From Clavelina lepadiformis (Eukaryota > Chordata > Ascidiacea > Aplousobranchia > Clavelinidae), in contig NC_135248.1 of assembly GCF_947623445.1 (NCBI RefSeq), positions 15,385,820-15,449,819 on the forward strand: 64,000 bases of DNA, in the 5' to 3' direction. The notes under the pieces are model-generated. The model searched no databases. It had not been told where the DNA came from and was given only the letters and a program-made list of their open reading frames with translations. How positions within the stretch are numbered: position 1 is the stretch's first letter; each line of letters starts with the position of its first letter. Below, in pieces: positions 1 through 64,000 of this stretch. The translations under genes were made by a program, and so were the position numbers.

Positions 1-386
1 TTCCTGCCGTTTTCATCATGTTTTCTTTGTTGGCAGATGTTGAAAATATCCTGGTAACTTGCTTGCGATGTCCACTTGAAGAAACAACAAAATTTTTCCA
101 GGCAAACATCAAAATTTGAACTGTAACCTTCTAAGCTATTTTAAGCTAATTCAGTATTCGCCTAGCCCAAAGTGCATGCAATTATGCAAAAAGCACATTT
201 CCATGATTTCCTGGATCGTAAACAACGCGGATCAGAAAAATTACCGTACTGCCGTACCTGTATAACCTGTAGCGGAAACATGCTCAATCTTTCAGCCGCT
301 GTGCATTTTTAGACTGTCCGATCTGCCTTGCTAGGTTATATCTGTCACTGTCTAGTTATAGATAGCCTTAGGCCTATCCTATATGA
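1..386. other. Intergenic, no gene seen
   Basis: AT-rich sequence without a convincing open reading frame or splice-bounded exon. It ends at the 8-bp target duplication of the MITE that starts at 387. Coding sequence from a gene lying left of the window cannot be excluded. Confidence 0.5.
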
Positions 387-878
387 CAGGGGTGGCCAAA
401 CTGTGGCTCTCGAGCCGCATGCGGCTCTTTAATGAAATATTAGCATTGATGAATTAGACATGCATTTTCCCGGTCTAGACGAGTTGTTTGATCAGATTAT
501 GAAACAATGCGTTCTATCACACGTATTAATAATGGACTCATTGTTAGTAATAATCAAATTACACTCCAAAAAGGACATTATTGTACAGAAGTGTGCTAAC
601 TTGTACACTGTAGTTAAGTAAACTGTCAGATTGAAGCTGTACGTCAGGATTGACCTAGTTTTAAGTCTTGGTTACGGTTATACTAAGAATTGCAAAAAGA
701 GTTGGTGAAGCCCAGGTCGAGACACATAGTATCACCAAGCAGCACTAATATTTATCAATAGCTACACTTCGTTGTGAGTGAATAAATTCGTGTTTTTTAT
801 TGTGTTTGTTTTGTGGCTCTTTTAAAACTGGAATTTGTTATATGCGGCTCGAGCATGAAGCAGGTTTGGCCACCCCTG
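387..878. mobile_element. hAT-type MITE, 492 bp
   Basis: The ends are inverted repeats: it opens CAGGGGTGGCCAAAC and closes GTTTGGCCACCCCTG. The 8-bp sequence CTATATGA is duplicated exactly at 379-386 and 879-886. An 8-bp target site and CAGGG-type ends are standard for hAT transposons. A second subterminal inverted pair built on CTCGAGCCGCAT is also visible. There is no transposase reading frame, so it is non-autonomous. The intact target duplication points to a fairly recent insertion. Confidence 0.9.
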
Positions 879-1141
879 CTATATGAGGTCGCACAGATTA
901 GACACTAGTAAGCAGTAAGATCCCAGACTCGTAGCCCATTGCTCTACGCGAATATTTACTCAGCCTATAACATAGGTGCAGAGGTGGGATTTATCCAGTT
1001 CTTGGAATTTTAATGACCTCCGCGAACCGGTTGATAGCAAGCGCATGTAGGGGCCTAAGTGTATATCGGCCCGGGTCAATATGCGCGTACTGGTAGTGAT
1101 TATTTGGATCACACCAGTGCCACCACTGCATAGGTCTACAG

Positions 1142-1322
1142 CAGGGTTATTCAACGGGGACGGTATTGTCCATCAAAGGGGAATTGTGAGAATTTTTGAA
1201 GTTGGGGTGGGGGTACGACTTTACTTTTTAAGGGGGTTGAAGACGCTGTTTCAATTGTTTTGATAATTATGTATCTGTTATTTACCAAGGTATTATTTCA
1301 CAAGAAAGATTGAAGACCACTG
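1142..1322. mobile_element. hAT-type MITE, 181 bp
   Basis: It begins CAGGGTTATTCAAC and ends ATTGAAGACCACTG, imperfect inverted repeats matching at about 10 of 14 positions. GTCTACAG is duplicated exactly at 1134-1141 and 1323-1330, giving the 8-bp target site expected for hAT elements. No coding capacity. The ends differ from those of the element at 387-878, so this is a separate family. Confidence 0.8.
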
Positions 1323-1603
1323 GTCTACAGTAATCTTAGCAGGGACATGGCTTGGACCACGCTCCACAGTTAACATCTGATTTCATATTTATGAGTAGGG
1401 CTCAGGTAAGGGTTTAAAGCTGTAAGCTTTAATTTAAACATCGATTTGATACTGTGACATACCTGATACCCCACAATAGCCTTTCTGTAATGAGCTCTCC
1501 CGCTAATTAATTAACTTGAGCCGAAAGGAAAGACATGCCATGGAATACAAATGAGACATCCTCGCTTCCCACTCTTTCAAATATGAAATTAAAAGCAGGA
1601 TAA

Positions 1604-1745
1604 CACTGGACAACAGCAAAATTATTCCTCAAATGAAAATAAACTGCCTAGACTAACTTTGGGACGCTGATTCCAAATCTGAAATCAGAATTGGTCTATC
1701 ACGTCAGGTTTTCAAGATATGAAAATTCACGAAATTCGGATTTTG
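1604..1745 (+). repeat. Left inverted repeat of CACTG transposon
   Basis: Shares with the reverse complement of 3110-3252 the blocks CACTGGACAACA, TTATTCCTC, CCTAGACTAA, GCTGA-TCCAAATCTG, CACGTCA and GATATGA, in the same order with small gaps. The match is too long and ordered to be chance. Confidence 0.75.
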
Positions 1746-1913
1746 CATTGATTGGCACTATATTATAAGGTTCTACAGTACAAGGTATTGTGCAATTTTC
1801 TTTCCCAGCGAATTGTTGGTCATATTATGTCACAATGCATGTTATGTAAGATTAATATTGACATTATTTTGTAAATGCAATGTTCTATCTTTTCACAATT
1901 AATGCATTCTTGA

Positions 1914-2951
1914 ATGTTCTTGGCCATGACTATAGAGGGGGGGGGGGGTAAAATCGAAGACTCTGTGTGTTTTTGCACTGATGTTGATTCACTCATGTAT
2001 GAGCTTGGCCACCAACACATTAGCACTGAGTGGAGACTGTTCATTGATTCTAGCAAAGCTAGTTTGAAAGCTGTCCTACTGCACAATGGGAATGAAAAGC
2101 CTTCTGTCCCTATTGCTCATGCTGTCGATTTGAAGGAGACGTACGAGTCTATGGAAACCATCCTACGGGTCATTAACTACCGGGCTTATAACTGGTACAT
2201 ATGTGGAGACCTTAAAGTTGTGTCACTTTTGCTCGGATTGCAGTTGGGTTACACCAAGCATATGTGCTTTCTCTGTTTGTGGGACAGTCGAGACGATGCA
2301 AACCACTATGACACAACTGAATGGCCAATGAGAACGGACTACATTGTTGGAAGATATAATGTTAAGTGCCAACCCCTAATTGATCCGAGCAAAGTGTACT
2401 TGCCACCACTTCACATTAAACTGGGCCTGATGAAACAATTTGTGAAGGCAATGGATTTCAATGGAGATGGATTCCTGCATATAAAAGAAAAATTTGGTGC
2501 AATACTAAGTGATGCTAAACTGAGAGCTGGAATATTTGTTGGCCCCCAAATACGTGATTTGATCCGTGACCCAGTATTTCCATCCAAGCTTAATTCAATT
2601 GAATTAAAAACCTGGAATGCATTTGTACAGATTGTACAAAATTTTCTTGGGAAGTACAGGGCAGAAAATTACTCGGAACTAGTGGACAATTTGCTGGAAT
2701 CATACCGCGAAATGGGCTGCAGAATGTCGGTTAAACTGCATTTTCTTCATTCACACTTGGAATTTTTCCCGCCAAACCTGGGTGATGTGAGCGACGAGCA
2801 TGGGGAAAGATTTCACCAAGACATCTCTGTGATGGAATCGCGGTATAGAGGTCGATTTAACCCAAACATGATGGGGGACTACTGCTGGTTTCTTCAGCGT
2901 GAAACTGACACTGAACATACTCGAAAGAGCAAGTGTATAAAGCACTTTTGA
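1914..2951 (+). CDS. DDE-like transposase-related protein, N-terminus probably missing
   Basis: An uninterrupted frame of 345 codons inside the CACTG-ended transposon. I recall this sequence type as an unnamed protein found in many copies in cnidarian, insect and other invertebrate genomes. Landmarks are RLFIDSSKASLKAVLLHNGN (about residues 42-61), CGDLKVVSLLLGLQLGYTK (97-115), CFLCLWDSR with a CxxC pair (117-125), PPLHIKLGLMKQFVKAMDFN (164-183) and SDEHGERFHQDIS (about 293-305). Spaced acidic residues with a CxxC and a late His-rich E motif resemble an RNase H-fold DDE transposase; catalytic roles are inferred. The start is uncertain: a run of 12 G at 1937-1948 lies just after the first ATG, and family relatives, as I remember them, extend further N-terminal. 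No coding-like sequence is seen upstream, so the copy looks 5' truncated. Confidence 0.65.
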   Translation: MFLAMTIEGGGGKIEDSVCFCTDVDSLMYELGHQHISTEWRLFIDSSKASLKAVLLHNGNEKPSVPIAHAVDLKETYESMETILRVINYRAYNWYICGDLKVVSLLLGLQLGYTKHMCFLCLWDSRDDANHYDTTEWPMRTDYIVGRYNVKCQPLIDPSKVYLPPLHIKLGLMKQFVKAMDFNGDGFLHIKEKFGAILSDAKLRAGIFVGPQIRDLIRDPVFPSKLNSIELKTWNAFVQIVQNFLGKYRAENYSELVDNLLESYREMGCRMSVKLHFLHSHLEFFPPNLGDVSDEHGERFHQDISVMESRYRGRFNPNMMGDYCWFLQRETDTEHTRKSKCIKHF

Positions 2952-3109
2952 GGGAATATAATGTTATTTTTGTCTGATTTAATTATCCTGGGTTGTGTTA
3001 AATTGTGCAGTATGATAATGCTGTTATTTTCAATAGAAATTACTGGGTTGATTACATGTAATGTTTTGTTCCGCTCAGCCAAAATTAGCCAAAATCACAG
3101 TTATGGGTT

Positions 3110-3252
3110 GTCGTGAGCATATATCATATCTCAAAAACGTGACGTGTTAGAAAAAATCTAAGACCAGATTTGGATTCAGCATTGCAAAATTAGTCTAGGT
3201 AAACTTGAAATGAGCGAGGAATAAAAAATAAGTTGTAAATTGTTGTCCAGTG
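3110..3252 (-). repeat. Right inverted repeat of CACTG transposon
   Basis: Partner of 1604-1745. Read on the minus strand from 3252 it starts CACTGGACAACA, then carries TTATTCCTC, CCTAGACTAA and TCCAAATCTG. The TAA at 3253-3255 repeats that at 1601-1603. Confidence 0.75.
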
Positions 3253-3255
3253 TAA

Positions 3256-3674
3256 TAGCAAGTTTATTTCGACGAGATAAACACTTGTTCGCTACCATGT
3301 CCAGAAAGTTTGATACCGCTCAAAGAATCGTATAAGTGATAAACTAAAGTAAGCGACACAGCGTGACAGATTTACGGGCAGTAACAAGACCAAAAAGCTC
3401 AGAAATCGGTCGAGACAACAGAACAATACACTTTATATACAGAGAGAGATGTCAGTAAAAAGAATTCCCGCTAACCGGGGTGCAACGCGTCAGTTCCATT
3501 GTTTTACAAGTCTCTGACGTCTATTACACAAATCACTAAGGAAAAAATCTATATGTTTACATCAGCAATAACACGTGGAGGATATATGTGTTATGCTTCA
3601 TTCGAAAATATTCAATTCGCAAAAAAGTTCTATCATTAAAGTGAAGGATAATAAGTTTTCGTAATAAAAAATCA
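3256..3674 (-). other. Probable STK38 3' UTR
   Basis: The 419 bp after the STK38 stop hold no other gene. A minus-strand AATAAA lies near 3262-3267, directly against the end of the CACTG transposon at 3252, so the transcript may end at or within the transposon border. Inferred from position and the signal only. Confidence 0.4.
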
Positions 3675-7612
<3,938 letters not shown>

Positions 7613-10600
7613 TGTGCAGGATCCTGTTTCTCTCCAGTGCAGCCAAGTGTATGTTCAGCACATTTTACAGAAACTGTGATCGTTCAAATCATTTGTTAAA
7701 GCACCTGTGGGAGTGAGATGAACAGGAAATGTTAGAAATGATGCCGTCGTCAGTGATTTTCACCAATAGAACAAAGATTGTATATTTTAAGCTTTTACCG
7801 TTTCTGCTAAGATTTTTAAAGCTGTTCATATTTAAGTTGCAAGTTATCTATCCTATACTGTCAGACCTTTCAGTATTTTCAGACAGATAGGCACAGAAGT
7901 GATAACTTTGTGGGGATTATGTGGAAATGATAGGACCATAAATTGGTAATTTAGACAATAAGATCGTTTTAAAATTTTATTTTTTGAGAATGAAAGATAA
8001 GGTAGAAGGGAGGTCCAAACCACAGAGTTTGGCATCGGTGCACTCAATACTGCTTTTCATGAGCTTCAGTGCATGGTGCGCTTAAGGTGCGTTATTTTGC
8101 ACCTAACGGCTTGGACAGAACTTCTATACGCTCAATTTTCAAATGATTTAAAGATTGAATAAGTGAAACTATGTATATTATTGTGTAATTGCACACATCC
8201 ATCGCGTCTAAGGATTTCTGCGCACTGCACTTGTTACTTTTGATTGTTTGGTGCATCCAAGATCTTGCTGAAAACGTCATACTCTGCAGTCCAGGGGTAG
8301 GTTAAGTTTATAGCAGCATGAGATGTAGGCAGACGTCTTCGTTCTGTGATGTCAACCAAATTAACTTAGGTTATCTACATGGCTATACTCCAGCGTTTGC
8401 GTTTCTTAACCAAACGTTTTTTCAGCCTAAATTCGTAAATAATAACCGTTTGAAGTACGATGTCTGCAACCCACATATAAATGATCATGTTCCATTTCGG
8501 ATATAACAGCACAACCATGGTTGCGTACGAATAAAAGAGACTTACAAGGATGGTTAAAAAATTAGTCTTTAAACATTTGATAAATATTTTCAAAGATCTA
8601 ATTTGACCATACTCTCTGGAGATGGGTTAAAATTTACCTATATTCTTTTTAGACTATACTTTTATGGTTTCTACCTTGCCTACTTCCAAACGTCAACTTA
8701 GAAGCGAAAACAAAAACGAAACTCGATATCAACTTGACTTGAAGGAACAAAAGCTTGCATTTTTCAACTTTGGCGCACAATTATTGTTGGCGCACTTTTA
8801 AAAAGGTAAAAAATATTACGAATATCTTTTTAGTACTAACCGAGTACGGATTTTACAACAGCAAAACAAAGCTTAAACGTACGCAATACAAAAATTACTT
8901 ACCAACACAAAAAAAACGTTTTTTTAACCAATTGTCAATCTTAACTCTAATTACACAAACTGAGTAGATTTTTTAAGCTTTTTGTTCAGGACGGAATCGA
9001 GAAGCGGTTAATCGGCCCCGAACTCCAATTATCATGTCAAATTATTTCCCTTTTTAGTATTTACTTTCTGGAATTATTTGCTTGTTTTTTGTAACTACGT
9101 TAATTCATTACTTTGTCCTATAACCGCTTAGCCCCAACTTTTAACATATAATTGATGTTCGATTTTTCATTTCTGAGATAAAGTTTTAATCTATTTTGTA
9201 AATGTTCCCCAGTTCCCTTATGATTGTTCAGAGCAGCAAGCAATGTGCTGTTGTACACCTTCAAGAATCAGTTATTATTATTATTACCGTATTTCAAACT
9301 CTTAATACTTAATAGTGTATTTCTTAATCTTGACGCTGTTCATCAAAGCTTGTTAACCGTCGTCTAGCGAAGATGTCTTTCACAGAAGTCGTTAAGCAGT
9401 GAGAGAAACTACGGAAATTAACAACATTTTTTTTGAGGACAGTGACATTCTTCGACAAAAAAAAGATTAGGTTTTCTACTAAACAAACTCCTGCACGAAA
9501 GACTAAATGGCAAGGAGTCGTGTGTTAAAACTCTTCGATTCGTGCAGAGATCAACAGATCTGAAAAGCTTTATTCTTCATAATGCCGTCAGCAATTTTAC
9601 GTCACATCATGCTGAAATGAAAATTGTAGGTGTCACGTGTCATGTTCAAATAGAGGTGACGATCTAAGTAATTTATGGTTCTAATAGCAGATAGTTATTC
9701 TACATAACGTTCCTCTCTGAAAGCTATCGTAGGTAGGCAATTATATCAAGTCAAGTAGTCAACGGGGTGTATTTGGTTGTGCGGTGACTCAAGTCATTGT
9801 AGTAACGTTTTACATGTTACTCACGGAAGCATCAATCACTTAAGAAAGCCGTTTGATGACAATTACTACAACGGTTCACTTCTACTGGAAGTTATAAATT
9901 CTGTGAAATCTACAGACTGGAAGCATGTTAGCTTAACCAATGTAATTGTAATGTTGACGAAACGCTTTTTTCCTTTTACAGTAAACGTTTTCGACGCTAC
10001 TTAGTTCCAGCCTGCTACCAGTCAGCATACATTCGTCTCTTGGAAGGTGTTAGGTCAGTGAGAAGTGGAAGTCAAAGTTTTTCCTGCGCCTAACCTGAGC
10101 AATTTTACAAAGCCTTTGGAATTGTGACATTTGCTGTAAGTGTTAGAAAAGATATCAGAATGTCTCAGGCTATAACAACCGCATAAGCAGACTATTTGTC
10201 GCCGGTCAGCTGTATGGTCCGATAATAATGCTTTAGCAGGTGTACATTTGTCTCATATTTAACCTTGTTACTGACTCTGGCCATAGCCTATGTATGAACA
10301 GCTTTTGCCGGGAGTAGATAAAGAGCTAGGTGTCACAAAGCTGCCAGATTAAGTAGCAAGGTAACTCGAGACAGGTAGGCCTATAACGTTTCATCGCACT
10401 AAAAGGCGAAATTTGTTGACAACGGCGATTAGGAATAGAGTCAAGTAAAAAAGGTGTTATAAAGCATGCGGTCAAGGCAATAGCCTACTGTAAATAGCGA
10501 GTTAAACGTTGTAGTAGTTTTTTGGCGCAGTAGCTGACAAAGGTAGACGTTGATTGAATCACTTGGAACTATAAAGTTTTCTTATCAACGTAGGTTGCGC

Positions 10601-11115
10601 TACAAGTTTGTTTGCTCTCGGTTTATTATTACTTAACGGCGGCTTGTTAGCTGTAGGCATAGGCGGCAATGCTTTGAAGCAAAACATCGAAGATCTTCTT
10701 TGATTTTACGGGTTTCGCTGCAAATCGGATGTTTTGTCTACTGGCACTTTGACCCTTGTTATTGAGACATTCGCGCCAGGTTGTGGGGCAGACGATGGTG
10801 CATTTCTCACCCTGGTCACTCAATCCTTGCTTAAGTGATTTTCACTGAAGGATTTCAGAGCGAACCACGAGACAACTGTTGTTTGTTAATTTTACTCTTC
10901 GGTCATAACAATGGTGTTTGTGGCCACTAAGCTGCCGCTGGGCGTATACTGCCACAGCCTATAACTTGCTATTAAGTTGTTATTTATGGTAAGGCATAAG
11001 TGTAATTAATTCTACTATGTTCGCAGGAAATTTCGCTGCATTTTGTGAATAAGTTAAACATTCGAATTGGCGATGGCTTTTTGCTTATTCTTTGACGCAG
11101 CGGTGCCTGTAGGTT
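7613..11115. other. 3.5-kb intergenic region between STK38 and TRPA1
   Basis: STK38 (leftward) and TRPA1 (rightward) diverge from here, so it should contain both promoters and possible untranslated first exons. I see no reading frame with recognisable similarity and no paired splice sites. A short ATT run lies near 9275-9287. Several AT-rich stretches occur but no core promoter element could be assigned with confidence. Confidence 0.5.
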
Positions 11116-11914
11116 ATGAGCACTAGGGGCCGGCAAGTTTGTTCAATTAATGACATCAAAATACCGGAGAATCAAATCACTGAGGAGAAAATGTCTGGAA
11201 AAGACGAAGCCGAGAAATTGAAATTTATTTCTTCTCGTTCCTTTGACGCGGAGGGGAACAATTCCATGCGGAAATCTAGGACTAGCTCGGGACGCTTATT
11301 CAAAGTAGGTGGAGTTGTAGCCTATGTTTGCATGCCCTCGATTAATCGTATGTTTCTCGGTAAAGCCCGATATGAAGGCATGAGTGGAAACCGTGACAGC
11401 TTTTTGTTATTGTTCCGCATGAATCCACACCATCCGGTTTATGAAAACATTCGCGAATTTTGCTCGAATTTCAAATTATTTCGTCACAGGCGGTGCGCAA
11501 TGCTGTTCGTGTCACTAAGTCCTCATCTTTAGAGATGCAGGAAGCGGGATCCTCCGCGAGATCGACTCCTATTTCATCGAGGAGGTCACAATCCGTCGTC
11601 TCCCAGTTGAGTACGAAGCAGAGGGGCTCGCTTCTTCCCCCCAAACACCCCAGGAGCTGCAAGTGCCCCGACTGCAATGGATGGCTGTGTAAGGACCATG
11701 TGACGTCATGCTGATCATTTCGTCTTTCCGTGATAAATGAATAAAAATGTCATAAGTTTCATCCGCTATGAAGCCATCTCACATCGCCGCGATTAATTTT
11801 CTTTGATTTCTATTGTCAGCGGACAATGAAAAGGAAGAGCCGGAGCAAGTTGTGACGCAATACCATGATGATGACGTATGCTTGATCACCGACGGGCCCA
11901 GCTACACGTTCAAG
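11116..11914 (+). CDS. TRPA1: TRPA1 candidate 5' exon group 1 (three exons)
   Basis: Three joined exons, 11116-11304, 11490-11688 and 11820-11914, give 161 residues and end in phase 0, the phase needed to join the common exon at 19018. Junctions are GT-AG (AAA|gtaggt, TGT|gtaagg, AAG|gtgagc; acceptors cgtcacag and attgtcag) and the frame stays open across all three. The product is hydrophilic and Ser/Arg rich, with a Cys cluster in PRSCKCPDC and an acidic end, YHDDDVCLITDGPSYTFK. No similarity to a known domain was recognised. It could instead be the 5' part of another gene; joining to TRPA1 is inferred from strand, phase and absence of another downstream partner. Confidence 0.5.
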
Positions 11915-14532
11915 GTGAGCTTTGTCTTTCATCTTATCTCTCTATTAGACGTAGAAGGTCCGACATTTCAATATTTCTTGCAACGATGAAATTCTTTTGC
12001 TTCTATGTTTCAAGGCAACCTTGCTTTGACAGAGATTTAGGTTTAACTAAACAAGCCATAAGAAAAAAATAGGTATTATATTTATCTCTATGATTCATCA
12101 GACATTAATATTATCTTTTATAAGTCGTGTCAGGTCGATATTTGAATCTCATATGTTGTTTCCGACGCCAAATATTTGAGGTCTTTGTCGTAAAAACCGC
12201 GATTCAAAGCGCAATCATTTAGAGACCAATTTTAACGAAATCACAAGATCGATATTAACCGCATATCATCAACCACTTGGCATCGTTGTTTAAAAAACCA
12301 TTTGCCGCTGAGTCTGCGCCATAGATTTTACAACGTTTTTATCGAGATTTGTTGACTTGAAACAACAGTAAAATTTGCTTGGTCATTGTCACGTGTTTGT
12401 TGATAGGTGATGACTCATTGGTTTGTGAGCCGGTTGTCACGTGAGGAGAAAATGGCTTGCGCTCGACATTCAAGTTCAAACTGATAATTGTTTCCCACAT
12501 TATTGCGTCAAAATGGCGTCACTGCATCAACGTGGAGTATGCCTCGCACACGCTTTTGTTGTAAGCTCGTTTGCAAATTGTTATTTTAGCGGTTTGTGAT
12601 CCACCAATCGCGGTATTCGCGGCGGTAGATGTTCCCAGACTCACGGACTCCCAACCAACCGGATAGCGATAGATTCTATGTTGTCGTGTCGATTTCCGCG
12701 ATCTGCCTGATTGCAAGCGATTTACATCTTGACTTGACAATCCTATTCATCCAGGCTTATACTGTTTGTTGTTATCATTGTCAAATTTGCCTGTAAATGA
12801 TCCACTAAAACCTGATATGTGAAGGAAAGGGGATAGCCGTGCAGCATGACCTATGTAACATATAGTATATGTGTGACGATATTATCTTCATCAAATTCAA
12901 TTTTGCGGAAAGATAACTTTAATTATTTAAACGCAGGAAAGGAGATTTTATTTATAACCAAGTTTCTTTAATTTTTTTATCTCAATTTAACAGTAACTTA
13001 CATTGTTAGTAATGAATCCAAAACGTTTTAAATTATTTATGGGGTGACGTTTTATTTTTCATCTGTGTTTGCTTATACCTCAAAATTGCTTATTCACCAT
13101 GACCTTATCAATAATAGATGGAATAACATATTGTGGTCATCTCGTCTAGCGCAGCGTGAAAACAAATGTAGACGAAAAGCGACTTTTTTCTGGTAATCCA
13201 TAATTTTAATGTATTTTGGTGATCCTTGCCCCTCAGTTCTTTTTACTTGTGAGTTGTCTTTCCGCCAGCTTAGATCGACTTTACGTGGCGATACAATTGT
13301 TACGCGGTTAAGTGGTGTTACTTTTCAAATTGGTTCAATACATTGTCACTTTTTTATCGTTTTCAGTCTGATAACAAACTAAGCAACATTGTACATGCAA
13401 GATATCAATGATTTTACTTTATCAGAATTTCTGCTGCAATTTTCCAAATCGACCAGAATTACAACATAAAAGAAATGCTAAGTTACACATTTTTTATATC
13501 TCGTGTTATATAAAGTTAATGATATTTTTTTTGGATGAGGTTTACAGGGTTAAGTCCTTGCAAATATCAAAAGATCAATGTAGATTAAGTGAAGTATTTT
13601 TATTGTTTGGTTATTTCTTAAAACCCGACCCTCACAAAACATATTTATGACGTCACAAGGAACGTATAGCAATGGTGGGTCGTTAGACATGAAATTTGTG
13701 TTTTGAACTTTCCACTTGAAAGCGCATTTCTACTGATATTAATCATGTTTCTTAGTTTGGCGAAAACCTGTCGCAATTGATTATAACTTCCCTGACCTTT
13801 ATAAAGTTCGACATCAAAGTCAATTGAAACATTAAAAATGTCGCCTCCATAATCATAATATAAGTGTTTAAAGTTGTTTGGCCATGTTCGTGCTTTGTTG
13901 AAAAAAGGACTTGTTTTGGGGAAAAATTGTCTTTCTTTGAATTTTCTGCTTTTACGTTGTTTCCATGATGGCTTCGCTTCCTAAGATGATAATTATCTTA
14001 TCTTCCATTAAGCCTTTAAATTGCGCTCACTTACAACTGACCTGGAACAGATGTCCCGGGTTCGCCCAACGTTGAGAGGTTGGTGTGCTCGGAACAGTAT
14101 TTTGGAGAATTATTTTCAACGTTAATTTTCCTGCTTGTGTTTGACTTCAACATTAAGGTAGATAAGGGAATATTTTGCAGCCCAAGGGAGATGTCATGGT
14201 ATGATAACCTTAAAAGGATAAAGCAAAGCGAGATAAGAATTTAAGGGGAGGTCTCTTGTTTACTTTTCACATCATTCACCCACGTTGAATAAACATGGGA
14301 AATATCGTCAATAAGTATCCATTATTTTTATTGATCTCAAACGCTTTGCGAATATGATTAATCGATAAATTGACAAACGGAGTGTTTGTCCACGATAATA
14401 TTAACATATATATCTAGTAGCTTTAGCTCAATGACAAACAATAGTCTGTAATGGCTGATGTGGCGTTTGTGTTTTCCACAACAGATAAAAATACCTTAAT
14501 TGTTTAAACACTAGTTAATTGGACTCATAATT
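11915..14532. other. TRPA1 5' intron/intergenic sequence
   Basis: No convincing exon or repeat recognised. TGACGTCA occurs at 13648. If first-exon groups 1 and 2 are alternative starts, the promoter of group 2 should lie toward the right end. Confidence 0.4.
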
Positions 14533-14649
14533 ATGGGCTATTTGCGGCATAAGCAATCTAACGAGCGGTGCAACAGAACTTTCGTCAAACTTGGATGGAG
14601 CAAAAGCTCTGATTCGCGATTCGAACAAGTCTTAGATGCTTTAATTGAG
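14533..14649 (+). CDS. TRPA1: TRPA1 candidate first exon 2
   Basis: ATG at 14533, 39 codons (MGYLRHKQSNERCNRTF to FEQVLDALIE), then a strong donor, GAG|gtgagt, in phase 0, compatible with the exon at 19018. Small and without recognised similarity, so support rests on start, open frame, donor and phase. It could also be an internal exon using the ctag acceptor about 20 bp upstream, since the frame stays open there. Confidence 0.35.
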
Positions 14650-16752
14650 GTGAGTTGAACTTTTGACTTTGATCATTTTGATTGTTTGACAAGTTTCTTG
14701 CCACAGGCGTTACTTTGTGGCGCGGTTAGCAATCAATTTTATTTTGATTGAAATCTGCGCTGATAAGAGATTTTAAGCAATCGGATCGTTTCGCTTTTTT
14801 GTCAGTGAGATTCACTTTGATATTTCTATAAAATCATTTCTGTTAAAATAAAGGTTTTTTATTTAGCGCTGCTTGATATTGGTTGCTGTCAATCATCTTA
14901 ATCATTTTTTAGGTCTTTTACTTTTTCCGAAAAAGGATTTAGTTGACAGCGAGTATAGACGAGTTTAAAATCGAGATTGACATGCGCCAACACGCAAAGA
15001 ACATTTCTGCATGTTTTGCTGACGTCATCTTTCAGTTAATCTTGGAGCCTTTGATGTAGAGCAAGTTTCAAAAATTAAACATATTGATCTGGTCCGCTGT
15101 TCGAAGACGTTGAAGCTTCGAATATTTCACTGACTTAAACGTAGACCGTGACCATCGTTATAAGTGTTGCATGACCAAGCATTGATACGTAAAATATCTG
15201 CAAAGTAAACACCTGTACCCAACCACCGGTCGTTCAAACGTCGTTACATTGTAACCAACAACCAGCATTCTACATTTGTTTGCCTTGCGATGTGAATTAA
15301 CGATTTGCTCTGTTCGAGCCAGACGTCTTACCCTTCGCCTCACATGTTGCTTGTGTTGTAAGATATGGCGGCTCTCTTCATGGCCTGAAGGGATCTATGA
15401 ATAGTTTTTAGGATCAACATAGAATGCGAACAACCAGTCTCGATAAGTTAGAATGCGAACAAGACATGGACGCTATGATAAAGAAATTTGTAAATGTCCA
15501 GTATTGCAACGTCACATCTACCAGTTGCATCGATCATAGGTTTTGGTGGTTTCAAAATTAAGTTACGTTGATTTTGAAACCGCAAACTAGATATTTTGGA
15601 GTTCAGTTGCTCAGCTTATAAAGTACATAGTATATCTAGATGTCCACGAGGCTGTACGAATCAATACAAATTTTGTATTTGGAAGATAAATTTCGTTATG
15701 TCGTGTTTGAAAGGTTCTTTTGCCTTGTGAAGTAAATTCCACAGCAAATCGCGAACAGTTTTTGTGTAAAGAGATCTCAGAGCGAAGTTACGTGTTTTCT
15801 AAGCGGTGTAGTCGTCGATTAGGGAGTTCCCCTGGTTTACAACTAGCATTATGCCTTCGTCACTTCCCTCGCGAAAACTTAATTCTGTTTTCCAGGAAAG
15901 ACTGCTCGCTGTCAATCAACAGGACAGGCGGTGGCAGACGTATGCTCTGTGCACGTGCGGTTAAACAACTGATTTTACTTGTTATGATTGACATATCCAC
16001 ACTCGCCTGCGCAGAGTTTAAGCGCTGTATAGTTTCAGAATCACTGTGCTCAGTTATATCAAAATAATTCTTACAATTCTATTCTAGCCGACACGAGGGA
16101 AAGAGGTGTTGTGAGCTAAAGATTAGCCGGTCTGCAGCGGGGTGGCGAAACGCACGCAAAAGCGAATAAAGTTATTAAGAACATGTTTTGCATACATCAG
16201 GATTGTTTATGAAAGCGTGAATGAATGTAGAACCTAAGAATTGACACAAAAATATCTTTGAGATGATTTGAAAAATTTTTAGCCGCGTACGTTATGTGTA
16301 GCAGTAACAGTTTGGATTATTAAAAAGTATTTGTTTGAAAAATCATGAATAAAAGATGAACTTTGGCGCCCACTACCCGCAATTTCCTAACTTTCAAACT
16401 GCGTTCCACAGCTTTTGCGAAATTCTCAAAATCAACGTAGAAGCCATTATGTGCTTTGTACCGGCAATGGTTGTAACAGGTCGTTTTATTCTGCTTTGTC
16501 GGTGCAGCAGCAAGATGTTGGTATTTACTCGGAGGTTAGAGTGACGCTAAGTGAACAGATTCCCAATGAAGCATATCATAGGTTTAATCCTGACGTCATA
16601 GTTAGGGTTTTCTAGGGCTCCAATATGAAAGTTTTGTAGAAATTATTTATCATTGAAATCAGGGTTACGTCATAGTAGGATTAATATTGATGTCATTGCA
16701 AAAAGTAGCTCTGACGTCATAGAAGTTGTATGATTGTTTGATAATTCTTGGA
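14650..16752. other. TRPA1 5' intron/intergenic sequence
   Basis: A frame of 115 codons at 15720-16067 has no flanking splice logic or recognised similarity and is not called. TGACGTCA occurs at 15020, 16591 and 16712; the last two lie just upstream of first exon 3. Confidence 0.4.
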
Positions 16753-17133
16753 ATGGCCTCGAGTTATGGGAAAAGTTCCAAAAACTCAAATCATTCAGCG
16801 GCCCATAGAAATCGTACTAAAGACGAGGACGAGCCGGTGCCACTTTTGTCTATGACGTCATCACCGGAATCAAAACATTCGAACGAGATTGTTGGAAACC
16901 ATTCGGTGACGTCAAAATCTGGTAAAAGAAAATTGAAGGGGGTTTCCGGTCTCATATTTGGAAACAGAAATAAATCAAAACAAAGGCCTCCAACATGGAG
17001 GAACAGATACTCCAACAATCTCTCTTATGACTCTTACTATGGAGATACTGTCGTACCATTTTCTGTTTATGACGTCACAACGGATAGAGGTCAAAGGCAA
17101 GATATGGTGAAGCTAAACCAATCTCTGTGTCAA
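16753..17133 (+). CDS. TRPA1: TRPA1 candidate first exon 3
   Basis: ATG at 16753 (an in-frame ATG at 16726 is the alternative), 127 codons, ending TCTCTGTGTCAA|gtatgt in phase 0. The product is basic and Ser/Asn rich with runs such as GKRKLKGVSGLIFGNRNKSK, and no signal peptide. Its last 26 residues (PFSVYDVTTDRGQRQD then MVKLNQSLCQ) align without gaps to the end of first exon 4 (PFSPCDVISDNNFRRE then IAKESDFMRQ), with 9 identities, and both end CAA|gtatg. This indicates duplicated alternative first exons. Three TGACGTCA palindromes lie inside the coding sequence (16853, 16907, 17070). Confidence 0.6.
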
Positions 17134-18557
17134 GTATGTCCGACATTGACGTAAATTTGACAAATAATGATCAATATATTCCTTTCATGTTTATATGAGA
17201 GGCTGCAATTTGCGATTCCTTTAGCATCGAGCGTCGTCACTTGTTCCACATAACTTGCGATCATAAAAATCAGATTGAGCCGAACGTTTCTTACACAAAC
17301 GCGTTCAAAATTGCACTCACCAGGAAAATAATTTAATTTAGCTATGAAATGTATGAAGGAAATGTTTATAGATTTCATTTGAACCCTGGGAACCAATAAT
17401 CACATTATTTTTATTTTAATCTGTGCCAGATGCGCTTCTTTCATAAATCGATATAAAATGTAAAGAAAATCGTCCGCAAATGTTATTGACCGATTCCAAC
17501 AAAAGCTGAAACTTCAACTGTTGGTTAAAACTCAATGATTGTTTGAATTAAAAAATTGTGGTAAAATGTGTTTCACATCAAGGTTCGCTTTCATGGATGT
17601 GGTTTTGTATAAAAAAGATCTTTAAATGATCCCGAAAGGCCGCATCTTTTCATACGTTTGTTAGGTTCGATTGCATTGTGTAGGCAACGTACGGTCTCCT
17701 TGAAAGGTAAAAATGAAAAATTGCTTAATCATTATTCCCAAATATTTACTGAAACGTTTTTAAGAAACCTTGAATGCTTTGGCACCCAGGATGAGACGAG
17801 AGTGTTTTTGTTCTGTTGCTAGATTTTACGGAAACTTGCGATACTTTTCTACTATAAAGCGTATAGAGTCTGTACGCTAGTCTATGCTATGGAATATAAA
17901 GCAGACAGCGTTGGTCGCAATTTGCTTCATCGAGTGCGTTTAGACTTTTTGGACATAAACTCTATTTCGATGGTCGTCGTCTGTGACGTTTTCAGGAAAT
18001 TCTTAGGTTTAAAGCTGACGGTGCATCGAGAGATTATATAACGGCGGCTAAAGTAGAATTATCGTCCTTTTGCTAATTTCTTGAACCGCGATATTCTCAG
18101 GTTTGCGTGTCACGTGATACGACAACAACTTAATAACTGCCGCCCATAACAAGGTCACACATGAAGGTGAAGGCATGAAGCTTTATGGGCTATTACTTGA
18201 GCGCCACAGTATATGTTCATGTCAATTTGCAATCTTAGGGATGTTTACGATGGGTTAAAGCGCCGATGTATTTCATTTATCTCCTGGTGACGTTGAACGA
18301 ATTTCAAACATAAGTTGATCGGTTGAGCGTTGAATACTGAATTGGCTGAAGACAGGTTCAACCAATCTATGCTAATTTATCTCTCTGCGTAAATGGGCAT
18401 CGTCGTTGCATGATATCTGTTGCACTTTGAATGTTTTTGTTTATAGTAAAGACATCTTGTAATTATAATGCGAAGATGTTGGATAATTAAGAGAAATATG
18501 CCACCGTAGATGGTCGTTATTTGCGCAGTGAAGCTGCTTGTTTTACGCCGTTAAATC
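17134..18557. other. Sequence between TRPA1 first exons 3 and 4
   Basis: No exon or repeat recognised. Probably intron of upstream-initiated transcripts and promoter of exon 4. Confidence 0.4.
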
Positions 18558-18929
18558 ATGACTTTAAACGACACAAAACACCCGGCAAATGTTGGCGTTA
18601 TGCTTGAAGTTTATGGAGACGGTTTCAGGGGTGACCCCCAACGGACAGCGAAGTTCCCCAAAATATCATTGGCGGTGTCGGGAAAGTTGGCCGACGCAGC
18701 TGACAAAAAATTGTTCAGCCCAAGTTTTAATGCATCGATGCTCAATGCTTTCAAATTTGCCCGGAAAAGTGAAAGAAAAACGAAACATTTGTCCGAAATC
18801 TTATCTATCGATGAAATGTATCGCAATTCGTGCACTGAGGAAAATGTGCTTCCATTTTCACCATGTGACGTAATATCTGATAACAATTTCAGGCGAGAGA
18901 TCGCCAAAGAAAGTGATTTTATGCGTCAA
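18558..18929 (+). CDS. TRPA1: TRPA1 candidate first exon 4 (proximal)
   Basis: ATG at 18558, 124 codons, ending ATGCGTCAA|gtatgc in phase 0, then an 88-bp intron to the common exon at 19018. With it the full protein is 1260 residues (human TRPA1 1119). No recognised domain; the sequence has a basic stretch (FARKSERKTKHLSEILS) and ends in the segment shared with exon 3. It is the closest start to the ankyrin repeats and the simplest default first exon. Confidence 0.7.
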
Positions 18930-19017
18930 GTATGCGCCAACTACATTTCTATGTCCATTTAAAAACAACTCACCAGATCGTGATTTGATTAAGTTCCTGG
19001 AAAAATTTGATTTACAG

Positions 19018-22000
19018 CTCGCCACCCAAGGAAACGTGAAGCAGCTGGCGGCATTATGCAACGCGAATCCCGGCCGAATGTTGAGCTGCGACCGAAAAGG
19101 AGCAACAATTCTCCATCATGCAGCGGCAGCAGGACAAACCGCGGTCATCAATTTCATCCTGCAGTCACCGGGTGGCCCAGAACGTAAGAAAATGGTCGAA
19201 CGGAAAGCTTAATTGGTCTTGGCAGCAATTAGATTAATTTAACTTATTCATTAATTAGTAACTATTCGTATTGATCACCAGTTCTTGCGATGGCCGACGA
19301 CTACAAATGCACGGCGCTTCACTGGGCGGTGGAGCAGGATGTCCCAGAGAGCGTCACTCTCCTGCTAGCCGGAGGAGCCGACGCCAGCATCAAGAACAAC
19401 TCGGGACACGGGGCTCTGCATCTGGCAGTTTATAAAAACTCTCTGAAAGCGTTGAAGGCGCTGCTGGACTCGAAGGTAATAACCAGTGGAAGTCATTTAA
19501 TGGAGGATGTGATTCGTTTAATGGAGGAGTTAATTCCATTTGTGAAGTTTGATTCATGGAACAAGCGTTTAACTTAAACATCGGTAGAAAATATTTTTGT
19601 CAAAACACTTTCACGGGTCAGCACCGGACGTAACTGCGCGTCCAAATACAAAGCAATTGTCATGATTCTCACGAGGATAGCGTTATAATAGAATGCATGT
19701 CTTCTTATGTGACGTAGACAATCAACTTTGATGACCGTGGCAACTCGGGCGTGACCGCTCTTCACGTGGCGGCATCAGCAGACCATGACGACGCTTTTAA
19801 GATGTTGATGGATGCGGGAGCAAAACCCTGCCTGCCGTGCTCTCAGGGATACAGACCCCTTCACATCGCGGCAATGACCGGATCAAGGAAGTGCGTTGTT
19901 GCTTTTATTTTCACGTTTCATGATAAATATCGCTTTCAGTTGGCAGATTTGTGGTCACTGTTTTATCTTTGACAATCGCTGACAAGGATTTTGTAAAAAC
20001 TTAACATATCAAAGATTTCTATTTGTGTTGTATTTTCGTTAACAACAGACTTGTTGCTGGATTTCGTTGTAGTCGTTGTTTTATGAGCTTCAAGCATTGA
20101 CAACAATCGTTGTGTTCTTGATCAGCATTGTTGTGTATTGAGAGATTCTCATATTGATATTATCTTGAAGAGTGATGCGGTTGTTGCTGGAGCACGCCCA
20201 GCAGTACGGGTACACCAGCGAGAAGCTCCTCTCTTACGGGGACAAGGAACAGAGCAGTCCCCTGCACAGCGCCGTCACCGGTGGAAACATTTGCGCGATT
20301 GAGCTGTGCTTGGAGTGAGCACTTCCATGACTCTTCTATACTTTAAAAGTTTTTTCAAAAATGTTTTAAAATAAACAATAAACATCAAATGCGTCACCTG
20401 CATCAGCGTAAGCTAATGTTTTATGTCGTTGTATAGTCACGGGGCAAGGTTGGATGTGAAGCAGGCTGACGATTCCACTCCCATGCACATGGTCTGCGCT
20501 CAAGGTGCGGTTGACATCATCAAACTTATGTTTGACAAAGCTCCGGATCAGGCCAGGTCTAGTCTCCTTATGCTGGACAAGCAGGACCACTCCCCCCTGC
20601 ACAAGTAATTATTTAATCAGCCTTCGACACTTTGTTGAACAAGTGAACATCTACGCTGTAGCTGTTGTTCACCTGGAATTGTCGCCTGTAATTATGTAGA
20701 ATTGTAAAACGCAATTTCGTGATGATGCAGCCAAGTCTGCCTCGCGTTTAACGAGGTCATAAGTTTGATGAGGTTCGATTGTTCAGGGCGGCCATGTTCA
20801 ACCATCCATCGATTGTCGAATACTTAGTGGAGCAAGGAGCAGATATGGAGCTTCTTGATGTTGATGAGAAGACCGCGCTTCTCGTCGCTGCTTCCCGCGA
20901 AAGCTGGGATTGTGTCCGGACCCTTCTACGCTTGGGAGCCAATGTCATGGTCAAGGTATTGAAATGATATCTCTGTTTATTTATTATAATCTTCCTTCTT
21001 TGGAAGGTTTCTAATCTTAAGTTTGATCTGTTCCAAGGACAAGGACGAAAGGAACCTGATGCACATCATTGTGCTACAGAAGGGCGACATCTGCTTCTTG
21101 GCCGGCAGAGGTTTGAAAGAAGTCCACGTGATCTGCACCAACTTGTTGACGGTTCGTGCCGGTATTTTATGTCATTTTGACCGATATTAATAAAATCACC
21201 GCAACCGCCAAGTCGCTTTAATCGTCATAGAGTTGATTGATTCATCTTGAATCGTATGTTGTAGAAACCGGACGTGTTCGAGTTGATGAGCAGACCAGAC
21301 GCTTACGGTTGCACGCCACTGCACTATGCGTGCCAGGAAGGAAACCTGGCCAGTTTGAAAACTCTCATGAAGTTGGGTGTCAGTGCCAGGTTGAAGTCGT
21401 GGAAGAAGCAATCCGCCATGCACTTCGCTTCTATGTACGGGAGGTACAACGCATGCGTCCGCTTGCTCGACAGCGACCAGGTGCGGACGTTACATTTCCA
21501 CTTGTATTTTTGTTTGAAGAGTATGAAATATTATAATAATGTCTAGAGTGATTTCACTGAATTCGAGATATTTTTAGGTAAATTTGTGTTTATTTATTTC
21601 AATAAATTAATGAGGAAAATGTCCAACTTAATGCAACAAAAAATCCAACTTAAAGTCACCAACAGTTAATTATTCCCTGGAATAAAATCGAATTCTTTAA
21701 AAACTTTCTTGGAAATGATTTAAATTTTCTGCAGGGTCCGAACATTATTAATGAGAAAGATGATCAAGGGATGACCCCTCTTCATTTCGCTGCGATGAAC
21801 GGACACGTCAAAGTGGTCCAACTTCTAATGAACAGGTCTTACCTTGCTACATTTGTTCTATTTGAATAAGGGCGACACCTCTAGAAATCATTTTCTACTC
21901 CAACAACGATGTAAACTTTTAAGCCCACAGATAATTTTACTTATTTACACAAGTTTAACTCCGTCATATACAGAGGAGCGATCATTCATCGAAACTTGAT

Positions 22001-25000
22001 CGGCGCGACTCCTCTGCACGTTGCTGCCTCGAGTGGTTATACGAGGACCATCAGGAGCCTGGTTGAGATGCATGGACACCTGCTGGACCAAGTGGACGGC
22101 GATGGGGTGGGTACCTATAGGGAGTTTTAGCGTTGTCGCGGTTAAAATATTGTTTCACTTACATCTCTATTCTACCTACATCTCTGTTTACGTCTCACAC
22201 CGGACAACACCATTGTTATTGAACTGTTGATAAGGGCTATTATCGATTATTCTCTGCTTCTTTCCAAACATCCTCTTTCTCTGTTGTTGCCAGAATACAG
22301 CCATGCACCTGGCTGCCAGCGCTGGTCACGTGAACGCTGTTGAACTATTGTTGGATCTCAACGCGTCGTTCATACGTAACAATGACGATGAAACTTGCTT
22401 CACTGAGGCGATAACCAATCAGAATCAAGAAGTGGCCATGGCAATAATCCAGGTATTTTCACGTCATCGTTACATAGTGTATACGTCATTACCAAGCGTT
22501 GAATCCCAAATTGTTTTACAAACTCATGGTTAATAATGGGTAATTGTGACGTCAGCACGATAGATGGAGCGAAGCGATGAAGCCGTTCTCCAAAGCAGAC
22601 TCCACGATCGTTCCTCCGGTCCTGCTCCTCATCCAATATCTTCCCGGTGTGTGCGTGGTGAGTGCAGGAAGCTCGCATCTGTAAACTTCTTCATCTTTTG
22701 AGCTGGAGCATACTCAGTGTCTGTGATTTCTATGCAGGCGGTATTGGATCGCTGCAAGGAGATGGCGGATGTTGACGTGAGGAGCGAGGAGTACTGGATT
22801 CGCTACAACTTCAAGGTTGTTGTCAAAATATTCCTCTTCTTAACAAACATCATTAAAATATAAAAACTTTCCTCCAAGAACACTAAAGTTTTCTTCCAGT
22901 ACTTGCAACCTTCCGCCAACGCCCGCGACGAAATCATCCGGAAGTGGAAGGAGCGTCAACGCGAAGAGAAGAATGATGAGGTTGTAAAGAAGCCGGCAAA
23001 CCTGATCTTCTCCTCCATGATATCAAATGGATCTGTGGCCCTGCCTGCTCTCAATGTAAGTATGAAATAACAGCCGTGTTGGAGCCGCTCCGGTGGTTGA
23101 AGTCAGTCAAAATGTAAATTGTCATGTCATGAAAATTGTCTGCTCAATGTCGCAGCTTTTGTAGAAAAACACCTGGTTTCTCTCATTTTGTTGCCCTCTT
23201 CAAGACTTACGTTTACTTTGCACTGAATTACATTTTTAAATATATTAATTATTTCTTAATTATACAAAACAAATAAAGCAATTCTCGTTTAACCTATGAC
23301 CTCTTGTTCATTGTTCCGTCAAGGTCATGGTTGAGTTCAATCGCGTCGAGTGCTTACGTCACCCCGTGTCTGTTGCGTATTTGCATCAAAAATGGTAAGT
23401 CGACGACGTCATATATTGTATCTATTTTTAAACAAAAGCAATTCTTGACGTCATATCTCCATGACAACCACCATAGGCGATCTTACGGAAGGCTCTTCCA
23501 CGGGATCAACCTGATTTTCTACATGATGAGTCTCTTCCCCATCACTTACATCGCGGCCAGCGTCAACTCATTTCCTCATCTCGAGAACAGCGGGTCCGAA
23601 TTTCCACCGTGAGTCACGTGCTTGTAAGGCGATAACCATTGGCTGCCAGAGTCCTGAACCTGGCTGAATGGATAAACTGAGCACATCATCGCCGTCACGT
23701 CTTGATGTGCTTATAACGGTTTATCTTTATGGGAATATGTTAGCAATTGTATTTTATTCTGTGTTCCAGCAACTTTGATTTCCATAAATTTAAGTAGAAA
23801 TTTTTTTGTTCTTTCTTGTTTAGCGGGAACGAAACGTTTTCTCGCATTCCGGTCTCCTTCTCCAGCTTCGAAAAATCGATGATGATTCTTCTAACTGTGG
23901 TCAATATCCTTCAGATGGTGAAGGAGGTTGTGCAGATGTATCAGCAGGTGAGAAAGCTAAACTTCATATTCATCAGGTCATCGCGGATTAATTTTTTCTC
24001 TTAAATAAAGCGATTTCGTAATTTATTTCCAACTTTGAAACTTTAGTTTGTGGAAGGGGAGTTTGGTCTTTTGTCACGTCCATTTGTCTAAACCAGTGGT
24101 TTTCAACCTGGGGGTCTTTAGCCTTTTTTCTAGGTGTTGCAAGAGCTTTCGACGTACCATAGAACACATTTTAGTAAAATTTAATTATAAATACTTTTTA
24201 TTTTGCTGCTGTGAATGCACAACAGCGTTACATGTGTTTAGCTGGATATTTTGGAAGGGGGTCGTTTGATTATATTGGGTTGAAAAATGGGTCGCTGAAT
24301 GAAAAAGGTTGAAAACCACAGGTCTAAATTATGTTCATCACATATCCGGGGAATTAGTTTTTATAAACTTGCCGACGCTTTCAGAGAATGAATTATTTCC
24401 TGGACTTTACAAACTTGGTGGAATGGACTCTCTACTTGACCAGCGTGTTGTACGTGGCCCCCTTCTTGACCGGATACCCGGTTCACTGGCAGTTTCAGGT
24501 CGGGGCCGTCGCCGTATTCTTGGCTTGGTTCAATCTCTTGGTCTTCTTACAGAAGTAAGCTCCCGGTCAATAAACCTCGTTGTTGTAATGTTCTGCTTAC
24601 GCCGACCTACAAGTCGTCATCTAGCTTTTTGTGTCAATATTTGAACCGTAACATTGTTGAAATAATTTGGAGCTGCGCTTCAATGAACGTACGAGGCGAG
24701 ATTACGACGATTTTTCTCGCAGGTTTGATTTGGCCGGGATCTACGTGGTGATGTTTATGCAGATCCTCAAAACTCTCATTCAAGTCCTCCTCTTCTTTTC
24801 ATTCCTCATCATCGCGTTCGCGCTCTCATTCACCGTTCTCATGAGGAATGAGGTATGAAGAGTCGATTTATTTTCATGAGTTTATTCATAAACTTTTTAT
24901 ATGATTTAAAACCAAACCCCGCACAGCACTTAAAAGTGTCAAAAGTGTCCCGAAGTTGGGATAAACCCCGCACAGAAGTGTCGCCTGGATACCTGCTTTA

Positions 25001-28000
25001 AATAAGTACAATGCAGGATCGTCAACAACGGGCGTTGAAGTTATTGTCCTTTATTTTCAGGCCGACCGCGCCTTCTCTGACCCCTTTCTGTCGATGATGA
25101 GAGTCACCACCATGCTACTGGGCGAGATTGGGTACCTGGAGACCTTCCTCGCTCCCTACGTGGATGGGAAGCCTGAAACTTATCACTTCGGGATCACATC
25201 CTTTCTCCTGCTCAGCGTCTTCATCTTGATGATGCCGATCCTGCTCATGAATCTACTCATCGGTCTGGCGGTTGGTGACATCGCTGAAGTGCAGAACAAC
25301 GCCGTGCTGCAGAGACTCGCAATGCAGGTGCCTCCATGAGATCCCGGCCTGACATAAATGCTTGTTGTGTGACGCAAACATTTCATTTGTGACGTAATTA
25401 AGGCAACGACTGGTTTCTAACCATGCCACATATGACTCTCGGCGACTCTTGATGACTATTTTTGTGCAGGTGCAACTCCACACTTCGATCGAGTCCAAGC
25501 TACCTGCAGCTTTCCTTGAAAGAGTCGACAAAAATTCCGTGACTTTTTACCCGAACAGACGATGTTACATGATGCAGAGAGTGTGGAATGAGGTTCGTTT
25601 ACATGACGTCACAGCGTAAACATTTTCCAATCGCTAATCTCCGTAATATTTCAACCATGACGTCTTACATAAGCGATGCATTGTTAACTTGTTAATAACG
25701 CTTAGTACACTCGATGAAGCTGATGCTTGCATTTTTATCATTGGAAAAGTTTTGGCAAAAAACTTTCTAAAATAAGAGCGAAGTTCGGCAAAATAACAGA
25801 TAGGAGATGGCATTGAGCCATTACCAGTGCGACCACTTAATCGAAAGTCTCCCATGTTGAAGGTTTTCAAGCACACCGGGGTCCAAACAGATTACGGAGA
25901 TTTGAGGGAGAGCCGCAGAGGAGATCCCAACATGGAGCACATGCGCGCAGAGATGATGAAGCAGAAGAGAAGGTGAGATGGAACACCTCAGCATGGTGCA
26001 TGTTTCTAACTATCAGTTGGTAAAATGGCCAAGTAGCTGAGTTAGTTATTACTTGGCCAACTACAACTAGTTGCTCTTCCTTATAACTTCCTAACTTTTC
26101 TGAATGCGCTTGTTGCAAGCGAGTGAGAAAAATTCGAATCGTGTCGGATTTTCGCTTCTAAAAGCGACGAAGTGAACACAACGCAAAGTATTTTCTGCTG
26201 CCACCCCAGGTTTATGCAATTTTTGTGAAGTCTCAAAATAGATGTTGTTTTAGCCTACAGCGCACAGCGTAGGGTGAAGGTGGCGGCTTCACGAGACTAA
26301 GTGTCGAATTTCAACAACAACAACAACTCGAGTTGAAATCCTTAAAAATACAAACCACATTTAACTTGTATAGTGAAGCGTTTATTAGCATAGATACGCA
26401 TCAATTTCGATAAAAACTTCGTTATGTCGTCAAAATAAAATAAACCAAAGCATCCATTAAGAGCGACGAAGAACTAATAGTAATTGTCTGTCGACATATT
26501 TTAGTTCTCCAAGAAAATTGAAGCATGGGTTTGACATTTAAAGCCATCTGTTCATGTCTAAGTAGCAGGATGAACATCGTAAACACTTCTCTAATTATTG
26601 AGAAACGCGAATAGAACTTAAAATACTTCTCTCAAAATTACGCAAGTTTGCTTCAATGCTATTTTGCTTTTTACTTAAATGTGACCTTTTACGTAAGCGC
26701 ACGAAATTCTTTCGCCTTTGAAATGGCACGAACGTAGGACGAGCTGTCCATAAGCCAATGTCGTTATGAGCACGACTTTAATCCACCTTTGGAAAGGTTA
26801 AATATAGATGTCATTTTACCAAATATGACATTAAACGCTTTACGACTTCAAGAAAACAGATTTCTTCAAACTAGAAAGGTCGTGCAGCTGTGACTCATCA
26901 TTTTCATCAACTGCTGTGACCTTCACAGAAATCGCGCCACTTTCCAGCTTCTTTGATGCGGCAATGAACGATGTCCTGGCTTCATTTCAAAGTGCTGGTC
27001 TGGACAAACGATAAACTTCTTCCAGTGCTAGAGCTTGTAGCATTGTTGTCCAAGTTGTTGTTGCCCAGCTTCATGTACTTGAAGAAGTGCCTGTTGTGGT
27101 GCTTGTAGATGACACAGTTGAAAAATGAGTTGGCAAATAATATCCTGGACGCCAAGTAAGCAAACGCGTTCCAAGCTGCTTTCGCTTCGGGGTTAAAGGT
27201 CATACTGCTTGGTTCGAGGGTCACGTCCATTGTGGAAATCATGACAGCGATGCCGGGCATGATGCACGCTGTGAACGCGCACACCACCATGCGGACAGTG
27301 GCGGTGACTCTGGATTCGAGCTTGTTCAGATTTTTCGCCCGAGGTAAGATTTTGGGACCTTCCATTGTGAGCTGTGGAGTTGTTCTGCTCCTCATCTTCT
27401 TTTCATCTAAACCATCCTCAACATCTTCGTCATTGTTTGCTTCTCGCTCCGGGATCTGCTCGCGGAAGTCCTCTGTGCGGGAGTAGCGGACTCTTCTCTT
27501 CTTGATGTGCTGTCTGACGTAATAGACCGCCCCAATGTTCAGACCCCACACACCGAGGAGGGAAGTCCCCAGAAAGACGAGATACGCGACGAACAACTAA
27601 AGATAGACAATGACGACACAATGATAATATCGTTCAGATAATATCGATGATATTATTGTCGACAAATAAATGTCAAAAGTTTACCTCCGGTGCTAATATG
27701 ACCCCAAGAGCGGTCACAGTGTAAGGGGTGCTGGGGTTAAATACTGGGATGATAGCGATGACGAAACTGAGTGCCCATATAGCAACAATGACGACCGCTG
27801 TGGCCTTTCCCGCGCGTCTTTGATGGCCTTTGCAGCTGAATGGGCGATAGATTGTCAGAAATCTGTTAATGAAATGACAAAATATTTCAAGTTTTTTGGT
27901 CGCGCGTACTGTAATCATTTTTATAACTTCATACAAACTCTGAATATCGCATAAATATTTGCTGACGTACCAAGAAGTCGACAGGAATTATTCGGTTAAG

Positions 28001-31000
28001 TTCGGTCTCTCACCTTTCGAATGACGTCACCACCAGAGTAAAAATGGAGGAGGAAAATGAGAGGACAGTCACAGTTCCGAAGCCATCGACGTAGGACTGA
28101 GAATGATAGTCAAGTATGGTCGGTAGGTGACCGTCCTCAGTAAACTTATGAGGGCCGAAGTACATGGTGTAGGTCGTGTTTATCACTCCTCCTATCACCG
28201 CTCCGATTAATAGATCAGAGATCGCCAGAGACACGCGGAAACATCTTCAAAAACAAAAGCATAATGTTTATGATGCTCGGTACAATGTGGTTGAATGCCT
28301 TAGAAAATATGTTTTCAGATGTTTTTGCTTTTGCTTCCCAACACTACCAATTACATTGAGGTTGGGCAGCGCCGGTAGACACGTTTTGTTACTTGTTATA
28401 TAACGTGCTTATTATTGTCGAATAACTTGCTTATGACGTTATACAATTCAGCGTTAAGCGGCTGCCACGACTCGCAAAACAAGTCGCATAACTTGAACTT
28501 TATACTCACCCATAAATGCGATGAAATTTCACGATATTCCACGATGCTCTCAATATAATAAGGTTCGCTACCACCACCGCGGTTAGTAGAATTGAGTCGA
28601 TCGCGAAAGTCGCGTAGAGAGCCGCTGTGTAAGACTGAGGCAAGCAGAGGTTGGCCGAGCGCCATCCTGATTCATATCTTTGTTTCGTGAATCCACAAGC
28701 CACAGGCAATGCAAAGGGTATAGTGTGAAAGAACCACTCTGTGTAGTTGGGGTAGAGTGGTTGATCAATTGATGCGCGATCCACATTCAGTCTCTGCTTC
28801 TCCTTGTAGTAACCTCTGATATCCGCGCATGCGTGCTGGGCAAGCCAGTGTAGATCGGACGTTATTCCGGGGCCGAAGATATTGTAATCCTCGGCAATGT
28901 TTGTGATTTTTTCAGTAGTTTTTCCTCCTGTGTTGTTGGTTTTCATTTCCATTAAATCACAGAATTCATTGAAGACGGAGTTGTTTCCGGATCCTGCTAA
29001 GAACCGACCTTGAGTTGCTGATTCGTTTTCTTCACACAATCTCAGATACACCAACCGGTGGTACACAGTGTGGTCATATTCTTGTACTTTGCACTTTTTC
29101 GTAAACACTGAAGCATCACTGCTATTACCCCGATATCTCATATCAGACAGAGTGTCGAGGTATCGGAGGAGAGACCCTCTTTGGGGATTGAACTTTGACC
29201 CCGTTGAACTGTCACTGGACGCCGCATCATACAAAGTTGCGACCAAGATAAGGAAAAGAATTTCCAAGTGGAAATGACAAATCATTCTCATTTGCCGCAA
29301 TCTCTTGATAAGCTGCAAGTTTCAGATCTTGCTTAACTCGCATCATCATCTGAATGAAACCCGTCATCAGTGGAATGACCTTTTATACCCACAGAGATTA
29401 TTCTTATCGTCATGCGCCGGCCAAAGCCTGAGGGGATTGACATTAAATCTTCAATTGGTCTCTGAGGTTGAACCGAGCTACCGGTGAATGTTTCACAAAC
29501 ACTCCTGCGATCGACAGAACTTGTTTGAAAACTTTTGCTTTTTAACCCCAGTTTTTCAAATTGACTTTTGCCGACAGTTAGATGCATAACAATTCCTGCA
29601 CTCAATGTCCTCAGCAGACCAGGCCAAAAGATATTGAAAAGTCCCGCCAGTGACGGCATTGGCGTGGGGAGATGCGCCCACTAATCATATCTAATTTGAT
29701 CTGAAAGGATCGGCGTGGTACGAATAGCTTATGTTGAGTCGACGGCTAATATTGGGCGGCTCGTGAAGTAAAGGCGTTCACACGAACGACAGAAAGCGGC
29801 GCTAGAAGTGACCTTTTGGTTGTTTACCAAAACGACGATTAGAGCCAAAAATAGCAGATGTGCGTCAAAGCAACCACAGTTATGCCTCCGTGATACCATG
29901 ACATCAACTCGCTTGTTAGACGCTTGTTATCTCACTCCGATTTTGCTCAATTTTAACTCAAATAATTTGTTTCGCGTTTTATTTTCGTGGTTGTTAGACG
30001 CTCTGTGGCAAACGTTGTGAAATAATTTTCCAAACGGTGACTTGCCTTTTTTGCACAAAAGTTTGAAAAAGCTCTTTTCGGAAAATTCTGTAAACACGGA
30101 GACGTGTAAATGTTATTAAGATAATTGTCTTGCTTGTAAATCGCCAATTGTATTTTCTGTTTGTTAGATTCACGTATTTTGTGAACATCCCACGGTGTTG
30201 TCTTAAACTTTGCAGAAATTCCTTAATTAAAAACTTTTTCGCACCTTTCTCAGTAGATTTTAAGGTAAAATTCTTTCCTTAGATTTAGGAAATATTTTCA
30301 CCCCAAATTTGCCTAAACATTGAAAAAAGTCAAAGTTGTAAATTGAAGCCAAAATCATACAATTGCAGTGCAAAATGAGGATTTACAAAACCACTAAATG
30401 CAGTTTTTGTTACAAACGATTTAAATTTCATGTTGCTTCTGCGTTTCAGAAGTCCAATTATAGACTGTTTGGTGAATTTTAAGTCACGTCTTAGTCAAAT
30501 ATAACGCAGCACGAAAAGCAGATACGCCCTGCCCAGCAATACGCTTCATTTGACATTTAACAATTCTCGAATGCGTCATAAAATGTTTTTGCTGACGTTG
30601 ATTGATGGAAGGCGCGCGCGTAATTGCATCTTCGAGCGTCAGTGGCACTCGCAACTCTAACTTAGCGGCCGCGGTTTCAAACCTAATTATAAACCAACCT
30701 GTGGATACCGGATATCAAATAGCGCAAGTTATCATTTTCTATGTTCAGCCCAACACCGACTCATTTATCAACGATTTCTGCTGCAATCCGCCTGTTCGAC
30801 CTTAATTGCCGCTTTTTAAATGTTACGTTTCCAATTTTGTTTCTGATTTTTTCCAGATAGCTGACTTAGGAAAATATATACTTAAGGTTAAAGTTTATTG
30901 ACTTATATGGTATGGTATTGACTTATATATAAAATATATATTTGGTGTTATACTGACATATATGTGTATACGACGCATGCTCAGTGTTCTTGCCACGATA

Positions 31001-31338
31001 CGTTGAGAAAACTTTGTAAATTATGGCTAATTTTTACATTTTTTTGAATACATAAGAATCAGTTGAACAAAACTTTACACCATGTGGTGGCTTTAATCTG
31101 TAAATTACTGAATAAATTTCTCTGCAGAATGAAGTCAATGCAAGCAACTTTAGAAAAGCAGCACGACCTCTTGCGTTTGATTGTGCAAAAGATGGAGATC
31201 CGCTCGGAGGCGGATTACCAAGACGAGGGATTCATGGAAGCATCTCACAAAGGAAGCTCACGGCTCTATCCTGGCCTCCCGGGATCCAGTGGAAGCAAGT
31301 TACTCGCCCTTCGCGCTTTAAAGTCCAAGAAATCTTAA
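19018..31338 (+). CDS. TRPA1: TRPA1 channel, common exons 2-24
   Basis: Ankyrin-repeat cation channel of the plasma membrane, a sensor of irritants and temperature. 23 exons: 19018-19183, 19282-19475, 19718-19890, 20171-20314, 20437-20604, 20787-20955, 21038-21151, 21265-21480, 21735-21835, 21974-22106, 22294-22452, 22556-22657, 22738-22815, 22900-23055, 23324-23394, 23477-23608, 23824-23947, 24385-24554, 24723-24852, 25061-25327, 25470-25592, 25863-25972, 31128-31338. They total 3411 nt: 1136 residues and stop. About the first 560 residues are ankyrin repeats (TALHWAVEQ, TALHVAAS, TPLHYACQEG, TPLHFAAMNG). Then come the linker, six membrane segments, a pore loop with LGEIGYLETF, S6 with LLMNLLIGLAVGDIAEVQ, and a C-terminal coiled coil (ATLEKQHDLLRLIVQKMEI). 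Every junction keeps frame, so the gene looks functional. The acceptor of exon 23 may be 25863 or 25872. The pre-S1 linker and the pore differ from human at key residues (see findings). Confidence 0.95.
21856..21870 (+). other. 15-base match to the Ciona spliced leader, in a TRPA1 intron
   Basis: TTCTATTTGAATAAG equals the last 15 of 16 bases of the Ciona spliced leader as I remember it (ATTCTATTTGAATAAG). It is not followed by GT, so it is not an SL RNA gene at this site. It could be a fragment of a trans-spliced mRNA retrocopy or chance. Confidence 0.3.
24094..24321. mobile_element. hAT (Charlie-like) MITE in TRPA1 intron
   Basis: Begins CAGTGGTTTTCAACC and ends GGTTGAAAACCACAG, a near-perfect inverted pair of the kind found on Charlie-type hAT elements. 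Flanks GTCTAAAC (24086-24093) and GTCTAAAT (24322-24329) match at 7 of 8 bases. 228 bp, no coding capacity. It lies between TRPA1 exons 18 and 19. Confidence 0.9.
26026..26059. repeat. Short hairpin after TRPA1 exon 23
   Basis: TGGCCAAGTA at 26026-26035 and its exact complement TACTTGGCCA at 26050-26059 enclose a 14-base loop, 54 bp past the exon 23 donor. No function assigned. Confidence 0.5.
26982..29318 (-). CDS. Class A GPCR nested in last TRPA1 intron
   Basis: Rhodopsin-family receptor, four exons: 29318-28510, 28244-28014, 27862-27685, 27596-26982; 1833 nt, 610 residues. Start is the first ATG of the frame; a second ATG (MRMICHFHLEILFLILVA) would put the signal peptide right at the N-terminus. 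The ectodomain is long, about 230 residues, with at least six Cys and several NxS/T sites. Seven membrane segments follow: ATFAIDSILLTAVVVANLII, SLAISDLLIGAVIGGV, VTVLSFSSSIFTLVVTSF, TAVVIVAIWALSFVIAIIPV, YLVFLGTSLLGVWGL, VVCAFTACIMPGIAVMI and AFAYLASRILFANSFFNCVI. The DRY motif reads ERF (SFERFLTIYRPF) and NPxxY reads NCVIY. The third intracellular loop is long and charged. The ligand is not recognisable. It lies wholly inside the 25973-31127 intron of TRPA1 on the opposite strand. A minus-strand AATAAA near 26374 may end its transcript. Confidence 0.88.
29319..31127. other. Remainder of last TRPA1 intron
   Basis: Upstream region of the nested GPCR and, further right, plain AT-rich intron with TATA-type simple sequence near 30880-30970. 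No other gene seen. Confidence 0.5.
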
Positions 31339-32203
31339 GTCAAATTTTCACCCTATCGATTCTGTTTCTATGCAAACTGTGCTGCGGTATCTGTCGTTGT
31401 TGTTGTCATGTTCAGCAAAGTTCTGTTTCTGTTTTTGTTCTTTGTGAAGTTTCGAAATGCGCTTCGTTGTTACGGCGCAGAAAGTTGTATTGAGCACATT
31501 CGTTTGTACACATTGGTGCATGGTTCTATGGTGTCTTCGATATTTTGTCGGAAAAATCAATAAAATCGTCATTTCGTGATTTGTGCAACTTTAATCCGCA
31601 AACTTCAACATTTGCAAATCTTTTCAATCTGACATTTTCCACGAAGTTGAAATGCTTGGCGTCCATATTGCTACCACTTATATGTCAGAGATCGCCTTTG
31701 GCGTTACATTTATCATCAGTCGCCGTTTTCTCGGCGATTGCTGAACGGACGCGTTTTTCAAACTCTTCCCAGAAATATTACCGATGGTCATAGAGCAACA
31801 TCAGGATGGTAATTGCCGGTACCTACGCACGGATCGCGACCGTTGGTGGAAATCAAGTCTCTGCAACCTGCCTATATATTGAACTCTTCATGCGTTACAA
31901 CCAATTGCGAGAGATCAATTAAATGAAGTCACAAAGTCAGGAAACATTTTCAAAACTACAACTAAATCCTTGTAAGATTATTGTGAAGTTATCAAAAATT
32001 TTGTGGGGGGCGCAGTTTTTTATATTAATCAGCCGCTACGATTTGTTTGCTCATAATGTTTAAATTTTCTATTCGTTTTGACGTCATAACGCTTGAAAAT
32101 AGAAGTTTATTTTTTATCTAGTGATCAGTGATTTCATTAACGAATTTTACAAATTACATGAAGATTGCAACAAGCTCGTTGCCGCTCAACAACAGTCAAC
32201 ACA
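31339..32203. other. Convergent spacer between TRPA1 and BHMT
   Basis: TRPA1 (rightward) and BHMT (leftward) end toward each other here, so this is 3' UTR and spacer. TGACGTCA occurs near 32079. No gene seen. Confidence 0.5.
31559..31564 (+). terminator. Probable TRPA1 poly(A) signal
   Basis: AATAAA 221 bp after the TRPA1 stop codon at 31336-31338. Nearest canonical signal on this strand. Confidence 0.55.
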
Positions 32204-33855
32204 TCAGTCTGCTTGAACATTGACCAGAGGGCTGTTGTACGGCCGGCCACTTCCTGGCTTCACGCTGTACCAATACTCCTTCGTGTTTCTGTACAGATAA
32301 GAAGTGTAAGATAGGACAAAGGGACAGCACAAATCAACTCACCTACCTTTTACGTATGACCGGTATGTCCGAATCAACTAAGAGTGCACCGAAAGCGGGA
32401 CACATGTCTTCCGCTGGAGGACTCTTCTTCTTCTCAGGAGCCAACTGTGAAGCAGAAATATTATCACCGCTGTAGAAATAAATTCTAATAACCTTCTATT
32501 ACACTTTATGACAAACGAAGCTAGCACGCAGTTGGCTAGAAGCGCCCTAAAGCAGACCTCTTGGGCAAACGCGCGGATGTGATGGGGCTCAGTGCTGCAG
32601 CATCCCCCTATGTACCGGACTCCCAGCTCGTAGGCCGACCTGGCGAACTGATGAGCTTCAAATCGCGTCAGAATGCGAGTTTCCAACACTAATTACGAGA
32701 AATCATAAGTTGCCTTGACGGTGGGTTGTGACGCATGAAACTTACAAATAGGTGCTTCGGGCAAATGCCTTTGCCCGGTCAGAGTGCACTCTACTTCAGG
32801 ACAAAGATACCCAGGGGGTTGGCACATCAGGTACGGAGAAAGATTCTCCTTTGCCAACGCATCTTTAATCCGTCTTAAAGTTTTCAACTGAGCATTGGTG
32901 TCAAACTGACAGTTAGTTCCTGAACACAAGGGCAAAAGTGGAAAACTGAAATTTTAAGTTTCATTTGAACAATTGTGCTTCTACCGTCAATTTGCGTTGT
33001 GTTCATATCTACTGTGGATAATAAGCGATCACATTTCTAAGCAAATACTGCTGAACGATGAAAAAGTGATGTCATGCTGACCAATCATAAGTGCTCCCGT
33101 CTTTGCCATTCTGACCGCACAATCTTCAACTGAGACTCCGCTGAGATCACCGCGCGGGCCGATCCTCATCGAACAGGCCGCCATCTTCCCTGCTTTCTTC
33201 ACCACATCCATGCAAATCTCCAGCTCTTCGATGTACCCGAAATACTGCGATGGGCAATTGTGACCGATCACACGCATTTAACAACTTGGCAACAAGACCA
33301 CTAAATCAAGCTGTTGCTTTATCTACCTCAGCCAGCAAGAAATCTACGTCATGTTTGATGAAGACTTCAATCTGGTTTTCGAATTCTTTCCTCACAACAT
33401 CCCTCCCTTTTCCATCCACGAAGGACTCCACGGGAGATATTCCTCCGCAGATCAGGACGTCGTCTCCCTCAGACGCAACTTCTTTTGCGATCTTGCAAGC
33501 AGCGTCGTTGATTTCTGCAGCCTGTCAACACATACGAGCTGATGTAGACCAGAGATCTCGTCCAGAAATTAAACCTTGTGTAGCTGAGAGGTTGATATGC
33601 ACTGACCGTGTAAGTGACTTTCCCGCGCTTAAGTTTCTTATCGCTCGAATAGAAGCACGGTGTCTGTATGACGTCAGCACCGGCGCGCACGTACTCGCGC
33701 AACAGCTGGCGAACCGCTTCCGGGTACATGACAACCGCTTCCGGGGTCCAAGGTCCCGCTGTACAGTATCCACGTTTCTCCAAAGTGAGCGCCATGCTCC
33801 CGTCACCGATTACAGGCCCAGCGGCCAAACGCTCCGACAGATTTTTCTTCGTCAT
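32204..33855 (-). CDS. BHMT: Betaine-homocysteine S-methyltransferase
   Basis: Cytosolic zinc enzyme that moves a methyl group from betaine to homocysteine, yielding methionine and dimethylglycine. Seven exons: 33855-33607, 33521-33327, 33244-33082, 32919-32746, 32688-32558, 32444-32347, 32288-32204; 1095 nt, 364 residues (human 406, which has a longer C-terminal part). Visible: [17 protein letters not shown] (human [17 protein letters not shown]), QTPCFYSSD, the glycine-rich [21 protein letters not shown], the zinc-ligand Cys in TNCQFD and the GGCC pair in [20 protein letters not shown], and the end segment [16 protein letters not shown]. All three zinc-binding Cys are present. BHMT rather than bacterial-type homocysteine methyltransferase is favoured by the GPWTPEAV and GRPYN segments. 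The region [19 protein letters not shown] is also typical. Confidence 0.93.
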
Positions 33856-36800
33856 ATCGACCGCAGCGTTAATTGATATATTCCTTGTATATATTATTAT
33901 TATATATTCTTTTTTGAATACAAGAACATAACATTACATCGGGTATGTAACTCCAACAACATCTTTTGCGTATTTAGCAACTAATTTAAGACGAGGTTTG
34001 AATCGCTGTCTTAGAACAACAGTTGACACTCACTGTTATTCGACCTGACAGTGTTCACCCCATTTACAACTCCAGCGACATTGGGAAAATAACCTCGATA
34101 TGTTATTGCATGATATGTTGCTTTATTGGCAACTAGTTAGTCTGTTCAATCTTGTATTCACCCTGTTCAATGGCAGACAGACAAAGCTGGTCGAACATGC
34201 CCAAGCTAATCACTTTATATTCGTCACAACACTTGCAGCAAATTCTAGAATGTAGATTGTGAGAATCAAAAGAAGTCAGACTGAGACTGGTCTGCTTATG
34301 CGCATCGATATCAGGGTGATGCATAGACGGATGGGATATTACGATGTATCAGCACAATTCCATTCAAGCACTGACTGACGACTGACGGATTGCAGAAGTG
34401 AACTAAAATGATCAAATTTAGTTATGGAGCAAACGTCTGTCGCTTACGTTAATTACTTCTACTTTCTATTAAGTTAGTTACGCATCACAATTAACTGTTG
34501 CAGAAACGTTTCAGAATTAATGCGGGAAAGTTAGCTTGATAACTACGCCCCGTGTTGAACCAACCTAGCGCTAAACTCAAAACGCTATAGCTTGCGCTGG
34601 AACTACATGGACTGCTGTGATAAACCTTTGAAACTATCGTCTTCAGCTCAGTGTAAATATTTGTTCTTAAAAGCAGACGTTAATTCACTCTGCAAAAAAT
34701 TTGTTCCTTTGTTTGCGTTTCAACCTTTTATCACCACGTCAGTGCAGAAACTGGGTAACAAACACTCTGTTGTGCTTTCCAAGCTCTAGCACTTAGGCTA
34801 CACTTGCAATTATTCTTAATGCTTCTGGGATAATGCTCGTTCAATGGGCTACAAGCACGCAATGTGAACGGAAACAGGATTTGCCGGTTGGTTCACATCC
34901 TGCTTGTAAGCAATGCATTAAAACCGCAGGCAATAAGCAAGCAGGTCTGTGAGGTCGCAAAATTCAACTGGCATTGTAAAGTAGCATAATATAAGTAGCT
35001 GATATAAGGTTGGGATCCTGTAGTTTTCACATAATTTTTCAAGCATCTCACTGCAAGGTTTCAATCCAAGACTAGTAGAATATCTATGAGAAAAAGACTT
35101 TTTGATTTTGTGGAAGATGAATTTGGTTTTAGACGAATAATAATAATTGACGAGGCAGAGATTTTAACATGAGATAAGTGAGAGTGTACATCTTTGCTTA
35201 CACGTGCAAAATACTCGTATTCTGTGAAACACTGAGTACAAACTAACGAAATGTTTCCAACTTTTGCTGCCTTTGCTTTTATTGTGAACAACTGTCAAAT
35301 ATGCAACAGTTTTAAAGTGATGTAAAGTGGTCCAGCGTGTAAGACGTTGGGTTACGTTTGTCGCAGTGGAACTTGAAACTAGATCCTATGAGAGCTCTGA
35401 CATTTCTCCTCAACTAAAATGTATTATAAAAGTAACTTTTCAACCACCAGCTCTTCCACCTTGCGCTCATCCGATATAGCATCGGCTTCACGGTGTGCTG
35501 CTTTTCGAGAGGGTCTGGTGTAACCGACGTCATTTTTCCTTTGTAATTCCATCGCAAACACCAACGCACTATTGGTTGCGGATTATTGATTAGTTAAGTT
35601 TCAAGGGACTTTGTGTAAGATTTGTGGTCAACAACGTTAATGCATATACGGAATAGACTATGTGTTCCAGAATATGAAGTTATTTATCGTTATAATGAAC
35701 AACAAATTGGTCAAGCACCATAAGAACTTGTGGCCAATTCCCATCCAGCCTTGCATATTGGCCTGTTTTGGGGTTTCTTGTTATACAGTAAACTCATCCG
35801 GTTATTTCACCTCAGTCGCATCAAGAAAAGTTTTACTTCCACTTTGACATCACCTTCCGCTAGATGGCGGTGGAGCAGCGAATCAATGACATTTTCATTT
35901 AGTTGAGTTCGATTTTATCCGCAAAAAAAGAATTATTTCTTTTCAAAGTTAAATTTCTTTGCTGTGACGTTGCCACATGTATGACCGTCAACTTTTTCTT
36001 GTGTCTTGTTTGACAATGTATAGAAGCGCATTGAAAGGTTGAATTGAAATTCCGAGGCGAATACAAATGGCGCTGATTTATTCACATAATTCGCTTTCTT
36101 TCTAATTAAAAGCTGAAAGTTTATTATTTTTTTATCCTTGCAAGAAAATAATCGTCTTTTCGGAACTTACTTACCCTTTGCTGCATAAACGTTTGTATTG
36201 AAACATGTCGTAATTTTATCGGCCATAAATAATAATCTTTAATCGTTTTACCTATTTTGCGAGGCAGGAAATGTCAGGGTAGTGATAACCTACCATTCCA
36301 GTTAAGTGCACACTGCTGAGGCGGTATCAAGATTTACTTTATCAACCTGATATGACAAGCTGGCCCCAGGTTTTGTAGCAACCCAAGTACCACAGATCGG
36401 GGTCTAAACACATGAACGTTGCACAATTGATTTTCTATTCACAAACCATTCAACGAAAAGCAAACATTTCAACACTGGCTTTTGTGAAACTATACAAACG
36501 CTTTTATAAATATAAAGGTTGGTATGAAAACATTGAACGGATTATTACATGGCTTGACGTAACAATGAACTCTATGTTGACATAAATCAATCTTTGAAAG
36601 GTTTATCAAAGATTAAGATTAGATCCTCGAACGATTTTCTGATTTCTTTTTTCCAATATGATCAAAGATTTCGTAACAATCAAGCAATTGATTGTGGTTC
36701 GCAGTCAAAATGGAAAATGTCTTTGCTACAATCGATTTTTACAAGTGGGACAATTTTTGATCAATTAATATTTCTGATGTTGTTCTTTTAAATTTGAAAC

Positions 36801-39237
36801 ATTGCTACATTCATGACTTCACGCATGACTTAACAACCACGTGACAGAGAAATTCGTTTTTTGTGGAAACCGACGTCACGCAAATGTTTCTTTTTTCGTC
36901 CGAGAAAACCTTAAACGTGGAAATTTTCCAGACACCTTAACACAAATTAATTTGCTTTTGTCTCAATTTGATGAAGAGATTGTTTCAAGGACGTCGTAAC
37001 GTTGTAATTTCAAGGCAATTCTCAAATCTTGTTGAATGCGTCAGAAACCTTTATTTGCTTGTAAGACAATCAGCAATCGATTTTGCCTTGACCTTGCAAT
37101 AATATTAGTTTCCCCGCCAACAACCTTGAACTTTGGTTCAACGTCAGCAAGCGACAAGTTGTCGCAATGAACGTTCAAATATCAGTTCCGCTTTGAATGA
37201 GATTCTTTTACCGTTTTCGCTTCCAATCGTCGGTTACTGATTGACCCCTAATTTAGAGCTTCCGTTTGGCTTTCATGTCAAATATCTGGGATTTGTCAGG
37301 CTTAAAACATCCATTGATGTAAAGCCCACCATCGCTCCTTTCCTAATCCCCATCATCCTTGGATTAGATACTTTTGCCGAAGCTGCAAATTGGCAAAAGT
37401 TCTTTTTCGTTTCATTATTTTACTTCCAGGTCTATGTGCTCTTGAACGTGAGAGTCTGAACCAAACTTTCGTGCAAGGACTTGAACATTTGCAATTGTTA
37501 CTTGGACGAGTGCGCCAGTGTGCCCGCAGATTAACATTTACGTCATCATAATTGAGAAATGCCCACTATGGTTGAGACGCCTCCGCAGAGCTCCTCATTT
37601 AAAGTCAACTTTTGAACTTATATTTATTCAACCATAAGCGATGTTTGGACACGTTGAGCACTTTACCAGCCTCTGCAAATATTAACTTGATCATTTGACG
37701 CCCCGGCTCGTGAAGATTTACGCACTTTTGAAAGTTTGTTGTAAAATTCGGGATGTATGGAACTAACTACCCTTGGTGTTGAACCTTATTTTGTGCAGAT
37801 CTGCAGATAGAAAGACTCCAAAAACCTATTTTTCTACTTCGAGTATTTTGGGCCAATTTTATGCTCTTAAACTTCTCGATATAAAGCATCGTTACACACG
37901 TGTGGTAAATTCTTTATCTTGTTGTTCAATGTTCCTGTCTACAAAGTCAAGGCCATGTCGTCTGTGTGTTTGCTTCTAAACTTAATAAAAGTTAATCTGA
38001 ACAAAAGAGAAGGAAGCTGTCAGCAGACGCTCCACATGAGAAAAAATCATCCCAACTCATAAGCATTGCATGAATGGCAGAATGAAAATGTTGAAAAACA
38101 GTTTAAAGTCTAAATGGAATGTTTTCATCTCAGCCAACTCACCCTCGTGATAATGACGTCATAAAGTATTCTTTCGGGATTGTTCCAGCTGTCCCCTCAC
38201 AAGTGACAGCTGCCTACGCACCGTGCAATATCCGAGGCGTTGTTATATTCAGCAAACTATTCTGTTGCAATATCCTGACGTTAATCCCGGTTTGCGCGTG
38301 ATGTTATAAAGCAAATTATGACATCACAAAGAAGTCGGTATTTTAATGAAGCAGCTTGTAAATCTGTCTCGATATTGACGTTGTTCGTTTTCCATATAAG
38401 GTCAAGAATTTCTTGTCCATCAGTTTGTCGACGAATGAAAACACATTCTATAACTACATAGGGCTTGGTCCTGTCTAAGCCATCATTGGACAAATCCTAT
38501 TCATTTAAACCAACTTAATATTTTTTACTTTTTTGATTTATTGAAATAACTTGCAAGGAACTCGGTGGAACGTAACTCGTGAAGAAACGAAACATTGCAC
38601 ATAATTAAGAAAAGATTAAAAAAATCTGCGCTAAATTAATTGTAAGTGCGAAATTAAACAATCTCAAGATACAGCCCAATAAGCCATTATTACAGCGACA
38701 TCTCATATGCACAAATATACAGTGACATCTCATATGCACAAATATACAGTGACAGTTGAATGGTGAAGGATAGAAACAAAAAAGCGAGGCATAAAATCTA
38801 ATAAAAAGTCAAAATATCGATATAATATTTAAAAATATCCGCCAGTAGCTAAAATAAGAATAACTTTATGACGAAACAATACCATCGCTACTGTGCTACA
38901 AATGTTCATTCGTTGTTGGCGAGCTACGCACAATCGGTGTCAAATAAAAAAGTTAAAAACACAGCGATGATATTGAAGCGAGCACGCACACACACTGCGC
39001 GTCTAAACCTCCACAATCAAAAGGTGGAGCTTCAAAGAAAATTGAAATACACTTATGTCGTCAAACAAAGGACAAACCTCGAATACAAAGACAGAAAAGA
39101 TTGAATTCTACCCGGGGCGTTCACAACCAACACAGTGCTCCTCCTTCGACTGATGTAATCACGTGATCTCATGTCAGGTTCTCGTTTCGACTTCGAAATA
39201 TTTGAAATTGGACAATTCGTTCGAATAAGATCATTTT
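33856..39237. other. 5.4-kb intergenic region
   Basis: Lies between the BHMT start and the caspase end. Contains only short, unsupported frames. Features noted are a 27-bp tandem duplication at 38699-38752 and TGACGTCA near 38153. No transposon ends recognised. Confidence 0.45.
38699..38752. repeat. 27-bp tandem duplication
   Basis: The segment ACATCTCATATGCACAAATA plus TACAGTG occurs twice head to tail. No function inferred. Confidence 0.75.
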
Positions 39238-41840
39238 TTATTTGACTTCTGCTTTCCTGCCGCCTTTAAGTCTGCGGAAACTTCTCCTCAGTCTCTTTCC
39301 AAATCCACTGGATTGCTTTGAAGTCCTGAAAATAAGAAAATGACCTCGTTGAACATTTCATTTAAACGTTACTTTGGTTTAAAAGTTGAGTTTTTTTTTA
39401 TCAGAATTTTCAGTCTGGATTTCAAAGTCGCTTTTAAAATATTCAAAAATAAAAATAGCTAAAATAATTAATATAAACAGTTGAAAATATGGCAAAATTA
39501 CTTTTCATTTGGTGAAATATCAACTTTGCTTTCCTCTATTCCATCAGGCTCAGCCACCTGTAATTAAATGAATACTTTCATATTCAGTGACATGATTAAT
39601 TATTAAGCCTGGGTCATGATTGTGATGTCATAACCCACTCAAAAGTTCAATATTTAACAAGAGGGGCGGGGAAAGGTGAATGGTTAAGTGAAGATTGTTG
39701 CACAACTCTCGTTACACAAGGTCTGTTATCAGAGGAACAAAGTTCATGCAGCCGTGTTGCAAGTTGCAACATAAATAATAAGGAAAATATCACCCTGCAA
39801 GTTGTAGTACTACGTTTGTTGGTGATTTATTGATCACAAAAGCTCTTTGGAAGTGGTTCTCGCTCAATTTACTTCAACGCAATGACAACACTCACCACAC
39901 AGTTTGCGTTTTCGTCCAATTTATCCTGAAAGAAATAAACTTGAGCAGTGAGTTGGGAAGCGATGGACGGAATCTGCTTTGACCCATCGGACTCATCTCC
40001 AGTGTTGGATTGGAAGTGATGCGCCACCACGCTGTTCACTCTCGTCATTATCTACGTGCGATGAAAATGTTGTGTTGATAACCATGTTATGCCAATGTAA
40101 TGTAATTGACAATGATTTGACCGGCCTACTTACCTCCATTAACTCCAAAGTTTTCACATATTTCGCGACACAGTCCAGCAAAGCTTGAATAAACCAAGAA
40201 CCACGTTTAGTATTTCTCCACGACATATATCCTGGAAAGTATTTCAATCATCATTAATCTAAGCATCGGTTATCAACAATTTAGTAGTTTAGCAAAGTGA
40301 AACAAGGCGTAGCTGTATTGCCTGATAGAATGAAGTGATGCTAATATACCTGGGATGGTGGCACATGCAATCATGAAATCAGCTTGTGACGGCAACTTTA
40401 TAGGCGAGGGCATTCCATCGACAACATCAACATTGGGTGACATCGCATCTAGTTCAACTCCACTGTCTTTTTTGGTTCCTCTGCAAGCCTGGATAAAAAG
40501 AAAGAAGTTTTTGTTAAGCCTTCTACTACCTTATACTACTAACAACACACTTTAGCTTAGCATTGAAATTGGATTAAAGTACTAGGCATACTTGGATAAA
40601 AAAGAGTTTAGGCTTTCTGGCAAGAGTTTTACAATTTTCAGCAGTAAAAGGACTGGTAAAGTCAGTGATATGCATTGGGCCATCTTTTGCAAACACGACG
40701 TCTCCTTCATCACCGTGACTGAGAATTGCACAACCAAATGCATCGTACGGACTATGGTCTGATTCACCGACTAAACAATGAAAATAGGATGTGAAAGATT
40801 GCCAAAGATAATTAACATGTATAGTGAAGCGCTGGGAAATATTATGCTGTATGTTGGTATTTATTAATCACACTTGCCCATTTTAAGCCAGAATTTGATT
40901 TGATCTCGAGTGGCGTCGTGTACTACTCTGATGTATTCAAATCCCATCAATCGTGCAGCTTGACGCACACTGATGACATCCTGCTCTGTGCCTTTTCTTG
41001 CTGATAAATTCAACCAAGGGGCAAAATTCTAAGAATAATGAAAAACATTGATAAACTTGAACGATATATGGCTGTGATTCTGCATGCGTTTTACTTCTTG
41101 GTTAAATATAAGGAAACATCCTCTCTTTTCATGCGACATGTTGTACTCAAATTTCACTTCTTCAAATTCATTAAAGACGTGAAGTTCACCGGTAATGCTG
41201 TCCTCGTAATAATTAAACCCCATTGCATCCGTAACATCATGCCTGTCATTCGTAAAATATGATCTGTTTAAATCAGAAACGTTGTTGTGTCTCATGCAAT
41301 TTCATCAGTTTGTAGTCATTGTATAAATTGCCTGTACAAGCAATTCTATGCATGTCAGTAAAAAAGTGTATTTATTTGTGGTGGAAAATAAATCAATCCG
41401 TCATGAACATTTACAGCTTGTTAAAGCAAACTACACAAACAAATAAATTATTATTCCTGTTAAAATGAAGCAGCCAAACAGACAAACAAGGAAGCATTGA
41501 ACAATCAGGAAAGACTGACCAAGGCTTCACATAATGTAAACTGAAGCTACGTACCCAGGACCGTCTGCCTTCAACAAATCCCCAGCATATTGCACATCTG
41601 GTAGAGTTCCATTCATTATCAATCCTTAAAACCAAGCAAGATATTTACAGTTGACTTTATGAAATAAAATCGTGAATGCAGATTTTGCACATAATCTAGT
41701 AACAGTTTACAAATAACCACATACTACTATAGCCAACATACTGTACTATATACAAATGTTTATACTGTAATATAGCAACTGTATCAACCAAAATATTAAA
41801 ATCTGTTTTACAACAGACCTGCTGCGGTGACAGCTGTCAT
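39238..41840 (-). CDS. Caspase (cysteine protease)
   Basis: Aspartate-specific protease of the apoptosis/inflammation family. Exons: 41840-41819 (tentative), 41624-41555, 41263-41095, 41028-40878, 40770-40592, 40488-40350, 40231-40134, 40051-39896, 39557-39502, 39325-39238; 375 residues. If the first tiny exon is wrong, ATG at 41616 gives 365. Visible: YNMSHEKRGCFLIFNQE (p20 start), catalytic His in CAILSHGDEGDV, catalytic Cys in FFIQACRGTKKD, linker with DVVDG, a likely maturation site, and p10 substrate loop SWRNTKRGSWFIQAL. The prodomain is short, about 30 residues, without a CARD or death-effector domain, as in executioner caspases (3/6/7 type). Unusually, about 55 residues follow the usual end (QVYFF), finishing in a very basic tail (GKRLRRSFRRLKGGRK). 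The intron after 40878 uses GC rather than GT. A stop directly after exon 39557-39502 (GAAAAG then TAA) is an alternative shorter end. Confidence 0.88.
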
Positions 41841-44277
41841 TGTTGTTGTATCTTCTTCTTCTCCAAATAACTTCTTACACTTGGCTGGTAATATATTCCT
41901 CACTTAACTTATTCCTGGAACTCTCAACTTGACTCTAATCCCGAGCTCAGTCAGTTCAACTTGTATAAATACTCCCACAGGTTCCGAACAGGTGTGAGTT
42001 ATTGTGACACGATATCGGACAATAAGAGAAAGGCCAGATTTATGTTTCTGTTCGATTCAGACGCGTGACTCGTCTACTGTGGGCATAAACGGGACCATCA
42101 CGAATATCTATTTATAAAGTTTGCCCGCTTATGATTGATTGTTGAGCGTATGACAAAATGACAAACTGCGCAAAATCGAACTGGTGTTTGCACAACATGC
42201 TTTAATGCAGATTGCAGAGCAGCATAGCGCCATTAGCTGCCCTACTCGTTACTTCCACTAATCTAATCTCAAAATCATGAAAAATTACAATTTCAACAGC
42301 GCCTTCAACCACGCTCGGACCAACAGGAATTCTTTGTCGGCCATTTGTCCAATAAACAACTTCTATACAAATGACGAACTATCAGATGTCACGTCAATCA
42401 TTTTGTGTATGGAAACTTTTTCAAATTATTTTCTTCATTTGGTTTCAATCATGGGGATTTTTAGACATCTTGTAAATAAAAATAGTTCGGAATGCAACAT
42501 TTTGTGATTGTAATGTCAATTTTCCCAAAAATATCAAGCCAAAAACTTAATGATTAGTTTGTATTTCGAAAGTTTTTCATAAACAAAAGCTCTTGTAATA
42601 ACATGGTTTAACGAAGCTGAGCATGATTGCGATCACATATAAGTTTGCAGGACGTAGAGAAATAACCAAATTCTGGGCTTTAACTTCCTTTAAGCATGAT
42701 TTATGATTGAAGTTATAGATCGTAAAACCGGTATTATTAAGTTTAGTGTGTAAACAGCAACGAACTTTGTTTGTGTAAGGCTGAACGGAAAAGCGACTCG
42801 CTCGCTGTCAGCAATCGTTTAATTGTTACATAACGCCAACTCGTGGCATATGTTTGCGCTTTTTTGCCAACATGGCATCCCTTCTTCGTAAAAAAGGCAT
42901 GTGGCGACTCAGTGAAAAAAAGATCATTTCGTTGCCAAGCTTGCAAGCAATCAATCATTCGATCTTCAGATGTTAAGTCGATACCAATTTTTAATACGGA
43001 TAGGACAAGGCAACATGATTTATTAAGCTAATGGGGGTGAACTGCATTATGGTAGATGAGTGATCAATAAACATTTTTTTGTTATAATTTGCCACTATTT
43101 TTGCTGAACGTGTTTGTTTGACGCAGACCGGGATTAGTCTATGGTGTCACTGGTCACTCGTTATGATCAAAAGCTGCAGGTATTGCTGGTAGCCTATGAT
43201 ATATCTATCTTTATCTGCGATTTATTGTTGCCGTTAGCGGTTAGAGTGTCTGTCTCTTACATATGTGAGGCAGGTTCAGTTCCCAGGTTGGCGACTTTTG
43301 TAACACCTTGAGCAAGGTATGACTGTGTTAGCGATGCTTCTTTTCAGTCTGTCAGTGGTCCTGATGAACAGTTGCAGATTCAGGAAATACAAAAATATAA
43401 GATTCATAAACCGGTTAAGAAATGTATGATGTGTATCCATCAAAACATACACTAGCTCAGTAACCAGTGCTCAAGCGATTAAGAGTTATTGTTTAGTTTA
43501 AATCGTACAAAGGCTGTTCGAGTATTAAAACATGCCGATGACCTTTTACTAGAAACGAGGCAAATAACAGCTGTTATATGCAGCATATATATGTATATAT
43601 ACAGCTGATCAGCCTATTTATGTAATATTAGAATCTTAGATAGAACTTGGGTGTTATACAGTATGTATATGCGCGGCTGCGATTTTTGTCCAAAATTTGC
43701 TGGTCTATTTCCAGTTGGGATTAAAATGAGCGTGTGAAAGACCTGCCGCCCATTGCAAACTTTTAGTGTGTGGTTTAAAACTAAAAAAATTAAGACTATG
43801 AGATTAATTTAAAAATGTGATTGATATTGATTTCAATATAGGTGTTATTTTCTTCTTAATGAAATGTTAGATGCATTAAAAGGTTTTAAAGTCACAAAAT
43901 TATAATTTCATAATAATGATAAAATGTTAACTACTTGAAAATGAAATACAAACCTGTGGATGTCAATCTTTTGAGAAATGCTGCAAAGTTAAGTGGAAAA
44001 ACAAGATAAATAGTGGCTGGTATGAATATCTGCTTAATATTGTGACATCCCAGCTTTTCATATTGTCCAGGCCTGTCAGGCATTAGCGCTGATTATTTTA
44101 GGCCTAGCATACTTTTCATAAAATGGTTTGTGGTAATTCACTGCATGGGATGGAAAACACAACCATACAATATGAAGAACAGAATTTAATAGGTTGGCCC
44201 TGCACAGTATGTAACCTGTTTGTTAGTTTGCAGATCTAGTACAAGCTTAAATAACGTTTCAAGCTCAAATAATAGCT
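41841..44277. other. Region between caspase and SelW
   Basis: The two genes diverge from here. Apart from the SINE-like sequence at 43225-43345 no repeat or gene is recognised. A possible acceptor (tttgcag) ends at 44233, 45 bp before the SelW start codon, which would fit a 5' UTR intron. Confidence 0.4.
43225..43345 (+). mobile_element. tRNA-derived SINE fragment
   Basis: Carries polymerase III promoter-like boxes: A box TTAGCGGTTAGAGTG (43234-43248) and B box GGTTCAGTTCC (43273-43283), 25-40 bp apart as in tRNA genes, followed by CACCTTGAGCAAGGTA, a block seen in several invertebrate and fish SINEs. It does not fold as a complete tRNA, so a SINE head is the better reading. The 3' end is not defined. 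Confidence 0.55.
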
Positions 44278-44535
44278 ATGGGTAAAGTGAAAGTGATTGT
44301 GACGTACTGTGGGGCGTGAGGGTACGGCTCCAAGTACAACCGACTCAAGGCGGAGTTGGAAAATGAGTTCGGAGATGACGTGGAAATGGTTGGGGTTGCA
44401 ACTCCAAATGTCTCTGGTTATCTTGAAGTTGACGTCAACGGCAGGCTTGTGCACTCCAAGAAGAATGGGGATGGGTACATCGACTCCGAGGCCAAACTTC
44501 AGAAGATCATCAGAGCAGTTGAGGACGCGCTCTAA
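44278..44535 (+). CDS. SELENOW: Selenoprotein W (UGA = selenocysteine)
   Basis: Small cytosolic thioredoxin-fold protein with a redox CxxU motif. Starting at ATG 44278 the frame reads MGKVKVIVTYCGA, then TGA at 44317-44319, then GYGSKYNRLKAELENEF, ending at TAA 44533-44535: 85 residues counting selenocysteine at residue 14. Human SELENOW has [20 protein letters not shown] at the same place, and later HSKKNGDGYIDSEAKL matches human HSKKKGDGYVDTESKF. So the TGA is read as Sec, not a break. Family length is about 85-90, so the gene is complete. The coding part is a single exon, whereas the vertebrate gene has introns; a 5' UTR intron is possible. A SECIS lies 261 bp after the stop. Confidence 0.95.
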
Positions 44536-44539
44536 TAAA
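44534..44539 (+). terminator. AATAAA overlapping the SelW stop
   Basis: The stop reads CTC TAA TAA AC, so AATAAA spans 44534-44539. Use of it would make a transcript without the SECIS at 44798-44848. Whether it is used cannot be seen. Confidence 0.35.
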
Positions 44540-44797
44540 CAGCTGCTGGCCTAAGTGTTTCCGTTGCTTTGTTGCCGTATGGTTCAAATTTGATTTTTAT
44601 CGTACTATTAATTTTGCAAACGTTATTCATTTTCATCCTATCAATTGCACATTTTTGTCAGCCTGTTCTAATAAGTAGTTCACCTTTTTATTTAACCTGG
44701 CGTTTATTGCGCGTTTGATTTTCAAAGTTATAACATGGGCAAAGCAATGGCGCGCTTAGTTGCTCACGTCGTTTCTAGTTTGACTTTTTTGTTGAGT

Positions 44798-44848
44798 AAA
44801 ATTAATGACCGGCTTAATCAAAAGCTTCGATCAAGTCGTGATAATTTT
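44798..44848 (+). promoter_or_regulatory. SECIS element of SelW mRNA
   Basis: Stem-loop that recruits SBP2 and the Sec-specific elongation factor so that UGA is decoded as selenocysteine. Quartet strands ATGA (44805-44808) and TGAT (44839-44842) frame a 10-step helix: CGGCTTAATC (44810-44819) pairs with GATCAAGTCG (44829-44838) with one G-U and one A-C mismatch. The apical loop AAAAGCTTC carries the expected AA, 11 bases after the ATGA. Below, a 7-bp A/U helix (AAAATTA 44798-44804 with 44842-44848) closes the base. Form and position in the 3' UTR match known SECIS elements. Confidence 0.9.
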
Positions 44849-45040
44849 TGCTTTTCATCTGAGCTGATTAGTGAATGATGTGGCTGTTTGCATTTCATTT
44901 TATCAAGTATTTAGTTGAGGTGTGAAAATCTGTCCCTTATGCATGAAATGATGGTGATATGATAATGGAATTGTCTGTAGGTGAAAATTTATTTGCAAAA
45001 ATTAAGAAATGGTTTGTTGGAATTTAGTTCGATGGAAAAT

Positions 45041-45046
45041 AATAAA
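45041..45046 (+). terminator. Probable SelW poly(A) signal
   Basis: AATAAA 192 bp after the SECIS; use of it keeps the SECIS in the mRNA, as Sec decoding requires. Confidence 0.5.
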
Positions 45047-46353
45047 ATTCGCACAACACAGGAAGAGGATGTTCGTTATGTTTTCTTATTGTTATTACTC
45101 AGCATTTATCTAAACAAATGTTCACAAAATTATAAATTTGTAATGGAAAATGGCACCTGAAATTTAGAGATTGACCCACTTCAGTACAATAATTACTTGT
45201 TGAAATGATTATTGCGGGTGATAACATATGAGTCTCATGAGGTCATTGTCTACTTTTCTCACCCACAGATTTAATTGTTCACCTTGACAGCTTATTGTCT
45301 GATGACAGGCTTCAATTAACAGTGATCAATATTATAATGATTTGTTTTCCATTGCTATATTATAGGACCAAAGTCCTTGTTACTTTGTGAAGATGACAAT
45401 AAAGTTGTCTATCTTAATACTGAACTTCTTCAAATTGAATTCAAGAATGGTTACACAGGAATGACAGCTGTATATACTGATTATATTGAAGTTTCTTTGA
45501 ACAAATGCATTTAGACAAAACATTGGCAAGACATCCATGTTACAGCGATGATCTTAGTAGAAAATGAATGCATTGAACAGCTGTGCATAATTCACGCAAG
45601 ATAGGCAGGCGCAATATTTATGTCACGACTTAAAACGGAAGTTATCTATCATTGACGTCATGCTTCGTAAAGCAGACGTCTGAAAATAAGAATTCTATTG
45701 GATTTGTATATTATAATATCCCTTTATTATCACAAATTATTCAGGGAAAGTTTTTTCAAAATTACTTTTTACAATCATTTGTTGCAATAGCTTATATAAT
45801 GTCTAAATTTATGACAAAATGCTCATCTTGATGCTCTTGCTTGATGCAATCTTAATGCTCATATTATGCTTGATTTAACATGCTCAGTATATATAAAAAA
45901 GTAAGTATTTATAATTTAATAAAACTAAATGGAACAATATCATTGCTGAAATGATTGTGATTGGAATTGGCAAACAGATATATACGTATATGTTTATTCG
46001 TATAGATAGATTGCGGATGTTTTAATAAACCCAGCCGGCCGTTATTTTCAGGCTTTGCTTATAATTTACAACGCATCAGGCCAGTTGTGGTCGTAAATAT
46101 GTGGAATAGAAGGAGAGTAATAGACATCAAATTAAAGATTGACTGTTGCCAAGTTTAAGGGACAGGATGTGGTGGAAGTTCAAATAAGTGTTAGCCTACG
46201 ACCAAGGAACTTGATCAACTTTGCAAACGCCTAACATATGGATGCTTGTTAATCTTAATCAATTTTTAAAATTTCGAAATTTTTTTTACATAAGAAGTCA
46301 GCGTAGGGTATTCCCCACACTGTCACCTTAGTTGCGTAATACTGTGGTTATAT
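45047..46353. other. Intergenic, no gene seen
   Basis: AT-rich spacer between SelW and the LTR element. Another AATAAA lies near 45400. TGACGTCA near 45653. Nothing else recognised. Confidence 0.45.
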
Positions 46354-46648
46354 TGTAGCGGCCGTTGGGTGTTTTGTTTGTTTGTCGCTGGATGGCGCTC
46401 TCGCGATGCTCCCAGCACATGTTTATAAGCACTGTTAGTTCGTTTTACTGTCTCTTTTTCGTTTTGCACTGCCTGCGCGCAGGACATCAGTTCGATTAAA
46501 GACTTGAAGTAAGAAGGTCGTACTTGTTTTTCCTTTAATATATGAGCGAAGGTAACAAACAACTGAGTAGCAACCTTCTGAGCAAAGGAGTCAGCATCGT
46601 AACAACGCAGCATCGCAACAGCAACGTACAAGCTCTACCTTCGCCATA
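46354..46648 (+). repeat. Left LTR
   Basis: 295 bp, begins TGTAGCGGCC and ends CTTCGCCATA by comparison of the two copies. The flank on its left reads GGTTATAT. Confidence 0.8.
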
Positions 46649-47491
46649 TTTTCTGGTGACCCCGACAACCTACCTTCGCCATATATTCTGGTGACCTCCG
46701 ACTACAACTCTGAAGACATGTCTACAACCCATGCAAGGTTTGTTCATCGAGCTTTTAACTGCAAGCCACCGCGGAACGATGGTGTTGTTGAAACTTTGTT
46801 TGACCCCGGATGCGAGGGTGGCGGAGAACCAGCATGCTGAACAGTGCACGACGCGTGGAAGGTCATTCGAGAGGCCTGCGCGGTGTTCCAACACTCAGTG
46901 GTGAATGTGTGTTTGCGTTTTGTTTATTTATAAGCGTTTCCATTTGTTGTGTATTTTTTTTACGCCTACCAAGGGTAACTTGAATATTACACCAAAGATT
47001 ATTGCCCAGCTGTCATTTTGTCGTGCTTATCAAGGGCTTATTATAACCTTTGATAAAAATCCACACGATCTGGTGTTACGTATAATAGCGTTCTATTGCC
47101 GATTGTGTTATCACACTAATCTTAATGGCCCTAATTGCCATGCTTTTAACGGCACTAATTGCCATGATTTTACCGGCATTAATTGCCATGCTCTCTGACG
47201 GCGAACTCCTGTCGTGGAGAATTATTCCTTTGCATTCTTTTGTTATGGTGTACACTGTACACATAGTGGCTGTTTTTGGGAAGGTGACGTCCTTCCCGCT
47301 GCTGGCGCTACTGCCATACTCACAATTGTTCTTTTTGCACGATAGGTTGACACAGTGGCGCTGAGATAATCCCAAATTTGTAAAATGTGAGTTGTGCTTG
47401 TTAGATCTCAGTTTTGTTTTATTAGTTCGCATTATGTGTTATCCTCATCGCTTTCCGCCCTCTTATTTTCTTGCCGGGAAGGAAAGATGTA

Positions 47492-47786
47492 TGTAGCGGC
47501 CGTTGGGTGTTTTGTTTGTTTGTCGCTGGATGGCGCTCTCGCGATGCTCCCAGCACATGTTTATAAGCACTGTTAGTTCGTTTTACTGTCTCTTTTTCGT
47601 TTTGCACTGCCTGCGCGCAGGACATCAGTTCGATTAAAGACTTGAAGTAAGAAGGTCGTACTTGTTTTTCCTTTAATATATGAGCGAAGGTAACAAACAA
47701 CTGAGTAGCAACCTTCTGAGCAAAGGAGTCAGCATCGTAACAACGCAGCATCGCAACAGCAACGTACAAGCTCTACCTTCGCCATA
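47492..47786 (+). repeat. Right LTR
   Basis: Same 295 bp as 46354-46648. The flank on its right reads ATATAACC; ATAT on both sides could be a 4-bp target duplication. Confidence 0.8.
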
Positions 47787-47955
47787 ATATAACCATCGGT
47801 TTGCTGACTGTAAACAAAATAGGCTATAGCTTGCATCAGCGGATATATGATGTCGTATATGTGTGATTAGGTAAACCTGACGGTTGTTGTTGCCTTTTTA
47901 GAAAGCTATAAAGTTTCCGTATTATACTTTGCAAAATCTTCATCAAATTAAAAAT

Positions 47956-50900
47956 ATGAGTCTCTATCAAAAAGGAGTTTTCGTTATCAAGGGCTTAAGA
48001 GAGTTTACTAAGTGAGTGATGCAATGTATAAAATCAGTATTATTGAAATATTCAGTTAGCTAACTACTTTCATTTAATTTGCTTCCAGTTTATAATTAAT
48101 TTTTCCTAATTTTCCATCTCGTGCATTTCCGCTTCACACCTAGATGTGTAAGTGGACAATGGATCAATGGATAGAGAAATATCACGCCCTGTATGGAAAG
48201 TTTGTATGATATGCTGGAGATATCTTCGGTATGGTGAAGGATAAAATGTTACAGGAAACACAAATATAGCAAGTCCAGTCAAATTTTGTTTCATCTCTGG
48301 ACAGTTGTAACTTGACAATGACACAGGACAAATAAGCAGGACGAAGCCAATTGCCTTGCAGTAGAATCGGCTCCATTTATTAACAATCACTAATTCACAG
48401 TAAAAACTCATGTTCAAAGCTATTTTTCAGGGTTTCTTGAAATACTGTAGACCCTATTGAACTAAAATCAACTTTTTGCCATTCTCCCAACCTAATTGCC
48501 TATTTTTAACAATAAACTGCGTGACCTACTTACGGTGAAATAGTCAATCTCTTTATGAAAACAGGGATTAGTTGTGGTGGAAAATAGTTAGATGTAAAAC
48601 AAAGGCCCTAATTTTATCGGCATAATTCTTCCCGTGCTAAAACACAAGCTTTTCATGCTTGGATCACAACTGGCTCAATATTTCTGATTTACTTGCAAAA
48701 AGGGTCATAAAAATGTTTTACATCTTCCAGGAGCGGCTACCAGGCTGCGAGCAAATCTTTTGTGGAGTCCGATCTCAACAAAGATGCCAGCGGCCTCGTG
48801 TTTATGATCACTGGAGCCAACAGTGGCATCGGGAAAGCAGCTGCCATTGCAATAGCTAAGAAAGGTGGGGAAGTACATATGGTGTGTAGAAGCCTGGACA
48901 GGGCCAATAAAGCCAAAGATGAAATTATCGACGAAAGTAAAAACCAGGTAATTTTGTTGATGTTTATGAGTTTATCAGCCATGCTGATAAATTTTTTTTA
49001 AATGCATGTTTTAAGCTTGTGAGGTTTTGCGATATTTTCTGTTCATTGATTTGTTATTGCCTGTATTTTGCTTATGTATCTTGTTGGAGATGTGCTTGTT
49101 AATTTGCGTAATATATAGATACGATTTTGTTTGTTTGTGCAGAATGTGCACGTTCATATTCTGGATATGTCACAATCAGGGGAGGTTTACAAATTTGCTG
49201 ACTCATTCTCTGCTGATCATGGAAAATTAAACGTTCTCGTGAACAACGCCGGTTGTATGGTGCTCGAGAGAAAACTTATTGGAGAGGTTGAGACGAACTT
49301 TGCGACCAACACACTGGGAACTTACATCTTGACGAAGCAATTGACGCCTTTGCTTCTGAGATCAGAGCAACCTAGAGTGGTGAGCTTTCAAAACTGATTT
49401 CAATAAATATATTCATTAAAGTTACAAGCATGTGTGTAGAACTAGTTTTTCCATTGATGATAATTGATCCTTCTCGTAGATACAGCTACTATAATTTTTG
49501 TGGGGTTTAAGCCCTTTTTTGATATAACAATGTCTGACCATTAAACCAAGTGACAAGTTCAAAATATACATACTAGGATGTTTCATTTTTTTCACCATTT
49601 TGGAATTTAAAAAAGCTTGGGGTCTCCCTAGGCGGTATTTTGGGCACAATGAAAGAATCTAAACTTCTTTTTGATTTATGACGTCATTTTGAGGTTGCAC
49701 CCCCTTGTTGAAGTTTCAGTGGAGGTGCATTGTTCTTATTTGGCGATATCTTGGTAACCGATTGAGCTAGGGCCATTATCAAGGTGTCAAAAGATGCAGA
49801 ATGGCTGGTTTCCTATATAACAACTCAATACAGTTTAATTGCATTTTCGCTCTAGAAAAAAGTTATTTGAGAAAAACCTAAGTTTTGACATATTTTGTAT
49901 GTTGGGAACTACATTGTGATTTGCATACAAAATATGTCAAAACTTAGGTTTTTCTCAAATAACTTTTTTCTAGAGCGAAAATGCAATTAAAATGTATTGA
50001 GTTGTTATATAGGAAACCAGCCATTCTGCATCTTTTGACACCTTGATAATGGCCCTCGCTCAATCGGTTACCAAGATATCGCCAAATTAGAACAATGCAC
50101 CTCCACTGAAACTTCAACAAGGGGGTGCAACCTCAAAATGACGTCATAAATCAAAAAGAAGTTTAGATTCTTTCATTGTGCCCAAAATACCGCCTAGGGA
50201 GACCCCAAGCTTTTTTAAATTCCAAAATGGTGAAAAAATGAAACATCGTAATACATACGCCCAATCATATGAGCATTGCATAAATCAAGGATTTATGTAA
50301 TTTTTTAGTTTTCGTGGACAGCGTCTTGCAAAATATCGTCATATAAAGCATTATGGCTTATACTGATCAAATTACGGTATAGTGTGCTTTAGTGCTTGGA
50401 AACTTAGTTGACAATTTAATATTGTATTCGCCTAGATCACTGTGAGTTCCGGTGGAATGTACATCCAAAAACTTAACGCAAATGATATGCAGCTTTCAAA
50501 ACTTTCACCGTTCGATGGAGAAGTATCATACGCACAACAGAAACGACACCAGGTACCGCCATCGCACTGACAAGCAATGTTGCCAATGTTTTTTAACTAA
50601 ACAAACATTACGTGTTATAAAGTTATTGGTAGCATTGCTCAATACATTCCTTCTTTGCTTTTATTGGAGCCAGAGTTGCCACATTTTGTATTATCGTGTG
50701 CTTCAGACAACATGTTACATCATGTTTGATTATTTAATGTGAAGAAGTTCAAACATTTTGCAGGTTATCCTGACTGAGGAGTTGGCCAAACAACACCCCA
50801 ACATACATTTCTCATCAATGCATCCAGGTTGGGCCGACACACCCGCCGTGCAAAACTCGATGCCGGATTTTCATCGCCGGATGCAGGGAAAGTTTCGAAC

Positions 50901-52060
50901 CCCAGAGGAAGGCGCCGACACGATTGTCTGGCTCGCTCTCTCTGAAGCAGCCCTCAAACAACCTACAGGCAGCTTTTTTCTCGGTATTTGTCAGTTGCTT
51001 TAGAACAGGGATGTCCGACCTTTTATTATAGTGGGCCGCATTGTCACTTGAAATAATTCAATGAGCCGCAAAACCTATTAAATTTCAAGAAAAATGGTTA
51101 CATAAAGAGCTGACTGGTACATTTTAATTAGGCTAAGATTCAAAGTTCAACTACTTGGAGTGAAAATGACTAGCGGGCCGCACAAAAATCTCAGGTGGCC
51201 CACGGGCCGCAGGTTGGACATCCCTGCTTTAGAAAAATCCTTGTGTTCACTTTCTAGTAGGCACTTACAGTTATGGGCTGAAAAAGACCGATATATGCAA
51301 AACTTGCATTTACCTTAACAACTAACTTGGCAGACTAGAAGCCACATAATAAATCCATGGGCACTTCATCCATCTGTTTATTAAATCTATTTGCCTTTGG
51401 ATTGAATTAAAGTAAAGTAAAAAAAAATGGAAATAAATTAAATGGTAATAATTTTAAATACTCTGGTTAATAAATCCATTTTCAATTTTTGTTGATAATG
51501 TTCGAATGAAATTGTTACAGTGTACGTTGCATTTATAAACAAACAAAGGCTTATTCTGACGTAACTGACCGTTTTTGAATGTATTGACATTGGCATGGTA
51601 TCATAAAGACTTGAGATATGATCAATGCTACAAAAAACAAAAAGATTTTGGTCTTAGAAAGGCAAAAATATTTCCACTCAAACCACCTTGCTACATTTGT
51701 GTTGTGTCGACTAAATTAATGATGGCATTCTTACCATCCAGAGTCGTTTTACTACTGGTCTGGTTGCATCGGTTAATAAAACGCCTTTTATTAAATTGAA
51801 AATTAGCTGGGACCAGCATGGATTTATTTAGAGATGACTTCATTACTAAATTATTATTGTTTCTCTGAGAGCTCGAGTGCATAGGAAGGCTTTAAATTAT
51901 GATCTTGCTTCTTGATCAAACTTCAGTATTTTCTATCGATGCAGATCGCAGACCTCAGTCTCTTCATCTCCCATTGGCTTGGACCCGGGAAAGTAAACAG
52001 GACAGAGCTAAGTTTTTGAAAGAATTGGATGAACTTGCCGAAAAATTGAAACCAAAATAA
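47956..52060 (+). CDS. DHRS12: Short-chain dehydrogenase/reductase, DHRS12-like
   Basis: NAD(P)-dependent oxidoreductase of the SDR family; the natural substrate of DHRS12 is not well established. Six exons: 47956-48011, 48731-48947, 49143-49379, 50436-50552, 50764-50983, 51945-52060; 963 nt, 320 residues (human DHRS12 317). Visible: N-terminus MSLYQKGVFVIKGLREFTK, cofactor motif TGANSGIGK, NNAGCMV, the Ser motif ITVSSGG, the catalytic YxxxK as YAQQK, then FSSMHPGWADTPAV and the end SLHLPLAW. All catalytic residues are present. Intron 3 carries a 677-bp foldback element and intron 5 a hAT MITE that starts 22 bp after the donor. HDHD3 follows on the same strand about 1 kb downstream; too far apart for a typical tunicate operon. 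Confidence 0.93.
49574..50250. mobile_element. Foldback MITE, 677 bp, in DHRS12 intron 3
   Basis: Two inverted arms of about 328 bp (49574-49901 and 49924-50250) read as about 98% identical and enclose a 22-base spacer. The flanking 8 bp ATACATAC is repeated exactly at 49566-49573 and 50251-50258. Ends read TA(G/C)GATGTTTCAT. No protein coding. The 8-bp target site suggests hAT or P-type mobilisation; the superfamily is not certain. Confidence 0.9.
51006..51226. mobile_element. hAT-type MITE in DHRS12 intron 5
   Basis: Ends CAGGGATGTCCGACC and GGTTGGACATCCCTG are inverted repeats; CTTTAGAA is duplicated exactly at 50998-51005 and 51227-51234. 221 bp, with GGGCCGCA blocks near both ends. No coding capacity. 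Confidence 0.92.
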
Positions 52061-53081
52061 CCAGCAAAGAGCTATTTTATTTTTTGCAACTGATGATATT
52101 TCTATGCCATTTTATGTGTATTATACAAATGGCCAAATGTAATGCCACTATAAAGGTTTGCTTATAATTAATCAACGTGAGCTTCCGTTTGTTTCAGCAG
52201 TTCTAATAAAAAGTTTAGTTACACGTGGATACAACAAGCGCAATCCTGCAAAAGCTGATGTTGATTAATTATGTCAGTGCTTTTACTTACGATTACTAAA
52301 TTGCTCAGTTTTTTTCTTATTCTCAGTTAAAACATAAATTCTCTGTTTTTGAAATTGCCCATTGCTGATATACTCCAAGACACATTCAAACCTGTTATGA
52401 CACAGATCGCTTTCATCAATTTATTCAAGTGGTTTTTAAAGAACAATATACAGTTGTCCTTTTGTTTCAAACATTTTGCAGTGTTCCTTCATGGTTGCGT
52501 TTATTAAAAAAATATGGTCCTGTTGTTGTGTTTTTCATATGCATACGCCATTTTCTGTGAAACGCATTCTCAAAAACTGTATTTAACTTTTGAATGATGT
52601 TTCTTACTGCTAATAAAGAAAATCTTCTCTTGAAAATCTTCAAATTGTGTACATTTCACACATATACCTGTCAGGGTGACGAATGCTAATTGATTAATGT
52701 TCTTTAATGTTTCTGGAGAAAAAAAAAAGTTATAGGTCCAAAGTACTTCGAATGGTTTGTTTGTTATGAAGTGAGGTTCAAAATTTTAGGGCTAAAAAGT
52801 CCCCTTTGTAAATACATTTTTAATGATACCAAACAGTGTTAGTATTTTATGTAAAACTCAGCAATTTTTTGTTACATTCAACTTTAAAAAACCTGAAATA
52901 TTTAAAGTCGCATTTCTCAATATCTGAAGTCCACAACAATATTAAATAAATAGTTAATTTTTTTCTGCTTAATAAACAAGTTATGCAAGGTACTATATCT
53001 ATGAAAGTTTTTAAACAGGGAGAGTCCCTTAGTTACAGCAAGAGCAATGATTTCATCAATTTGTCATCGGTGCATCAGCTA
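52061..53081. other. Spacer between DHRS12 and HDHD3
   Basis: 3' UTR of DHRS12 and upstream region of HDHD3. The HDHD3 frame stays open back to an ATG at 52983, so part may be coding. No repeat recognised. Confidence 0.45.
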
Positions 53082-55609
53082 ATGATGATTCGGCTGGTTA
53101 CGTTTGATGTGACGAACACACTTTTACGCCCCCTATCCAGTGTTGGCGAGCAATATGCTGCAGCGATTGGCGAATTCCTCAAAGTTGACTGTGATGAGAA
53201 AAATATAACAAAGTCATTCTCAGATTCTTACAAAACACTTGGATATGCGCACCCGAATTTCGGCCGAAACTGCGGCATCAGCCCGAAGCAGTGGTGGGCT
53301 TCTGTCTTCCTCGACACGCTGATGCATGCTGGCATCACGTCAGTTGACGCATTTGTGTCCAAAGACAAGTGTCAAAAGCATTTGCAACTTTGGAAGATTG
53401 TGGAAGGCGATAGCAAGCTACAAAAAGCTTTTGAAAGCGTTTATGGTGGATTTAAGTGGAGTGTTATAGATGGTGCGTTGCCTTTACTTAGGTTTCTGAA
53501 GCACGATTGCTCCGATGTCTTGATGGGAATAATCTCGAACAACGATGATCGCGTTGAAGGAGCACTAAATGACACAGGTAGGCCCCACAGGCATAGTGGA
53601 AAGTGTGGCACTTATGCACTCACAAGGTTCATCAACGTCCACCTCAAACTTTTTTCCGCAGGCAGATTTACTAATAAATAAACAGAGAATTGGGCCTTCA
53701 GTGTACGCCATTATGCCAAAATTTTTGTTTCTCCACCCACAATTTCTTGTTGAAAACTGCCATGCTTTCCATCCCGGACAATAATACGACTTATACAAGC
53801 TTTTTTCAACTTACAAACATCCATATATACTAATAACATGATCAACATTTGTACTGTTGTCTGTTGTAAAGAGTTACTTTTGCATTTTTAAAATATTTTT
53901 TTAAATATCTCAGGCGCGTGAAAGATATTTTATAACTTGTAAGCAACAAAAATGCTTCTATAGTTACACATTCGACAATTAGGGCTGCATATGCCCAGCT
54001 ATAGGTCCACTAAGAGGGAAAAGATTTTCCAGGGCCCATGAGTTTAGTGACGAGCCAATGAGAGTGAACCTTGCATAGACATCTTGTCTTGCCAACATCA
54101 AGTTGATTTGCAGACCTTGTAGGTTTTTAGCTCTTGGGCGTTGTTGCTTTTTCCTGTTTGTTATTTGTTGAGTCATAATCCATTATGTCATCCTGCCATA
54201 ATGGTCAGCATTTTGCATTTCCCCACAAACAGAGATGTAAAGTAAAGGATATAACAAGATTAAACAAATATTTTCTGTAGCTTATGCACAATTTTTCGTA
54301 TAAGATTGTAAGGCGTCATCGTCAATCACAAATATGTACCTGAAACTGTTTTTGTTTGTTGTATCATTTGCATAAAAGAACAATGCTGTAGTGTGATGTA
54401 AGAAGTAGTAGCTGTAGTCCAGGCATGTGCAACCTTTTTCACTGGAGGGCCAAATATAAAATTGTAAATGATAACGTGGGCCGCATGAATTTTTTCAGAA
54501 AAGAATTGGTATCATTTTCCTATGAAAGTAGTTTATGTGGTCAAGAAACAGATTTAATGCAGTCCACGACACACCTGTGCGACAGTTTATTGAAAAACTG
54601 TGAATAATTGTCGATGGAAGATGAGGAAACTAAATTGGAAACAATTTAACTAATTAATTAGGAAATTATTTAACTAATTAGGAAACAGCCATGCGTTAAT
54701 TTAATCACAGATTAATGTGATTTTTGCTGTTGCAGGTATTTGCAAACTTTTGGAATATTTTCTTTCACAGAATTACGTTCTTACATCACAAAGCTTCAGC
54801 GCAACATTACTGTACACAGCGCGCGAAAATTTCATTTGCTTTGATGTAAACCGCATCAAAGAGTGATGGCTAGTATACACTTCTAACATTTTGCTTAGCA
54901 CCACGCGGGCCGCAAGGAACAACCTGGCGGGCCGCTGGTTGCACATGTCTGCTGTAGTGTGATGTAAGAAGGAAGGCGTGAGTCTTAATAGGCATTATAT
55001 CTCACAACATTGCAGTGTCGGTGTTTGGCATGCAGTATAAAAGTCATCAACTTTTTAAAATTGAAGTGAAGTTAAGGTTCACATGAAAACTGACATTCTG
55101 GTATTTTTAACAGTTAAATGATGGACGACTTAACTACTGTACTAGTTTACTGAATTTGTAGCCAACTTGGTCTTGTATCTTATGGCATCAGTGCCTGTTT
55201 TTGCCATTAACTGTGATCACTTTTGTATGAAATATCTGGACGGCTTTAAAACATTGGTATTATTTACATTTAAGGTTTGTTGAAATACATTGATTTTGTC
55301 ATCACATCTCACAACTGTGGCTTTGAAAAACCTGATCACCGCATTTTTGTTCACGCCTTGAAGCAATCCAGGAAAATTGCCAAACCAAGACTAACAAGCA
55401 TAACACTTCCAGAAATGCTCCACATCGGTGATAATTTCGAAAAAGATTACTTGGGAGCTAAAAATGCCGGCTGCAAGGCTTTGTTATTGGACACTGATGA
55501 TTTTTATAAACAAAGCGGGAAGCTGGACCCCAGCCATTGTATCAAGAACTTATTGGCTGGAAAAGATTTGTTGAAGACTTTGGTGAGACTTCGAAGTGTC
55601 GCTGCATGA
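53082..55609 (+). CDS. HDHD3: HAD-like hydrolase domain protein, HDHD3/DREG-2-like
   Basis: Haloacid dehalogenase-superfamily protein; substrate unknown in the family. Two exons, 53082-53577 and 55275-55609, 831 nt, 276 residues (human HDHD3 251). An in-frame ATG at 52983 would add 33 residues, but conserved sequence starts at MIRLVTFDVTNTLLRP, so 53082 is preferred. Visible: motif I FDVTNTLL, as in insect DREG-2 rather than the standard DxDGT; GISPKQWWASVFLDT in the cap (human GLTSRQWWLDVVLQT); motif II IISNNDDRVEGAL; motif III in CGFEKPDHRIF; motif IV HIGDNFEKDYLGAKNAG. Motif I has the nucleophile Asp but not the second Asp. The single 1.7-kb intron holds a hAT MITE. Confidence 0.92.
54420..54951. 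mobile_element. hAT-type MITE in HDHD3 intron
   Basis: Ends CAGGCATGTGCAACC and GGTTGCACATGTCTG are inverted repeats with one mismatch. Flanks CTGTAGTC (54412-54419) and CTGTAGTG (54952-54959) match at 7 of 8. 532 bp, with GGGCCGC blocks at both ends. A 21-bp segment GCTGTAGTGTGATGTAAGAA plus G occurs both at 54385-54405 and at 54951-54971, so the left flank was further duplicated. Confidence 0.85.
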
Positions 55610-56330
55610 TTCGGGCCACTTGAGTGGCATGAACAGGTCAATCACATTTATCAAGCTTGCTTGTGCCATAGTTTATACCGTCAATATTTTTTAAGTGCAC
55701 GGTTGCATATTATGTGGAAGTTTAATGGCAAATCTTCACCAACCTCTGCAAGGTTTATAGAAAACTGTTTATTTCTTTACAACGCGAATTATATCGACCA
55801 GAGAATATTTTGCGATATAAGCAGTGTTGCATTTAACTGTGATGTTGTAATGTACTACCTATGTTGCGGTGTTTGTATGTTGCTTTGCAAATATGAAATA
55901 TTTAGCAAGTATGATGTTAGCGTTAAATTTAGCAGCTGTATCTACAAATGACATGCATCTGTTTTGAAGCATTGTTCACATCTGATGTGTTTTTATCATT
56001 TTGTTACGTTATAATTTCTCGTTTTAATAAAAGTCTTTATTTGTTTTGTTTGTTGTCTCATTATTATGTAATAAAATCTCATACTACGTTTCGGTTCTCT
56101 CATTCTTTTAAACCTGAAGCAGAGTTTCAGCTTTATATATATTTTCAATAACACATGCAACAGCATTGAGGAAGTTTTCTGTTAAAATCATGTCGTGAAA
56201 TAAAAGACGTGAACAGAGTTTTGATTTTGTGGCACAACATTTTAATCCTGTTGACTAGCAAGCTGATGATATGACAATTGTGACAAGCAGCCACTGCTAA
56301 GAAAGTTATATGACAACTTGAAATATTTAT
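55610..56330. other. Region after HDHD3, no gene seen
   Basis: Probable 3' UTR of HDHD3 followed by AT-rich sequence; an AATAAAA occurs near 56026. Nothing else recognised. Confidence 0.45.
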
Positions 56331-56752
56331 TTGTATGAATTCCAACAATCGCTCAACGACACCGTATATTGTGCCACATTCCACGCATAACTCTGTGATT
56401 TAAGTACATTTGAACAACCTGTTATTGGTTGCTCAACACAATGGAGAACCATCGCCGGGCTTAAGTGGTGCAAAGACTTTCCCCAGTCTGAAGATAACAT
56501 TATCCAACCACGCAGTAATTTAGCATAAGGTAGCCGGCAGGACAACAAATGCAGGAATTATAAATACATGAACAATTGCTTGCGAGTAGCCATTTCAATG
56601 CAAGTATTTTATTACTTTTGTCACAATTCTTACACTGTTCGTTTAAATTTACTTTATGAAGCATCTGAAGCCAGTTGAAGATTATCTGGTTTCTACCTGG
56701 TTCTTAACAATGAAGATCCCAGATCAACTCACAGTGAAGAATTATCAGCCGT
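56331..56752 (+). repeat. Duplicated segment, copy 1
   Basis: About 420 bp from TTTGTATGAATTCCAACAAT to AAGAATTATCAGC, repeated in the same orientation at 58566-58999 with few differences, most of them near the right end. No protein similarity recognised on either strand. Confidence 0.85.
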
Positions 56753-56859
56753 TTTGTATATTTTACAGTTATTAACTGAAATTAGTATTTAGCTTAAGCA
56801 TCTTATTTTTTCAATTTCAGAAAACGTCCATGGTGTTGTGCCCACGCAAGCAGTTCAGC

Positions 56860-57507
56860 TTGCATGCCAACTACTACCAGCTTTTGTTCCTGACATGTAT
56901 GTCAACTACTACCAGGTTTTGTTCCTCGCTTGTATGTCAACTACTACCAGCTTTTGTTCCTGGCTTGTATGTCAACTATTACCAGCTTGTGTTCCTCGCT
57001 TGTATGCCAACTACTACCAACTTTTGTTTCTGGCTTGTATGCCAACTACTACCTGCTTTTGTACCTCGCTTGTATGCCAACTACTACCAGATTGTGTTCC
57101 TGACTTGTATGTCAAATACTACCAGCTTTTGTTCCTGGCTTGTATGTCAACTACTACCAGCTTTTGTTCCTGGCTTGTATGCCAACTACTACCAGCTTTT
57201 TTTCCTGGCTTGTATGCCAACTACTACCAGCTTGTGTTCCTGGCTTGTATGCCAACTACTACCAGCTTGTGTTCCTGACTTGTATGTCAATTACTACCAG
57301 CCTTTGTTCCTGGCTTGTATGTCAACTACTACCAGCTTTTGTTCCTGGCTTGTATGCCAACTACTACCAGCTTTTGTTCCTGGCTTGTATGCCAACTACT
57401 ACCAGCTTTTGTTCCTGGCTTGTATGTCAACTACTACCAGCTTTTGTTCCTGGCTTGTATGCCAACTACTACCAGCTTGTGTTCCTGGCTTGTATGCCAA
57501 CTACTAA
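56860..57507 (+). repeat. 35-bp minisatellite, about 18.5 copies
   Basis: The unit is roughly TGCCAACTACTACCAGCTTT then TGTTCCTGGCTTGTA (35 bp), with single-base variants such as GTCAAC for GCCAAC and GACTTG for GGCTTG. Since 35 is not a multiple of 3 and the unit has no stop in any plus-strand frame, all three frames stay open and give the same 35-residue cycle (LLFLACMPTTTSFCSWLVCQ and so on), shifted. Frames of 225, 146 and 159 codons result. A pyrimidine-rich acceptor-like site (tttcaatttcag) ends at 56820. Translation is not demonstrated and the array ends at a MITE-like element. Confidence 0.95.
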
Positions 57508-57978
57508 AGGGTTGCAATACGTCCGGATTTTCCCGGACATGTCCGGAATTTTAGTGTTCAAACTGCGTCCGGGGGGAAATGCTAAAATATGCTTAAATGT
57601 CCGGAAAATACCACAATAACGACAATACTGCGCTGTATTTGGGATACAATACAGTAATTTAATACATAGATGAGTGGAGTTGGGCTAGTAGCTGAAGGCC
57701 TTATATCTTGGTCAATATTGCAAAATATAGAACATGTCTGAAACGATAAGAGCGAATATTCGCTGAAGAAAATTATAAAGCATTGCAAGGCCCAATAGCC
57801 TAGTGAATTCACGACACTATGTTCAAAAATCCCCTCCGGTGTACACTGTACAATCGATAGGCAAAGCATGGTATAGTGACGTCCATTTGACAGATGATGT
57901 GTTTATACCTCATTTTAAAAACCGCTAGTGGGCACTAAAGAGTGTCCCGATTTTAGGCCACGAAATTATGGTAACCCT
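57508..57978. mobile_element. MITE-like element, 471 bp
   Basis: Begins AGGGTTGCAATACGTCCGGA and ends ATTATGGTAACCCT, so the outer bases are inverted repeats (AGGGTT-CC/AATA). The left end with TCCGGA repeats resembles hAT elements that start CAGGGTTACCATACGTCCGG. No matching target duplication: flanks are ACTACTAA and ATATATGA. It abuts the last minisatellite unit directly. Confidence 0.55.
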
Positions 57979-58153
57979 ATATATGACTATATACTGTACT
58001 TCAAACTTTCCAAAAAAGACGGTTGGTTGCTGAAAATATTTTGATAGCACTAAAAACCGCTACAAATAGAATTTTGTTAACCTGTAATAATCATAGACAT
58101 CGGAAATATAAACAATATAAGTTACAATATAGTGTAACTTACTTTGCTCCCAG

Positions 58154-58275
58154 TTCAAAGGAAACGAAAGCTCGATGTTGTGTATTATTATGCTCGAGGT
58201 CTCGCTAGTGCTAGAAATGCTATAGTAACAGCCCAGGAAAGCGTTATTGCATTGTTTGATGATGCAGACAGAGAG
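58154..58275 (+). CDS. Isolated exon similar to SMG6 (EST1A)
   Basis: After an acceptor (tttgctcccag) the frame reads QRKRKLDVVYYYARGLASAR then NAIVTAQESVIALFDDADRE, up to a possible donor GAG|gtccca. Human SMG6, as I remember it, has RRKLDAVYYYMRSLAASNP and ILTAKESLMSLFEE here, part of its 14-3-3-like TPR domain. SMG6 is the endonuclease of nonsense-mediated decay. Length 122 nt, two bases plus 40 codons. I could not find neighbouring SMG6 exons on either side. It may be one exon of a gene with long introns extending out of the window, or a stranded fragment of a duplication. Confidence 0.5.
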
Positions 58276-58565
58276 GTCCCAGAAATAGCTTTCAGAGTAC
58301 TAACAGTTTATGTAGTTTTCTCAGTTACTTTTGTAATGTATTGTTTGTTTTTACAAGCGTAATATCTTTTTGGTTTTGCTTTGACTAAGCTGACTCGTTC
58401 GCCTTGTATTAGCTTGAACACATAAAGCAACGTGACGAAGCATTGGTATGAAAACACCCACAACGACATCACAAGTTGTAGAAAAGTATGAAGCATTTCG
58501 GCGCCATTTAACACTTGCTTGCAACTATCCATTTCAATGCAAGTATTTTAAAACCTCTATCACAA

Positions 58566-58999
58566 TTCGTTTGTATGTATGAATTCCAACAATCGCTCAA
58601 CGACACCGTATATTGTGCCACATTCCACGCATAACTCTGTGATTTAAGTACATTTGAACAACCTGTTATTGGTTGCTCAACACAATGGAGAACCATCGCC
58701 GGGCTTAAGTGGTGCAAAGACTTTCCCCAGTCTGAAGATAACATTATCCAACCACGCAGTAATTTAGCATAAGGTAGCCGGCAGGACAACAAATGCAGGA
58801 ATTATAAATACATGAACAATTGCTTGCGAGTAGCCATTTCAATGCAAGTATTTTATTACTTTTGTCACAACTCTTACACTGTTCGTTTAAATTTACTTTA
58901 TGAAGCATCTGAAACCAGGAGGAGATTATCTGGTTTCTTCCTGGTTCTTAACAATGAAGATCCCACACAGATCAACTCACGGTGAAGAATTATCAGCAA
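58566..58999 (+). repeat. Duplicated segment, copy 2
   Basis: Second copy of 56331-56752, including the same EcoRI-like GAATTC start and AAGAATTATCAGC end. Before it, 58512-58565 is a diverged repeat of its own inner part (CTTGC..CCATTTCAATGCAAGTATTTTA), so the unit may once have been tandem. Confidence 0.85.
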
Positions 59000-59197
59000 C
59001 AGCAGGAGACCTTGAGACTCGAGAAAATTCAAATTCCACATCTCTTCCACCAATGCAGGTCTTAAATGTAGAATTTGGGTTTTGGTTTTTACAATAAAAA
59101 AATTAGTGTAAATGGCTGTGTGCAATATATTCTGGAGCACCTGAAATGCCAGTAAGCGCAGAAATTTATTGCCAATGCTTACGTTAATTTTGTAATA

Positions 59198-59650
59198 CAG
59201 TCAGACCTCGTTAACCCGGACCACTTTGCATCGCCGCAGAATCTCGTTGAGATATCTGGATAATCAGAATCATGGTCAATGTAGGCCATGCTGCTGAACT
59301 TTGACTGTAGGGCTACAGTACTTGACGCTCAAGGATTTTACACAATCGCCAGTGAGAATGTTGCTTTTATCATGCATAGATAATTAATTGGCTATTGTTT
59401 CTGTCGTCTGCTACAAACGTTCAAAAACTTGCATTTGCAACCATTTTTTCGCTCTGCACTTTACAATCTGGAAACAATGAGATTTTTTCTATTGATTTTT
59501 CACATTTTCCGAATCTTCTGTGTCAGAGTTGGACAGCGGGGTATTCGTATGAAAGGGGTAAAATGCATAGAAAGAAATATTCCTGGTAGTTTTGTGTCGG
59601 ATAGCCGGGGATACCGGTTATTTAGGGTTTGAATTAACAAGGTCTTACTG
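59198..59650. mobile_element. pogo/Tigger-type MITE, 453 bp
   Basis: Starts CAGTCAGACCTCGTTAA and ends TTAACAAGGTCTTACTG, an inverted pair with two mismatches, flanked by TA on both sides (59196-59197 and 59651-59652). These are the ends and target site of Tc1/mariner-superfamily Tigger elements. No transposase frame. Confidence 0.88.
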
Positions 59651-59652
59651 TA

Positions 59653-62600
59653 GACAGTTGCAAGTTTTGCCGAAAAAATTTTCTTACCATTTTGCAGATC
59701 ATGTGATATTTGGTCCAGTTTGGCTGAGTTGAGTTTTATGTTATTAGTTATACATATTGTTATAATTGGTTTTGCAACAATAATCACTTTTTTCTCGAGT
59801 TATCACTTGGGTTTTTACAAACAATCATCAGGACTTCGAAGAGGTAATTTCAGTGCAATTACATATCCAAGTTTGTTGGAATAAAGTCTTAAATGAACAT
59901 TTGATCAGCTTTACAGTGGTCGGTAAATTACATGCGATCACTTGTCAACAGTCCGGCACTTTTAAACTAGAACATAATGTAAAACCAGAATTAACTCGCA
60001 TATTGGCATGTTAAAACACAAATATCATTCGCCCACAGTTGGGCATCATAAGTGAAAATAAATAAATTCTACAAATTTCAATTTTATATTTCTCACTAGC
60101 AATAACATAGCAGCCAGACACAAACATACTTTGACTAAATTATTACTAAAACAGTAACACCAATAGTATATTAACTGTATATGAAGTAGTATATTTACTA
60201 AAACACTAAAAACTTTTCTGTTGGTCAGTTTACCAGAAGGCTTTGAGTTTTCTGGACTTGCACCGTTGCCACAAACTGAACATGAACCTAGATTTAGAAA
60301 CTAGATAGAGCAATTACTGCTTGCATTTAAGGATTTTAAGTAAGGAAGATGTGTTAGCTTCACAACATAACTGTAGCTTATAAGGTGATTTTGTTTCCAC
60401 ATTTTATTCAATGCTTCCATGAATGCTAAAGAAAATGGTCTTTTATTTTGATTTTCACATTGATCACCATCACCGTGGCTTAATCACCGTGAAATCATTT
60501 TTTTTAGGAAATACCAAACGCTACACACCATCAAATACAGTAGTTACTTATTGTGCAGTAAGTTGTTTTATATTACCATCCAATCGATTTGTTGTCGCCA
60601 GGTACGTGGTAGTGATTGAAAACATGGTTTCCTTGCAAGAATCAGCTCGTCACTTGTGGAGTACTGACGGCACTGACAGAATACTACTACTTGTGGAGCG
60701 GTAGATGCTTTCATGGTTATCTTGGGGAAGATTTTTTTCCTGTACTAAATTAGCTATGATTTTATTTTAACCAGATCGTCGAAGATGTTGTGGAGTTCCG
60801 AGAAGTTTATTCAGAGGGGAAACCAGAAAGGATGATGATTTATTCCAGTTGAGAGCTTTGTGCGATTCATCGCAGAAAGAAAAACTTGTTCACGAAAAGA
60901 GAAAATACCAAATGCAAATTGGACATACTGGCTCTGTTAAACAACAAAACCTAATTTCAGATGTCAACTGTTTTATCAACCATTTGGCTTGAGTCATAAC
61001 TCATAGCCCTACTTCACACCGGTCTCCTCATGATAGGGGGAGTCCCACTTGTTGATAATTTGTAGCAATATTTGAATCCTTACTACCAGCTGCTTGTTAT
61101 CCAGTCTTGGCCGAACTACGAGGCCTGGCCCAAGACAGCATGGGAAACACTGAACATGCAACAAAGGTGAAAGAAAATGACGCAATGAATATGGACTTTC
61201 TACCGTATAAAATCTTGTCAAAACGCGACCCAAAGCTCCAAACCATCACCAAGCAAAGATCAGTGTAGAGCACTCTTCTGCCCCAGAGCCTGTTCGGTAT
61301 GGGTGACAAGGTTCATGAATTTGAACCCCAATTTGGATAAAAGATTAACAGCGGCAGAAGACCATCTCCGCTACAGTCTCATTTTACTCTTCTTTTATCG
61401 ACGACCGAGACTTGGAGTGAAGTTGCTTGCTAAGAAAACTCCAACTCGATCGTTATCAGACTTTTTCAAATGAGCTGGTGTTGATGCTTAACCTGCCTTG
61501 TATTTGTGTATTGATTATTCTTGTGTCTCCGCTACATTATGGCCTGGGTGCGTGAGTACTGGTGCCTTTAAATTTTTACTGATTTTCAAGCTTACTTAAA
61601 AAAGCGCATGTTCCTTTTATTTTAGTTTTTTTGTTTTGTTTGAAATACCAGTGAGTGTTTTGTGTTGGGAATAAAATGCGAACTTTCTTACCAAGATGAT
61701 CTTCTTACCCGTGACTGCTGTAAAATGGGAAAGTACCTAATTAGTACAGTAGTAGGAAATGAAAGTTGGAAAACTCTTAAGAGAACTCTGATTGATCACG
61801 TAACCACGGAATAGCATCTTACTTTTAGACAAGTCCTAGAAGTAGACTAAGCATCTAATTTGTCCGAAAGTCCTAAATGTAGGGAAAGCACCTAATTTTT
61901 TAAAAATTGCTATGTATTTATGTAAATTACCAACCGTTTTACCACCGGTACGATAGTCACTTACGTTGAAGCGTAAGCAAGGAGTTTGTGGTTGACGTTG
62001 ACGGTTCGATTCCCATTGGAGTCTCATTCGATTTGATTCCAATTTCTAACGGTCCATGACGCACCTACAGCACGTTGTGGCGGAAGTTGTGGAACGATTC
62101 TTACTCAAGACTTAAAATTCGCGGATGATGGCAGCATTGGCAAGTAACTATGAAATAATTTATCTGTACGCTTGCTAGTTTGAGCTTTTCTGACCGTACT
62201 TGTATATATGACAGATGTAAGGTCATCGCCAATCCTCAAACTAAGAGCGTCCCGTCAGCCTCCCAGAGCTTCCTCCTGCCCGGAGCAAGAAGAATGTGAC
62301 TGAACGAGTTACAGGACAATACAAACACGTAGAACTTAAAAATACGAGAACTTACAAATACAGTATAAACAATACTATGAAAATACAAAAAAGACTTAGT
62401 AGGCTCGATTCTTTGCCGACTTCTATCTACTTTTTTTAAGCAAAAAGTAATTTACTCGGCACTCCGCGCTTCGCGCTTCGTGCCTCGACCGGCCGCTTCG
62501 CGGCTTTTAGACACTAGGACTGGCACTGGGTAGTGGAGATCGCGGCCGCTTCGCGGCCGTATCCCGGCTTACTCCTCTTGGACTGGCCTGAGTGGTGGAG

Positions 62601-64000
62601 ATCGTCTTGGCATCTCGCTGGTCTGAACAAGCAACCTATCGTTTGTCGATCGCTGTCATTTCCACCAAGCCAGGGCAGACTCCCAACCACCCGGGAGTTA
62701 TTATCTTATATGAATCGAGCAAACACTTAAGTTATTTTTTTTAAATTAGTGGAAGCTCTTTTTGAAGTCTTGCTTTGTCCGTCATGAACTAATTCGGCCT
62801 ACTGGCTGGAGAGCCTATTTTATTGACGTACTGGCCTGCACCAGTATTTTAACTAAGCACGTTTCAATTAGAAGGACGTTGAAGGAGAAGTGACTGGGAC
62901 TTGAAATTTCATCCTGGCGCACAAGATGAGGCCACAAGAGTACGACGATTGCTCCAGTTAAAACTTCAAGCTGCCTTATGACAAATGTAACAGATGATCC
63001 TATCCATACGATTCCAAATTATTCGGACTCAATCGCCAATTGCAAGCAGTGGGTTTCGAATCTAGAACGTATAGTTTATAAAACTGCTTCCTTGCCACTA
63101 CACCAAGCTGCTTTGTGTTGGAACAGTCAGATAAGTGATGAAAGATTTCCTAGAGCCGCAAATCGTTGTTGTACAATACAAACACCACCTATATAGTTTT
63201 AATCCAACTTTTCATTTTAACTCGACTTGAATTCTTTCTCTCCTGCAAAATTCCTAAAACGCGTGCATTTTTAATTAGCCTACATCTTCCTGCACCTAAA
63301 ACAGTTAAGCTACCCCAAATCTCCTTCTGAGCAATGGCACCAAATGGAATTATTGAATGTTATGAAAAGACAACAGTTTTAAGACATTTATTGAAAGTGA
63401 AACAAGCAATATTTCATCACATAATAGATAAACACTTAATATTAAAAGTTTGCAATATGCTTGTTGAAGATGATATTCTCAAACTGGAAATTTCTGAATG
63501 TTTCTTTACAAAGTATCCAGTTGATTAAAGAAAACATAAGTGCAAGAAAGCTAACAATGCATAAAATTTAACTTTGGCAACCACATACCGTACACATGAA
63601 TCATGGTTTTTAATGGCATTTTATGGAATGGTAGTTCAAAGAATACTAGATTGACATGCAAAATTTCAGAGAGCCCCATGGAGGATTTTTCGAGTAATCA
63701 GTCTCTTAGTAAATTTACTGTAATAATAAAACAAAGATTTATGGCATTTTTTGGTGTTTGACGGCTCCTTAAAATATATTTGTCGGTTTCCTTGAAGTTG
63801 CCCCAAAGATCAACAACTGCGGTGAAGGAGCAGCCTTAGAAGTAAAACTCGTCACAAAACTCTGCTTTGAATATCACCTTTATTTTTTTGGAAGCAAAAG
63901 CCAAGTTTCAACAGTGCGTTATTCGAACGACAACAAATTTTCGAAACAATTTTAGAGAACTTTTCACGGCATCATGTGATTGTGACATCAACACACAAAC
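59653..64000. other. Right end of window, no gene recognised
   Basis: Short frames only, none with recognised similarity or convincing splice context. A GC-rich hairpin patch at 62461-62560 stands out. A B-box-like GGTTCGATTCCC near 62005 follows a 6-bp hairpin (CTTACG/CGTAAG), perhaps a decayed tRNA-like SINE. Genes extending from the right cannot be excluded. Confidence 0.4.
62543..62559. repeat. GC hairpin CGGCCGC-TTC-GCGGCCG
   Basis: A perfect 7-bp GC-only inverted repeat with a 3-base loop. A shorter version of the same motif (GCCGCTTCGCGGC) lies at 62492-62504. Confidence 0.8.

Follow-up and report, generated by a model that had tools for sequence, protein, structure and literature searches.

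The TRPA1 gene of Clavelina lepadiformis appears to encode a protein with at least three predicted beginnings, as in flies and mites. In other animals, the TRPA1 channel serves as a sensor of heat and irritants. Within the stretch of 64,000 nucleotides that we analyzed (the window, in whose coordinates all positions are given), we favor, at a probability of about two in three, a single TRPA1 gene in which alternative N-terminal exons precede one shared exon 2. In the proposed model, a distal three-exon start, E1, would supply a conserved, vertebrate-like N-terminus, and the 7.1-kb intron 1 would contain two more first exons, E3 and E4, whose final 30-40 codons would derive from one common sequence. 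Transcripts starting near E3 or E4, or trans-spliced just before them, would be spliced to the phase-0 acceptor at 19018; the products would share the ankyrin, pore, and C-terminal parts and would carry cytosolic N-termini of 161, 127, or 124 residues. We infer expression of these forms, separate promoters, and a functional difference between them: fly and mite TRPA1 suggest, by analogy, that the N-terminus may tune responses to temperature and chemicals and that the cell type may be set by the separate 5' ends.

Structure and identity of the TRPA1 gene

The exon model, which was built by hand, contains 23 common exons with consistent phases, encodes 1157 amino acids, and ends with a TAA stop at 31336-31338. 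Intron 1 is 7103 bp long, and the median length of the 22 introns that follow is 175 bp. The candidate starts and the common exons are as follows.

11116-11304, + strand: E1a, start of the canonical N-terminus (first coding exon), 63 codons, ending in phase 0; its donor score lies inside the range of the body donors
11490-11688, + strand: E1b, second E1 exon, with a CKCPDC cysteine cluster; its phase fits E1a and E1c
11820-11914, + strand: E1c, third E1 exon, homologous to the vertebrate-type TRPA1 N-terminus by a phmmer alignment across the junction, with a phase-0 donor
14533-14649, + strand: E2, 39 codons, alternative first exon of doubtful status, with an excellent donor
16753-17133, + strand: E3, probable alternative first exon by the similarity of its tail to that of E4, 127 codons, donor CAA|gtatgt
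18558-18929, + strand: E4, probable alternative first exon by the similarity of its tail to that of E3, 124 codons, donor CAA|gtatgc
19018-19183, + strand: exon 2, common acceptor exon for all candidate starts, beginning at the first ankyrin-like repeat
19282-31338, + strand: exons 3-24, shared TRPA1 body with its ankyrin repeats, the channel domain, and a C-terminal segment, from the hand-built model and matches to TRPA1 in the PDB

Exon 2, which is preceded directly by tttgatttacag, starts at 19018 with an open frame in phase 0; E1, E2, E3, and E4 all end in this phase. Several 5' coding exons, each with its own ATG, are phase-compatible with this one common exon. The open frames, donors, and phase-0 ends of the four candidates in the first-pass annotation were all recovered at the positions listed above.

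A phmmer search of the PDB agreed with the assignment of the gene to TRPA1: among the 21 sequences at E<=1e-40, the top nine were all TRPA1. Among sequences with solved structures, TRPA1 scored 457-757 bits and ankyrins and NOMPC scored at most 266 bits, so that other TRP channels and ankyrin proteins in this set are more distant from the predicted channel than TRPA1 is. The TRPA1 chains aligned with query stretches 132-804, 848-1180, and 1230-1282; the predicted long ankyrin repeat region, six-helix channel domain, and C-terminal segment match TRPA1 end to end. No second match of any body exon was found within the 64-kb window.

E1 as the conserved start

E1 spans 161 codons (189, 199, and 95 nt). 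The similarity of E1c to the vertebrate-type N-terminus reached a score equalled by a fraction of 0.0025 of 2000 shuffles. We ran all four N-termini, each joined to the identical 178 common residues, in the same comparison. With E1, an alignment spanning the junction (query 132-338) was obtained with all seven vertebrate-type TRPA1 sequences among the matches listed, whereas with E2, E3, and E4 the vertebrate-type matches started 13-15 residues inside the common part. Judged from these alignments, E1 is the conserved start, and it alone among the four N-termini carries the vertebrate-type alignment across the junction. Since its last exon is homologous to, and contiguous with, the vertebrate-type N-terminus, E1 belongs to TRPA1, as the first-pass annotation had proposed; the homology of E1c and the alignment across the junction ruled out the assignment of 11116-11914 to another gene.

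The codon scores of E1a, E1b, and E1c were -0.015 (low), 0.274, and 0.39, respectively, and that of E1 as a whole was 0.195, below all body blocks. The E1b join is the least certain part of E1 because its donor has a lower score than any of the 22 body donors.

E3 and E4 as candidate proximal first exons

The frequency of comparable frames was estimated from 20 stretches of 10 kb from the same genome, read on both strands (400 kb) with real coding sequence retained; a frame was defined as running from an ATG to a phase-0 donor with a score of at least 5. Nine frames of at least 120 codons were found in this sample; at that rate, 0.16 would be expected in 7.1 kb of a single strand, compared with the two present here. 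E4 lies 88 bp before exon 2, which is a normal intron size in the TRPA1 gene, and has an in-frame stop one codon 5' of its ATG with no AG in between.

The final 26 residues of E3 and E4, which include a PFSxxDV pattern, share nine identities, and both exons have the donor CAA|gtatg, exactly as first annotated. A tail likeness as good was seen in 0 of 20,000 shuffles and in 1 of 28,192 control pairs derived from the genome, and the score of the full exons was reached by a fraction of 0.0005 of 2000 shuffles. Two of the nine common residues (DV) lie inside TGACGT, a word of the octamer TGACGTCA, which is 20-fold over-represented in the window; when DV was left out, the tail score was 30, which was reached by just 2 of the 28,192 control pairs. 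These comparisons support the view that the two tails are related beyond chance at the sequence level. The likeness for which the first-pass annotation suggested a tandem duplication is narrower than proposed and confined to the tails: the remainder of the exons showed no similarity beyond chance. BLASTP of E3 against E4 gave E=0.26, and a DNA comparison of their surroundings gave nothing below E=0.34. Searches of the same genome with E3, E4, or the E3 tail returned only themselves, and no Pfam match was found for E3 or E4. Two other relationships of the tails were considered and rejected, namely likeness to E1c (p 0.72 and 0.72 for E3 and E4, respectively) and to the vertebrate-type N-terminus (p 0.69 and 0.79).

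The codon scores of E3 and E4, after training on TRPA1's own exons, were -0.191 and -0.087 bits per codon, respectively, compared with a minimum of 0.277 among nine 125-codon blocks of the body. Scores as high were obtained for 19 of 62 random frames in the case of E3 and for 12 of 62 in the case of E4; 16 open frames of at least 180 codons in the 20 stretches, which were largely mobile-element- or repeat-like, were left out of training. Scores within this null range fit a reading in which E1 is the sole real start and E3 and E4 are chance open frames in non-coding or decayed sequence of intron 1, for instance in a regulatory element that was duplicated. The abundance of TGACGTCA in this stretch, with three copies inside E3, points the same way, as do simulations of neutral decay of a duplicated stretch, which gave a tail score as good in 6.7-17% of runs, too often for the score to demonstrate protein-level constraint on the tails. 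However, chance openness accounts poorly for two long frames where 0.16 are expected, for the position of E4 so close to exon 2, and for tails that both run up to donors sharing phase and sequence, their similarity fading within 20-40 bases into the intron. We consider it unlikely that E1 is the only start, and we retain E3 and E4 as predicted first exons.

E2 as a doubtful start

The highest donor score of the set belongs to E2; a donor score of at least 11 behind such a frame was seen three times in the 400 kb, or 0.053 times per 7.1 kb. Its match with a fly-length TRPA1 chain of 1197 residues began five residues before the junction and scored 133.8 bits, compared with 125-127 bits for the other starts, although shorter queries score higher on all chains. 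Both observations would fit the use of all four starts, E2 included. Against this, the codon score of E2 (-0.029) was equalled by 13% of 499 random frames, and E2 resembled neither the other tails nor vertebrate-type TRPA1. The length of E2 is by itself uninformative because 76 frames of at least 39 codons in the sample correspond to 1.35 expected per 7.1 kb of one strand. E2 is thus a weak candidate for an alternative start, and the use of all four is quite improbable. The four N-termini proposed by the first-pass annotation fared unequally: E1 lies in the gene and E3 and E4 are related, but E2 lacks both tail similarity and coding bias.

Comparison with fly, mite, and vertebrate TRPA1

The junction between E1 and exon 2 (query 161/162) aligned by phmmer with residues 62/63 of the fly TRPA1 chain. 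The isoform-specific N-terminus of fly TRPA1 comprises 62 residues (PMC10073219); the predicted junction, directly before the ankyrin repeats, therefore lies at the fly isoform boundary, and the parallel that the first-pass annotation drew with Drosophila extends to the very residue, 62/63 of dTRPA1-A. In Drosophila TrpA1, the A and B isoforms have their ATG in exon 3 and the C and D isoforms in exon 1. In both animals, a far start made of several exons and a near start made of a single exon are joined, in Clavelina by prediction, to one shared body. Unlike Drosophila, Clavelina would have a pair of proximal first exons whose tails are related, and these could not be aligned with the fly chain beyond the junction. 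The nexus exon, the second alternative site in Drosophila, has no duplicate in the Clavelina window.

Mite TRPA1 has three N-termini that arise from different initiation sites and differ in their chemical responses (PMC4929936). According to the same paper, Tropilaelaps mercedesae (isoforms a, b, and c) and Varroa resemble Clavelina in having multiple ATG-bearing 5' exons and a common exon before the ankyrin repeats, which is 184 bp long in the mite and 166 bp long in Clavelina; the mite isoforms were established by RACE and recordings, whereas those of Clavelina are predicted (PMC4929936). Vertebrate TRPA1 could be aligned with E1c and the whole body; the last 30 of the 161 residues of E1 aligned, and E3 and E4 had no match. 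An arthropod arrangement of TRPA1 starts is thus predicted in a chordate. Among the matches listed in a search of titles and the beginnings of abstracts in the open-licence literature, there was no report of alternative TRPA1 N-termini in a chordate.

Possible choice of start by splicing

A search of the genome was performed with a sequence that we take to be the Ciona spliced leader with its donor. Allowing at most two mismatches, we obtained 874 forward and 742 reverse matches, compared with 27 and 12 for the reversed control, and many of the matches lie in a 745-bp tandem array. No Rfam family passed its gathering threshold in the window or in one leader locus. With more than 1,600 spliced-leader-like sites, the 5' ends of TRPA1 may be trans-spliced.

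The start may accordingly be chosen by splicing rather than by separate promoters, with one upstream promoter combined either with trans-splicing of a spliced leader or with a 5' non-coding exon common to the starts. Besides the leader-like sites, about half of the genes of Ciona are thought to be trans-spliced (PMC11155486), and acceptor-like sites lie 15 nt before the ATG of E1 (score 8.67) and 29 nt before that of E4 (5.6). However, these sites prove nothing because, among 6805 random ATGs, one in four is preceded within 50 nt by an acceptor scoring at least 5, and E3 has no acceptor above 2 nearer than 90 nt. We regard this mode of choice as somewhat unlikely. Such a choice would use acceptors just before E1, E3, or E4 and is a compatible version of the model of one gene with alternative N-terminal exons.

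If the joins are real, the device by which a single fly TrpA1 gene produces channels that differ in how they respond to temperature and chemicals would also operate in a chordate, at the corresponding position of the protein, and N-terminal swapping would not be an arthropod peculiarity. A broader scenario, which we think very doubtful, is that the phase-0 intron before the ankyrin repeats is an ancient point of N-terminus exchange that was used in the arthropod-chordate ancestor and persists in flies, mites, and sea squirts; vertebrates would have lost all but a single start, and the sea squirt would have enlarged the set by duplicating a start cassette and might choose among its starts by spliced-leader trans-splicing. 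Real joins would also mean that the sister group of vertebrates supplies natural variants with which to probe the role of the unresolved N-terminus of TRPA1. A poly(A) RNA-seq library of Clavelina lepadiformis has been reported (ERR10908613; PMC10884593).

Gene body and conserved start of TRPA1

The features on which the analysis turns are as follows.

11116-11304, 11490-11688, and 11820-11914, + strand: E1, the three-exon start (E1a, E1b, E1c)
14533-14649, + strand: E2, candidate alternative first exon
16753-17133, + strand: E3, candidate alternative first exon
18558-18929, + strand: E4, candidate alternative first exon
19018-19183, + strand: exon 2, onto which all starts would splice

The common part of the gene, modeled by hand, comprises 23 exons (19018-31338) encoding 1157 residues, and all phases agree. 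A phmmer search with E1 plus the common part returned TRPA1 as the nine best PDB sequences (E down to 5e-226), with an alignment covering the ankyrin repeats, the channel domain, and the C-terminal segment; this bears out the TRPA1 identity given in the first-pass annotation. The gene is a real TRPA1 with a canonical start. The 22 introns downstream of exon 2 have a median length of 175 bp, the last of them measuring 5155 bp, and E1c is separated from exon 2 by an intron of 7103 bp.

E1 amounts to 161 codons and ends in phase 0. In phmmer, TRPA1 chains of vertebrate type (presumably vertebrate; the tables say TRPA1 only) aligned from their residue 12 or 13 with the last 30 residues of E1 (query residue 132 onward), and the match ran unbroken over the junction with exon 2. 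When E1 was followed by only 178 common residues, the match crossed the junction in all seven vertebrate-type TRPA1 sequences listed, whereas the same residues placed behind E4, E3, and E2 matched such chains from common residues 13, 14-15, and 14, respectively. Because the alignment with these chains spans the junction with E1 and not with the other candidates, sequence comparison identifies E1 as the conserved start, and the earlier proposal of a three-exon start at 11116-11914 ending in phase 0 holds. The E1 core EKxEPxxVV.....DD was matched by 0.25% of 2000 shuffles. The weakest point of E1 is the E1b donor, which scores under all 22 body donors.

E3 and E4 as candidate first exons

E3 and E4 are open for 127 and 124 codons, respectively, from ATG to a phase-0 donor; 0.16 such frames of at least 120 codons are expected per 7.1 kb, and two were seen. 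E4 lies 88 bp from exon 2. Their tails (the last 26 residues) share 9 identities, as first noted, with a BLOSUM62 score of 40 that was reached in none of 20,000 shuffles and by one of 28,192 control pairs. The control set held every phase-0 donor tail on both strands of 20 stretches of 10 kb from the same genome (donor score at least 5, 26 open codons, ATG upstream), giving 238 tails and 28,203 pairs; 11 pairs sharing at least 18 identities were treated as repeats and excluded. Two common tail residues (DV) fall in TGACGT, which is part of the octamer TGACGTCA; without them the score is 30, reached by 2 of the 28,192 pairs. Dinucleotide composition predicts 0.93 copies of this palindromic octamer in the window, whereas it has 19, with three inside E3. 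Its places include 16591, 16712, 16853, 16907, and 17070, five copies between 16591 and 17070.

Local alignment of whole E3 with E4 gave a score reached by 0.0005 of 2000 shuffles, and plain BLASTP gave E=0.26. The two exons had been read as a tandem duplication; the likeness of the tails agrees with this, but the exons minus their last 28 residues showed no likeness in local alignment against shuffles (p=0.42). As to whether the tails are conserved as protein, first positions (0.69) were more alike than second (0.58) and third (0.54) positions over the 26 codons, but neutral decay of a duplicated stretch, in three simulations, reached at least this protein score in 6.7%, 8.0%, and 17% of cases. 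Codon bias was -0.191 bits per codon in E3 and -0.087 in E4 versus a body minimum of 0.277 (nine 125-codon blocks), and 19 and 12 of 62 random frames, respectively, scored at least as high. Since scores are also low in E1a (-0.015) and E1 overall (0.195), a fast-changing N-terminus may be the cause; the low codon bias nevertheless counts against both exons, E3 and E4. On balance, we favor the prediction that E3 and E4 are two related alternative first exons.

E2 has the top-scoring donor of the set, but its codon score lies within the null range, and tail comparisons with shuffles showed no resemblance to the other tails or to vertebrate-type TRPA1. Frames of its length (39 codons) are common by chance, at 1.35 per 7.1 kb. 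Joined to the 178 common residues, E2 matched a 1197-residue TRPA1 chain, the match starting 5 residues ahead of the junction (query 35, chain 59), which favors it slightly. We do not yet accept E2 as an alternative first exon; it is a doubtful candidate.

Comparison with arthropod TRPA1

PDB chain 7ykr (1197 residues), which from its length we take to be fly TRPA1, aligned ungapped from its residue 62 through the first repeat, query residues 161 and 162 pairing with 62 and 63. One report describes dTRPA1-A as having 1197 residues and the fly isoforms as differing solely in the first 62 residues and the nexus segment (PMC10073219). Given this pairing, the alignment places the ascidian junction at the fly isoform boundary. 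Alternative TRPA1 starts are already known in arthropods: in the fly, the A/B isoforms begin in exon 3 and the C/D isoforms in exon 1 (PMC5666710), and three mite isoforms with different initiation sites differ in chemical responses (PMC4929936). The layout predicted here from sequence is of the same kind, and no alternative TRPA1 N-termini in a chordate were found among the literature matches listed. The parallel with the fly suggested earlier is supported in layout and extends to the junction position; among the four starts proposed earlier, E2 is the weak one.

Each 5' end would put a different cytosolic N-terminus ahead of the same ankyrin region and pore. The choice of N-terminus alters thermal threshold or chemical range in fly and mite, and by analogy would do so here. 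Either the promoter or spliced-leader trans-splicing may determine which start is used. A pattern of the Ciona leader and its donor, TCTATTTGAATAAGGTAA, had 874 forward and 742 reverse matches in the genome with at most 2 mismatches; the reversed control had 27 and 12. Many matches lie in a tandem array with units of 745 bp; among the matches listed, it extends from about 12.139 to 12.231 Mb of C6 and includes G000:C6:12150082-12153099 (near 1501). This abundance of spliced-leader-like genes relative to the control points to trans-splicing with a Ciona-like leader in this aplousobranch ascidian. Acceptor-like sites 15 nt before the E1 ATG and 29 nt before the E4 ATG are compatible with trans-splicing, but such a site also precedes 25% of 6805 random ATGs.

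Other features

4955-6155, - strand: protein kinase exons upstream of TRPA1 (Pkinase E 1.1e-19 and 2.8e-12), by their look presumably NDR-type
26985-29321, - strand: possible nested receptor gene; open frames, of which one matches 7tm_1 below the Pfam cut-off
G000:C3:16612008-16612145 and 16616355-16616609, and G000:C5:10357028-10357213: weaker TRPA1 pore-exon matches from the own-genome search
46326-46634 with 47425-47772, and 56330-56703 with 58511-58947, - strand: two pairs of near-identical open stretches
56776-57616, + strand: tandem repeat with peptide CQLLPAFVPGLYANYYQ..., each of the three + frames being open over a long stretch
1914-2948, + strand: 345-codon open frame with no Pfam match

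The 5155-bp last intron of TRPA1 spans the open frames at 26985-29321, which could represent a nested receptor gene. The C3 and C5 matches are probably further TRP genes, perhaps with a second TRPA among them; an ankyrin match lies 4 kb from the C3 pore-exon match. The paired open stretches are near-identical and are therefore repeated segments within the window. The 1914-2948 frame may be a repeated element, since a frame similar in look is present in another stretch of the genome (L020).
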